Positions 1-64,000 of a stretch of 64,000 nt of DNA are shown here, piece after piece. The position numbers and the translations under genes are program-made. The notes below the pieces were generated by a model that had not been told where the DNA came from, made no database searches, and saw nothing but the letters and a program-made list of their open reading frames with translations. Numbering within the stretch: the first letter of the stretch is position 1; each line of letters opens with the position of its first letter. The DNA comes from Marchantia polymorpha subsp. ruderalis (lineage: Eukaryota; Streptophyta; Marchantiopsida; Marchantiales; Marchantiaceae): NCBI GenBank assembly GCA_037833965.1, contig AP031354.1, positions 10,580,001-10,644,000 on the forward strand, written 5' to 3'.

Positions 1-683
1 TAGATCTCAATTTGCCTTTCACCTGCTTTTCCCAAAGCAAGTAATCGGATCGGCTATCAAGAGGAAGAATGTTGTACCCTTTTCCTGCAACTTGTTTCGA
101 TGCCATCTAAGTTCGACGAAAACTAGAGATACCGTCTGTTGTCACGGCAATTTTGTCCTTCGGGTGCATTTTCAGCTGTTGAAAATGGTCAAGATGCACT
201 TTACGTCTGTCATGCGCGACTATATCCGTCACCCGCGACTCTTGTCGCCCGTGACCACCGTCGCCCGCGATTGTATCCGTCACCTGTGACCACCGTCGCT
301 GTTAGGACTGCCAACGTCAGTACCACCCTTGACAATGTTGTTGCTGACAACGAGTGCTGGCGCTTTAACCTCGTATGTGCCGACCACGTGAGCGCGTACC
401 CTAAACTCCAAACTAAACCCTAACCCCCTATTTTTTTTTTTTTGCGCTATCTACGTCCACAACTGACCATGTTCACAATGAACTCTTTCGATTTCAACCA
501 CGTCCAACCTCAAACTAACCCTGACCACGTCCAATTACAAAGGTGCAGAACCCTAACCGTGTGGCCGTCTACTACGTTCAACAAATGCTGACCACGTCCA
601 ACTACAACTACGTAGGGAACTCGGCACAGTCTATTTCTTCTGCCTCGCGACTCTTATAGGAATGGAAGTGCTTTTAACCACGT
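1..683. repeat. Degenerate repeats, no gene recognised
   Basis: No conserved protein is visible. Around 210-300 the text repeats itself in a degenerate way (words such as CGCGACT, TATCCGTCACC and GTGACCACCGTCGC recur). From about 450 to 690 the word CCACGTCCA recurs about five times. Near 397-428 there are plant-telomere-like words (ACCCTAAA, AAACCCTAA), too few and too imperfect to be a telomere array. This is probably part of a larger repetitive element that continues left of the window. Confidence 0.4.
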
Positions 684-757
684 CCACAACAATAGCTCAG
701 TGGATAGTGCTTCGCGCTCGCAAGCAACAGGTCGTGGGTTCGAGTTCCTCCCGGAAC
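684..757 (+). mobile_element. tRNA-like module with pol III boxes A and B (SINE head or tRNA pseudogene)
   Basis: A near-perfect box A (TAGCTCAGTGG, 693-703) is followed 44 bases later by a box B-like GGTTCGAGTTC (737-747), the order and spacing of a tRNA internal promoter. The T-arm has a 7-base loop TTCGAGT and a stem of about four pairs. The D arm and anticodon arm fold poorly, with no clear 7-base anticodon loop, so this is not a working tRNA. Such heads are typical of SINEs, and a GC-rich repetitive body follows directly. A decayed tRNA gene is the alternative. Confidence 0.5.
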
Positions 758-837
758 GTGTTCTTGCGCAGATGATGACCCGCGCTGCCCGCCTCCCGCT
801 CGCGATGCCCCCGCCGCTCGGCTCCCACCCGCAAAGC

Positions 838-1555
838 GGCACCGCACGCCGCTCGCGAAGTTCTTGTTCGCGCAGGAATTGCCCGCGCAGCTCGGCCTTG
901 CTATGACCTCGTAGGAAGGTGCCCGTGCCCCTCGGCACCGCACGCCGCTCGCGAAGTTCTTGTTCGCGCAGGGATTGCCCGCGCAGCTCGGCCTTGCTAT
1001 GACCTCGTAGGAAGGTGCCCGTGCCCCTCGCTAAGTGTATGTTGCTCGCAAAGTATATGAAGGAGGTGGGGGCGGCGCAGTTCGGCCTTGCTATGACATC
1101 GTAGGAAGGTGTCCGTGCCGCTCGCTAAGTGTATGTTGCTCGCAAAGTATATGTAAGAGGTGGGTGCGGCCTGACGGAACCCTAGTCACAGAGGTGGCAG
1201 CCGCTTGCTCCCGCTCGCGATGCCCCCGCCGCTCGGCCTTGCTATGACCGCGTAGGACGGTGTCCGTGCCGCTCACTAAGTGTATGTCGCTCGCGAAGTG
1301 TATGTAGGAGGTGGATGCGGCCTGACGGAACCCTAGTCACAGAGGTGGCGGCCGCTTGCTCCCGCTCGCGATGCCCCCGCCGCTCGGTTTCCACCCGCGA
1401 AGTTCTTGTTCGCGCAGGGGTTGCCCGCGTAGCTCGGCCTTGCTATGACCGCGTAGGACGGTGCCCGTGCCGCTCGCTAAGTGTATGTCGCTCGCGAAGT
1501 GTATGTAGGAGGTGGGGGCGGCCTGACTGAAGCTTAGTCACTGAGGTGGTGGCCA
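838..1555. repeat. GC-rich tandem array of related modules
   Basis: Two near-identical 96-bp units start at 838 and 934 (GGCACCGCACGCC...). They are followed by longer units that share the same words: CTCGGCCTTGCTATGACC, GTAGGA(A/C)GGTG, GCTAAGTGTATGT, GGAGGTGG and CCTGACGGAACCCTAGTC. The last word begins units near 1170 and 1321. Units lose or gain internal segments, so the period varies from 96 to about 150 bp. Short ORFs across the array follow from its base composition and are not genes. Confidence 0.75.
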
Positions 1556-1574
1556 CTTGTTGCCCCTTAAGGGA

Positions 1575-2240
1575 ACTCTAATATGAAAACTGATAACAAA
1601 ACGATTCTGAATATGACGAGAAAACTATATGAAAACTCTTGAATCTGACGAGAAAACTTTGAACAGAAAACTTCGAGGAGAAAACTGTCAGAAAACTTCT
1701 GAATCTGACGAGAAAACTTTGAACTACTCTCGAACTTCGAAGAGAAAGAAAAACGCTTCCGACGAGAAAACTGTCAGAAAACCTCGTGGGATCAGAAAAC
1801 CTAAAACCGACGTAGCAAAATGAGGCTCGCAACTTCAATATCCAGGGCTCATTGTCTATCCCAAAAACATCGTGAAAATTATAAAAAGAAATTGCCACTT
1901 GTTAGAAATTCTTCTGAAACGTTAAGAAAACCATCTACAAACTGTCACAGAAAACAATCAGGGTAGTCTCCCAAACATATGAGCCATACGACAGTAATTT
2001 TTTCAAACTCAAAGAAACTTCACAACCGTCATAAAATCTCAAGAACGTTAGAAACTCAAAATCATCTCAAAAAACCATCTTTAAAGTGTAACCTATCATT
2101 AAGGAAACTTTCATCCAAATTGTCAATGAGAAAACCTTCAGCTGAAACTGTGACAAAGAAAACCTTCAGCACACAAACTGTCCGTGAGAAAACCGTCAAC
2201 TGAAAACTGTCACTAAGAAAACCTTCAGCACACAAACTCA
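1575..2240 (-). repeat. Array of GTTTTC words downstream of the copia PBS
   Basis: On the plus strand the word GAAAAC recurs some twenty times at irregular short spacing, often as GACGAGAAAACT, CTGTCAGAAAAC or GAAAACCTTCAGC. On the minus strand this is GTTTTC and lies immediately 3' of the LTR and primer binding site at 2263-2523, where a retrotransposon's untranslated leader would be. No gag protein is recognisable in any frame. A minus-strand ORF at 1578-1898 is Ser/Phe-rich and looks like translated repeat. Confidence 0.55.
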
Positions 2241-2262
2241 CTATATATCCGAAGCTAAAACC

Positions 2263-2275
2263 GACTCTCATACCA
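2263..2275 (-). other. Retrotransposon primer binding site (initiator tRNA-Met type)
   Basis: Read on the minus strand, two bases after the LTR end, the sequence is TGGTATGAGAGTC. It resembles the usual copia primer binding site complementary to the 3' end of initiator tRNA-Met (TGGTATCAGAGC) with about two differences. Its position directly inside an LTR fixes the element's orientation as minus strand. Confidence 0.7.
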
Positions 2276-2277
2276 TT

Positions 2278-2523
2278 TGTTAACGTAAAACCAAGAATCA
2301 TTCAAGCCAAGTACGAAGACACAAGACACTCATATAACGTGGTTCACCCTCGAGGGCTACGTCCACGGCTGGAACACTGAGCAGGTTTACTGACAAGTGA
2401 ATACACAATACTTCAGCTCCTCCAAGAAGCCTTGGCTTTGGGGGTATATTTATACACAAAGCCAGCGACACAAATAACTATAAATAGCTAGAGCCTGAGG
2501 TTACTCCTTAACCGGAGTTAACA
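2278..2523 (-). mobile_element. Ty1/copia-type long terminal repeat (5' LTR, minus strand)
   Basis: The segment is bounded by perfect 7-bp terminal inverted repeats, TGTTAAC and GTTAACA, in the TG...CA form of LTRs. On the minus strand it contains a TATAAATA box at about 2444-2452. Next comes a block built as CGTGGACGTAGCC...TGAACCACG followed by TTGTGTCTTCG, which resembles the R region of many plant copia LTRs as I know them. A primer binding site follows at 2263-2275. At 246 bp it is short but in the copia range. The 3' LTR is not seen, so the element is truncated, rearranged or extends left of the window. Confidence 0.75.
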
Positions 2524-5100
2524 TCAACAATTTTCTTTTGATTATTTTAGATTTTATATTACTTTTTCTAAACATTATAAAATCAAAATTAATTATGTTC
2601 AATTTAATTACCTTTTACAATTATATTAGAGTTTTCAATTAGGTTCACAGAAATATGCATTAGTTATTTTAACGTATGGTTTTTGAAAAATTAGAAGATT
2701 ACATTGGTATCTATATTCATATTCTCTTTGTTATTCCGTAGAAGAAATTGAAAATGTTTTTTGTTAATTTTTTGGAAATACCAAATAATAAAGTATATGT
2801 TATAATATATTATTTATTTATTTATTTAATCTAAAAGTGATTGTAAAAATCATAATCAAGTTAACTTTTTAACTTGTAATTCTTTTTCAAAGTAATGTTT
2901 AGAATTTTTGTACTATGATTGTTGGAAATCAGAATGGATTGGCATTCTATCAAAAAAGTTAGTGCATATCAAAAAGCATATAAACATTGAGTCACATCAA
3001 TTCCACAATTCTACAGCAATATCAAATATTGATGTTGCTTATTTTCCTAGGAAGGAAAATAACTATTTATATATAACTCAAGTACTTGCCATGTATGGTT
3101 TATAAAAATTGCAATGCAATCAAAAGCATTTTCTTTGTTGCTATTATTTTGAATTTGCAAGTTCTCATTTTCATATGATTTTTCACATGAATTTTTTTGT
3201 TTTGTTTGCTTCTTTCTTCCTTCACACTAGATACTTTGAATTCTGAAAGTGTATCAAAACGTGAATTAATGAAATCAAGATTCTTAATTGGTATGTGACA
3301 ATACTTGTTGCCTTATATTTTTTAATTCCAATAATATTGTAAATGGTGAATGGTAATAGATCAAGCCCGGGGGACCCAAAGGGTCAAAAGGCTGAAAAAC
3401 ACAATACAAGCGACAACCACAAACAAGGGAAAAGATCCCAAAGGCCAATCCCTAAAACTCTGAATTAAATGTAAATTGTGAGGACATTGTTTGGTTTTAT
3501 CAAATTCAAATTTTTGCTATGTTGGATTTGGCATTTTGACATCTTTGATTATGATAAACATTATATATCTCTACCAACTCTACATGATGGTTACATTTGC
3601 ACTTGCTTTCATATGTGATGAAAATATTTCCGTATATTTTTATTTGAGTTCAAGATTATAAGTCATTTTGGGCTTCATTGTGGCATACAAAGTGTTTTAT
3701 ATCATGAAAAGCTTAATTTCGAAAATATTATTCAATTGCATTTTATGAAATGAAATTTTATATTTTTTTCAAGAAAACTTATCATAATGATGAAAATGAA
3801 TTTATTACCTCTCAAGTGGTTGATCGGATTCGGTTCAAGTATGCAATCAATACTTCTAATTTTCATATACTACGTTATATTAGATCATTCTAGATTAGCA
3901 TATGGATTATTTAATACAAATGAAGCAAATTCAAATTCCATGAGAAAAAATTCATGATACCTTATGTGTCAGTAAATTTTGTTGAAATTGTATTGTTTGA
4001 TCTCAAAGTATTCTATTCGGTAACATGTTTGTTCAACATATAACTTTCATGAGTTAAGAATGATGTGTTAGATGACAACCCACATATTAACATGATGACT
4101 AAAGTTGAAATATCATACAGTTATAATTTACCAAAAATGAGCTCATCCATATCTCTTCCACGCAAGTTCTTACCTTGGAATGCCGCAAAATATAATAGAT
4201 ATAAGTTGGAATCAATGTAAATTATTTCAAAAATTAAAAAGAAGGAAAATGATACAAGTAGATGAGTTGATTATCTTAGATATGAATCTTAACTGTGATA
4301 TTCATACTACAACTTTTTAAAAAAAACTGGAAACAATTGATGTTTTAACTAAAAAAAACTCAATATTATGATTACATTGGGATTTTTTTATATGTATCAA
4401 ACTAATCAAACTCTGTATCAAAATGCAGCTTGATAGTATATTTTTCTCTGTATATTTTTTCAAAATACTGCTAAGATTTCATTCTTTCTGCTGAACGAAT
4501 GATTGACATAGAACTAAAGATAACAATAAATACAAACTGGCTTGATAAAATTGAGACTTTAGATTTATAGATATAATATTTTTTTATTTGATAAAATTGG
4601 ATTCAAAACATTTTAACTTTGATAGACATACACATAATTTGAGTATTTGATGTTCAATGATTACCGTTAGATCTACGGTTTTGATATATCCGCGAGAAAA
4701 GCTTTAGAATGCATGGGGGTCTCATCAATTTATTTTTATTCATAGTTCTGTTTAATTTCTCTTTCAAAACATAGTATAAAGGATTTAACTTAATCGTATA
4801 CTTAAAGTTACACAGTTTCTATATTTGTTTTAAATGAAGAGAAATCGAGCAATACCAAATTGGGTTCGAAGACCCGGAAATCTTATATTCACGGTTGACC
4901 TTTTCATCTCGGGAAGTGATTTGATTCATGTCGGCTCTCATTATCGAGATCTTCTAGAAGTGTCATTGGTCTCAGAGTAATGCCCTCATGCGCCAATCAA
5001 TATTTAGATCTCAGAGTTGCATTAACCATAGTCAACATCCAGATCTATCTTAGACAACTGTGTTGTGATCAGAGCCAGCAGCCTCACTTACACAGAGTTA
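2524..5100. other. AT-rich decayed transposon-like block
   Basis: This stretch is strongly AT-rich, with abrupt contrast to the GC-rich DNA after about 5.2 kb. It holds no intact ORF above about 65 codons. One segment (2915-3100) resembles the end of a copia RNase H domain and is listed separately. A GC-richer patch at 3361-3450 (AAGCCCGGGGGACCC) interrupts it. The rest is unrecognised and is most simply old, decayed mobile DNA. Confidence 0.5.
2915..3100 (+). pseudogene. Decayed copia RNase H / polyprotein C-terminus
   Basis: In one frame the sequence reads GNQNGLAFYQK, like the DNQSAIxLxKN motif of copia RNase H. In the neighbouring frame it continues KKHINIESHQF, then IDVAYFPRKEN and YITQVLA, matching in order the usual TKHIDIxYHFIR, YxxTxEQ and ADIFTKxL motifs. 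A frameshift between the two parts and loss of most key residues show that it is dead. The match rests on remembered family motifs, so confidence is moderate. Its strand is opposite to the LTR at 2278-2523, so it belongs to a different insertion. Confidence 0.4.
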
Positions 5101-5435
5101 ATCACGTTTTTCCGCTTAATAAGCATGCGTTCATTCCTTAAACATGCCCACGAATGTGATTAGCAATTACGCCGCGAACCTTTTCAGAAGCGAAGCCCAG
5201 GCGTGCACCCACCGATAGAGAAAACGGCATATGGCAACTGTCCACGTTCCCCCTACACCGATGCACACTAGTGGCTGAGATTTACGTGGTGCAGTGTAGG
5301 AGCGGGGGCTAGATGGAGTGGGTCATTCGAGGTCGAGATGAATCTCGGTTCGTCGTAGGGGCAAAAACACACACGCCCCGATTCATCCACCGAGCAGTGC
5401 ACACGCGTCGAGGTCCAGAGGGCCGCCGACTCGAG

Positions 5436-5463
5436 CCCCAGCCCCAACCCCAACCCCAGCCCC
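5436..5463 (-). repeat. CCCCAA/CCCCAG cluster (possible G-quadruplex on minus strand)
   Basis: Five consecutive C4 runs separated by two bases lie here (GCCCCAACCCC pattern), giving at least four G4 runs on the minus strand. This meets the usual pattern for intramolecular G-quadruplex formation. It is one of about a dozen similar clusters in the window. Confidence 0.6.
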
Positions 5464-6063
5464 TCACCGGATCAATGTTTTATAATGTTTTGTTTTGTTG
5501 CTGTTCAGACCTACTGGCCCTAGCTCGTAATAAGTCGACCTCTGATGTCCTCTCGTGGCTGCCTGTAGGATCTTCTCGTCCATCGCTCGCCCGCAGAGAC
5601 GGTGACTTTTCGTTCGGGCTACCACTCGGGGGCTCCGGGCCGAGACGAGACGATAAAACGTGAAATCCGTTCGTACCAGAGGCGCCGATCCGTCTGAGCT
5701 CGACCGCGGATTCCGTCGATCTCAGCGGCTCAGCAGCAGCGGGCTTGCAGTAGCACCAGCCGCAGGCCCCGAGCGGGAAGGGAACGCAGTGGTAAAAGCG
5801 TTTCCGGGGTTAACGGCTCTACCTTTAGCCCTTTCCCCTTTTCCGTCCCCCTTTGCCATTTCCTTGTTCTCCCTTTCCTGTCACACTTGGCACAATGGTT
5901 GGCGGGTTGACCCCAGAAGAAGTGTGCATGAGACTCATGCTCGGTTTGAATCTCCCTCCCTCCATTGAAGAAGAAGAAGAAGCCCCCGGATTGACGAAGT
6001 GGTAAGCAACGAGAAAAATCGCCAAAAGGAGGGACAACCCCAAGAGGCACATGGATGAAACCA

Positions 6064-6091
6064 GGGGGGGTAGGGGTAGGGGTAAGGGTAA
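6064..6091 (+). repeat. GGGGTA repeat (possible G-quadruplex)
   Basis: A G7 run is followed by TAGGGGTAGGGGTAAGGGTAAG. The short-loop G runs could fold as a quadruplex on the plus strand. The unit resembles telomeric repeats but is only about four copies long. Confidence 0.6.
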
Positions 6092-8044
6092 GACCAGTGG
6101 GTCTTACCGTCCTTTTTGCTGTGTCACTGCTGGGGGTTTAATTCGATCTGAGATCGAAGCGAGCGAGAGCAAATGAACGGCAAGCATTGGAAGGAAGGAT
6201 TCGGAGGCGGGGAGACGAGAGGCGAGGGGGAGGTTGGTCGGGTCGGGGCTGTTTGTCGGTCGGGTCAATGAGTTAGGGGGTTGGAGTGGGGGCTATGTGG
6301 GGGCAGGGGATTGGAGGAGGGCGGAAAGGTTCATGTTGTGTCGTAAAAGGCAGAAAGATGAGAAATCCTTTTTGTAGTTTTACTGTGTCGCGAGCTGGGG
6401 ATGGAAAGGCAAAAGGATTACGTGTCCTGTTCTTGTCAAGCTTTTGGATTTGGATCAGAATACGGATACCCCATGACGTACGACTGCTCTGGCCTAGAGA
6501 AGGATGGATGACTGAATCATGTGATACGATTGCGATGTGATGCGATGCTCGTTCGCTGCATTCAGGAATCAGCATTTTGTGACCCATTTATGGCTTTGGA
6601 CCCATTCCGAAACGAGACCTCGATCCCGCGATCTAGTGAAAGCAGAAAATGACTTTTCTCGGCTCGCCTGTCCGCACCTCACCAGGCTCTGCTCAAGTAC
6701 AACGACCGCTGCGGGCTCTGGATTTCTGCCACGCACCCATCCCCGACTCGATCCTCGATTCGGCCGATCCAGTCTTTCTCTTTTCTCGCCTTCCTTCTTT
6801 CCGTTATACGAGCTAATAATGTGCCAAGTTGCCAACCAACGCAACGGGATTTCGATCAAATCAAACATGACAGATCTCTTTCCTATATATGTATGACTTT
6901 GAGCGTTTCTTCTACTCCTCGCTCGGCCTTCTGGACTTCCCTCCCTCCCACTCCGCAGACTCCTTCGATTGAGTCTTTCCTGTCCCCTTCGAGACTTTCA
7001 CGACAGCAGCAGTCTGATAAGGACGGATGGGGCAGCATCAGCAGCATCATCATCAGCAGCAAAGTTCTCCCATCTCAATGTCAAGGCTTTCGGCTGAACT
7101 CGTCCATCTTCTAAACATTATAATACAAGTCAGCTGGCACAGTTATTCAGATAAAGCGAGCTGCATTGAGATGTACACTCATTGGGACTGACCTGTCGTG
7201 GTACTCCGGAATAAAACTCTTGCATAGCACGCAAGTCTACACAAGAGTGAGTGTGAGAGTCTATGGGGGGAGAGAGAGAAGCAACATCCATCCCTTGCAG
7301 ACTAGAAAGCTCACGAGTGCAAGAAAAGAATAGAAGCAAGAAAGATTCAGCTGAGTCTGAGTCGTTGAGTAGCGGGGAGGCTATAGGGAGGACGGTCCCA
7401 TCATGCCTTGCTTCCTTCCAAGTATTTGTTGCCGGTCGCCATAGATGGACAAGGATGAGAAATTCTTGTGACCTTTACAGGCTCATAGACATACACACCA
7501 GTAGAGACTAGAGGCCCTGGCCTCCACCACCACCACCATCATTTTTCTCGCTGTGGGCATTTTGTGCTACCTACCCAGGGCCTAGGGAGAAAAATGGGAG
7601 ACACGGACCGAGTACTCGTAATGTGTACCAATCAATCAGGTCTAATACGAGGAGAGCAAACGAGCTCCTGTGGTCGAGAATTCGGTAGGCCCTTCTCGTG
7701 CCCTTCTTTCTAGAGCGAGTACGAGTAAAACGTGTTCATCGCTACGCAGTCAGTGAGCCAGCCAGCCAGCCAGGGGGTCCGTCGGTCGGTCAGTTGGTAG
7801 TTCCCCACCTCCCCCTTTCACTCCAGTGGATAAACAACAACAGGGCAACCGACTGAACCATAACAAAAATCTCACACGGTCGAAGGATGGTTCACGAATT
7901 TGCGAAGGCCCATATCTCTTTTCGGATAATATTCTCGTGAGTCACTCACTCACTCACTCTTGGGGTTTTTCCCACGAACTTGCTTGTCCTCAGTGTAGGA
8001 GCCTCATTCTGACCCATTTTCAGTTGACTCTTGTACTTGCTGCT

Positions 8045-8068
8045 TGGGTTGGGGTTGGGGTTGGGGTC
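8045..8068 (+). repeat. TTGGGG repeat (possible G-quadruplex)
   Basis: GGGTTGGGGTTGGGGTTGGGG is a four-run G tract with two-base loops. The hexamer equals the ciliate telomere unit, but here it is an isolated short cluster in a plant genome. Confidence 0.65.
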
Positions 8069-8414
8069 TGGCCTTTGATATGTCGAAGGCCACCAGTAGG
8101 TGCGGATCGTAGTTGATAACGACAGAAGTTTCCCAAGGAGGAGCACACCCTTCATTCAATTGGACTCGTCTCGGAAAATCTGTCCCCAAAAGCGAAAGTG
8201 ACCTTGTGAGCCCACAAGTCAATATGGCATACATGGCATGAATCTTATTTTGCAGAGGATGTGGTTAAACCTGGTGGATAACATCGAGGGAATTCGGTTC
8301 GGAGCTGGAGAGGCTTCCAGAGCTGATTTTTCTATGATTATTTCAATATCTTTGTGTTGGATCCAAATATACTGCCGTCAGGACACAAGTCGGCTGGCTG
8401 GATCGATGGGGATG

Positions 8415-8432
8415 CAGCAGCAGCAGCAGCAG
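8415..8432 (+). repeat. (CAG)6 microsatellite
   Basis: Six perfect CAG units. They lie in several overlapping short ORFs, none of which looks like a gene. Confidence 0.85.
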
Positions 8433-9342
8433 CGAGACGATGCGGTGGTGAGCTTGGGGTACAGTGTAAGTTGGGCTCCAAATGGCAGAGGGATGAAGAG
8501 ACACAAAGCTCACTCGAATCCAAGCTGCTCCAAATTCATCGACACATAGCACTAGCACAAGCAAATTCGGCAAGGTTTGGGACGAGAATGGGGATCGTGA
8601 CATTACCAGTTTTATCTAGTGAAACAGTGATGCGAGTGATGATTACCCTCGCACACTCTGGGCTGCAAAATTTATTTCGGCACCCGAACTTGTGTCCGGA
8701 TCTTGGCTTCTTTGTTGCAAGGACTGCAGCATGAGCTTCACACTTGTCAAATATATGTACGTGGAGGCGTGGAGGCTGGCATCGTGGTCGAGGGCGATCC
8801 TAATGTTTGTTGGGATGTTCTTGGGCAGACGTAAATTCTATCCATTCCGACAAGTACATCTGTTGGATTGGAAGATTTGGCACACTCTTCATATTCACAA
8901 GAAGAGCATATCGTATGCTCGGACGACAACCCACTCCACTCTTGCCACCTGCTGCAGCGTACTTATATTTCCTCACACTTACATTGCCACCTTCGCTCCT
9001 TGCTCGAGTACAGTGCCCCTCCCCACATGGATAATTTCAAGACTATTCATCTATCCTTCATGTCGAAATAAACCTCTTCTCAACTTCATGCGAGGTACAT
9101 TAAGGGAGTCACAAGAGAAAGACAGAGCTGCTGGTAAAGATGAGAGAGAGCGAGCACCTTCTGAGGATAGATCCCTTTACGAAAAATAAGAATAAGAAAA
9201 GGATGAAACGAATGAAAATTCGGAGCATGAAAGCAAGGACAGCAGACCTCATGCAGCTCCCTTTTGGGGGTGGTTAAGCCAGAGTCGGCTGCCACCCTTT
9301 ATTTTCTTTGACGGAGTGCGAAGCCCCAAGGGGTTGTTGAGA

Positions 9343-9373
9343 AGGGAGGGAGGGAGGGAGGGAGGGAGGGGGG
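9343..9373 (+). repeat. (GGGA)n microsatellite
   Basis: About seven tandem GGGA units end in a G6 run. It is purine-only, so it could form triplex or quadruplex structures. Confidence 0.85.
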
Positions 9374-9503
9374 TGAGGATGGGGTCGGGGGCAAGCTGGT
9401 GATGCGAGGCTAACCATGCACAGTTTGTACTATTAGCACCGAGACTTTCTCTTCTGCACAGTGCCCCCCTCCCGAAAGTCTTCGGTGCTTGTAGTGGTGC
9501 TAC

Positions 9504-9544
9504 TCAGTCGGTCAGTCAGTCAGTCAGGCACTCAGTCAGTCAGT
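9504..9544 (+). repeat. (CAGT)n microsatellite, interrupted
   Basis: Repeated CAGT/GTCA tetramers with one short interruption (GGCACT). Confidence 0.8.
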
Positions 9545-9715
9545 CCACCACACAATCGCCAAGAGGACCTTCCGTGGTTACAGAGAGGTGATGGGGGAAA
9601 CTGGTGCAGCGGCCTCCTCGTCGTGGTCGTATGCGCATACGGGAAAGACCGAGTGCATCAAGACTCGACGGAGGGTAGAGGAAGTTGGTCGTACCGCTCT
9701 TGCTGCGGCAGGGGT

Positions 9716-9762
9716 TAGTGGTAGTGGTAGTAGTAGTGGTGGTAGTGGTGGTGGTAGCGGTA
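9716..9762 (+). repeat. GGTAGT/GGT-rich repeat
   Basis: Imperfect (GGTAGT)n and (GGT)n units. Overlapping ORFs read as Ser-Gly or Val runs, the usual artefact of such a repeat. Confidence 0.75.
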
Positions 9763-11205
9763 GAGCGAGGGGGGTTCCCGTCCGAACGAGGGACCACAGC
9801 ACTAGCACCAGGAAATAGGCCCCTGCTAAGCCCCAAGCCCCAAGCCCCCAAGCCCTTATCCGCGAAGATAGAAAATCGAGTCACCTCCTAAGGTCGTGAG
9901 AGTGCGCATCTTGAAACGAGCGGTGTCCGTCTTGAAGGAGTAGAGTCCAAAGGGGTCGGGGATCGGTTCTGTTCTGTTCTGTTCTGTTGTGGTCGATTCT
10001 TCCTCGTATCGTGGCCCTCCCGAAAATGCGGCCGGCTTCATGAGATTTTTGCCCACTTTCCTTCGTACGCCGAAATGGATCGGGAGGTGGCGCGGAACCG
10101 GATTGACGAGTGGGGAGGGGAGGCGAGGGGAGGGGAGTCCAGGAATCCAAGAAAGCCCTTCACCCTCTGAAAGAGTAAAGCATTGAGCACCGGTCACCAC
10201 CGCAACCACCATCATAATATTCGTCGGTTACTCCCACCCGAGGTCATGTACTGTGACCTCATCCATGATCCTTTTTATAATTTCGTCCAAGATTGTGTGA
10301 CATCCGCCGGGTCGCCCCCCCTCCCTCCCCCTCCCTCCCTTTCTCCCACCCGCCATTCCATGCCACTGTCATCTCTCTCTCTCTCTCCGAGCCGACGACG
10401 AGAGCAGGTACGAGACAATGGCCGATGAGCAGCAGCAGCAGCAACATGCGAGGTGCGAGCGAAGAACGGGAGAAGGTCTTCCCCCCACTGCCCCATTACC
10501 CCCCATTACCCCCATTCCCCATTACCCATTAACCCCAAAGCGTACAATTCTTCTTCTTCTGCTGCTGGTGGTAACTTTGTGGGGGAAGGGAAAGGGGGCA
10601 GAACTTTCCAACCCCCGTCGAAGATACCGTTGCCCTTTGCTTTCACGAACCACCTCTGCTCAGCGGGGAATATGGTTGAGGCCCAAAATATGACCAATTG
10701 CTTGTCCTGTTATATCGTGGTGCCGATTACTTCCGAGTCCGGAAAGCAAATGGCCGAATATGCGACTGCAATTGGCCGCACTGTCACCACAGTAAACATT
10801 CCAAGTCCCTCGGAGAAGCTCGAGGTCGAAGCACCCGCAAAGCAAAGCACATTTTTATCCCCCATTGACCTCCATGGCGAGATGGAGATGGTGCGGTTGT
10901 GCGATGTGGTCAGGTTGAGATAACCCTGCTGCTGCATTGGTTTGTTGACCCGGTTGGGAAGGCAGACACGGAGGCCGGATGGATTCCCCCAGGACATGGT
11001 GGCATCGTAGAGATGCAAGTCGGAACAGAAGCGAGGGTGGGATGGGAGCGGGGAGGAGGAGGGGGGGCTGCTCCGTAACCACTTCTTGAAAGATTTATTT
11101 CTTTTTATCGTACACCGAGTCGGGTAAGGACAAGAGCATGATGGTTTGATACTCTGCTCTAGTTGCTAACCATTTGGCATAAAAGTAATGATAAGGGTCC
11201 AAGTT

Positions 11206-11294
11206 GTAGTTGTTGTTGTTGCTGCTGGAGCTGCTGTTGTTGTTGTCTTGGATAATGGCGAAGCAGCAAATTCTGCTGCTGCTGCTGCTGCTCG
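11206..11294 (+). repeat. TTG/CTG trinucleotide repeats
   Basis: GTTGTTGTTGCTGCTG-type text is followed by a (CTG)7-like run near 11274-11294. The minus-strand ORF across it is mostly poly-Gln and has no other support. Confidence 0.8.
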
Positions 11295-12925
11295 TCGCTC
11301 GTAGATAGATTCCCGATCATGTTCTTTTGTGGCCCGATTGACACTTCCATCCCAGTCCCCTAAGCCCTGCCTTCCATGGCTTGTGTCAAGGACTGACATG
11401 TATCAGCCCAAATGATGCCCCAAGATCATTGGGGCACCCCTCACTAATGGTTCGATCTGACTTCTCACAAATGAATGTCAGTGTTGAGCTGATGCATTGA
11501 CACCTTCACCCTCTCCCCTTCCCTTAAACCCCTGTTCGCAGCACCGTGGCACACAAACTTCCATTCGATCTGGGTCATGCCTCAAGTGTAAACATTCCAG
11601 GTATGAGGGACCCCCCCAAGACAAATATGACTCACAATCACATTTGGAAGACTGTGTATCGAGTGCACGGGCTGCAAGCAGCTGGTGCAGTCCGTCTTTG
11701 GGGAAGTGTGTATGTTTTGGAGGCTGCCAGCGACCATGGATGACTAACGACCCGACGAGCCATCACCATCACGCTTAAGAAGTGAGCTCCTCCTGATGCT
11801 CTCCCAGCTCAGTACGTTTCGAACACGAGTCTGCGTTGCGGACGTGAGCTGCGAGCGCTTTGTTTCACGCCCAGAGTTTGCCATAATGAGTGTATAGGGA
11901 AGTGTGTATGCACCTTGGACAGCAGAGGAGAGATGGAGAGATGGAGAGATGGAGAGAGACAGCGTTGAACGCAAAGTTGGACAGGCGATGCCCATGAATC
12001 GAAAACTCGCCAGCGATATAACACGTAGAGAGACGACACCAACCAACACCAGAACATCGGCACGAGTAGGAAGAGAGCATGGGAGGGAGGAGGGGGACAA
12101 CACGCGATGGGGGGTGGGGGGTCGACACATAGGCAGGCAAAAGGAGGGGAGGGGGGGACGCCGACTGACCATTGAGCAGCAGCGAGGCCTCGAAGCGAGT
12201 TGCGGCTGAAGGGAGGAAGGGCCACACGCAGAAGGGGGGCAAAATTACTGTAGGTGTTGTTCTCGAGTCATAATAGCGAGGGCGAGTATCATGAAAAGGT
12301 CATGTGAGAATCGTAAGTTGTTGTTGTTAGTCATCAGGTGAGGGAACCGGAGGGGCAATAGTTTATTGGAGGAATGATGAATCATAAAAGTGGGGCGAGG
12401 GGAAATCCGCAACGAGGTCGGATCACAAGGAACGAACCGTGCCCAGGAAAGAAGACGCCAGAGAGAGAGAGAGGAGAAATAAAAACTCGGCTCGCCGCAC
12501 TTGTTTAATATTTGTGGAAAGTGGGGTGAATGAAAGGGAGGGTTGTAATCACTGCTGGGCTGGCTTGCATACAGGACCCCAAACTCGACAAACAGACCTA
12601 AAGATTCTGAAATCTTAATCAGTGCACAGGAGAGAGATTCATCCTCAGCAGGGACAGAAGGACATGGGGGGCATGGCTCGCTTACCTGACACCACCATAA
12701 TACTTGGAATAAATGGTGAAAAGTGCGAGTGGAGGCAACCCCCACCCCCCTCTGAACCCACTCTTCCCTTCCCTCCCCTCCCCTCCCCTCCCTCCCATCC
12801 TTCTTCTCCAATCCAACTGTCCTACCCTCCGACGTACCCTCCCTCCTCCCCTACCCACCTTCTCACGCTACCCTACTACTCTAGTCTGGGCTCTGTATGC
12901 TCAGGGGGGCTGGGGCTCTTCCCCC

Positions 12926-12969
12926 ACAGAGAGAGAGAGAGAGAGAAGAGGGAGAGAGAGAGAGAGAGG
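12926..12969 (+). repeat. (GA)n microsatellite
   Basis: Two GA runs are split by AGAGGG. Similar GA/CT runs recur at 13456-13475, 17820-17849, 29332-29354, 29930-29948 and 31599-31622. Confidence 0.85.
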
Positions 12970-13649
12970 TGAGGGGAGGAGATAATTCATTAAGCAATAA
13001 CTGCATTTCAGTGCCTGATTGCTGGAGAGGAAGCAGAGTTTTTTTTAGCCCCCGGAGAAACAGGAGGGAAGCAGTAAATGAGAAGAAATTGGGAGAGAAA
13101 AGAAGCAAGCGAACTAACCCAAGTTGGCAGGCCCAGTGAGAGAAGAGTGGAGTGAAGAGAAGAGAACAACCGCGAGAGCTGAGCCAGTGAGAAATTTGGT
13201 GGGCTAGTCTGTGGAGTGGAGTGCTGTGCTGTGCTGAGCAAGAAAGAAACCAAAGAAGCAAAGAAGCGAAAGAAAAAAGAGTGGTCGAGTTCGAGCCAAG
13301 GCTCAGCCCCTGCGAGCAAGCAATGGCATGCCAGGTTTGGTCAGGTTAGGCAGGTCAGGTCAGGTTTGGTCAGGCCCAACCAAACAGGACCGGCCCTGGT
13401 GTGATTTGGCGCTTGGGCTTAGGTCGGATGGTGGAGGGGGTTAGGAGAAGCGACGAGAGAGAGAGAGAGGAGAGAGGGGGAGAGAGACGAAACAACCAGA
13501 ACCAAACAAAAGAGAACAAAACAAACCGACCCGACCGGACCGACCGACGGACGGACTGACGGACTGACGCAGTGTCCGCCTGCTGCCTCCGAACGAGCGA
13601 ACCAACTCAACTAACAAACAACACCACCACCACAACAGCAGCAACTAAG

Positions 13650-13707
13650 CCCGCCCGCCCGCCCGTTTGCCCGCCCGCCAGTTCGTCCGTCCGTCCGTCC
13701 GTCCGTA
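13650..13707 (+). repeat. (CCCG)n then (TCCG)n microsatellite
   Basis: A run of CCCG tetramers passes into TCCG tetramers, so two related tetranucleotide repeats abut. Confidence 0.85.
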
Positions 13708-13781
13708 TGGGCATGGCGACGGACGTCATCACGTGCAGTAATTAGTAGGGGATGATGATATTTCTGCTCTACCCTCTCTCC

Positions 13782-13812
13782 CACCCCCAACCCCACCCCC
13801 AACCCCACCCCC
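13782..13812 (-). repeat. CCCCAA/CCCCAC cluster (possible G-quadruplex on minus strand)
   Basis: Five C4-C5 runs are separated by one or two A. On the minus strand these are G4-G5 runs with very short loops. Confidence 0.6.
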
Positions 13813-14080
13813 TCAACTGCAGCCCAGCCAGCCACCCAGCTAGCCCCCCGTCCATCCATTAAGCCCTCCCGCCCGTCCGCCCGCCAGCCCCAAACAACAC
13901 TCAACCCTCTCTCTCTCGCAGTCACTCAAGAAGCAAAGAGCCAGCCAGCAAGCCCCGCCAGCCCCGCCAGAGGGCCACTGACGACCGATCGTAAGCAACA
14001 CACTGAACTGCTCTGCTAACTCTTCTCTCCATCGCAAGCAACTAATCAACCAAACCAATCAATCAATCTCTGTCTTTCTC

Positions 14081-14115
14081 TCTCACTCACTCACTCACTC
14101 ATGCACTCACTCACT
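14081..14115 (+). repeat. (CTCA)n microsatellite
   Basis: Tandem CACT/CTCA tetramers with one interruption (ATG). Confidence 0.85.
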
Positions 14116-14273
14116 GGCCACGGATGGCAGCCCCAAGACTCAATCTATCTTGCGCGTTTTGTTGTTGTTGCTGCTGTTGTTAGCAAGGGTCACGAGTTAA
14201 CCCCCGCCACCAGCCCCGAAAGCGAGAGATACCACACCGAACGATTCTACTGTGTGCCCCGGAGGGCCCTCCG

Positions 14274-14313
14274 TTCGGGGGCGGGCGGGGGGCGGGGGGC
14301 GGGGGGCTGCAGG
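14274..14313 (+). repeat. Dense G-run cluster, strong G-quadruplex candidate
   Basis: Runs of 3 to 6 G are separated by single C bases, including three consecutive G6-C units. Single-base loops make this one of the strongest quadruplex candidates in the window. It lies about 1 kb downstream of the MAPKKK stop codon, and the G-rich strand is antisense to that gene. Confidence 0.65.
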
Positions 14314-14629
14314 GGCTTAGTGAGTCAGTCAGTGCTTGTAGTGGAAGGCACAATGTATGACAAGAGTGAGATAAGCACAGCGTACCACAGTCAGAGCAGA
14401 GCAGACAAGCCCCGAACTTCTCAGGTGACCGACATTCGAAGGGGCCGGGCCCCGAGTTCGACGCAAGGCAATAGCACAGAATGAACCGATGAGGGCAGAG
14501 GGGCAGGGCCAGGGGCATGGCTACGACTCGAATCAGACCCATGAATCGAACCAGGACAGAAATTCCGCCACTGATTGCCAGCATCAGAGTCTTACGATAG
14601 GCAAGCGAGCAAGAATGTGCGTAACAACC

Positions 14630-14680
14630 GAATGAACGAACGAATGAATGGATGAATGAATGAATGAATGACTGAATGAA
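14630..14680 (+). repeat. (GAAT)n microsatellite, imperfect
   Basis: About ten GAAT/GAAC units with a few substitutions, followed shortly by AATAAAG. Confidence 0.8.
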
Positions 14681-14744
14681 AATAAAGACGCATCCGCACA
14701 CTCGTGCCGTAGGGGGATCGCACAAAAGGTCTCGCTATCCGTCT

Positions 14745-14777
14745 CTGTCTATCTGTCTATCTATCTATCTATCTATC
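14745..14777 (+). repeat. (CTAT)n microsatellite
   Basis: CTGT/CTAT tetramers ending in five perfect CTAT units. Confidence 0.85.
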
Positions 14778-15322
14778 GACAGACGACGATGATGGATCTA
14801 CGAACAAAAGAAATTTCCCCCGTGCGAGCGAGCGAGCCAAGGACGGATCTCATGAGTATCGGTCGTACCATGGCTGTCCTACTGGTGCTACGAATTTCCA
14901 ACCACAACACAGAACACGATTTGCTGCTATACGTCGCGCTGCTCGCGCCCCTGTGCGTGGGTCACCATGACTCACACTCTCGCGTCACAAGCGTGTTGCG
15001 AGTACTTCGGCCATTGCAGGCCCTCCGAAACTCACCACCATCTGGCGCGAACCGAACCGAACTAGCGGGAACGCTGCCCCGAGCCCTGCCAGCGCTTGGC
15101 GCCCCGCCAGCGCGCAATCACACTGTCGAGCGAGTGATCGCCCGCGAAAGCCCAACCCAACAAATGCAAATGCTCACGACGATCGCATTCGAGAACACAA
15201 CGACGACCCAGAAAACCCACAGACCAATCTCTGCTCTGAAGAGCAGAGGCATTCATTCATCCATCCACCATTCAATCCATGGACATATCGTCGAAGCCAA
15301 AAACATGACAGACAGCAATCAA

Positions 15323-17470
15323 TCAAAAGCCCAAAACATGAAACACGGGAATTTTGTATAGAAGCCACCAGGGAGTGGCACTTTTATTCAGAAACTTAAA
15401 TCTGTTTCTAAAAAATTGCGGTTGTAATGAACCGAGAGATTCTACGTAACTAGCTATGCCCGAGACGAAGGCGAGTCTGAATGAGCACGCGGGCAAAGAT
15501 CTGCCTAAGGTCCAGAGCTTTTCGAAAACCAACTCGTGCGCTTGTTTGCGTATGGAGAACCTCATGAGAGCAGACTTGCCCCGACGACCTCGGGAGGTCA
15601 TCTTCCGATGGGCCGTGGCTAGTTTTCTAAGAGTCGCTCTGAGCGAGCCAAATTTGAAGGCCCGCGGTCTCGTCGGGCCTCTCGCCATGCTGAACACAAA
15701 GTTGTACAAGCTTCTCGACGCCCGGCCCATGTCGAAGGAGCTGCAGCCTCGCCTGCTGCTGCTGCTGCTGCTGCTGAGCCCGGTCGTGTGGCTGGGCGAT
15801 GCACCCTCGTCTTCTTGCCCCATTGCCTCGCTCACGCCGGGCCTGACATTGCCCTGCGACTGCGTCTGCGTCTGCGCGGCGTCCGCTGCTGCTGCTGCTG
15901 CAGCAGCAGAGTCCATGACCTCATCGTCGTCGCCATCGTCATCGGCACCGGACGACGATGTCGATGTCGCTTGGCATTCTTCTGCCACCATAACCTCGTC
16001 GTCGAGGAGGAGGTCGGAGGCAGAGGCCGAATCCATCGTCCCGGCTTGGCAATGGTCGACGATCGAGGGCGAGGCCTTGGCGCTGTCCGATTGCGCGAGC
16101 TGTTCCAGCGAGTCGGTTGCGCAAGAGGCAAATTCCGGCTCAACTGCCACCTCTTTGAGGGCGGCGACTGGGAGGTTGCACTCTTTCACAGCTGCTGCTG
16201 CCACAACCTCCTGGGGGAGGGCGCAGGGCAGCTTGGGGGCATCGCAAGAAGTGGGCGAGGTGGCCTTGGGCGAGCGCACGACAATCCACTGGCCGGGCAT
16301 GGGGCTGAGGGGCGAGTTGCACCACCAGTCGGCGCCGCTGGACGAGCTCGTGCTCTGCTTGGGCTCCTCCTCGGATTGGAAATTCGCAAGGGGCGCAGCG
16401 GAGGCGCGCTTGGCGAAGAGGGGGGATCGCAGAATTGGCACGGAATTCACAATTGACGAGGTGTAGCCGGTCACGTCGTGGTGGCTGGGGAAATCCAGCG
16501 TGCTGGTGGGCGAGGGCTGCGGGGCCTGGGGCTCCTCGAGCACTGGGACGCTGTCGGTGATGAAGGGGTGCTTCAGAAGTTGCTCGGCCGTGGAGCGCAC
16601 CCGGGGATCTCTCTGGAAGCACTTGCGCAGAAAATCGTGCGCCTGCTCCGAGAGGCACGAGGGCAACTCGGGCACTTGCTCGCTGCGGTGAATGTGGTAG
16701 AGCGCCACGAAAGGGTTGGCGGCGCCGTTGGCGATGTGGATCCAGGGCGCCTTGCCCGTGGCCATTTCCAGGACGGTGCAGCCGAGCGACCAAATGTCGG
16801 AGGCCGGGCCTTGCTCGGCCAGAGCCACCACCTCGGGCGCCATCCAGAGCGGCGTGCCCTTCATGGTCAACTGCGAATCCACCACGCTGCCTGCGCCCAT
16901 TCTTTTGGCAGCGCCAAAATCCGCGAGCTTCACTCCAGAGCTTCCTACGAGCACGTTTTTGCCCTTGATGTCACAGTGCACAATTTCCTGCGCGTGCAGG
17001 TACTGAATCCCTTCGAGGATGCTGCGCGTGTAATTCCTGATCAGCGGCTCGTCGAAGTGCCCGCCGAACTTCTTCATGAGATCGGCCAGGCTGCCGCCCG
17101 ACATGTACTCCACGAACACGTTGTGCATGCTCTTGCCGCCCTCGAGCGAGAAGGACGAGCCCAGGCACTTCACCACGAAGGGCGAATCCAGGCTCGACAG
17201 AATTTGCACCTCGTTCTTCATCGCCAGCATCTCGCTCGTGTTGCGCTCGTTGCACTCGATGGATTTCACCGCGAACAACTCGCCATTCTCCCTGTTCAGC
17301 GCCAAATTCACCTTGCCGAACGCCCCTGCGCCTATCAAATCCCCTCTAATCCAAGAAGTCGACGCCATCTCGCTCTTCCTCGCACCGTTGCTCGTCTTGC
17401 TGTCTACGCCCTCAGACGAATCTTTCGCGAAACTCTGTGTTACCAAGTCACTGCTGTCCCAAACTCCCAT
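15323..17470 (-). CDS. Plant MEKK-type MAP kinase kinase kinase (MAPKKK13-21 class), intronless
   Basis: A 715-residue Ser/Thr kinase with the kinase domain at about residues 41-304. Visible motifs are the glycine loop GAGAFG (47-52), the ATP-binding Lys in FAVK (69), a helix-C Glu (87), the catalytic loop HCDIKGKN (165-172, Asp167), DFG (184-186) and GTPLWMAPEV (205-214), the signature of plant MEKK-type kinases. In Arabidopsis, members such as MAPKKK17/18 act in abscisic acid signalling through MKK3; the same role here is inference. The tail of about 410 residues is unusual: Ser/Pro-rich, an acidic stretch (490-520), eight Ala (522-529), a Ser run (566-572), then a basic, partly hydrophobic end. 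Two ATGs have good context: the one used here and Met35, 6 residues before the domain. Family members often begin close to the domain, so Met35 may be the true start. There are no introns. Confidence 0.92.
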   Translation of the reverse strand: MGVWDSSDLVTQSFAKDSSEGVDSKTSNGARKSEMASTSWIRGDLIGAGAFGKVNLALNRENGELFAVKSIECNERNTSEMLAMKNEVQILSSLDSPFVVKCLGSSFSLEGGKSMHNVFVEYMSGGSLADLMKKFGGHFDEPLIRNYTRSILEGIQYLHAQEIVHCDIKGKNVLVGSSGVKLADFGAAKRMGAGSVVDSQLTMKGTPLWMAPEVVALAEQGPASDIWSLGCTVLEMATGKAPWIHIANGAANPFVALYHIHRSEQVPELPSCLSEQAHDFLRKCFQRDPRVRSTAEQLLKHPFITDSVPVLEEPQAPQPSPTSTLDFPSHHDVTGYTSSIVNSVPILRSPLFAKRASAAPLANFQSEEEPKQSTSSSSGADWWCNSPLSPMPGQWIVVRSPKATSPTSCDAPKLPCALPQEVVAAAAVKECNLPVAALKEVAVEPEFASCATDSLEQLAQSDSAKASPSIVDHCQAGTMDSASASDLLLDDEVMVAEECQATSTSSSGADDDGDDDEVMDSAAAAAAAADAAQTQTQSQGNVRPGVSEAMGQEDEGASPSHTTGLSSSSSSSRRGCSSFDMGRASRSLYNFVFSMARGPTRPRAFKFGSLRATLRKLATAHRKMTSRGRRGKSALMRFSIRKQAHELVFEKLWTLGRSLPACSFRLAFVSGIASYVESLGSLQPQFFRNRFKFLNKSATPWWLLYKIPVFHVLGF
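15755..15776 (+). repeat. (CTG)n microsatellite inside the MAPKKK coding region
   Basis: A CTG run on the plus strand reads as a Ser run (AGC codons) in the kinase tail. A second GCT/GCA run at 15887-15910 encodes the Ala run. Both are likely to vary in length between individuals. Confidence 0.7.
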
Positions 17471-17814
17471 TCTGCTTCCTCATCCACTCTTTTCTCTGCC
17501 TGCCTGCTTCTGCCTGCCTGCTGCACTTTCTGCACTCGCTGCTGCTGCTGCGCAACAACAACAACAAATTTCCAATCCTTCGCACGAACGCACTGCCTGC
17601 CTGCTTGCCTGCCTGCCTGCCGTTCCGCCTAACGTCTTTCCGTTGTTTTCGATCCTTTGCAATTCTGCGCTGCTTCCTGCCGTTCTCGACTATTTCAAGT
17701 GTCAGGTGAGTGAGCGAGCGAGTCAGATTCTCAAAGGCCCCAAGTTCGCACTCAGAGAGATAGAGACGAGAAGCGAAGGGCGAGCGTTGAGTTCGTGTTA
17801 CAAGATTTGAGTGT

Positions 17815-17853
<39 letters not shown>

Positions 17854-20800
17854 TTCTGAGAGATAGGAGAGCAGAAGAGGAGGAGGGGGAGAGACAGCCG
17901 AGAATGAGCAGGGTGGTGGAGGTTAAAAGGGGAAGGCCCAGACGGACGAGCGAGCGAGCGAGCCAAGCCCAGGCCCAGGCCCAGGAGAAGAACCAGCCAG
18001 CAACCAGCAACCAGAAGCGGCTGCTGCCCTGCCCTGCCCTGCCCTGCCTGCCCGGCCCGTCCCGGCCCGGGTCTGAGCGCCTGCCTGACTTGACTGACGG
18101 CCTTCCCCCGCCCGCACACCCGACTGACGGGCACTCGGAACACGTCGCCGGCCTCGGGTCGCCGGGCTTGAGCTTAGGTCGGCATGGGGTTACGTCGCGT
18201 CGGGCCGGGTCAGGTCGGGTCCGGGTGGACTCGATCGCAGCAGCAGCCCACGAGAGTTTAGAAGCGGAAAAAGGCGACAGGCAGCCACCAGGCAGCGGGA
18301 GTCCAGCCACCCAGCCAGACAGCCAGGCACCCATGCACGCATGCATGCATGCCCCATCCACCGTCGGAGACTAACCCCCTCGCTCCGTCCATCCGCGACT
18401 GCGCTCCTACCCGGTAGCCAAGGCACAACTAGGCCGCGGACTGTGCGCGTGCCATTTGGCGTCCCGGTAGAGTCGCTTCGACGCTGGGCCTGCCGTGGAC
18501 GTCTCTGCCCGCGAAGCCTCCCGGCCTCCGCCTCGACGCGGTGCGGGTCCTGGTCTCCGGCCCTCGGCGTCAACCCAATTGCACCCAGTCGCCCTAACCG
18601 ACTTCCGCGCAGTCGCCTCGCCCTCGCCCTCGCCCGCCCGCGATCGGATCCCGGCCCCGGGTCAGATTTCGACTCCACTTGGGCCGCCTAACTCGACCCA
18701 ACTGGTCTCGCCCGCTTGCCACTGGAGATTCGGGGGGCAGGCAACTACGAGACAACGCTACAGCGCCGCGCCCGGCACCCCCCTCCCCCCGTTGTCACTT
18801 AGCGGGCATTCCCTCCTCCTCCAAGCCCCCTCCGGCGACCGCCTCTCTGCCGGTCGCCAACTAGTTTAGAGAAACGAGCAGTCGTGACGCTCAGATTCGC
18901 GCTTGCATACCTTTTCCCGCCATCAATGGTGGCAGCACGGCGTGCCGGAACGGTTCTAGGGGATCTGACTTCCTCTCCCCCGTCAGGCCCTACGGATAAT
19001 GTGAATGCTCTTACCGCTTGTGCGCCGTGTTCCTGCTCGGCGTGATTTCCTGCCCAGCGGTAATTGGGACACCGCATCGCCAGCCCCGGCAGATTTTCCC
19101 GTACCCCCAACCCCAACCCCCTCTGTGACTTTCGGTCTCATCCGTGGTGGTAATCGACCTCGCCCACCTCAGATTATGACTGGCTTCTGCAGGTGGACAG
19201 AACCCTCCACGTGTACCCCCTGACGTTGGCGGCGCGCCGCAGTCGCTCCCCACAAGTTCTCAGTCAGTCGGGCCGGCTCTCTCCCCCCGACGCCCCCGCT
19301 TTCCGCATCGCCGGAAGGACGGCGATCGGCCCTCGGTGATCTTTCTCTCCGGGACGGGTCGGGGCGGGGCGGGGAGATTTGGTTAACTGCGGCGGTTAAC
19401 AGTTAGGGTTCTCCGCAACGAGAGCGGTGATCGCGAAAAGGGCATGTGGCCAGCACATGCTCCGCAGGGGATCAAGGCAGGGCCGGCACGAACTCGGGAC
19501 TCGGGACAGGGCTCGAGTTAAGGCTCGGTCTCCGGGGTTTGCATTCGTGCTCATGACTCGAGCTCGGGACCCGTGATGCGCTCGACCGTCGCCGTCCCTG
19601 GTTTGACAAAACCGGTGGCGATTAATGGTTTCCGCTTCGCAATCGACAAACCCGGCCCGCGTAGGGGGGAAGGGAATTATCGACCTCGCCTTGATTGGGG
19701 CCTAAAATAGCCGCAGAATGTACAGCGCCCGCGCTTATTGGCCGCCAGGCGAATCGCGAATCTCTGACCGGACAAAGGGGAACGGCCGTCATGCGCAGGC
19801 GAGGAGGCCTCAACCCCCGGCGAGCTATTCCTGAGATGGTAACCCCGGTTCCCGGGCGCGGTGAAACCGACCGTCGCCGGCAGGAACTTACCGTCTTACA
19901 AACCGCTTATTACTCGCTCGCGATTCTAACCCTGGTTAGGCCCTCCACTGCGGTCATACCGCGGTCAACCGCTTTGCAAGTAGGCGAGTGGGTGGGGGGG
20001 AAGATTTGCGTCGTGGTGAAAGTGAAAGTGAAAGTGAGATGCGGTGTATTTTATTACGCGATCGGCTTTTGCCAAACGGCCAACCCGGTTGCTCTCGGGG
20101 CCTCGATCCCGGCAAATCGAAGCGTATTCTGCTGGGGGCACCGCGAGGGGGAGAGGACAGCGACCACTGTAACTCCCAGAGGCCGGGGTAAAAATGCGGC
20201 TATCGAGTGGCCGGCTCACACGTCCAACGGAAGTTGGAGCCTTCCGCTTTGACCCCGGGGCTTGCCATAATCATAATCATATCAGATACCTGGAAAATAT
20301 CGTTCCAAAAAAGAATGGCGAGGTCCGGGGGCTGCGATTGGAGCGCCGCTGCCGCTCTTGTAAGAAGAAGAACGGGGGGGAGCCATTTGAGTGGCAGATC
20401 GTCGGCACCTATCACCGGCGCTCGTGAGAACGTTAGCGGAGCGGCCCCCGGCAGTGAGCTCTCGATTGGAGAGCAAATGTCCGGCCCGCTCATTGGCCCG
20501 ATGGTGGCAATTGCCACCCAATGGCCTAAGCCCACGCCTGCCCCAACCATCGGTGACGGCAATCCCGCCCGGCTCTGGCCAAATTGGCGGTGCTAGAGTG
20601 AGCACGACCGCTAAATATGGCCCTCGGTCCTTACGGTAAATCTGGAGACACGGAGCTAAACATGGGCACCAGCATCAGGGGGAGGGGAATTTCGCGATCA
20701 GATTTCGCGGCCTCGATCCACCTCGCTCCTCTCGCTTCTTTGTCTCCCGCTCGCCTATTCTGCCCATTAATCTTCCTGCGTATCGTCTCGATTAGGCCGA

Positions 20801-20900
20801 GATGTGATCGCTCAGCCGGCTCGAACCTCATACTCCTCGTCGTTGGTCGGGGTTTATCCCGACTAACCAGATTCTGATCGACAGTTTTCTCCATTTACGT
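17471..20900. other. MAPKKK upstream region (5' UTR and promoter side), GC-rich
   Basis: This is the upstream flank of the minus-strand kinase. It contains GCCT/CTGC repeats (17585-17625), a (GA)15-like run (17820-17849) that is (CT)n on the kinase sense strand, and GGTC/GGGTC repeats near 18190-18230. CT-rich tracts of this kind are common near plant transcription starts. I found no clear TATA box and no second gene. From about 18.4 kb the DNA is GC- and CpG-rich without protein similarity. Confidence 0.45.
17820..17849 (-). promoter_or_regulatory. (CT)n tract upstream of the MAPKKK start codon
   Basis: On the kinase sense strand this is about 15 CT units, roughly 350 bases upstream of the first ATG. 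CT-rich tracts near transcription starts are a known plant core-promoter/5' UTR feature. A regulatory role here is inferred from position only; it may be just a microsatellite. Confidence 0.35.
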
Positions 20901-22400
20901 GACCTCGACGCTTCCAGGCGTTCACGTTTGTGAGCATTCTGTAACTGTCTTTTCCAACCCATGACATTCCCAGCCACATGTTACATTCTCGTTCTTAATC
21001 ATTGGACTAGTCTCTCTCGTTGCATTATTTCCACCAGAATTTCCTTCTGAGTGTGACACCGACTGACGCTACCCAGCTCCTCCCCCGGTTGAAAAGCATC
21101 AGCAGTTAACATCCTAGAAATTATCAAAACAAAATCAAAAGTCAAGTGTAACGAGCTTCGGAAGGCCTCAGTCCTTTTCATACATATTATTATTTCTTTG
21201 ACTATGATTTTCTCAGATAAAAGGAGCGCCCCATGAATTCCGTTTCCATCAACTATAGTAAACACCTGATTAGATTTAAGAGAGGTAGTTGTGAGATGGG
21301 AAATTTGTACTCTTGATGCATGCCATACACGCCTTTCTAGAGCGATGAAATAACATATGCGAGTCATGATGTGACCAAAATTTGAAAAGTGTGGACTTGT
21401 TCTTGTGGATCTTTTCAACCGAGACCGATTATTTTGCTTTAACCTCCAAACATGTGTAGAACGTGCCCTCCTCATGAGAGCTAAAAAAACAGTAGCGTTC
21501 CACCCCCGATTACGTTGATGTTGTGAGCCACGACTTTCTAAACTACCTGATGTAGACCATCTTGGTACGTCCAGCCTTGATCGTACTATTACGACCAATT
21601 GAGTAATGATTTTATGATGTCGACAGATTCAACGATGCGAGTCAATATGTATAAATGAATCTTAATGCCTCACGAATGGCTCTGATCTCCTACGAAGAAA
21701 TCGGAATAATATGGGTGTTGAATGGTCCGAGTGAATCCCCACAAATACTTCCTTCTTTTCTGTCTTTTCTCTCCCATGAATATTTGACATACAACTACTC
21801 TGAGCTGGAGGTAGGTCATAGTCAAAAGTTCGTTAACATCTGAGGAAGATCTTCTCGCGAAATAACACTCATATCTTAACTATACTGGATCCCTTGAGAG
21901 GGGAGAATCTAGAAATTAGTCCAAATTCACTCGTGCAGATTATTGCGATGCTGGCCAAATTCACCAGTGGCTTCGTCCTTTTGTGTTTGCACACTGGAAA
22001 GTGAGATGTTACCTCTAAGAGGACTATGACACGACCTCCAACAGTATTTCAACTTTAGCAGCAAATGTGAGAACGGGGACTCAATATGCCAGTCCTAGTT
22101 CGTTCATAGACCGACTGGAATAGTCCCATAATTCCTGGCATCTCGGTCATAGGAGGAGCTCGCGTATTTTATATTTCGTCAAAAGCTTGAAATCACCTTT
22201 AGAGGCTTTGTCTCATGAGCTCGAAGATTCTAATTCACGTAACCACAATGGGAACGAAGAAGCATGATCGGGCCAAAAGGTTTATCAGGTTGTCATATGC
22301 TTTGTCCGCATATTATTCAGTCTGCTCGAGCAGTGCAGGTAAAGATGTTTGGGGGTGTTTTTTAGTGAGAAGCATGAGAACGTGACTAACTAGACGCTGC
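20900..22400 (-). other. Lower-GC block, possible decayed LTR element on minus strand
   Basis: Base composition drops here relative to both sides. A minus-strand ORF (20999-21598) has no recognisable domain. Near its end the minus strand reads GGGGGAGGAGCTGG and, shortly after, TGTCACACTC. That order resembles a polypurine tract followed by the start of a plant gypsy LTR, but no partner LTR and no pol motif was found. I treat it as probable old mobile DNA, not a gene. Confidence 0.3.
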
Positions 22401-23347
22401 TATGATTGGTCAGATTATGTGAAGGCTCGGACTGTATTGGCAATAATAGACGAGAAGGGGCATTCGAATAGTGTGCGAGCTCAGAAGGCCGAGGCTCAGA
22501 ATGCTGCTCCACCAGTCCAGGGGTTGGACAAAGTGCAGCGGAATCATGGTGGAGGGAGGAGAGAGAGGACCTCGTCAAAAACGAGTAGTCCTGAAATCTT
22601 GGCCGGAACAATAATTCATGTAGAGGGATGCACGAGGTTGAAGGGAGGAGCTGTGGCGAAAGAGACGCTCTGCATGCACTTTGCCAAAGGCGGGGAACAT
22701 TGCAGGAGAGAGAGAGAGAGATACTTTTGGTACAGCCAGCCAGCCAGCCCCTTGGAGATGGAGTTGGAGGAGGAGAGGGAGAGGGAAAGGGAACAAAAGA
22801 GAGAGACACGAGAAAGCACAAATGTACGTGCAGAGGGAATTCCCCCAGGGCCGAAACAATGAGTCGAAAATGTGCTGCGAACAAAGCGAGCGGCGAGATA
22901 TCGAGATCTCCACATCATCGCATCTGCATCTGCCAAGCAGATGTGGCGTGCAAAGAATTTAGGGAGGGAGGGGGGAGGGGGGAGGGGGCTCGCCACTCAG
23001 GGCCAGCCTGGAGTCCAGCCTGAGACAACGCCGCTTCCAGGCATTCTCTCTCGGCCACTTCGTCCCTGCTCGCCATATACTGCCCCCGCCATCTTCTTTC
23101 GCCATGTGCTATGGCGATGCCCGGGCATGTGAAATGCTTTTATTCCCATGTGTGTCTGCATCCGTTTGTCCTTCTCCTACAGTTCTCACATTTTTCTGAC
23201 CCTCCGCCATGCCCTCATGACCTGTTGCTCAATATTCCGCAATTTTTACACTCTGCTCGTCTGCTCGACGTATATCCCTCCTGCCATGGGTTGACACTCC
23301 CCAACCCGACTGAATTGCCCGGGTCCGGTTCGAACTCAACCCAGGTT

Positions 23348-23381
23348 CCCCAACCCCAGCCCCAACCCCTACCCCTACCCC
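23348..23381 (-). repeat. CCCCAA/CCCCTA cluster (possible G-quadruplex on minus strand)
   Basis: Six C4 runs are separated by AA, AG or TA/A, so six G4 runs lie on the minus strand. Confidence 0.6.
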
Positions 23382-25145
23382 GTGAATTACAACCCCAGCA
23401 GCAGGGTGACATCGGCATAGCGGCCTGCGCGGTCGTCACTAACTACTCACAACATGCGGGGTATGGGGGGGAGGGCGGATATTGAAGACTGCATTGGGGC
23501 TTCGACTTGACTGCACCACCAGGGCCTCTGACTCGGCTGGCCGGTTGGCGGGTTGGCGGGTAGCTCAGGGCGAGACCGTGGCTGCTGAATCTCGGGCTGC
23601 CTCGTCGTCGCCACATGCAAGGCATGGCAGATCCGACGCTGGCCCAGTCCAGATTCACAAGCGCAGCGGTGGTTGTGGTTGCGGTCATGTGAGTTCGGGG
23701 CTATCAATATCTGGGCTCTGAACTGGAGCCCTGCTTTCGCCTTCTTTGCCACCGAAGTCTAACGGATCGCAACGCTACCCCCTGCTGCGACTACCCCCCT
23801 TCTGCTGCTGCTCGAGGCAAGCCTACGGGCATCCGTAGCCATAGCCATGGCGTGTAGCCGGGCTTGGCTGCAGTGCACCACCTACATAACATGCAAGCGT
23901 GAGAGCTTCAAGGTTCCACCACATTAGCCCACAGTACCGCAAATATTCCCATTCCACCGATCCACCAAACTACATGCACAGATTCAAAGCTGGACCAGGT
24001 TAGGTCGCTGTGGTTAAAGTCACACTCTCTGCCCCCGACGAAGGTCGTTTCTCCTCGAACCCCAAGCACCCTGCCCGCCTGCCGGGCTTCCCGGTGTTGG
24101 TCACGGTGGCCTGGGGTGGCAATGGTGGGGACAAGAGCCATGCCTTCAGGGCCGGGGCTTCGCTTGCGGATTCTGGTTCCCAACATGGAGAAGACAAGCC
24201 CTCGCTGCCGGACGGGCCCGATCGGGACCGGAACCGGAATCAGGCCCTGGCTTTTTGCCTCACCTCGCAGTCGCCGGTCACTCTGGCTAAGCCCCGGATT
24301 CGGCTGCCGAGGTGGGACGAGGCGACGGGGGCCGCGACGCCAGAGGGGGCTCCCCAGCTAACCACGTCCGGGAATTATGCTGCAGCCAGATGGACCTGGA
24401 TTCGAGCGCGCGAGCGAGGGGAATATGATTGTGTTACTGACTGACTGCCTATTTGGGCCTGCGATCCACCACCGTCGTCCAACTTGGCATGTACCGGGTT
24501 GACATCGCTCAGCGTTGGCAAGTTACATGGCCGCCATGTTGTGCTACTGAGGCGACGAACAACTGGACATCTGCTGGCTCGACGTACGTGGGCTCCGTCT
24601 GGACGAATGGCAGCCGTCTCATTTCCCGCTACGCCATCCGCCATGGGAAAAGTCCAACTTGGGGAGCGAGAGCGGGCGATTTGGTCGAGAGGGGTTCAGA
24701 TCAGACTTTATCTACGTCCGATTGTGTGTGCGCAAATTCTACGTCTGGCCCCGACTTCCGGGCATCCGATTTCGGTCCCGTTGATTCAGTCGGAGGTAGC
24801 TGGGGGCCAGTGGAAGGAGCACGTCCTGCCCCCGAGGGGCTCTTTTGAATCCTCCTGCCCCCTGGAGATACTGCGTCCGCTGACGAGATCCCCGCAACGA
24901 ACTGAGTGGACATGGATTGACTGGATTGACAATTTGGCAAAGGCCCGGGGGATATTATCATCCTCGCAGGCCCAAAGATCGTCCGTCGCTTTAGGCCCCG
25001 GGGCTTGGGGCCGGAGGTTAAGTCAGACGGATCTCGGACCGGCTTGAAGTCGCAGTTGACTGCAGGAGCGGACGCGGTAGGCCGAGGGAGGGGCTCGACG
25101 CTCACGACGGCCATGCCATGCTTCTCTTCTTTCCTCGCCTTGATT

Positions 25146-25170
25146 ACCCCCACCCCTACCCCCACCCCCC
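25146..25170 (-). repeat. C4-C6 run cluster (possible G-quadruplex on minus strand)
   Basis: Four or more C runs of 4-6 bases are separated by A or TA. Confidence 0.55.
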
Positions 25171-27100
25171 ACAACCCGCACAAGGGCAATGTATCTTTCC
25201 ATATGCTAGCCCACGCCCCCACACATGTCTCTCGCCCTCGTCGCCCTAGCCACCCCACAAGAACACCGACGGAATAATGCGAGGCCGACGCCAGAACGGA
25301 CGGTCTCGGCTACCGCAAGCCCACCCCCGAAAAAATAATTAAGCCCCGGAAATCTATCGACCGTCCGTTCCGTGGCAAAAGCAGCAGGCCCGCCTTGACG
25401 GCTGGGAGGCATGTTAATTCTGCTACCTGCGCTCGCCTTTCGTCGGAGTGGGGATACCGCATTCGAAGAAAACATGGTTTCAGAAGGCTTGGGCATGGGC
25501 TTGGGCTTGGGCGAGACCATATCCGGGACGAGGATTTTCTTCCCGGGGGCTCGCGGACTGCGGGGCTGGGCGGACCGACACGTAGAAGGAAATCCGTTAC
25601 CGTAGAAGATCCGCGCTAGACTGCCCCCGTAGGTAGGCCGAAGGATCTTATCCCGGGCGGGATACGGTATAACAGCAGCGGCACCTGTTGTTTGTCAACT
25701 CCATCTTAATTCAGTCGGTGGATGAGGTCAAATGGGAGCGCAACTTACTTTCCTTAGAATCGTGAGGTGTTTGCATCATGCGCGCGCTCTAACTGACTCT
25801 CGCGGCATCCGTCACTGGGATCGCAGCTGCGGAATCATTCCCCACATGTTCCCGGTCGCAGGCGGTGCAGATTGGAACAAAATTTATGCCCCCCGCGCAT
25901 AAATTTTGCTGCTTGCTCTCGCGTTAAGACGCGGTGTGCGATAGTCGGGCTTATCATGCGAGCGGGGTTCGAGTTAATGCATGCGTGAATGCCCACTAGA
26001 ACTCCTCCTCCTCTGCATTCCTCGGCGACAAAGCGCCAACAGTAATCAGGGTCGGCTCGGTAAATCTCGCTCGCTCGCTCGCTGCTGCTGCTGCAGCAGC
26101 ATCTGTAGACAAAGTTAAAGTGCCCTGATTTAGGCCCTTTCGTGGAGCCACTGTTGCGGTCAAAGGCCACGAAGCATGTGCACATGAAAGGTAGGGAATT
26201 GTGGGCTTCGTTCGGTGCATGGTTCGTGTTCGTGTTCCTGCGATTATGATAGTGAGAGAAATCATTCCTTCCATGGGAGAAACCGTCCACCGTGGAGACG
26301 ATGCCCTCAGTCATGCCGAAATAATAATAATCCTGCGACGGGGTCAAATTATTATTCTACGCTTCGAGGCTCGCAGCGACATTCTCTTTGACATCATCAC
26401 AGCTTAAGCCCCTTGGGTACTTTTCGTGTGATCCCTGGGGGCAGTGCGAGGCAGGCAGACCACCGAAAAGCTCCGAGCCCCCGCCCCGTCGTCGTAGATC
26501 GAAGCCCCAGCTTGCGTAGCGAGGAAATTTCCCAGAACAAAATGCAAGGGCATGCTGGCCTCACATCCGGCGACATGTAGATATTTTCAGTTGTCGTGGA
26601 TTATTTTATGGCCGGACGAGACACATTTGTCGATAGACTTGGAGCTTGTAGAGCGGATGATGTGGAAAAGGAAATAACATGCTCGCTCGCCTCGCCCGCC
26701 CACCCCCCGAACCTGAGGAGATATAACGAAAACGTGCATGGACGGTTTGCAACCAGTAACCGACCGGTTGCTGCTGCTGCTGCTACTACTACAAGAAAAA
26801 TATGGTCTCCGCGTGAAGACACGAGAGGTGAAAAGCATGCAACAGCAGCAGCAGCAGCTGCTGCTGCTGTTGGTGCACTGGTAATGCGATGGTGTATGTT
26901 CTCGAGGCAGCCAGTAGACTTCTGAAGCATATCGAGCCTGGAGACCGATGTGCTCTCACACGTTTTCAATGCATTCTCCATGCCCATGTCAAAGATGACC
27001 TCCATGACCAAGAGCTTGTCACCTCGGCTCACGTCAGCATCGTACTACACCGCAAACCCTCGTCGTCGCCTTCGCCGATGTGCTGATCACCGGCAGCATT

Positions 27101-27355
27101 ACCCCAACCCCAACCCCAACCCCCTCGTGTGTTCTTTTCTTTTCCTTCCTTCTCTTCCCTTCCCTTCGCTTCTCTTCTCTTCTCTTCACCATCCAGTCAC
27201 CGTTTATCAGGGGTTTCGAATATACCCCCACCCTCACCCCAACCCCAACCCCCTCGTGTGTTCTTTTCTTTTCCTTCCTTCCTTCCCTTCCCTTCTCTTC
27301 ACCATCCAGTCACCGTTCATCAGGGCTTCGGAATATACCCCCACCCCCAAGCCCC
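27101..27355. repeat. Tandem duplication, about 129-bp unit
   Basis: Copy one (from about 27101) and copy two (from about 27230) share, in order, CCCCAACCCC clusters, CTCGTGTGTTCTTTTC, a CT-rich stretch, CACCATCCAGTCACCG, TCAGGG and TTCGAATATACCCC (copy two differs slightly). The anchor CTCGTGTG is at 27124 and 27253, a spacing of 129 bp. The middle CT tract differs in length between copies. Confidence 0.85.
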
Positions 27356-27428
27356 TTCCCCCTCCGCACCCGCTTCCCCCATCCCCGGGCCAACAACAAC
27401 GAATGAAGCCCAGGGCCTGCATCATTGA

Positions 27429-27450
27429 CGCGCGCGCGCGCGCGCGCGCA
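27429..27450. repeat. (CG)n dinucleotide run, Z-DNA candidate
   Basis: About ten uninterrupted CG dinucleotides, flanked so that purine/pyrimidine alternation extends slightly further. CG runs are rare in methylated genomes because CpG mutates quickly, and they favour left-handed Z-DNA. Confidence 0.85.
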
Positions 27451-29486
27451 CGGGTTGCACCCCGAGCCGGGTCCGGGGTCCTGTTGCACCATGCGCGTTC
27501 GGGGAGGCGGTTCTCGAGACGAGAGAACTCTTTTTCGTATCCCCCTTTTTGTTCCACATCTCGGGGGCATATACCCACCGTTCAAAACCCCGAAACGTTC
27601 TCAGGCTGCTGCCCCCCTTCACCCCCCACCATTATTACTACTAAGCGCGAGGGGGTTCCGTCTAAGCCCTCCTCTTCCCCTTCTCTTCCTTCAAGACACC
27701 ATTCCGAAAATGCGCTTTGCTCGACCTCGACCTCAGACACCGACTCAACCAGAAACGTGAAGACATGGCCAACATGGCGACTATGTATGTGCCCGTCATG
27801 AAAGACGTGCCCCCGTGCAGGATGTTCCTCCTTTGTCTTCGGCGCATACATGGTGCTGCTGAGGCTGCCGACATCCCCAACATCGCCCTCCCTCCCTGCC
27901 TGCTCGTCACCTCCAGCAACATTTTTAGTCGCCTGATGTTAATTATGCCTTGTCGAGCACATTTGATACACAACTCCATGAATTTTATGCACAATCGTGC
28001 TTTTTTTGTACGACCTGGAATAACTGGATGATGGCGAGCTGAATCCCTCGACTCCTTCTTATTCGGCACAAGTGAGAATGTCGTTCTCCCAGCTACACTC
28101 AAGTCGTTGTGATCTGTAAACTTGCTTCATACGCCTCCATGTCTCCACTTTCCAAATTCCAAATTCCCCCCCAAACCGAACTCCATTTTAAGTGAGATTT
28201 CATGCAGAATTGTGTGCAGTGTCATGCGATTCTTATTATGACCTGAACATGCCCCTAATAAGGACTCATATACAAATTTCTAAACTCTTTCCACCTTTGG
28301 AATTCTCCTTGTCCCCTCGATACGTATTTCCTCTTATGACCTTTGTTTGACCTCCGATTCAAGCCCTGCTGGAACGAAGAGGTCGATGTCACAAATAGAT
28401 CATAACGAGGGGGAGGGAGGGAGTGAAGTAAAGAAAAGAATTCCGTCGGTGCTCGTCTCCTCCCTGTCACGTCCACCTAAGAATTCTGGCGGGGGAAAAC
28501 TCCATGCCTGGCATGGCATGGATAGTTGGGCACACCGCACGCAATTCTTTTAATGACCAGGACACGAAATATTGCCATGGCACGGGGAGGAGAGGGGTTG
28601 ATGAGATAGCTTCCAGAGAATTCTTACAATTGGAAAGGGTGGCAAGGAACCCCGTGCTGCGAATGGACACGTATCAAGCAGTCGATGGGTAATCCTTAGC
28701 CCCCTCTCCACGTCTCGTGCCTGGAGTTTGAAAACTCGCGCAGGCCTCTTGCGGCGCAAGAGCCTCGAAAAAGCGTCCGATCTCAATGTACAATCGAGTC
28801 GCTGTCAATGGAAGTAGGAGTAATCGAATTCGAATTCGAGAGTACCTCCTATAGAGACGAGAATCGTCCAGGGCATGTTGGAGTCTGCTGGCTATGACTT
28901 TGTCCGGGGCTCGAGGTCATCATTTGTGCTAGTCCATGCGCAACGAACAAGAGCCAGACCGTCAACGAAATGGGGCAAAAAGGAAGGCGAGACCGACCTA
29001 ACCCCGCAAGCTATCGTCGTCGCCATCGCTGCCCCGGACACGGAGGTGGAGCTCTGAGTCGGTACATGCTCGACAGGCGAGGCGAGGGTGGGCAGGGGAG
29101 GAACACTCATGCTCATACATTCTCTCGGGGACAAGGAAAGTGACAAAAGCGCGACGCAGACGACGACGACAGCGCCTTTGTCCTAAAGCGCAGAGCTCGG
29201 CCAATGGCCGTGCCCCAGCTCGCCCCCCAGCCGGCCTCGCTGCCATGGCTCTCATCCTCGGGCCTGCCGGGTGTCGCCCCGCCATTCGGGCCGAACACCA
29301 AAGACCGAAATCAATCATTCTCTTCTCTTCGCGAGAGAGAGAGAGAGAGAGAGAGTTTGCCATGGCTTGCAAAAAGAACCTCGCCGACGTCCCCTTCCTG
29401 CTCTGCTGCTGCTGCTGCATGGGCTGTGCTGTGTGCAATTTCGCGGTGATGGTGATGGTGAGGGGAATTCTCAGATATCCTATGTG

Positions 29487-29528
29487 TCCCTCCCTCCCTC
29501 CCTCCCTCCCTCCCTCCCTCCCTCCCTC
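29487..29528 (+). repeat. (CCCT)n microsatellite
   Basis: About ten perfect CCCT units. It is polypyrimidine on the plus strand and GGGA on the minus. Confidence 0.9.
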
Positions 29529-31597
29529 GCATCGCTGTGATGTGGTGCATTCGCTCTCCTCTTCATTGCACTCTCTTTCTCTCTTTCTTACTTTCTTACA
29601 TTCTTAATTTGTTGATGGTTGCTTGGCTGCCTGCCTGCCTCGACTGGAGGTCCTGCTACCGTGGTCGTCCGTCTTTCTTGTGTCGCCTGTTTCTTGCTTG
29701 CTCTAATTCGCTGGCCTGAGGGTGACGGAAATCGGGAGCGAGCGGGACGTCCGATGGTTGGTTGGAGTCTGTTGGACGATTCGGAGGGGGCTGGACGCTT
29801 TTTGGTCGCCACCGTGAGGTGCATGTCTGGGATTCGTACATGGCGCATGGCAGGAACGACACACATGCCCCCGGTTCACAGAACTGGCATGAGGAGGGAT
29901 ACCTTTTGTTGTCTTTACTCGGCCCTCAGAGAGAGAGAGAGAGAGAGATGGCGATGGAGAGAGCGACCAGACCAGCGGTGGTAAGTAAATGGGGCGAAGA
30001 CAATTTGGCACATTGACAGGCCGGGCTTTGAATCATCATCATCATCATCAATTTAACAGTGAGCGACACGCACGCCTCTCGAACGTCATCACCCTGCCAC
30101 GTCCTGATTCGCATCACCTTTGTGATCAATGGCAGCAGACAGACCAGCCCTTCACACTTCTCCAGAAATTACCTCCCGTGACTCACTCACAGTGCACTGG
30201 GGGGAAGGCTTGGACACTACCCCCGCGAGTGGCAATCGAATCTTCGACCATGAGCATCAAGACAAGGGCTCACATGAAAAAATGTAGCAATGCAGACCCT
30301 CTCCATGATCTTCACACCTGCGACTCCGAAATTATGAAGCAAACTTCGTGATCAAGTCGCTCACTCCCTCCGTCACCCCTCGTCATGCCTAATACGTCCA
30401 AGGCCTCCAAGAAGTGGGCGAGGCGATTTATGGCCCCCCCTGCCCCCTAACCCCCTCAGTGGATATGGTCGCTCCGAGGTCTCTCGATTCACTTCTTGGA
30501 CTCTTCCGCTGCTCGAGCATTACTCGGCCTCCCCTCGAGGTTTATCTGGAAAATTATGTTTAGACAAGAGCCGAGCCACTTAATTAGCGTAATCAATGCC
30601 TTCCACCCCCCTCGTAATTGGCCCTTTTATTGCACGCAAATCTTCGGATTAATCATCCGCTTAATTCTCCCCCGGCTCTTCAAGCTTCCACTCTCTTAAA
30701 GCGTTACGGGGGGAGGGGGGTGGGGAGGGGGCTCGGATGGCGACCATGATTGCCTACAGTTCTCGGATTTCTGACGGATGTGAGGTCAGCCGAGGAGACA
30801 GACACACGGCGTTAGCCACAGGTAGAGGGGTTCGAAAGTACGGGCGGCGAAGTGTTGTCTTTAAGAGATTTGGGCTTGTGTTCATCTGCATAATGGGGGT
30901 TGGCGGTGGGGGAAGGGGGGGTTTAGGGGGCTTAATAAGCACCATGGCAAAAGCTGGTGCGCTGTGCTCTCCCGAGCAGCGACATCATCAAGCGAGATGA
31001 GATGAGCCAACGGTGTATGCGAAATCACTGTCCTCATTACAAAGTACAGATTGATTACAGTACTGTGTGTGCTGCTGCTGCTTTTGACTATTCATTTGCC
31101 TCATGTTGAGATGGGATGACGCCAATCTGATTTGGAAGATGCGATTCCGGTCTGCCCTACTTCTCACAGCTCTCATCATACCACTAGTCATGTGGATTTA
31201 TGTTGTTCCACTGTCACGAGGTCATGCATGACTCATGACCGCGCATCGGCCCTCCCCGTTGCAGGACATGTCCACAGGCTCGCTCTCGATCGAGGACTCT
31301 GGCCGCACCCGAAATTCCCAGGTCTGGACAGATGCCCCAAATCCTTTCGAGTCATTCCACTTGCCGGGAAACACCTCAAGCCTTCGACGGGCACCAAGTG
31401 TTGTCGAATCGATGTGCCTCGCACTGTTGTGGATAATTCCTCCGGCAACCTCCACGCATCCACCACGAGCGCAAGTCAGCAGCCCTCGCTTCCTTTGCTT
31501 GCTTGCTTCGTGTGAACCCCCCAAGGAGTATCTACCGGCGTGTTTGTCAATCCCTATTCGCGACCTACATCTAGCCCAGCCCAGCCGCAAGGACTCA

Positions 31598-31628
<31 letters not shown>

Positions 31629-32267
31629 CCTCGCTTGACCTCGACAAAACCGAGGTCCACCATCGCTCAATGGAATCCTTGTTGCTTCGGGTCACTCGAT
31701 CCTTTATCCATGATAGGATAAAATAAAACACACGGGCAGTCTGAAATCTGAAGATAAAGCACATTTCAGAGAGAGAGAGAGAGTTTTGAGCCGGGCAACT
31801 TCTGGCAATCTTCAGTGCGAGTTGGATCTCGGCATGTCTGATGTTAGAATGAGCTGCTTTTTCATGGGCGGCTCGATCCACCATTCCATGACGCCCAAAC
31901 TTCTGGGAAAGAAGGAGGGCTCGGCCCAAAGTCTAATCCCGGGTAGCGATGACTTATGCCGACCCCCCCTTTCTTTATCCAGCCCCTGCAGAAGTGGCAT
32001 GTGACAGTGTGCCGAATACAAGATTGGCAAACAAGCTTTTGGTGGGCGAAAATGTCCATAGCTAGTGTTGTAGAGAGCACGAGGGGAAGGTCAAGGTGTA
32101 GGTGCTTCTCGCGGGGGCAAAGTCTTCGTCATGTGACTACGCAAATGTCAAACGTGCCTTATAGCATCGGGATTAGGCATGTGTACAAATTCATCGTGTC
32201 CCTGGGTCCATCCACCATCGTCGTTGCTGGAATTGTTTCCCGCATGGATTCTTTCGGTCAATATGTG

Positions 32268-32442
32268 TCGGGGGTTGGGGCCGGGGGGGCCTGGGGGGCT
32301 GGGGGGGCTGCATCATTCGCCAGCCCCCTAGACTCATCCTCAACCGATCAAGATCCCCCTTTACGTAACGGAGTAAAGATTTCTTTCGCAGGGGGGGGGG
32401 GGTTGGGGTTATTTCGTTGGGGGTTGGGGGTGGGGGTGGGGT
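32268..32442 (+). repeat. Two G-run clusters, including a G12 run
   Basis: At 32268-32310 there are runs of 4 to 7 G separated by TT, CC or CT. At 32391-32442 there is a G12 run, then TTGGGGTT and further G4-G5 runs with one- or two-base loops. Both fit the quadruplex pattern on the plus strand. Confidence 0.65.
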
Positions 32443-33474
32443 TATTATTTTTCCTGCAAAAGGTCCCGGTAGATAAGCCTAACCCCTCCCCCCTTACCCA
32501 GTGCCCCATTAAACTACGCGCTAACTATTATGGTCAGCAGTCGAGGTCTTGCTTTACGGTACCTCGATGCTGGCGATCCCTGGGCATGCTCTTGGATAGA
32601 TGGATAATCGGACAAGTACACCGCAGAGACTTTATGCGGGTTTTTCAGCTATGGAAGCACCGAGGTCGCTTGCCTCATCCGGATGGAGTTTGAATCTGGA
32701 AGTTATTCCATGGCCTCCAAAAACCACCACCACCAATAAAAATGGCTTGCTCCGCCACCCCGGCCAGCATCAAAGCTTCGTGAGCTCTTGTCCTCGCACG
32801 TGGACTGCTCGCCCACGCATCTGGCCTTCTAAACCGTGGCACTAACACAATGGCAGCGGCTGGATTGACGCAGTTTCACGTCTCGTAGTTTATGGTTCGA
32901 TTATTGCAATTAGCACGAGCTACTGACCGAGTGAGGGATGGACTTTTTAGGAATCGAAGGAGCCGAAGTCCAAGGGGGTTGCGGTGGCCCAAACATCTGA
33001 TGTCTTTGGGGTACTGGGGGAGCCCAAATTCTGCAACACTTGGACCGAAAAGTTGCAAGAATTTGCAACTTTGACTGGGAACTTGCATAATTTATCGTAA
33101 AAAGTGTTGACGGGTGCTTGATTGGTAAGTGGGTGCAATTAGTCTCCTCCAAAACCTGGTCTGCATAGGATCAACGGCGACTCCATGGTCCGTGGGAGGG
33201 AGCGATCTGCTGCCTCGAAAGGTCATTCTTCCCTCGGGAGCACCATCTTTACCTCTTTCTAAGCATAATGCGGAATGAGATGATGTAGGTGGCCCTATTC
33301 GTGATCCAAGAGGAAAGTCAAGATTGAATAAGTGCAGCTGCGTTTCGGGCATGAGGCAGGAGGAGGGCTCTGTCCGCAAAGAAGACAAAAAGGGAAGTCG
33401 ATCATACTCCTCCTCCTTCTTCCAGATTGTCGTCTCGCTTTTCGCCATATTCTTGCATGAGAAAGTACGCTGGC

Positions 33475-33502
33475 GGGTGAAGGGTGAAGGGTGAAGGGTG
33501 AA
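33475..33502 (+). repeat. Heptamer tandem repeat (GGTGAAG)4
   Basis: Four copies of GGTGAAG with no substitutions. A 7-bp period is uncommon among the di-, tri- and tetranucleotide repeats around it. Confidence 0.85.
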
Positions 33503-34432
33503 GTTTTCGAGTGATCGGGCGGGCTATGAACGAGGGTGAAGATGGGGGACAGCGCTGTCAACTCACTCACTCGACCGGGGGAAAAAACACATTCGTGCCG
33601 GACGAGGATGGAAGAAACCGTAGTCGGTGTCACGACGCAGAATCTAGAGCCGGACAAAAGCGATACTGGTCTGCACACGTTTTGGCAACCCTTTTCTTGC
33701 ACCGCTGCATTTCCATCGGGCTTCCGTCACGCATGCCAGAGCTAGGGTTTACCCTTTCCTTGTGCACCACCGATTCCGCGGCCTCAGCAAAGAGTGCTTC
33801 CTTCCGCTCATTCACTTTTAAAAGATCCCCAGTGCCCAAGGCCATCAGAAGAATTAGAAGAAGAGTGCATGCCAATACTTAAATTGGTACAAAATGGCTC
33901 CAAGTCCAGAGGCTATGAGGACATAGAGGGTTCCCTTTTTCCTTGCAAATCCACCGATTCCTCGGACTCGAAAATGAACACGCGGAGGAGGACGAAATAT
34001 GCTGCGGCAGTGATATAGGGGCATGGAGCAATGGGCGGTAGGGGAGATTAAAGAACATGTGACTATTTCTACGGCATACGTTCACGCGACGGGATCATGA
34101 TGGTCAGGGCCATGGTAACTGAAAAATCATCGAGGGCTTGAGTGCGAGTTCACGCGCTGGCAATGCAAGGCAAGCTACGCGGATCGTGGTCTACCGTCGG
34201 CGAGTGGTGGACATTTATCGCAGCGGGTAGAGAGAGAGGGAGAGAGAGAGGGTGGACTCGGGCTCAAAAAATGCGCGAAGCGAGATCCGCGTTTTCAAAA
34301 AATCGATGCTGGAATCGAAGCAGAATGTTTCGCAGGTGCACAGATCACATGACATTTGCTGGCCCCGGAGTCGACGAGCTACGGTGGCCCGTGTGCACAC
34401 GGAGCAGATTCTCGTTGAGAAGTCGAGTTCAG

Positions 34433-34453
34433 GCGACGACGACGACGACGACG
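34433..34453 (+). repeat. (GAC)n microsatellite
   Basis: About six GAC/CGA units. The overlapping ORF reads as poly-Asp and has no other support. Confidence 0.8.
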
Positions 34454-34807
34454 ATAATTGCATGTGCAATGTATGTCTGGACAAACTCCATGACTCCGCC
34501 TTTTACTTTATCCCCAATGATTCCGCCTTTCTGAAAAATCTCTTACTCGCTCGCACCCATCCTCCACCCCAGGCCTTCAAACGATCGCAACATGTTTTCT
34601 AGAACGAACAGCACATTTGCCATGTGATTTGGACCCGACGAGTGACGTGGAATTCTCCATAAAAGTCCCGCGAACCTCTCGAGCCGAATAAGCACCATCG
34701 CTCCTCCCCAGAGATTATTAGCCCATAAGAATGTTCCCCACTTTACCCCCCTCTGCATAAGCCCTACGTAACTCGTACTTTTCCACCATTAACCCCCCGA
34801 CCCACAG

Positions 34808-35045
34808 CCCCGACTGCGCTGGTATCCATGGACGAAGCCCGGGTCGGGTGCTTACTGTGGGGCTTACGGGGACTGGGCAAGCGGCAAGTGGAAGCGAGCG
34901 AGCATAGTCAAGTTTCCAGCATTAATCCCCGACTGCGCTGGTATCCATGGACAAAGCCCGGGTCGGGGGATGCTTACTGTGGGGCTTACGGGGACTGGGC
35001 CAGCGGCAAGTGGAAGCATGCTAGAGCGAGCGAGCATGGTCAAGT
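34808..35045. repeat. Direct duplication, 119-bp unit
   Basis: Copies begin at 34808 and 34927 with CCCCGACTGCGCTGGTATCC. They share CCCGGGTCGGG, GCTTACTGTGGGGCTTACGG, AGCGGCAAGTGGAAGC and GAGCGAGCAT(A/G)GTCAAGT. Differences are a few substitutions, a three-base gain after CGGG and an added ATGCTAGAG-like insert in copy two. This is a recent local duplication. Confidence 0.9.
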
Positions 35046-35590
35046 CGTGGTTGCTTGACTGTGACTGCAGCAGCAGCAGCAGCTGGAGGCATGCGGACAA
35101 CGACAAACGTGACAGCGTTGAGTCGACCCGGAACGACGGACGTGAGGGTAGCCACCGTGGTGGACTGGAAGCCATGTTGTGCGACTGCCAGGGCGGTCAG
35201 TCGACGGTCCTGCTGCGGTCGCCTCTGGATACTGCGGTTGGGACAAAGTCACCTTGTCGGGAGAGTCGATAAAGTCGTGGTTATCTTCTGCGCGCGCGCT
35301 CGAGTCCAGTGAGTTCCAGTTCGGTCTACATAGTACCGCCTCGCAGCGTAGGTACGACTTACTGTGGTCATGCGTAGGCTCGGCTGACACCTCGTAACAT
35401 GAGGGGTGATGGCTCGTTCTGCCGCCTCACTGTTCCGGACTGCGCTGCTTCCTACTTCGTTCGATCGACGCAGTGGGTCTCACCCAGCCTCCATTCGTGC
35501 GTCAGACTGCAGCTTCTGACCGACCGACTGTGCCACGGAAAGAGCGGATGTCATGGTAGATTGCCCGAAGTACACCTTTAACCGCATTTA

Positions 35591-37693
35591 TTCGGGGTCT
35601 CGATGAGGACAAGGTTTGCATAGTGCAATTATGGCGTCCACATTAACTCTGCTGTTAACTTCAATTTACAGTTGGGGTGCTGTTTCATCAAAGGAGCAAT
35701 GCACTTTAAAAGGTCCTCTTTTTTTTTTGTCTCTCTCTCTCTCATATTCATGTTTAACCATGCGTACCAAACAGTGGGATTATTGTGAACTTTTTGTATT
35801 AAAATGTTACCAAAGAGAACACTAATTTTAATTATATTTTGCGCACAAAGTGAGATGTGCACCGGTCTGAACTTTAATTCATGGAAGTGCACGTGTCTCA
35901 GCCAAACTATCACACACGGGATCGCTGTAACTTTCCAACCTAGTTTCTTGCACAAGTATTGTCTTCGACCCTTCATTAGCAAAATCATCAGCAAATATTC
36001 AAGCTCTCCATTGTTCTTTTATGGAGTTAACCGAAGCGATTGAGGCCATTACTCATGATATTATACACCTGATTTTTATATTCTCATTCTTAAAGGACTT
36101 ACTTTACAGCAGTTTTTTTGTTAGCAACATAATTGGACACAATTTGACTTAGAACTTAACGAATTTGAATGATATTTATATATCAAATACTCACTATATT
36201 TATTTACATAAATGAGATTGGATTTTTATTTTTTTGAGATTTATATGAATAGTTTACACAAATTTTGATCACAAAAACTACCCATGAAATAATTAAAATA
36301 TTTTTGACTGTTTAGGACCCCGAGGAATAGCTATGTAGAGATTTGACTTCTTTGCTTCTCTTAAAATGAAAGTATGAACATTTTGTGAAAGATTATCATA
36401 TTACATGGTGTATTATTCAATTTTTTACCTCTAAGCACTGTTTATTCAGACAACGGATACTAGTTAGTGTAATACTCTGTACTTTCGAATAATTATCCTC
36501 TAGATGTTCGCTTTGCATGTATGTAGATAGTTTGGATAGTTTGACATAGTAACACATCATTTCTACTGTGATGTCATCAGACCTAACACCATATTATCCA
36601 TTTTAATACGGTTATAATTACAGCTCTTAATGTACCCAATTTATACATCTTATATGAATTTGTTTTTCCATAGTGATGCCATTGATACGCAATTCTATGT
36701 TAGACCTTCGGGTTTATCCGTGTAAGACTCGATGAATTTTTTCATCTTCTGAAATTTTGTTTTAGATTTTTTCCGATTCACCTAAAAAAAAATTCACATG
36801 CTTCTCATATCAACATCAATAAAAGAAGATACTTATAGATTTTCCCAGAAAAGTATAATATTTTTGACGAGCCAACATATACACTTATAGCCAAGTATAT
36901 ATCACAATTGGTTTTTTTTTCACATCTATATAAATGTAGTTTCACATAATTTAATGATTATGAGTATGAGATTATAATATCCAGATAAAAGAAGAAAATG
37001 TAATTATTGAAATAATCGGACTTCACTAAATGATTTCAAACAGAAGATATAACAGGTTATTTTTTCGAAATTTTGAGCCAAATTATTATTTATTCATTTA
37101 TTTATATATTGGAACAAGCTCATCGTTGATTTTATGAACCTTGTGGAGGTTATTTCAATGTCTATATTTTTGTGATTTCATACTACACATTTGAACTACG
37201 GCTCAATATAACACAGAGACGTTCCGTTTAGATTTAACATTCAACTGAATCGAAAGATAGGGAAGCAGCATAAAGAGGTTGAAAATCTTAGGAAAATATT
37301 TAATGTACAGATAATATAACTTACTAAGAGAAAAATAACACCTATTTCAATTTATGCGATAGACACAATTTTTCAAGGTTGCTAACAACTAAATATATAA
37401 TTGCATTTGATTATTTTGATGCATGTCCCGTGTATTTAGAGTTCTGAAAATTAGATATGTAGAAATTAAAGCACACTTATATGTGAACTAAACATCAATT
37501 ATTAGCCAATAGACTTGGAAAGGAATCAGTACTCAAGCGTTTGATGAATTTTGGACATCGCAAAGCAAATAATATGGAGGAGTTCGTCGGGACAGATTCA
37601 GTCTATTAAAGGCTGAGCAATGAAAAGAATGAGAAAGGACTGAAATACATGCAATCGTTTATATGATTGGACTACATGGTATGACATTAAGAG

Positions 37694-37733
<40 letters not shown>

Positions 37734-38220
37734 TTCGACGGTCCATGACTAACTCACATGAGAAAGTCTTGTACGTATTTAATGATTTGTTGAATGGCAG
37801 GGTAAAAGTTGCAGTCGAAAATCAAACTGATCTGATTTTCTGGGAAGTTCCAACTTTTTTGTCCAATGACACGAATAAGAGATAGAACCCAATCCCATAG
37901 AGTTATATATGACTTGATTCAATCGCAAACTTGAGTGCATTCCAAATTAAAGATGAACTTAAAACGTGCAAAATGAGGAGTAGATATAAAATAATGATAC
38001 TTCAACTTTAAGTAGGACTAGTTCGACAGTTATGGAAGCGTACCTCTTACTAGGAATAAAAACCTTTGTTCATGGATACTTAAACAAGACAAGATCAAAT
38101 AAAATAATCCTACGACATGAATACCTTAAGATTAAAAATAATAATGAAAATTGTTTCGATCGAATAAAGAAATGATATGGTTCAATCCGACATGTATTTT
38201 TCAATAACTTCTGTGACTGG
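35591..38220. other. AT-rich island without a recognisable gene
   Basis: Composition switches abruptly from GC-rich to AT-rich near 35.59 kb and back near 38.22 kb. A minus-strand ORF at 35629-35994 has no domain I can name. There is an (AT)17-like run at 37698-37732. Like the 2.5-5.1 kb block, this is most simply an old insertion. Confidence 0.45.
37698..37732. repeat. (AT)n microsatellite
   Basis: Thirty-five bases of uninterrupted AT alternation inside the AT-rich island. Confidence 0.9.
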
Positions 38221-38718
38221 AGCAACGTCGAAACGTAGTTCTCGACGGCGCCTCTGATCGCCCAGGAAACTTGGTCACGAACGAAATGCAGAAGAGGTTC
38301 TGCAGGAGGCCGGAATGTGAAATTCGAGCTGGACCTCGGACAGAAAAATCATGGCGAGCAGAGGGCCGAGGCTCGCAGCAGCCGCAAGTACAGCACGCTC
38401 ATGACGCCCGCAGGGCGCTTTTGTTGCGTGGGCAACGATGAATGCAAGTGCACAGCAGGCGGTCTGCTGGCCCCCTTCCTTCCCTGCACTGCAACGCACT
38501 TTTCTCCATGCGTGCCAAACCTTGTCCTCTGCGACGTCCAGTAACACTTTGGGTAACGTACGAAAGGTACAACCCGATGTGTATGCAGTACGTGGTACGA
38601 GGCGTGTACACAGGCGATCTATACTTGTACAACCGGGAGCGCCATGACATGTAGGCACCATTTTTAACCCCAGCCCCAACCGCAACCCCAACCGGAATCC
38701 CCGAGTCGGCTTTCGCTG

Positions 38719-38738
38719 CGAAGACAGCGCTGTCTTCG
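38719..38738. repeat. Perfect 20-bp palindrome
   Basis: CGAAGACAGCGCTGTCTTCG reads the same on both strands. It has no spacer, so it suits a dimeric DNA-binding protein site more than an RNA hairpin. Confidence 0.9.
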
Positions 38739-40335
38739 TCAGCAGTGGGCTACTATACTATATACGCCCGGCAAGCTGCCGGCCTTGCCCAGACGCCCTG
38801 GCGCCCGGCAAGCCCGGATTGCCACCGTCGACGACAATACGCCGTCCGCGTCCGCGCTTCCGTCTGGTACCGCAGCCGTCGACTTGACGGGGCTCCCGCG
38901 AGCACCGTTCCCTCACGATACGGTACCGTGCCCCCGATGTATCGAGCCCCCGTCGACATTACGTAGAGTTGTCCGTTGGCATTACCCGTACAGAAAACGG
39001 TGCGCTACTATACAAGCCCCAAATCACACCATTCTCCTCACGTTGGCACTGCCGGCGTTGGAGTGGGCCCCACGGGGCCAGGGCGGAGGGAGGAGATCGA
39101 GCCGGGGCCTGGAGCTGGCGCAGGGGCTGGGGCTGGAGCTCGATCGCCCGACGATGGCGGGCCAAGGCGAGGCGAGAATTCGTCACCGTCAGGCGGACGG
39201 GCCGGAGCCCGCCGCTGGTCAGGGGCAGCCAAATTTAGCGCACCCGCGTCCCGAGTGTGTCGGGCAGAATCCGGATTCCGGTAGAGATGTGGGAGCAGGC
39301 CCAGCAGGCCCCAACAGGGGCTGGCTCGCTTCGGTGCGATCGATGGCAATTGGCAGCGTTCGTGAGCCGAGGTCGGGGGGCTACGTGGGGGGATCGCAGA
39401 AGCACTGTTTGCTCGGGGCTGATCACGTCCCGTTCCGACCGCAGTGAATATATGGTGGCTAAGATTCCTACCCCATCGAGCATCTCTCTTATCTGCTGGA
39501 GCGGAGCGGATGTTGCCGAACCTGAAGGCCCAAGGCGGGGCTTGTCAACGATCCCGGTGGCACGCGAAGTCGGAGGTGCGTCGTTTCCGCAGCCCCCCTC
39601 AGTCGGCAGAATATTCCGCGCCTCTCTCGCAGCGCATGTGGATCAGTGGGGCGTCCATGTTGGCGGATTCTTGAATCAATGACGAACCACGTCCGCACCG
39701 CGTCGCAACAGTGGGTATTTAAAGTTCGCTTTTTAGCCCCTTTCCCTGAGCCTCGCGCTTGCGCTTCTTCCCGCACGCTCCAATCAAGCTCGGGCTCTGC
39801 GCCGGGAGGAGGCGGATGTGGAAAGGTCGCGCACAGGGGCTTAAATGCGGGCCACCTGAGCCGTGCGATCTCCGGGCGGGGCTCGCGGCGCCGTCCGATG
39901 CGTCCGCAGATGCGGCACCCGGCTTGGACGCTGGGCTGAAGATGCCTCGGGGCAGGCCGGGGCTTCTTCTGTGCATGGGGCTTGCAGCAGCAGCAGCAGC
40001 GGAATCCTGTCGTGCTTATTCCTCTTCCTTCCTTTCGTCGGGCTTGTGTCTTGGGGGGCTGGGGCTGGGGCTCGGGATTCATTGGGCTTCCTGCTTTCTT
40101 TGTTTCTTCACCCGTGCTCGAGCATTCGGCAGAGGCGTGCACAGGGAACGGAGTGGCCAGCATTGAACTCCTGCCACACTCAATCCCATCGCCTCGCCTC
40201 GCAGCTGGGCACTGCTCATTCCTCCATTTTTGGCGGACAATGATTCTCGCACAGGCGAGTAGTAGCGTCCCCTTTTTGCCTCCCTTCTCGCTTCGGCGAG
40301 TAGCGGCGTCTTTCTGCCCTCCTCCCCAGAAGAAG

Positions 40336-40372
40336 CCCCAACCCCAACCCCAGCCCCAGTCCCAGCCCCAGC
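40336..40372 (-). repeat. CCCCAA/CCCCAG cluster (possible G-quadruplex on minus strand)
   Basis: Six C runs, mostly C4, are separated by AA, AG or GT-containing dinucleotides. Another cluster of the same type is at 38665-38696. Confidence 0.6.
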
Positions 40373-42379
40373 CAGAGCTCAGAGCCGAGCGGTCTCCTTA
40401 GTACCGGTAGTCAGTCGGAGGCGAGTAGCAGCGTAATTCGTCCATGAGGCTTAATTGTCCGTGTGAGAGACGCGGTTCCCAGCATTTGGTCGGTTCCAGC
40501 GCAGCAGCACATCCCCCGCTTTGAGGACCAACGGGGCGTATCATTACTAACAAGCGCCAAACTGGGATCACTCACACTCGCAGATTCTCGGCCTGATTTA
40601 CCCCCAAATTTACCCCCGCCCCGGATTCTGCTGCCCTCGGCTCTTCCTCGGCTCTCCCTCGCCCTCGATGCCTTTCTTCGTCCCTGCTGGAGGGCTTCGT
40701 GTGCCCTTGAATCCTCGATGATCTGCCGGAATCTCCATTCCAGGGATTTTTCTGTCCAGGTCCTCTCTAGCCTCGTCCAGCACAGCAGCACATTCTCCCC
40801 AGGTGTATTTTCCCTGCTCGCAAAATGACAGCAACCAGCGCCAGAACTGCAGAACAACACCGACACGACGACCGGAGTAGACCCACTGCTCCTCTAGTCA
40901 CTGATCAGCAAAATCCGGAGCTTGCTCCCTCTCCCTCTCTCTGCTGCTGCTGCTGATGATGATGATTCTTCTTTCGGTTCAGTTGCCCCTGCTTTGGCGC
41001 GGTGCACCGGATCTTGAAATGGCCCTTTCCTTTCCTTTGCTTTCCTTTGCATCCGGCTATTTGCTTGAGTGTGGTTGTGGAACAAGGGGGCCGTGCTCTG
41101 ACTGCATCCATGAAGGGATGGCCGTGACAGCCTCCGCTACTGGTGGCCGCACTCAATCACACGCCTCCACGACCTTCCGATATCCAAGTTTTGAACTTCT
41201 TTTGCTCTCATTGATTGTCGACTGTGATTGCCCGCCGTCCTCTCTCGGCTCATGTCTGTCCCCCACCACTCCACAATTCTTCTCGTCCCTGCCCTCCGTC
41301 AGAACGAATCACTCATGATCGATTCTGTGCTGGTCTCACTCTTTGCCGCCCTCGTCGCGGTCATGGCTGCTCGAACCCGCCTCCCACATTGGCCTCACCA
41401 CTGACAGTCCTGTCTCCATTTCCGTTCTGCAAGGACATGTTTTTCGTCACTTTCCCTCCGTACTCCATCACCCTTTCGTCTCTGCCTCTCTGCCTCTCGC
41501 CCGCTTTCTCGCTTCCTGTGGCTGCCAACGTTTTCCTCATCACCTCGGTTCGTTTTTCCTCGCTTTCCTCAACCATTTCTCCACTCCCCTGCTTTGGCCT
41601 TTGGCCGCCACTGTAGCCCCGTATTGTTTTCAGTGCCCGTGCTCGGCTGAAAATGGAGCCCCCGATTTCTCCGGTGCTCCGGAAAATAAAGCTCTCCAGC
41701 TCGACTCCCTGGCCAATGACCTGGAAAGCAAGAGTTCCATCATCCTCCCATTTCTCTCCTCTTCACGTTCTCTGCGTCACCACGAATGTGGACCGAATGT
41801 ACGAAGAGTTAGGGCCCAACACTATCCTCATTAATGTTTTTCTTCGTTTCTCCCACAGCCTGAAGACCCCAGGCCCAGTGCCCTGGCTGCGCGCTGCTAT
41901 TCAGGAGCAAATATTTACGACCCAGTCGTGACGGTCACAGATAAAGGCAGAGAATAGCATTTTTAATTGTGAATCATTGGCGGACATATACTCCTCGATA
42001 TCATTTCAGTTGCTTCTGCCAAGTTTCTCCGTCCTTATCATGTGGTTTCGCAGCTCTTCTCTGACCACTGAGAGACCAGTGCTTTCTAGCGTTCCCTGGC
42101 TTCATGTATTCCTCCACTTCTCTCCTATGAATGACAGTGGTCCTCAGATTTTGCGACCACAATAAACATGGCACGAGTGGAGGTTTACATGAACAGTTAG
42201 TTGGTTACAATTGGTGATGTGCTATTTTCAATACAGGTCATTTTTTATCAAGAGACTGTTTTACACATATCCATCTAATGGCCTTCCTGTGTGGAAACAA
42301 AATCTGAAGACTGCGAGAATTGAACATTTCCATGTAATCATCGGTTGGTTTCGTCCAAGTATATTAGAATCTCAAATCT

Positions 42380-42385
42380 TTTATT
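42380..42385 (-). terminator. Candidate polyadenylation signal for SPAG17
   Basis: AATAAA on the minus strand about 375 bases after the TAA stop at 42761-42763. Plant poly(A) signals are degenerate, so this is only a candidate. Confidence 0.3.
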
Positions 42386-42760
42386 ACAATCGACGGCACT
42401 CAAGTGTCCTGTCTTTGACTGCCAATATAAATGGTAATACTCAAACTTTCAGTATTTCTCAACTTCACGCACGTCGGACAACCGTGACGTGTCTTCCTCT
42501 AACCCGAAGCAGAGACATTGCCAAAAGCTTGATCTAAGCTCCATATCTCCAACGCCGCTTTGTGACAAACACGACATAAACCATCATTCTTCCCTGGTGG
42601 GAACCGTGATCTAGGTCGCTGCGGGATGAGGGTACCAGGAACTTTTTGACCTCTGCTGGCAAACCTTTCCCTTCCATCGCGACCTTGGCTAGCGCCAGTT
42701 TTCATCTCGTAACTTCAAGACCATAATCATAGAAGGAAAGCAAGCATCACAATCGCGCCT

Positions 42761-42862
42761 TTAAGTAGATTGTTGATGATTGCTTCCCTCATATGCTTTT
42801 GGGCGTACCACATTTGCAATAATTGGAAAGCGAAAAATATCATACTGAGTTAACACTTTGAT
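42761..42862 (-). CDS. SPAG17: SPAG17 last exon with stop
   Basis: Acceptor TTGCCTGCAG, then IKVLTQYDIFRFPIIANV, matching animal IEIMTEHEVLFLPVEATV, a short tail and TAA at 42761-42763. A GTACGC just after IIANV could act as a donor to sequence near 42.7-42.5 kb instead; read-through to TAA is simpler. Confidence 0.8.
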   Translation of the reverse strand: MKVLTQYDIFRFPIIANVVRPKAYEGSNHQQST

Positions 42863-45800
42863 CTGCAGGCAAATGCAATTTTTGTCAGAAGGTGTGGAAT
42901 CCGTAACTTGTATGCAAAAAGCTTCTGCTCTTTTCTACAGGCAACAAATGAGTACTAACCTCGTGGTTAAAAGAACCGAGACGATCAGCGCGGAAAAATA
43001 CACGGAGAGTTCTGTATAGGCCGGGAGGAACCTGACATGAGATGTGAACAGTTTCATACTTCAGCGTCTTTTCCAAAATCTATCAATCGGCTACAATAAG
43101 TCGCTCAGAAAGTCGATGGACAACAGCAACAAAACAAAAGTGCAGCTTTTTTTTGTCCCTGCAAGATGGTCCTGCATGGACCATCTTGCAAGGACAGAAT
43201 GGAAATAGATCCAAATGCAGTACTTCGTATTCAACGACAATGTGACATACCATGCCATATTCACAGAGTATCCTGCAACATGGGCCAAGATCTTCAAACC
43301 TAAAGCGTCCACCATTCGTACCATGATAATTTTGTAAAAATGCCACCTATTCCCATGCCGGCAGAGCAATACCTAATGCTTGTTAGATATCTTTAAAATA
43401 AAATGCTATGTTTAGACATCTCTGAGAGCAATGGAGCAACTGTCATTCAGCCTACTGCTCTTACTAACATACATTGCCAAAGCTCAGTTCTACACTCCAA
43501 ACGGTTACTCGCAATGTCCGACTGAGCATCATGTTGGTGATGCTCATTTCTGCTAGCGATCCTCTATCTTATTAGCTCATATGGTTGCTCTTTGTTGTTC
43601 TTTCCAAAATGCACTGGCCTCTGTCCTCTGTCAACAATTTCGTATCCCCTTATTAAAGCTTTGGGAAACCTTGGACGCGAGACTGACGAGGTCAAGTGTC
43701 CTAGTTCAGAGTATAATACCTTCATTGATATAGTACCGTATTCGACGGTACCGAAATCTAGACGATCCGGTACTAGCAAAAACTGATGTGTCCAGTCTAT
43801 AGGGGGTCTTGCACGCAACTTCAGGCCAGCGACGGATGAAATATTCATTTGAAGCATTGTTTGCAGGTTCAAGCGCAAATATTTTTCATTTTTAAGCCAC
43901 TCAGCTTTGACCCAACTGCATGGACAAGAAAATTCCAAAGTGAATAGTCTTCGTCTCGCGTTCCGAACACCGTGAGTTTGTACATGTCTACTAGGGGTCG
44001 AGGAAGTGAGAAAGAGAAACGTCAATGAGCCAAGAATAGAAGCTTTTTCTAAGTTACTGCCCTGCATCCTTTGGTAATAACGAAAGAAGACTCTGAAAAT
44101 TAGCAGAAAATTACCCAGGTCGATTAGGCAGAAGCTCAAGCTGTCGCTGCACAGCCTCATGATTGATATCCCAATCGACTCCAACAGGAGCCTGCCAGAA
44201 AGGCGGTAGTTCTGGCAAAGCGGGTTCAGGCGGCGTTTCTTCAATTTCCCTCGCAATCTGGAAATCAAATCAATCCTCTATGTTAATCAAAGAATGAGCT
44301 TCATCAACTTGCGCACTGCAAAAGATGTTTCAGCCAACAAAGAAAATATAGAGGTAACAGAAGTCGACTCTTGAAAACTGTACAAAGGGGTATATGATCA
44401 AACGCTTGAAAGCTTGGGTACTACTAAGCGCTGATAGTACAAGGAGCTTCCTTTACAATTTACAGCTCTCCTGAAGACATGGCCAGCTTTGAAGATAGTT
44501 ATAAACCACCTCAAACCACAAAGGCGAACACGGTTCTCTGAAAAAAGAACTCGGCTACAATCGTGATAAGGCGAAACTGAAAACTGGAGGACTTAGTAAA
44601 CCATTACCTGCTGAGTCCAAAATCATAATTAGACATGACAGTGTAGATCAAAACTACTCCCTGTTGACAGACTGCACTAAGTCATTACTTTTCTGGGAAA
44701 TTGCAAGCCTGTACGCCCTTTCCAAGTGGAAGAACTGAGATGCAAAATTCACCCTTCTGAGAATTCCCCTTGTTCAACTGTCTAAACTCTGAATAAAGAC
44801 TGGACCAAAAGCTAAGCAAGATATTATTACTGTACAGCCTGCAATTCGTTGGTTCTTCATAAGTATCTTTGATCAGTCTACGCAGCTTGGTGCAAGAGTT
44901 TCTTAGTAAGCTGCCTAGTCTGCCTGAACCTTCCCTACAGCCTCTATCGCATCAAAAGTCTGCAGATTCTCGACTGAGGTTTTAGCTTTAGGAATCCGAA
45001 GATGGAAGATCAAGAAGGCCGTCATATGGTGCTAGGCAGACTATATCCTTGTTGTGAACTGGACAACTTGCAAGGGCAACGTAGAAAGAAAACCTTGAGC
45101 AGACAGGGCAGCCTGTGACAAATCCCTTCGGTTTCAAAATATTCAGGCTGTCTGTAATATCAAGAGGATTTTACCTCACTGTCGACGTTATCCCCTTCCG
45201 TATCTTCAGTCGGCGGGTCTGGATTGTTGAGATCACTGCTTACAGCCACATTCTCGTTAAAGTAAACAAACTAATTTGTCTCTGAGAATTATTCAACTCA
45301 TTAGGTCATTCATACAGGTAGATCACCAATAGAGCTGTATAGAGGCATCAAATCTGATGTCTCTAGGTTAAGTTTGTTAGGTAGCACACCATTTGTGCAC
45401 ATCCACAAGGAGAGAGGAAGAAGCCTTTTGATATGGCTGAGAAGTGCATGTTAGTTGGATATGATGATACTAATAAGCATTACAAGATTTATAACCCGTT
45501 GACTAAACAGCTGTTCGGCAAAGGAGATATAATCGGAATGTGAGATCTGATGGTAGAGCATCTAGATCAGGACTTTAAACCTTCTCGGGAACTTAGATTG
45601 TAGACTCCCAAGAAGGAGAAATTCCAATTGGAGGAGAATGCCCAACTGAGGAGCTCGATGAAGGAGAAGAAGTGAATTCTCGTAGTGAGCCCGGGTTTAT
45701 AAGAGTTGCACCCATCAAAGTTTACCAAAGAAGATCTCGACCTGCAGCTGAAGAAGTGAGAAGGTCAACCAGAGTGTCTAAGGTGTTAGACAGGTGTGAA

Positions 45801-48800
45801 GCAAATCTACTGGTGATGGCAAGTGTAACAGAAGATCCTGTTACATTTGAAGCGGTCAGATTCTGATTTAAATCTATACAGTTTCAGAACTCATGGGACG
45901 TAGATTATTGCAAACCTGTATGTTGATGATCTGCTCATCACATGGAAGAATCTCAACCTTCCCTATGATAAACTGAAATGAAAATTTAAATGGGAATTTG
46001 ATATAAGTAATTTGGGTCCAATGCAGTATGTTAGAATACTGTTATCCTCCCTATTACTTCTTGTCTATGCGGATTCGTGCAGTTAGTGTCTTCATAGTTA
46101 GGTCTGTGATGTGATGATGTGATGTGGACTGTGACTGTGATGTGACTGCGACCCACTATAGGGGTGTGTCGCTTTGTATCCCTTGTCACATCCGTTACAT
46201 CCCTTGTCCCGGATTGGGTATTCAAACCCAATCTGGGACCTGTGTTTTATCAACAACTCTTCTGTGGATCCTTCCTCAGAACTAAGGAACCTGTGTCGAT
46301 GCATTCACTTTTCTAATAAAGTACTTCTTGGTCCTCCAGATTCGGAATCAAGAGGACTGCATACTACTTACACGGCTTTAGTATGTAAGAAGATACTTAC
46401 AGACTTCCAGATATTAGATTGTAAGCGCATTTTATTCCTATGGAACCACACTTGGAGTCAAATCTGTCTAAGTATGCTATTCTATAAGCAATGAAGGGGG
46501 GTATTACGATGTTTGCTTGCAGTAACATCGCAATACCCCCCGTAACAGTAGATAGTTAGAATCCAGTGAACAAGCTGACCTCTTACATTAAGTAACATAA
46601 TTAGTGAGTTTATTAGGTTAGACTCATTTCTAATTAAGGTAAGCGCACCTTCCCAAGGCGAATGCCCACATGTGCAGTGTACGATTTATCCTCTGTAAAC
46701 CCCAGTAGTCATTCTGAACATTCTCTAACCCTGTTGCAATTATTTACTGCACCTTTGCAGTCCTCGTACTAGAGTGAAGCTTTCTATGACATTCCTATGT
46801 ACTCTGAGTGGCTAAATAGCTGTTTGTGCATATGCATGAGACAGGAATGAGAATATTGGTTCTGACCTGTGACTGTCATGATCATACGGTTGGTACTCAT
46901 CAACCTTAGGCTCAACGTCATTCTCATTCTGAATTTGGTCTGGTTCTGCTTTGCAAGTGCTCTGCAAATGATAACATGTAAACTGAACAGTTTGATATAG
47001 ATGCCCCAAATCTGCCACGTTTGCTATGTAACTAGTACAGTACTTGGAAACGGTCTTCTCTAGGTCACGGCTTGAATATAAACGAAACGCATCCACTGTG
47101 CATCAACTGGGGAAAACAGGGAACGGAACCGTACAGTTGAGGGCTGCGGTCAACTTCTAAGCTACAAAGAATGTTCCTAGTTGGTGTTTTTCTTTAACAC
47201 AAAGATACAGGTACCAAAGTTGAAAGACGAACCCCCATATCAAATCCAACCATGAAGCAAGGTGTCCAATCTGCTGGGCCAATCTCTGGCTTTGGCTTCT
47301 TTGCCTTCGGCGTTTCCCAACAAAGCTTTAATCCCTGTTCGAAATAAATGAAATCAGAATCTTGGAGTTTGACAAGGTTAAGTCAATCTAGACAACACTT
47401 CATTCCTCCACGAACATTGAGCCTGCATGCTGTCAAGTACAAATTAAACTGCTTTCTGAGTATGATCAATTCATTTCTCTCTTAAGTTGGTGAGTTTTCT
47501 ACCGAATGTGCCTACTGTAATATCTTGAAAACAGGATGAAGAAATATATCCAGCTCCTCAAAAAGGGCAAACCTAATGGCAGAATTAATCTGTTCGGCAT
47601 CTTGGTGATAATTGAAGGCCAGAACTTAGAAATCTAGATGTTCCTACTCTCTTTACTAACAGTAAAAGTAAACAAACCTCCTCCTCCAAATCTTTTTCTG
47701 CATCCACCTCGGTCGGCTTTGGCTCCTGTCAGGGTAAGGCAAAATCTTTATTACTTGTATCTTCGGCAAGAGCAACATGACTGGCTACATTTGTAGAACG
47801 AGTCTGACCTAGCATACACATTTTGCTAAATGGACCATCAGGAAACAGTCCAAGAAGAATGTGGAGATATATGTGACAATCATACTACTCTCCAAGGCAG
47901 GGTGTCAGATTTCAATGCAGTTTTGGAGCTTCCCTCCTTTTTACACATTAAACCAGTAGATCTTCCATGTGCAGCCAAGTTGGTAGTGGAAGATATGGCA
48001 TAAAATGGATCTGTACCTCCTTGTACCATTCTTCAAAGAGACATGTCTCGGGTTTGATTTCTCGATCATTCTTTTCCTCCGTAGGTGGTTTTCGAGCGGG
48101 AAAATCATAAGGATCCTGCGAGAAAGAAAAAACCAACGACACATAAGCCTTTTCATCTGAACATACATCAACATACTACTGAGAAAACGAGTGTTCTGGA
48201 GAATTCAGATACAGAACTTGTCAACATTTTCGAAACGACAAGAAATACACTCGAAAAACATGAAGGATGGGTTCCTTACATTTCCCTCGTCAGACACCTG
48301 AACTCCTTGTTGGCCAAATTCCAAACCCTGCTCTGATCTTGGAGGGGTCGTCTCCACAGACCACCTCCTTGGACCCGGTGGAGGTCTACGGTAAAACTGT
48401 ACATCGCACAAAGTGGAAAGCAACAGTCTTATTGCACTCAGCGTGGCATCAGAGAGCAAGGGCATACAACGACTGAAAGTCTCAACCCACAACATGCACG
48501 TCCTTGATCAAGATACAACCAAGGTTCCATCTATTCACGTTGTATCCACATTGTTCTAAGTCAAAGAATTCTATGAGATACTAAACCAATTATAACCTGA
48601 TCTACTTGTTAATCTCAAAGTCAGTTTCTTTCTGTATTCAGTAGTAAAATAAGTTTTAGCAGTAAAATAGTGCTCGTATATAGTCAAAGTTTGTTACGAA
48701 CTTTTACCATTGTTTACTCCTCATTTAGTTTAGGACTTACGATAGGTTTGGCAGCCATCAGCAGCATTAAGATTAGGTTTCCGAGTTAAGACCTCGTATT

Positions 48801-51800
48801 CAAATTTGAGCCATGAGTGATCGTTTCCAGTGATCATATTCTCACATCATATCTCTGAGACGTAATGTGAGAAAACGATCACTTCACATCTGCTGGTTTG
48901 TTGAGAAGTGGAGGTGTGGTTAACACTATATTTGAAATTTGAGTTGGTCAAAATTAAAGTGCGGTGAGTGCTATATACAAAAATCTAACCCTAGTGTTGC
49001 TGCTCATGACGCACTTGAGAATAAAGAGGAGTGCTAACAAGCTATGGCTAACCTAGGAGAGACAGTAGTGGCATAGTATACTTCTGGTGACATTTCTTGA
49101 AGACATCCTAATCAACTGCTGTAACAGAGTTCCTAACATCAAATAAGCAAGTCTAAGTCATGACACTGTTGACAACCAACAAAAGCACTTTGTAGAGAAT
49201 CTTACATTTTGTGTATACATGAACTCCAAGCCTTCTTCACATTTGAAGTACAATAAGGCCTGGTTGGGTTTAGGTCTGAAGGGTGGTTTATCCTGGAACA
49301 AATGCCAGACCTTATGCCTGCATGGTATTTGACCTTTTTTACTTTCTTTGTACAGAAGCCACTGTCTATTTGATTCATCCTGCACACTGCGCTTTAGCCT
49401 TTCAAATTCCTGCAGTGATTCTGCTTCCTTCTCCCTTATCTTTCCGAATAATTTTGCAGCATGCTCAATCTCGACTGCCGCACGCTCTCTCGCCTCTTGT
49501 AATTTTTGCTCTGCCACACCCTATACTTTACTCAATACTAGAAAGATAACCTTGCATGAAGTAGCAACATTCTCTGAACCAATTTGAATCACAAGGCCTC
49601 TGAATTCCAACAATCAAGAACAAAACTCGAATAAAGAGCAAGAACCCTCTTTAAGCTACAACCTATTAAAACCTTATACAATCCAATCTGAGTCTCACTA
49701 GTCCTTTCCATGTGGAATAGAGTTCAGTAACTAGTCATTCCGTATGTAAATTGACATTCCGTTCCAAAGCTTGAGCTATGCTTTGGAACGGAATGAAGAC
49801 ATTGAGTAGGAGGTATCTCTCGCTAAAACTCCAACTGGTAATAGTACACCATCTCGTCCAATGCACTGTATAGGAGTGCATTTTTAAATACAACTGAACA
49901 GTTGAACTGAAGACACAAAAGTTAAACAGAAGTTACCTCTCTGATTCTCTGTGCGATGTCTTCTGCTTTCTTCTTGTCTTGAGGTGTGCGTTCATCAGGT
50001 ATGACTTCAACGTCTCTAAGAATCATGGAAGAATCTTGCCATTCTTTATAAATCTCTAAAATTTTGTCCATTTTCCGAATTTGGGCATCCGTAAAGCGTG
50101 CATATTCAAAAACTTGACGGAACATTATGTTTGTTGTGTTGCAGAGGGGTAATACTGGAAGCAACTCTGGAACAACAGCCCTGGGTAAAAATGGCAGTTC
50201 CATATCAAGCTGAAGCCAATCACACTTACTACGCTTCTGCATTTTGGAGAGCACGGCCTTTAATTTTATCCGCCTAGCCAATTCAGGAATCTTCTTGGTC
50301 CACAATTTGAGTCCATCTGGAGCCCTGCAGCCCTCTTTCTTCTCCACCTCCAACTCTGATAGCTTTTTTGCTTTTTGTTCTACAGTTACAAAGGTGTGCA
50401 GCGCGACATCCACCGAAGCATAATCCTCCATAACTCTAGTGCATTCCTTCTTAAAGGTTTTTGAATATGCATATTTTTGAAAGTCATCCTCATGTACAAT
50501 TTCTAATCCAAACCCTCCCTCATGGATGACAAATAGCCTGGGATAAGGTCCTAAAAAGAGGTCATCTACAAACTCTGTGCCTCCATCGATGGACCTTGGC
50601 GAGCTAACCGTGCTCATGGACGATGGTCCGCAATCAGGAGGAGGAAGAAAAGAGTCTTCTTCATCGTTCTGGTTCTCTAAAGCAGATTTTAAATGCACCT
50701 CCTCTATAACTTCTGAACTTTCAGAAGGTGGCATCTTTATCTTGTCTGAATCAGATTTAATATCACTAATTGGTGCAGAAGCTTTGGAGCCAGTCTTAAC
50801 GGATGTTGCTTTGGAGTTTGGACCAGCCTTGATGGCTGGAGCTTTTGACTTAGTATCAGCCTTCGTACCTTTTCCTTTCGGTTTGGAACCAGCCTTGCCA
50901 ACTGCGGTTTTAGACGATCCCTCTGTAGTCTGATCGGTAAGGACCGCATCCTCCAAGGGGACCTCTGATGATTCGACTGGTTTGTCGATACCAACTGGTC
51001 CCTCAATCCCAGAACCCACAACAGCTTGCGGCGGTGGTTCAGGAAGCTTCCCGGCAATAATTAGGTCAACTTTGAATCCCCAACTTGTCCGGAATCCATT
51101 TCCAGCGTTGTCTGTAAAGGTAAGACATGCTTTTTCCTGCATTTTAATCATTTACAAGCATACCTCGTTGATCAGTATGACAGATGTAGAGCCTTCCTGA
51201 ATCTATATAAGAGAATGTAATGCATTTCTGTAGATCTTATTGAACAATTTTTATAAAAGTCAGGTGAGACTACTATTTGTTTTGGCCTCGTGGGATGCCT
51301 AAATAAAACAATGGTTGACTTTGTAAAGGTGCATCACATGTTGATCAAGATAGTATGCTCATCTCTTTATGATCATCTCTTTCATACTAAGAAGCAATCT
51401 TCTTCAGAGTTATCGGCAGAAGAGAAAGAAGAGCAATATGAAGGAATATGCTTACCAGATTGAACTCATACAGCCCATTCGTGTTGATGAAAGGAAAACC
51501 TGTACTTATCCGATCATGTGGCATTTGTTTGGGATCTGCTTTCTTCGCACCATCAGAAGGATCATAAATCACGATCTTTCCACTTGAGTAGAACATACTC
51601 CCATGGGGCATCAAAAGACTTAGCTGACCACTGTCTCTGGACCATGTAGCGCAATACTGACCTTCTGTTGTAGAGAACTCAACAGCAACTCCACCCTTTG
51701 TGTTTCCGTGTACGTTAGGAAATCCATCCTTTCTTACATGCCACTGTGCAACACACAATACCCGAGATTTATGATTTTCAACAACGTTTGAAACCGTGTC

Positions 51801-54800
51801 AAAATTCTCTCTGCCCAATGAAGGCCCAACACTACCAACTTCAGTGCGAGCATTTGGCTGTCCATTGGAACTGACAACTAGACCTTTCGTTTCAGATGGA
51901 TTCTTCAGTGACTTCGGGAGAGGTTCAGACTTGGAATCTTCACTACCATCTTTGGTCGGTTTAGTGTCTGTAGATAAAACGACCTTACTGCCAGCATTAG
52001 GAGCTAGGTCTGGTTTCAAAGGGCTTCCTACAGGTAGCTGCAATTTGTCTGCCTCAATGGTAGAACATCCTGGAATTTTCTTGCTCGAAAGCGTTGCAAG
52101 AGTTGCCAACGTAGCATTTGCATTGAAATTTTTTATTTCGTCAAGCATCTGCTGGCCAACACTAGGTCTGTAATCGGATGGTGTTACGTCGATCACTTCA
52201 CTGTAAATATGCGTTCCATCTGCGTGCTGGACAACCCGAACACTCTCATCTTCAGTTCTCACCACAACCACTAGATCCTCACGTGTCAATATCGAAGAAC
52301 CAGTATCAGGATCAAAAATCTCAATAACCTTTTTGCATGGCATTTCCACATGAGGTACCTCGACAACAAGAGAAGCACCTCCTACAGGAACATCTATGTT
52401 TCCGAGCAAGACCTCAGAATCAACCCCTTCGTTTGAACGAGGTGAGAATGATCCCTCTTGTGGACCATCCATCAATTCGGTTTCGCCTTTTCCTGTTTTC
52501 CCCTTTGAAGCTTTCTTCTTGTCTTTTTCCTTCCCGTCTGTCTTGCCTTTCTCTTTATCCTTTCCATCGTCCAGTACATCTTTCGCTTCCTTGTCCTTTC
52601 CTTTCTTACCTTTTCCTTTTGATTCTTTCCCATGTTTTTTCTTGTCTTCGGGGCTACTAGCTCCTCCTTCGACAGGTGGGACAGATTCCATCTTTAGAGG
52701 ATCAGTCTTTGGTTCAGGAAGCTGCGCAAAATCCAGGGAAAAACAATATATCAAATTCTCAACTTCATTTCACAAGAATGCAAACGAAATATAGCACACT
52801 CCCACTCGTGATTCTTCAACCGATAAATACGATGTTTATAACTGCCAGTTATTTCAAAGTTGGGATTAGTTTTAATCACTCGTCTAGTTTATGTCGATTT
52901 AAAAATATACTAATATGATCTTTGCTCTACTCAATAGACTGCGCAGTAAGTCGATTAAATTGACACTAAACCGTGTACGCGAGGATTGTCGCATACTTTG
53001 TAATCGCAAATGTCAAACCAATTCTGATGCTATTGAAATCACCTAGCCGCGCCTTATCTTCAAGGAGAGAAGACTATTACCGAGTGAAGAGGTCTCTCAA
53101 GGATTCCTCCCCATAAACGAGTTTGGTGTTCGAAGTGTAAGCCATACGACCCTCACTACATCATCCACCTGTAAGTTTTCTCGCCCCTAATGATTTGGTT
53201 CCAAATAGAAGCAGTTGTTGGGCTTTACGTCACAGCTAAAAATCTCCGAGTATGACACTGGTGCCACCAGCTGAGCGGGTCGTGGTATCATATCAATCTC
53301 ATTTTGTCAAATGTGCTACATGTAAGCAGATTATAGACGATGGATTCGTCCATTCGAAATACAATTTCAACTACCTCAGCCTTGTGACTAAGAACGTCAC
53401 ACCCTGTATATATTGCTTGAAGACCGCGGGTTCAAGCCATAATGTGGATAAGAGAACAAATTTTATATTCGTATTCTCCCTAATTTGTCTCTCTGGAAGA
53501 TCAGATAGAGCTTCTGTCTTAGTTTGAATTTTTCAGATCTCTATCTCTTCCCTACAAAGATCTGGTCCCGAGGGTAGCTTTGATCTAGTTTTCAGAGTCA
53601 GAGACCAAAAAATAGCGAGAAGAGTTCATTCATCTGATCATTACTCCTTCCTGCTTGAACCTGAAGATATCCTAGAATAGTTTGTCAAAGACGCTGCTAC
53701 ACATTCTTAAACAATGGTAACGACGGAAGTAGCACCTCAAGTTTGGATCAGAGTATGAAATTCATGGTGTAGCAAGTTCTTAAGTTATTCAGTAGTCAAC
53801 AGCAAAATAATTGATTACATAGCAGTTTACCTTCATTGCGGATAGGCCTTTGTTGTTGATAGTGCACCAGCCGTATGTTATTTCGGGTTTGATAGCAGAA
53901 GAAGATATATCTTCGGACGATGGTTTTTCCTCCACGCTGGTGCTACTGTCGATACCAGCTTTTTCACAAACGGCGGTATAATCGCTCACATTTCCATCAT
54001 TTAACAAAATCTGAAAGACGGACCAGCTAGAGCATAAATCAGGTCAGACGAGTGTCAAATATCTCTAGGTCTCTTTATTAGATAAGGGGAGAGCAGATGT
54101 TGTAAACCAGCTGGTGTGAAACAAACATTTTAAGACTCATCTATGTTGTGGTCGCAAGAAAGGAATACTCCTCGATCAAAGAGTACATAATTAACGTACT
54201 TTGAAGTAAAGAACAAAAAAGGGATGCCAAAAAACAGAAACTAGAGCAATAACGATTGAGAAACCGAGATAGATTTCCTGTGGGCTTGGTTTTTCTATCC
54301 TAAGTAGAAAATACATATGACATAGAAGGCCACCGCAAAAGACGCTCGCAGTATAACGCTAGAGTCTTATCTCTGAAATAAAGATACCCCACCCCAGAGG
54401 ACGGCATCATGTATGAGATCGCTTCTGGTCTTTATTTACTACAAATGACGGAATCCAAAGTAGGATCGATAAAAATTGAGAGCCACGCGAATGAACAGAA
54501 TTAACCAATTCTGACGCACGAATACAATCAGAAAGGCAGTACCATCCATGCATGAGGGAACAGAAAGCGTAGGATGGTCGACATAAAATTTCACACGCAC
54601 TCGTCAAACGTGGATAAGCCTAAAACGACAATTGGACATTCAGTGAATGAAATAAATATTCATTGACACAGGCAGAATGAGGCAAATGAACATGATGCAG
54701 GTTATGCACAAGTCCATGGACCTATCTGCAACATTAAGTGCGGTGACAAATTTACCTTGACAAACTCACGAGTGCATAAGTTCCAAACGTAGGCTTTCCG

Positions 54801-57800
54801 GAGATGCTAATGCTTACAAGTATAACAACGAGTGACAACTCATTAAAGAAAGGAGTCAAATAAGACACCAACTTTAGGAAGTAGAAACTCTCATGCATAG
54901 GGTTTTCCGCAGTGTGATCAAAATATACCTTCATTTCACCGTTTTCTTTGTAGGAAATAACGCTTCCGGTTGGTAGAATGCATCTTGATATCTCCTTCCC
55001 ACCTTGCTCTTCTTCATAAACTTTATTCAAAAACTGTAAGTCACTTGATAATTTCGTCTCCGTGTCTGACGTAAGCACATGCTGTGCTTTCACTTCCGGC
55101 TCAGGTTCTGACTCAGAAATGTCTGCGTCTTTTTGTCCTTTCTTCTTGGATTTCTTTCCCTTCTCCCCATCCTTTGAAGGTTTTTCAGCCTTGCTATCAC
55201 CTTTCTCTTTCTTTCCTTTTTTCTTTGCCGGTTTCTCCGTTTCCTTTGAAGATATTCCATCCTTGCCATCACCCTTCTTTTTCTTTGACTCCTCCCCTTT
55301 ATCCCCTTTCCGTGGACTTTTCTCAGCGCTGCCATCTCCCTTGCGCTCCTTATCTCCTCCCCTCGAAGGAGTCGATGGATCGGACGAAAGGACGTCGGGA
55401 GGCGTGGATGGAGCAGCAGTGTTTGAAGGTGGTTCATCTGCGACTTTATCTACAGGCAGAAATACAACCACTCCCGATGAAGTCAACTCAAATGTTCTAC
55501 CCGATGGATTGTTGACCTGAAGACTCAACGTTCCGTCTTTCGCAAAGAAGAAGCAGACAATGACACCATCGACCAGAGAGGCCATTACAGTTCTCTGCTT
55601 CTCTGATGATGAGTCGCCTGATGTGAAAACGGTGTCCTGTGCAGGTCCAACAACCGACGAAATACCTTCGCCCTCGCCTGGCACATTTTCTATTGTGGCT
55701 TTGTCATCCTGTTCCTTGTTTTTTCCTTTCTTCGACTTCTCCCCTTTCTTTCCTTCTTTCCCAGGTTTGACCTTCTCATCTTTTGTTGACCCTTTCTTGT
55801 CTTCTTTGCCAGGTTTTGGACTGGAATCGCGAGACCCCGCTTTGGACTTCTTAGATTTGACACCTTTCTCTTCTTCCTTCGGAACTGCGCCAGCATCTAC
55901 TGGTGATTTTTCATTTTTCTCCTCAAGCTTCTTCTCAACGAACTTTTCTGGTGCCCGCAGCGTCACAATAGTTCCATCCTTCAGACAAAAAGTGACAACT
56001 CCCTCGTGAATGCTTTGACCTGACTAAGCCAAGACTTGCATATGGTCTATCCAAATTGACCTATCGAAGTTGTGAAAACCTTGTCAAATGTCGATATGGC
56101 CAAGTGGGAGCAGGTTTTGAAGAAAACTTATGGAGAGTAACGAATGACTCTGCAGCGAACGTGTTCATACTGCTTGAAGATAGGGTAAATCCCGAAGAGA
56201 CCCGCGCCAAAGGGGTCTCCAAGAGTTGTGGTTTATGTGGACTATAAGAGGTGACAATTTCTGAATACTTTACGCTCCATTACGCTGTTCATACATTGTC
56301 GTGTTACAATATTAGCTAAACTGTTATCCGATTCAAACTATAAAATTATCTCCTTAGATATAGTGCATCAAGTACCTTGTATACAGTTGTTCTCGGCTCG
56401 TACTGAATAGGAGACATTGCTGGCAATCCACAGACAACAAGCCCACCGTCCTCAGTCAGTAGATAGCGCCTCCTATCCTTAATACATCTGAAGCGTGGCT
56501 CTATCTCATATGCCTCTCTTATTCTCTTGATAGGTCCGATGTTGCTGATATCTTCGAGGCAGAACTCGCCAAACGGTACCTATCACACAAAAAGGTGGTG
56601 TCAACCACTAGGAAGCAGCTATGGCCTGGACAGTAGGAACCTAGGAACAGTTTGCGGCACAACCTTTGTTTAGCTGACTGTTACCTCATAGGCTGTGGGT
56701 GTTGATGATCAACGTAGTTGTGAATCCTCAGTACAAAGGTTTGGGTTCAGAATAGAGCTCAAAAAAGTCTCCTTTCTTAAGACTTGAAAAAAGAGTTCTA
56801 AAGTCTTTATATTCTACTCCTTCGAAGCAATTTGAAGGTACTGACGATCAACACTAGGTAAGGACAGTTTAAAGAGCAACATCTATAAAGACGATTACGA
56901 AGGAGATATCGGGATACATGATACCCACATATACGGAAATGCTTTCTTCGAAGGTTCGCTCTCCATCTGCTGCGTAGAGAACCGTCAAGACGCAGTCTTC
57001 ATCTCTGTCATAGCGCAATATCTCAAATGGAAGATGAAGCTTGGCTCTTGCATAAACCTCTCCCATCAAACCATCTGCAAATCCTTCTGCATGCCTTCGA
57101 TCGATTATAGACTCGAGCAATCGTTCCTTTTTGCGTTCCCAAGCCGCTATCTTGGCAGCTATGATGGCCTGCTCTTTCTCTCTTGCAAGTCGCTCCATCT
57201 CCAGCCGCATCCTCTCTCCTTCTTCCCAAATTGCTTGGAGATCCGGAGGTGTTGGAACAGCAAAGATCCTTGCACAAATTGGACACCAAGTCTTCACTAC
57301 GTCTCCATCCAAACCCGGATCTGTATCATAGTGTCGTTCTGCATGCTCCAGCTCTTCAATTGTAGGAGAATCGTTTTGTGGATCTTGAACTTCTGGTCCG
57401 GATAAGTCATCTATAAGACCAATGGACATCTTCCTATCTAGACCAAACACATCCTGATCCAAAGCCAGAGACTTCTTCTTCTCCTGAATTACCTCAACAA
57501 TTGATCTCTTTCTCTCCAATATCGACCTTCTTTGACGAATGGATGGTTCTTCCGGGGGAGGAGACATCGGCCTCGGCATTTTGGCTCGCATAGCAGGTTG
57601 AGAAAATATCCGCTTGCAAACATCACACCAGTCCTTCATCATCTCAGGAGCTAAATCTGGTGGATCAATGAGCTCCACGGGTTTGGGTGGATCTGGCTCC
57701 TTTGCTGGTCCTTCAATTGGAACGTCCAGATCTGGCAGTAACAACTTGTCCTCCTTTACCATTTCAAAAAACGTGGTCTGCAAAGAGAAGCAGACAAACC

Positions 57801-60800
57801 TTGTTTGTTGCTTACAAGTATCCTACGTAGGCGGCAACTTCTCCAGCATCAAAATCTAGTATGAAAGAGTTCTCTCCTACAATCTCCTGTGAAAGTAAGA
57901 TTGTACTACCTACGTTAACAGTTTTGACTGTATACAAATTTATCTGAAGTAATCTCGGAGTCAAACCAGGAACAGAAACAGGAAAATGTGAATTGGATTA
58001 ACAGTGGGTTACAGAGAGTAAGCAACTAAATACTTTCTATAACTCAAAGTAAGTGCAAGAATGATATTATAGATCAAGGGATAATTACAAGTAAGAGAGT
58101 ATTTTATTTGATTACTATCCTTTTGGGTTACCTCGGTGGCTTACTAGTCACCAGCTACTGTTTATGTTTTCAGATTTGTGTGGCCGAGACCCAAAGCTGA
58201 ACCTGAAAGTTGTGTTTATATTGTTGTTAAGTTAGTAGAGCAATCAGGTAAGAGGTTACATCTTGCCGTTGATCACTACCTCAGCTCCTGATAACAACTG
58301 TGAGCTATTGCATTCCTGGATGTGCTGGTGGTGATAGCAATCCACTGAATTCGAGTTGGAATTTGGTTCAAGGTGGAAAGTGCTACATTGAGAGTTCTCA
58401 AATAAAAGAATCTACCTAAGGTTTAGATTGAGTGTAAAACAATTGTGGCAAGGGCAAGAGAGTCCACATGACTCTCCGCCTTTAACTTGCTTCAAGGTGG
58501 AGAGTGTTAGATTCTCTGAAGATGAGAATGTAGAAAGCTTAACTTGATTCGCCAGATTTGATACCAAAATTCGCTTGTTTCACAGTCATTGTGGCGTAGA
58601 CCATCCTTGACTATTGAGATAGAAGTTTTCCGACAATATTTACCAATTTCTTGTATCTTTGAAGGGTCTGCACCGAAACATCTGGACTTAGCGGGTTCGC
58701 TGCCATGTGCTCAGCACAATGGAAAATTGCTTCTTCGTCGCCAATAGCGAACCTAGGTTCCTCGTACTTTTCGCATAGGTCTTGTAATGCCGTGTGTGAT
58801 GCGCCCATCTTCTCTTCAGAATGCTCAGGCTTTGTCGGCATTTTCCTCCTTCCACGACCTGAAAGAAGGTAGTAACAGCATAATAGCTTCTAACAGGGAT
58901 TGTGGATTTTTCTATGTTCAGCAGAAAGGACCTTTGTTAAACTTTGTGATTCTGTAGGTAGCAGCTGATCCCATATTTGAGCCCAGTGCTATGATGTTTC
59001 CAAAAGCAAGAAATAAAGAGAAGTCTACATTTCTGTTGGGAAGTGTAAGAAATTCAAAGTGCAATCAATCAATAATTGAATTCATCTATTCACTGCAAGT
59101 TATTCAGGGAGTTACCTGGGGTAGCCCTGATTTTTGACAGGTGCCCCTCTACTTTCATCACGTCGACCGAATTCATAAATTGTGGCTTCTGTGGCTTCAA
59201 TTTCAGAAGTAGTCTTGTAACTGTGTCGAACTCATGAGTTACGTTCAAACGCTCATCTAAGTCCGCAGGTTTCAAATATGGATTATAAGGAATCTCTGGC
59301 GTCCCTGCTTTTCGCAATTCAATCTCATCGCCCATATCGACATGCTCGTGGTGGACTCCACATGTACCAGTGATAGCTGCATGGCTGGTGCACTCACCAC
59401 ATGTTGCAGATATATGCATGTCTTCAGAAAGTTTGAGACCTGAGGGATTCTCCCCATTCTCTGGTGGAAAGTTGATATCAGAAACAGAATGAATGTCTTC
59501 CTTCAGACTTGGGGAGGTTCCACCCTTTTTGGATTTCTTGCCACCACCAGCTTCTTCTTTGGCTGGTGATCCTCTTCCAGACTTTGGTTTGACAGCCTCA
59601 GCCTTAACGGAAGATTTTTCCTTCGAATCTTTGCCAGTGCCTTCACTCATGGTGCTAACATTATCTTTTGCCGTTTTCAGAGTTAAAACAACCTCTCCTT
59701 GGGTATCGGATTCTGGGGCGGGCAAGCCTTCAGAATTTTTTCCATTGGTCAAAGAATTAAGTTGATCGTTTGAGTTGAGGACCACTGACTGCGCTGCATC
59801 CTTCTGGGAAAAATTGTACAACATTTCAAAACGCTTGGCCAGATTGGAATCTACATCCCTATCAACGCCCATCCACTTTGGATGTCCAAGCTTCTTAAAA
59901 GCTTCGTCCATAGCAAGCAAAAATCGCCTATTCTCGTTGGCAACTTCAAGGGCTTTTATGTCCTCCAGAGGCCACGCATATGCTGCCACTTGCTCCACCA
60001 GACAGTGCACAATGATTGGCACAGAGACCAATCCGGGAGGAACTTCATTAATAAGCCGTTTGTAGTAACTGGTGTCAACTTCCTGCAATAACCTCCAGCA
60101 TTTCAGGACATCGAAGTAACGGGTATAACATAAGGAGAAGCGTATCACAAAGACGTTGAAAATTCAAATTCTCACACTAACAACACGACTCCTCCACAGC
60201 AGTGGCAGGGCCATTGTGCCTGGAATTGTGTGCTCCTTTCTACCCTTATTCACGATAACACGTATAGTCAGAGACGTTGAATACATCAGACCTCGAAAGG
60301 GACACCATACCTCGCAAGTCTTTAGTCCTTTTGACCCAAAAGCTGTCGGGACAGGGCGAAAAAGGGCGATGAGAGCTTTAGCTATACCCTATCTAGTGGA
60401 AGTTTGTGGACAAAGAGAGGTGTACATTAGTGTAATCCTATTCACTGAGTCCTTGCTCTGAAACGGTAGAGTGGGATTACCTCCAAGGGTTTAGCTGCTG
60501 GCACAGTGTATACCCTGGCAGTATCTCCTCCCATCTGGTTGTAGATTTCCACTTGAATAAGAAGACGCTGACAAGCGTCAATAACAGCCTGAGCTATTTC
60601 CTTATATGGTAAGGTATTGTCTCCTCCGACTTTTTTGCTTCCTCTCCTACTTTCCTTGCCTTTTTTCTCCTTCTGCTTTTCTCCTCCTTCATCCGACTTC
60701 TCCTCTGTTTCTCCCGTCTTCTTCTTCTTGTCTTTCTTCTCTTTTTTCTCCTTCTTTTTTTTTTCTTTTGGGTCCTCTTCACCTTCCTTGTCCATCTCCG

Positions 60801-63062
60801 GATTGCCTTTTTTCTCTTTCTTATCTTGCTTTACTGGATACCCCTGAGGTGGAAATTCTAGTTCCGGGGGAGGGGCTGGTTCATAGAAAACATCAAGTAC
60901 AGCCACTTTCCTAGCTGGATCCGTCAATGCGCAAGTCAGCTTCAAAGCTCTGATTTCAGAAACTAAAATAGGAATGGCTGCCACTGCTGCCTCGACTTTT
61001 GCCGCTTTCGCAGCAGCTTTTGCTTCTTTCTTGGCAGATTTTCTTTTCTTCTTCGAATCAGTTGACTTCGAAGAAGATGTTGAAGATGTTGATGCCACAC
61101 TCACGGCATCATCATCTCGTGGAGTTATGGGTCCCTCACTATCAGGTAGAATAAAAGGAACCTTAGGTTTCAAAGCCACGTTCAGAACACCACGAAAGAA
61201 ACTATTTCTCTCAGCGCAAAGTTCGGCGATCGGTAGGGCTGAATCTAACCCAAGGACACAATATACGCGTCCAGTGTTTAGCGGATCATTCAACCTTGAC
61301 TCAAGCTGTGCTTCATTGTCCAGACAAACTTCAACCTGCAAAGATTAACACTTTGAAGGTAACTAAGACTGTTCATTTGGAATAACAGATCGATATGATG
61401 GTACTGCATATAATGACCTGTTTCAGCCCGTACATGGATTAACAAGCAAACCCAAGCTGTACTCTTATTTCGTGCCTGCCATGGCCTGAAGAGAGTCAAA
61501 CTAAAACAAAGCAAGAAGTACCAACCAGAACAGCTAACTATCCATACTATGTCATTCACTATTTTGACTTCCTATAGCATGATTTGAGGATATAAACAAA
61601 CCTGAACCTCAGCCTCAAATACGGCATCTTTCGCCCTCGCAATGCCTTCCTCAAGCAACTTCCACTGTTCCTCAGGAGTCAAAAGAACCACAGGTGGTGG
61701 ATCTGATTCTTTATCTTTATCCTTCCCCTTTTTCCCCTTGCCTTTTTCTGATGGAAAAGTCCATTCCGTGAAATTAGGGCAAATGTCAGGCCTTCTTAAA
61801 GGTCAGAATAATATTTCATTTAATTTCTCTTGAAATGCATGTTTTGAAGTCTTAGTGTGCCGGTATCAACGAAAGCCAGATATATTGATGTGGTTATCGC
61901 CATATCGTTGGACCAGTAACACTATGTACGTAGACTGACTGGGGTACTCGATCTGAGAGCAGGTCAATATATATGTCGCTTTAACCTTAAATGGGTTACA
62001 TACTTCACATAAAAACAATACAAACACGCTTCAAAAGGTTCGTACCCAGCAGCATATACATTCACGCTCGACACTTTGCCTCTTCTACATAGACTCCGCA
62101 GTTATGGTGGTGGTGAACGTGTACTCAGTGAAAATTTTGCTAATGAAAAGCCCATACACTTTCTAGTTACCATTCATAGCCCGCTGATTTTGATCAGAAA
62201 CATTTAGGTGTCTGACATAACAAATGACAAAGGTCAGTACTGCTACAAAGCTTTCGGTGAGATAAAAATCTTAAAACGTTGTACTAACCCTTCTTATCTT
62301 TTTTGTCTTCTTTTTTCTCAATCTTATCTTCCTTCTTTTCATTCTCTTCCTTTTTCTCTTTCTTCGCTTTCTTGTCTTTTTTGTCTTTCTTTGACTTCTT
62401 CAGACTGTTAGAGGTGTCAGCTTCCTGCGCAGCCTCTGCTGCAGCTGCAGCTTCAGCTTCCTTGGCTGCTCGTGCAGCTAACCTTTTCGCTGTCACCTCC
62501 CGGATTCTGTCTTCTTTAAGTTTTGCTCTGTACTCCTTCAGCAAAGTTTCGGCAGCTTTCACTCCTTCTTGAGCAACAAGCACAGCTGCCCTCGCATCCT
62601 GCACCAGCACTTATGTTGACATCTGAAAACTGTGAAAGACTTTCTCCAGTAATTTACGTGATTCCCTAGCCAAATGGCTGGCATTCTTTATCCGGAAACC
62701 ATAACTATGAACAACCCATCAACGGCGCGGTGACCATTCCCACTTCACAGATCTCACAAATCTTCTATTCTCCACGGACGCGACTGACGACTTTCTGATC
62801 TTTTCCTTCAAAGCTTATACTAATTCAGGTGTCTCAACAAATAAATACTGCTAGTGTGGGAATACTGCCAAGAGGTTCTGCAGACGTTTGGAAAAGGGGC
62901 AGAACGCCTACTGCTTATCGATAACATGACAGGGGTTGAAATATCTGTAAGATGGTACGAAACTGTGGCTTACCTCGGTCGTCTTTTGTGCTTGAGACAC
63001 TTGGTTTGCTCGTCGTATCTCCTCCAAACGATGCTCATCATCGCGGTCCAGCACAGACCTTG
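42761..63062 (-). CDS. SPAG17: SPAG17/PF6 central-pair protein gene, 24 exons seen, 5' end outside window
   Basis: SPAG17 (Chlamydomonas PF6) is a scaffold of the C1a projection of the central microtubule pair and is needed for flagellar beating; in plants it would serve sperm. Conserved blocks appear in the animal order: a YYKRLIN...SVPIIVHCLVEQV block (exon 5), CxLPTGSVISYKENGEMK (exon 9), TREDLVVVVR...VVQHADGTHIY (exon 11), YPRLFVIHEGGFGLEI (exon 12), FLLVPDRLDFGTVEYG (exon 21) and a C-terminal domain (exons 22-24). Minus-strand exons from 5' to 3': 62974-63062, 62289-62598, 61602-61747, 60481-61335, 59116-60082, 58644-58858, 56935-57777, 56376-56579, 54929-56023, 53831-54010, 51456-52721, 49937-51136, 49206-49520, 48280-48396, 48017-48115, 47678-47725, 47251-47334, 46867-46961, 45175-45238, 44115-44257, 43720-43915, 43251-43346, 42960-43079, 42761-42862. 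All introns are GT-AG and every phase agrees, giving 2,948 codons. That is longer than the roughly 2,200-2,300 residues I recall for animal and algal forms. The first exon needs one more base of codon from upstream, so the start codon is not here. Confidence 0.9.
42960..43079 (-). CDS. SPAG17: SPAG17 exon 23
   Basis: 40 codons with VHISCQVPPGLYRTLRVFF, matching the animal GPVAAGMQTELNIELFA. It ends FNHE at a GTTAGT donor. Confidence 0.82.
43155..43195. repeat. Hairpin in a SPAG17 intron
   Basis: Arms of 18 bases (GTCCCTGCAAGATGGTCC and GGACCATCTTGCAAGGAC) with one mismatch and a five-base loop. It lies between exons 22 and 23. Confidence 0.8.
43251..43346 (-). CDS. SPAG17: SPAG17 exon 22
   Basis: 32 codons, VAFLQNYHGTNGGRFRFEDL to CEYGM, with a GTATGT donor. 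It fits the place of animal VKLKNVGVDFCRFKVKQP. Confidence 0.7.
43720..43915 (-). CDS. SPAG17: SPAG17 exon 21
   Basis: From the split Gly codon it reads WVKAEWLKNEKYLRLNLQ... and then FLLVPDRLDFGTVEYGTI. That matches the animal FHLLPSSVKFGVLKEGHTY, the start of the C-terminal domain, which has an Ig-like (ASH/MSP-type) look. Confidence 0.85.
44115..44257 (-). CDS. SPAG17: SPAG17 exon 20
   Basis: It encodes IAREIEETPPEPALPELPPF and then WDINHEAVQRQLELLPNRP. It ends in phase 2 at CCTGG|GTAATT. Confidence 0.75.
45175..45238 (-). CDS. SPAG17: SPAG17 exon 19
   Basis: It completes the split Ser codon and encodes SDLNNPDPPTEDTEGDNVDS, ending Glu at a GTAAAA donor. The phase-2 to phase-0 change fits both neighbours. 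Confidence 0.7.
45377..45945 (+). pseudogene. Ty1/copia polyprotein remnant (integrase end, linker, RT motif) in a SPAG17 intron
   Basis: In order on the plus strand there are four pieces. The first is LGSTPFVHIHKERG. After a frameshift comes KCMLVGYDDTNKHYKIYNP, the conserved end of copia integrase (FVGY...YRLYNP). Next is a linker with RRSTRVSK and EDPVTFEAV (45672-45866), typical of the copia integrase-RT junction. Last is YVDDLLIT (45919-45942), the RT catalytic motif, followed by a stop and a decayed DLG motif. Most of RT is deleted between 45866 and 45919. The element is dead and opposite in strand to the host gene. Confidence 0.8.
46496..46541. repeat. Inverted repeat ending in G6/C6, near the copia remnant
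   Basis: Arms GGGGGGTATTACGATGTT and AACATCGCAATACCCCCC, 18 bases with one mismatch and a loop of about 10 bases. The left arm follows AATGAAGGGGGG, which looks like a copia polypurine tract, so this may mark the start of a degenerate 3' LTR. Confidence 0.7.
46867..46961 (-). CDS. SPAG17: SPAG17 exon 18
   Basis: An acidic segment, STCKAEPDQIQNENDVEPK to DHDSH. It ends in phase 2 at CACAG|GTCAGA. The following intron (45239-46866) holds the copia remnant. Confidence 0.65.
47251..47334 (-). CDS. SPAG17: SPAG17 exon 17
   Basis: 28 codons, GLKLCWETPKAKKPKPEIGP to WTPCFM. The GTTGGA donor is weak, so the 3' boundary could lie further on, but this choice keeps phase 0 into the next exon. Confidence 0.6.
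47678..47725 (-). CDS. SPAG17: SPAG17 exon 16 (micro-exon)
   Basis: 16 codons, EPKPTEVDAEKDLEEE. Acceptor CCCTGACAG and a GTTTGT donor. Supported by phase and splice signals only. Confidence 0.65.
48017..48115 (-). CDS. SPAG17: SPAG17 exon 15
   Basis: 33 codons, DPYDFPARKPPTEEKNDRE to FEEWYKE. Acceptor TTTCTCGCAG and a GTACAG donor, phase 0 both ends. Confidence 0.75.
48280..48396 (-). CDS. SPAG17: SPAG17 exon 14
   Basis: 39 codons, FYRRPPPGPRRWSVETTPPR to VSDEGN, with a GTAAGG donor. Pro/Arg-rich, phase 0 both ends. Confidence 0.75.
48816..48893. repeat. Foldback in a SPAG17 intron
   Basis: Outer arms AGTGATCGTT and AACGATCACT plus inner arms TTCTCACAT and ATGTGAGAA pair in the right order, giving an imperfect 78-base stem-loop. 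It lies between exons 13 and 14. Confidence 0.65.
49206..49520 (-). CDS. SPAG17: SPAG17 exon 13
   Basis: 105 codons. A long charged helix (GVAEQKLQEARERAAVEIEH...) is followed by KPNQALLYFKCEEGLEFMYT. The donor is CAAAAT|GTAAGA, phase 0. Confidence 0.82.
49755..49795. repeat. Perfect 16-bp hairpin in a SPAG17 intron
   Basis: Arms CATTCCGTTCCAAAGC and GCTTTGGAACGGAATG are exact complements with a 9-base loop. It lies between exons 12 and 13. Confidence 0.9.
49937..51136 (-). CDS. SPAG17: SPAG17 exon 12
   Basis: 400 codons. It starts EKACLTFTDNAGNGF, like the animal CEVLDPEGNTFQV. It then has an Ala/Lys/Thr linker, the YPRLFVIHEGGFGLEIVHED block (animal VPRFFVMYADGSGMELLRD), and helices ending DKKKAEDIAQRIRE. 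Confidence 0.92.
51456..52721 (-). CDS. SPAG17: SPAG17 exon 11
   Basis: 422 codons. An N-terminal KGKGKKGKDKE linker is followed by VIEIFDPDTGSSILTREDL and VVQHADGTHIY, matching the animal [26 protein letters not shown] block. It ends with YCATWSRDSGQLSLLMPHGS and SGKIVIYDPSDG, matching CCATFGDGTTIIAKPQGTY. Confidence 0.92.
52722..53830. other. Long SPAG17 intron (10/11), possible old insertion
   Basis: At 1.1 kb this is one of the longer introns. It contains a plus-strand ORF at 53252-53527 without known domain and a TGGTATCA word at 53283-53290, the first eight bases of a copia primer binding site. No LTR ends were found around it. Confidence 0.3.
53831..54010 (-). CDS. SPAG17: SPAG17 exon 10
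   Basis: 60 codons, ILLNDGNVSDYTAV to TYGWCTINNKGLSAMK. It continues the animal ILFADGAVS and GTWFTTTPEGNRI segments. Phase 0 at both ends. Confidence 0.88.
54929..56023 (-). CDS. SPAG17: SPAG17 exon 9
   Basis: 365 codons. It starts SGQSIHEGVVTFCLKDGTIV and has two long Lys/Ser/Glu linkers around a short conserved block (TVMASLVDGVIVCFF...LSLQVNNPSG). It ends EISRCILPTGSVISYKENGE, matching the animal ASRVITSQGTVVKYMLDG block. Confidence 0.9.
56376..56579 (-). CDS. SPAG17: SPAG17 exon 8
   Basis: 68 codons, VPFGEFCLEDISNIGPIKR to YEPRTTVYK. The LLTEDGGLVVCGLPAMSP stretch resembles the animal YLYPSDGGQIEV region. It is phase 0 at both ends, with a GTACTT donor. Confidence 0.85.
56935..57777 (-). 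CDS. SPAG17: SPAG17 exon 7 with two W-C-x2-C motifs
   Basis: 281 codons starting TTFFEMVKEDKLLLPDL. It contains two copies of a WCx2CxRIF motif (DWCDVCKRIF at 57604-57633 and TWCPICARIF at 57262-57291), separated by a basic SIRQRRSILERKRS stretch and an acidic segment. A long Arg/Glu helix, probably coiled coil, follows. It ends in phase 0 at ATTTCC|GTATAT. Confidence 0.82.
58644..58858 (-). CDS. SPAG17: SPAG17 exon 6
   Basis: The split codon gives GRGRRKMPTKPEHSEEK, then a helical segment ending TLQRYKKL before a GTAAAT donor. I see no clear animal counterpart; the assignment rests on phase and splice signals. Confidence 0.75.
59116..60082 (-). CDS. SPAG17: SPAG17 exon 5 (most conserved N-terminal block)
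   Basis: It begins EVDTSYYKRLINEV and runs into SVPIIVHCLVEQV, which closely matches the animal SVPLILHCMLEQV block. A Ser/Lys-rich linker follows, then a Cys/His cluster (59340-59401; CGEC...C...HHEH) and a helical end. The donor is CCAG|GTAACT, phase 1. Confidence 0.9.
60481..61335 (-). CDS. SPAG17: SPAG17 exon 4
   Basis: 285 codons. It starts VEVCLDNEAQLESRL and includes VYCVLGLDSALPIAELCAER, probably the counterpart of the animal IIVVGF...MAELGIP block. A Ser run and a long Lys/Glu linker follow, then PYKEIAQAVIDACQRLL. It ends in phase 0 at a GTAATC donor. Confidence 0.85.
61602..61747 (-). CDS. SPAG17: SPAG17 exon 3
   Basis: It completes the split codon of exon 2 and finishes the Lys-rich linker (EKGKGKKGKDKDKE). 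It then encodes PPPVVLLTPEEQWKLLEEG, ending EAEVQ before a GTTTGT donor. Confidence 0.8.
62289..62598 (-). CDS. SPAG17: SPAG17 exon 2 (helix and Lys-rich linker)
   Basis: A helical segment (DARAAVLVAQEGVKAAETLL) leads to an Ala run and then a KKDKK/KKEEN-type Lys-Glu linker. It ends in phase 1 (AAG G|GTTAG). Confidence 0.8.
62974..63062 (-). CDS. SPAG17: SPAG17, first exon visible
   Basis: Acceptor TTGACAG and donor GTAAGC. It encodes RSVLDRDDEHRLEEIRRANQ and ends KTTE: a charged, probably helical segment. It begins in the middle of a codon, so at least one upstream exon exists. None was found with confidence up to 64000. Confidence 0.7.
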
Positions 63063-64000
63063 CTGTCAAGAGCCAGCAAACTTATCACATAACATTCGAT
63101 CTCCATGTGTCACGCGTCGTTGAAAGAAAGATATAATTAATGTAAATGTCCTCCAACTATTTCTAGATGGCAATCGACCCAGAATAAGTCACCAACTTAG
63201 TAAACTAGAATATTGCGACATTTAGGGACAAACACTAGAGGTACATCACGGACATAACTTGGAAACTGTACTGAAAGAACATTTACATTCATTTCTATCA
63301 TGAGCACGAAAATTACCAATCTACAAGAGCATAACATGTTATCTGTAAGGAAGTTATAGAGAAGATTATCAGCGAATAAAGAGTTCCATGCAGCCAAATC
63401 ACGTTTTGACCCTGTGAAAGCTAACAGCCCAACCAGAAGTTGGCAGCTCAAGTGCTTCTATTCTAGGACATGCATAAATGGCTGATAGAAAGTCAACCCA
63501 AGTGGATAGATAGAGCAAACATCATGATTGATCAAACAGATATTATTGACCTAAAGGGTGTAGAACAGTTCTTCAAGAACAAGGACTATCTTACGGGGTA
63601 TGAACGTCGTCAGAAAAATGACAAATATTTCAAGAACATCCTAACTTGTTTGTGATTCTATGGATTGAGTCTTCGACCTTTAATTAGTCCTCAAGAGCAA
63701 GCCTGTACGTAGCTCATATGACAGACTTCCTTGCTTACCATACGGTAACGGACTACTTAAATGGTCAGCAGTAGAAGCAGATAAGCAGAGAATCATGAGG
63801 ATGATGTCCTTACATTTTAAACACTTTACGAAAAGGTTTGGGGGCGGCCAGGTCCCCTTTCCTTCCTAAAGATCATGAGAAACACTGAATCGTCACACTA
63901 AGTATATCAAGTCTGCACCATAACATACATGATCAACAAGAAAAGTCTCCCCCTTGGCTTCCAAAAAGTATGACAATTAAAAGTAGCGTTATATTGATCG
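63063..64000. other. Upstream intron of SPAG17 or flank; unassigned ORF
   Basis: No SPAG17 exon could be placed. A plus-strand ORF at 63470-63655 (61 codons) has ordinary protein-like composition (WIDRANIMIDQTDIIDLKG...), but I cannot name it. At 63945-63960 the minus strand reads AAGCCAAGGGGGAGAC, like a copia polypurine tract, so mobile DNA may begin here. Confidence 0.35.

Follow-up and report, generated by a model that had tools for sequence, protein, structure and literature searches.

Which gene occupies the minus strand over the last third of this stretch of Marchantia polymorpha subsp. ruderalis DNA, and does it belong to the SPAG17/PF6 family of the flagellar central pair? The stretch analysed, which we call the window, is 64,000 nt long (C5:10580001-10644000), and the genome-wide searches reported below covered the assembly of 241.5 Mb in 9 contigs. 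Most of a land-plant SPAG17/PF6 gene sits in the window, on the minus strand. From sequence comparisons, we consider the locus, with a probability of roughly 0.93, to hold the SPAG17/PF6 orthologue in a land plant whose sperm are motile.

Conserved blocks and family assignment

Human SPAG17 (2,223 aa, checked against the mouse SPAG17 of PDB 9ijj, 3588 bits) was compared by tblastn with the window and 8 kb past its end. Four matches were obtained at E ≤ 5, all on the minus strand, and three of the four were collinear and followed the order of the family: residues 423-456 fell at 60082-59981 (E 2.6e-6), residues 1424-1458 at 52313-52206 (E 2.1e-4) and residues 1640-1678 at 50542-50423 (E 0.022). 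The fourth, with an E value of 1.4, was out of order and was taken as a chance match. As a control, reversed human SPAG17 was searched against the same target and gave four matches, the best of them at E 2.0. The first of the three blocks, at the start of exon 7, also matches Chlamydomonas PF6 aa 513-543 and mouse SPAG17 aa 423-457. A further block, SRxxxxxGxVxxY, spans the junction of exons 11 and 12 across the 54929/54010 intron and matches human aa 1281-1312.

For a search of the PDB, conserved exon pieces were picked by eye and joined into a query of 394 residues. Mouse SPAG17 (E 4.6e-11) and Chlamydomonas PF6 (E 8.1e-11) headed the results, and the third and last match at E ≤ 10 had an E value of 0.049. 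In mouse SPAG17, four stretches were matched in the expected order; in PF6, four were again matched in order, and a fifth, weak match lay out of place. Because each stretch is weak by itself (best E values 0.0068 for mouse SPAG17 and 0.0009 for PF6), the strength of this search comes from several stretches together. Four PDB searches with other parts of the gene found neither SPAG17 nor PF6 at E ≤ 1; the two long queries among them contained neither exon 13 nor the C-terminus as finally spliced. No Pfam family scored above the cut-off in the exon frames tried; there were only sub-threshold matches, such as those to CCDC106, DUF3807, TMEM215, ThuA, Tad8 and DUF2769.

The last four exons splice into about 110 C-terminal residues that form one domain. 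We take this domain to be PapD/ASH-like; no Pfam model matched it. An earlier reading of it, five residues short, was used against the PDB and matched only PF6 (E 0.0017) and mouse SPAG17 (E 0.83) at E ≤ 10. In its final form, the domain scores 84 against its human counterpart, and 1000 shuffles reached at most 44. It aligns to PF6 over 97 residues and across three splice junctions, with exon 23 itself placed by homology. Since the coding scores of these exons by composition are poor (0.5, -3.9, -2.9 and -8.1), their support comes from homology and frame. Two other placements of exon 23 were rejected: there is no AG near 43329 that could serve as its acceptor, and a start at 43344 breaks the frame. 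The acceptor AG occupies 43347-43348, which puts the first base of the exon at 43346.

From exon 7 onward, conserved blocks and the PapD-like domain thus follow one another in family order on a single strand. A preliminary description of this DNA had proposed a plant SPAG17/PF6 gene with its blocks in the animal order on one strand. Strand and order agree with our tblastn search, and the family assignment is borne out in the PDB, where SPAG17/PF6 came out on top both for the selected conserved blocks and for the C-terminal domain.

Gene model and controls

Our hand-checked model has 25 exons (Table 1) and GT-AG boundaries at 24 of 24 introns. It is 8,820 nt long, encodes 2,939 residues and contains a single stop codon, at its end. 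Inside the window lie 22 of the exons, amounting to 2,792 codons and 8,376 nt of the model.

Table 1. Exons of the SPAG17/PF6 gene model, in the order of transcription. Exons 1 to 3 lie past the end of the window and are numbered on the window's scale.
Exon	Position	Strand	Content and support
1 (likely first coding)	65738-65514	-	coding score 53.1 without favouring
2	64700-64536	-	outside window; from runs with upstream DNA
3	64329-64276	-	outside window; from runs with upstream DNA
4	62289..62598	-	Ala/Lys/Glu-rich; coding score and GT-AG; no homology shown
5	61602..61747	-	ab initio model
6	60481..61335	-	N-terminal part, Lys/Glu linker; PF6/SPAG17 match not found in PDB
7	59116..60082	-	opens with EVDxxYY...SVPxIxHCxxEQV block; human aa 423-456, E 2.6e-6
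8	58644..58858	-	ab initio model
9	56929..57777	-	central part, two WCxxCxRIF motifs; both ends shift in some loose runs
10 (provisional)	56376..56579	-	keeps the frame; splice sites good; negative coding score
11	54929..55978	-	Lys/Ser/Glu linker, then start of SRxxxxxGxVxxY block
12	53831..54010	-	remainder of SRxxxxxGxVxxY block
13	51500..52721	-	DPxTGxxxxTREDxVxVV block; human aa 1424-1458, E 2.1e-4; PF6 aa 1277-1382
14	49937..51111	-	PRxFVIxxxGxGxE block; human aa 1640-1678, E 0.022
15	49311..49520	-	ab initio model
16	48017..48115	-	ab initio model
17	47678..47725	-	ab initio model
18	47233..47334	-	ab initio model
19 (boundaries provisional)	46905..46961	-	ab initio model
20 (boundaries provisional)	45175..45252	-	ab initio model
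21	44115..44257	-	ab initio model
22	43720..43915	-	PapD-like domain begins (C-terminal)
23	43251..43346	-	PapD-like domain; homology-placed, GT-AG, weak acceptor score 0.8
24	42960..43031	-	PapD-like domain
25	42761..42862	-	PapD-like domain end and stop codon

When the intron penalty was varied, the ab initio exon-chain search returned between 15 and 43 exons and between 2,505 and 3,068 codons, stop included. Most large exons were identical in all runs; in some of the looser ones, exon 7 was split and the ends of exon 9 shifted. Without homology boosts, the minus strand scored 1098 (21 exons, 2,745 codons) and the plus strand 8. The score did not exceed 7 in 20 dinucleotide shuffles, so the chain is better than chance, although the control is partly circular in that exons of this same gene served to train the coding model. 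The preliminary description had drawn a chain of GT-AG exons that stays in frame throughout, and such a chain does exist; its exact count of 24 exons and 2,948 codons was not confirmed. The stop codon at 42761, where its range begins, is correct. An exon starting at 63062, where its range ends, is not supported: it appeared in one of four runs on the window, the loosest, and in none of the eight that included upstream DNA.

The 5' end and the N-terminal region

The 5' end of the gene is outside the window, with the start codon likely to be about 1.7 kb past the window end. In the runs that included upstream DNA, the homology blocks and the Lys/Glu stretch of the first exon were favoured by hand. 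Only two of these eight runs started at the ATG at 65738, so we regard exon 1 as likely, but not certain, to be the first. The other six extended it to 65750 and added a small exon at 66390-66355. Farther upstream, at 71380-71970 on the window's scale (L001 7380-7970), the minus strand carries coding sequence for the C-terminal portion of a neutral ceramidase (matched by Ceramidse_alk_C, E 5.4e-57).

The N-terminal region bears on whether the model joins two genes, a Lys/Glu-rich one upstream (65738 to 60481) and a shorter SPAG17/PF6 that begins near 60082. The first firm homology is indeed the start of exon 7, and the tested parts of residues 1-585 are without similarity to SPAG17 or PF6: 298 residues chosen from this region retrieved neither from the PDB at E ≤ 10 (two unrelated matches at 0.57), and for three N-terminal stretches compared with human SPAG17, 143, 748 and 58 of 1000 shuffles scored at least as high. 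However, the splice sites between exons 6 and 7 are good and the reading frame continues across the junction without a stop, and about 420-510 residues likewise precede the first shared block, the YY block, in mouse SPAG17 and in PF6. Exon 1 also opens Lys/Glu-rich like human SPAG17, a weak resemblance. We therefore consider two joined genes improbable and treat the model as a single SPAG17/PF6 gene.

Copy number and genomic surroundings

Blocks of human SPAG17 searched genome-wide at E ≤ 10 gave three matches, two of them in this gene (E 0.0041 and 0.0078); the third (E 1.34) is interrupted by stops. Plant exons 14-15 matched only themselves at E ≤ 0.001. With these two kinds of query, no second SPAG17 copy was found in the genome. 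This matters for the reading of the locus as a decayed pseudogene copy of SPAG17, to which the high divergence from animal and algal forms might seem to point. Besides the failure of those queries to find another copy, 2,939 open codons with a single terminal stop, GT-AG boundaries at every intron and the coding score of 1098 against at most 7 in shuffles (partly circular, as noted above) all speak against decay, and we judge a pseudogene highly improbable.

Genes of land-plant families are present in the same assembly. There were 14 NAC-domain matches at nine places and four AUX/IAA-family matches, three at one place on contig C7 and one on C9; the same searches gave matches in 0 of 14 control genomes.

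Several features of the surrounding DNA were recorded in passing. The minus strand at 15326-17479 carries an open frame of 718 residues with a protein kinase domain (Pkinase, E 5.3e-62), which presumably resembles a plant MAP3K. Sharply AT-rich patches (GC 21-31%) lie at 2501-5000 and 36001-37500 amid about 50% GC; compared with the window by BLAST, the region 1501-4500 matched only itself at E ≤ 1e-5. Near 42000, just before the SPAG17 gene, a GC content of about 55% gives way to one of about 42%, and it remains low as far as the end of the window. On contig C1, a pattern match recurs over the first 111 kb with four of five steps at about 17.3 kb, and a 5S rRNA lies within the contig's first 10 kb. 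Of the 20 kb examined there, half is N. In bryophytes, 5S is linked to the rDNA, and the start of contig C1 is possibly rDNA with linked 5S.

Charged linkers and exon 9

A large protein with charged or low-complexity linkers is a trait of the SPAG17/PF6 family, and the model has it. Defining a charged-linker stretch as at least 60% K/E/S/D/G, we count 874 of 2,939 residues in such stretches, compared with 352 of 2,223 in human SPAG17; outside them, the model has 2,065 residues and the human protein 1,871. Charged linker thus makes up 522 of the 716 extra residues relative to human, much as the preliminary description had supposed in ascribing the extra length mostly to it. Linkers of this kind do produce spurious scores, and we encountered several such matches, but it is hardly credible that a Lys/Glu-rich protein should resemble SPAG17 by chance when the matching blocks are collinear, are not of low complexity and place SPAG17 and PF6 ahead of all else.

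Exon 9, in the central part, contains two WCxxCxRIF motifs, 114 residues apart, and matched nothing in the PDB at E ≤ 10 or in Pfam at E ≤ 0.1. Its single-sequence structure prediction was poor (mean pLDDT 53.6, pTM 0.25). The score of the end of exon 9 plus exon 10 against human SPAG17 was reached by 27 of 1000 shuffles; for the sequence that follows the last conserved block, the figure was 225 of 1000. With a further CGEC motif in exon 7, the model has three CxxC motifs, possibly candidate metal-binding additions. We read the long charged linkers and the central part with its two WCxxC motifs either as additions specific to this lineage or as fast-drifting regions that surround a conserved core.

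Flagellar partners and proposed role in sperm

Other genes of the flagellar apparatus were found in the same genome. Radial_spoke matched with an E value of 2.6e-110, and Radial_spoke_3 had four matches, three of them over the cut-off (E 3.1e-15). CLAMP, which we take to be the C1a-32 / C1a subunit family, matched at E 3.2e-8. There were also three matches to Dpy-30, a family that is not specific to flagella. Through CLAMP, Dpy-30, Radial_spoke_3 and Radial_spoke, the C1a projection and the radial spokes are both represented. CFAP54_N was not found genome-wide in a search that is blind to introns and in which no control matched. According to passages of PMC7455551, central-pair proteins are missing from non-flagellate species. 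Together with the radial-spoke and C1a-family genes, this lends support to the idea, already voiced in the preliminary description, that the locus marks a lineage with swimming sperm.

The roles of PF6/SPAG17 in the C1a projection are described in parts of PMC12297659 and PMC7999657. Passages of the latter report that PF6 is essential for C1a and motility in Chlamydomonas and that SPAG17 binds SPAG6 through its C-terminal part. By analogy with Chlamydomonas and mouse, the plant protein would be a large structural subunit without which the C1a projection of the central pair is not assembled; its partners there would include SPAG6/PF16, DPY30 and calmodulin-bearing proteins. The projection would in turn tune dynein activity and beat, and the protein would be expected mainly in developing sperm. 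Because detectable similarity runs from exon 7 onward and includes the C-terminal domain, we infer that the protein most likely acts in the C1a projection of the sperm flagellum. The role may nevertheless differ between lineages, since most axonemes looked normal in sperm of Spag17-knock-out mice, in which the defect was one of sperm formation (PMC7999657, in the passages on the mouse). On the whole, the gene is a fresh member of a long-known family, and its biology is ordinary.

Reported absences of PF6

Parts of PMC7455551 report PF6 as absent in Prasinoderma coloniale and state that it is lacking, too, from centric diatom and Chara braunii spermatozoids, suggesting a link to short-lived flagellate cells. 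A related survey used reciprocal BLAST with a cut-off of e-5, as stated in a figure legend of PMC7027972. Flagellar genes across land plants were likewise surveyed by reciprocal BLAST in PMC9023351, whose main text does not name PF6. With E values computed for 10 million residues of search space, the best single match of our gene was 2.9e-4 to PF6, for which PF6 segments were used, and 5.9e-4 to human SPAG17. Both values fall short of e-5, so screens by reciprocal BLAST could miss the gene, and false absence of PF6 in published surveys is possible on these sequence scores. The divergence of the plant SPAG17/PF6 therefore weakens published calls of PF6 as absent.

Bryophyte sperm are also short-lived. 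That PF6 is kept in a land plant with such sperm argues against the proposed link to short-lived cells. More broadly, land-plant PF6 may have drifted beyond a few short blocks and gained the two-WCxxC part, and so have been scored as absent by standard reciprocal BLAST; published losses in lineages with short-lived sperm, such as Chara, would then be partly failures of detection, and PF6 would be kept wherever the 9+2 sperm flagellum is kept. We put this forward tentatively, at somewhat under even odds. For checking the PF6 losses that have been reported, the locus is of moderate use. The gene would also be a clean target for studying C1a function in plant sperm, because damage to the flagellum is expected to leave the vegetative plant unharmed (a general statement in a portion of PMC5424408). 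In the open-licence literature, we found no paper pairing SPAG17/PF6 with Marchantia, liverwort, Physcomitrella or land plants, which does not imply that the gene is unpublished.

Comparison with known PF6 and SPAG17

Chlamydomonas PF6 (PDB 7n6g and 7sqc; 2,301 aa) has the YY, TRED and PR-FVI blocks and the PapD-like domain in the same order as the Marchantia model. It is about 640 residues shorter, and neither plant exon 9 nor the N-terminal pieces used as queries had a detected match in it. Human SPAG17 has fewer charged-linker residues than the plant model and no CxxC motif, whereas the plant model has three. Passages of PMC7999657 describe PF6 and SPAG17 as similar to each other mainly in the C-terminal part. 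Four collinear blocks and the PapD-like domain are common to mammalian SPAG17 (mouse, PDB 9ijj, 2,320 aa; human, 2,223 aa) and the plant protein.
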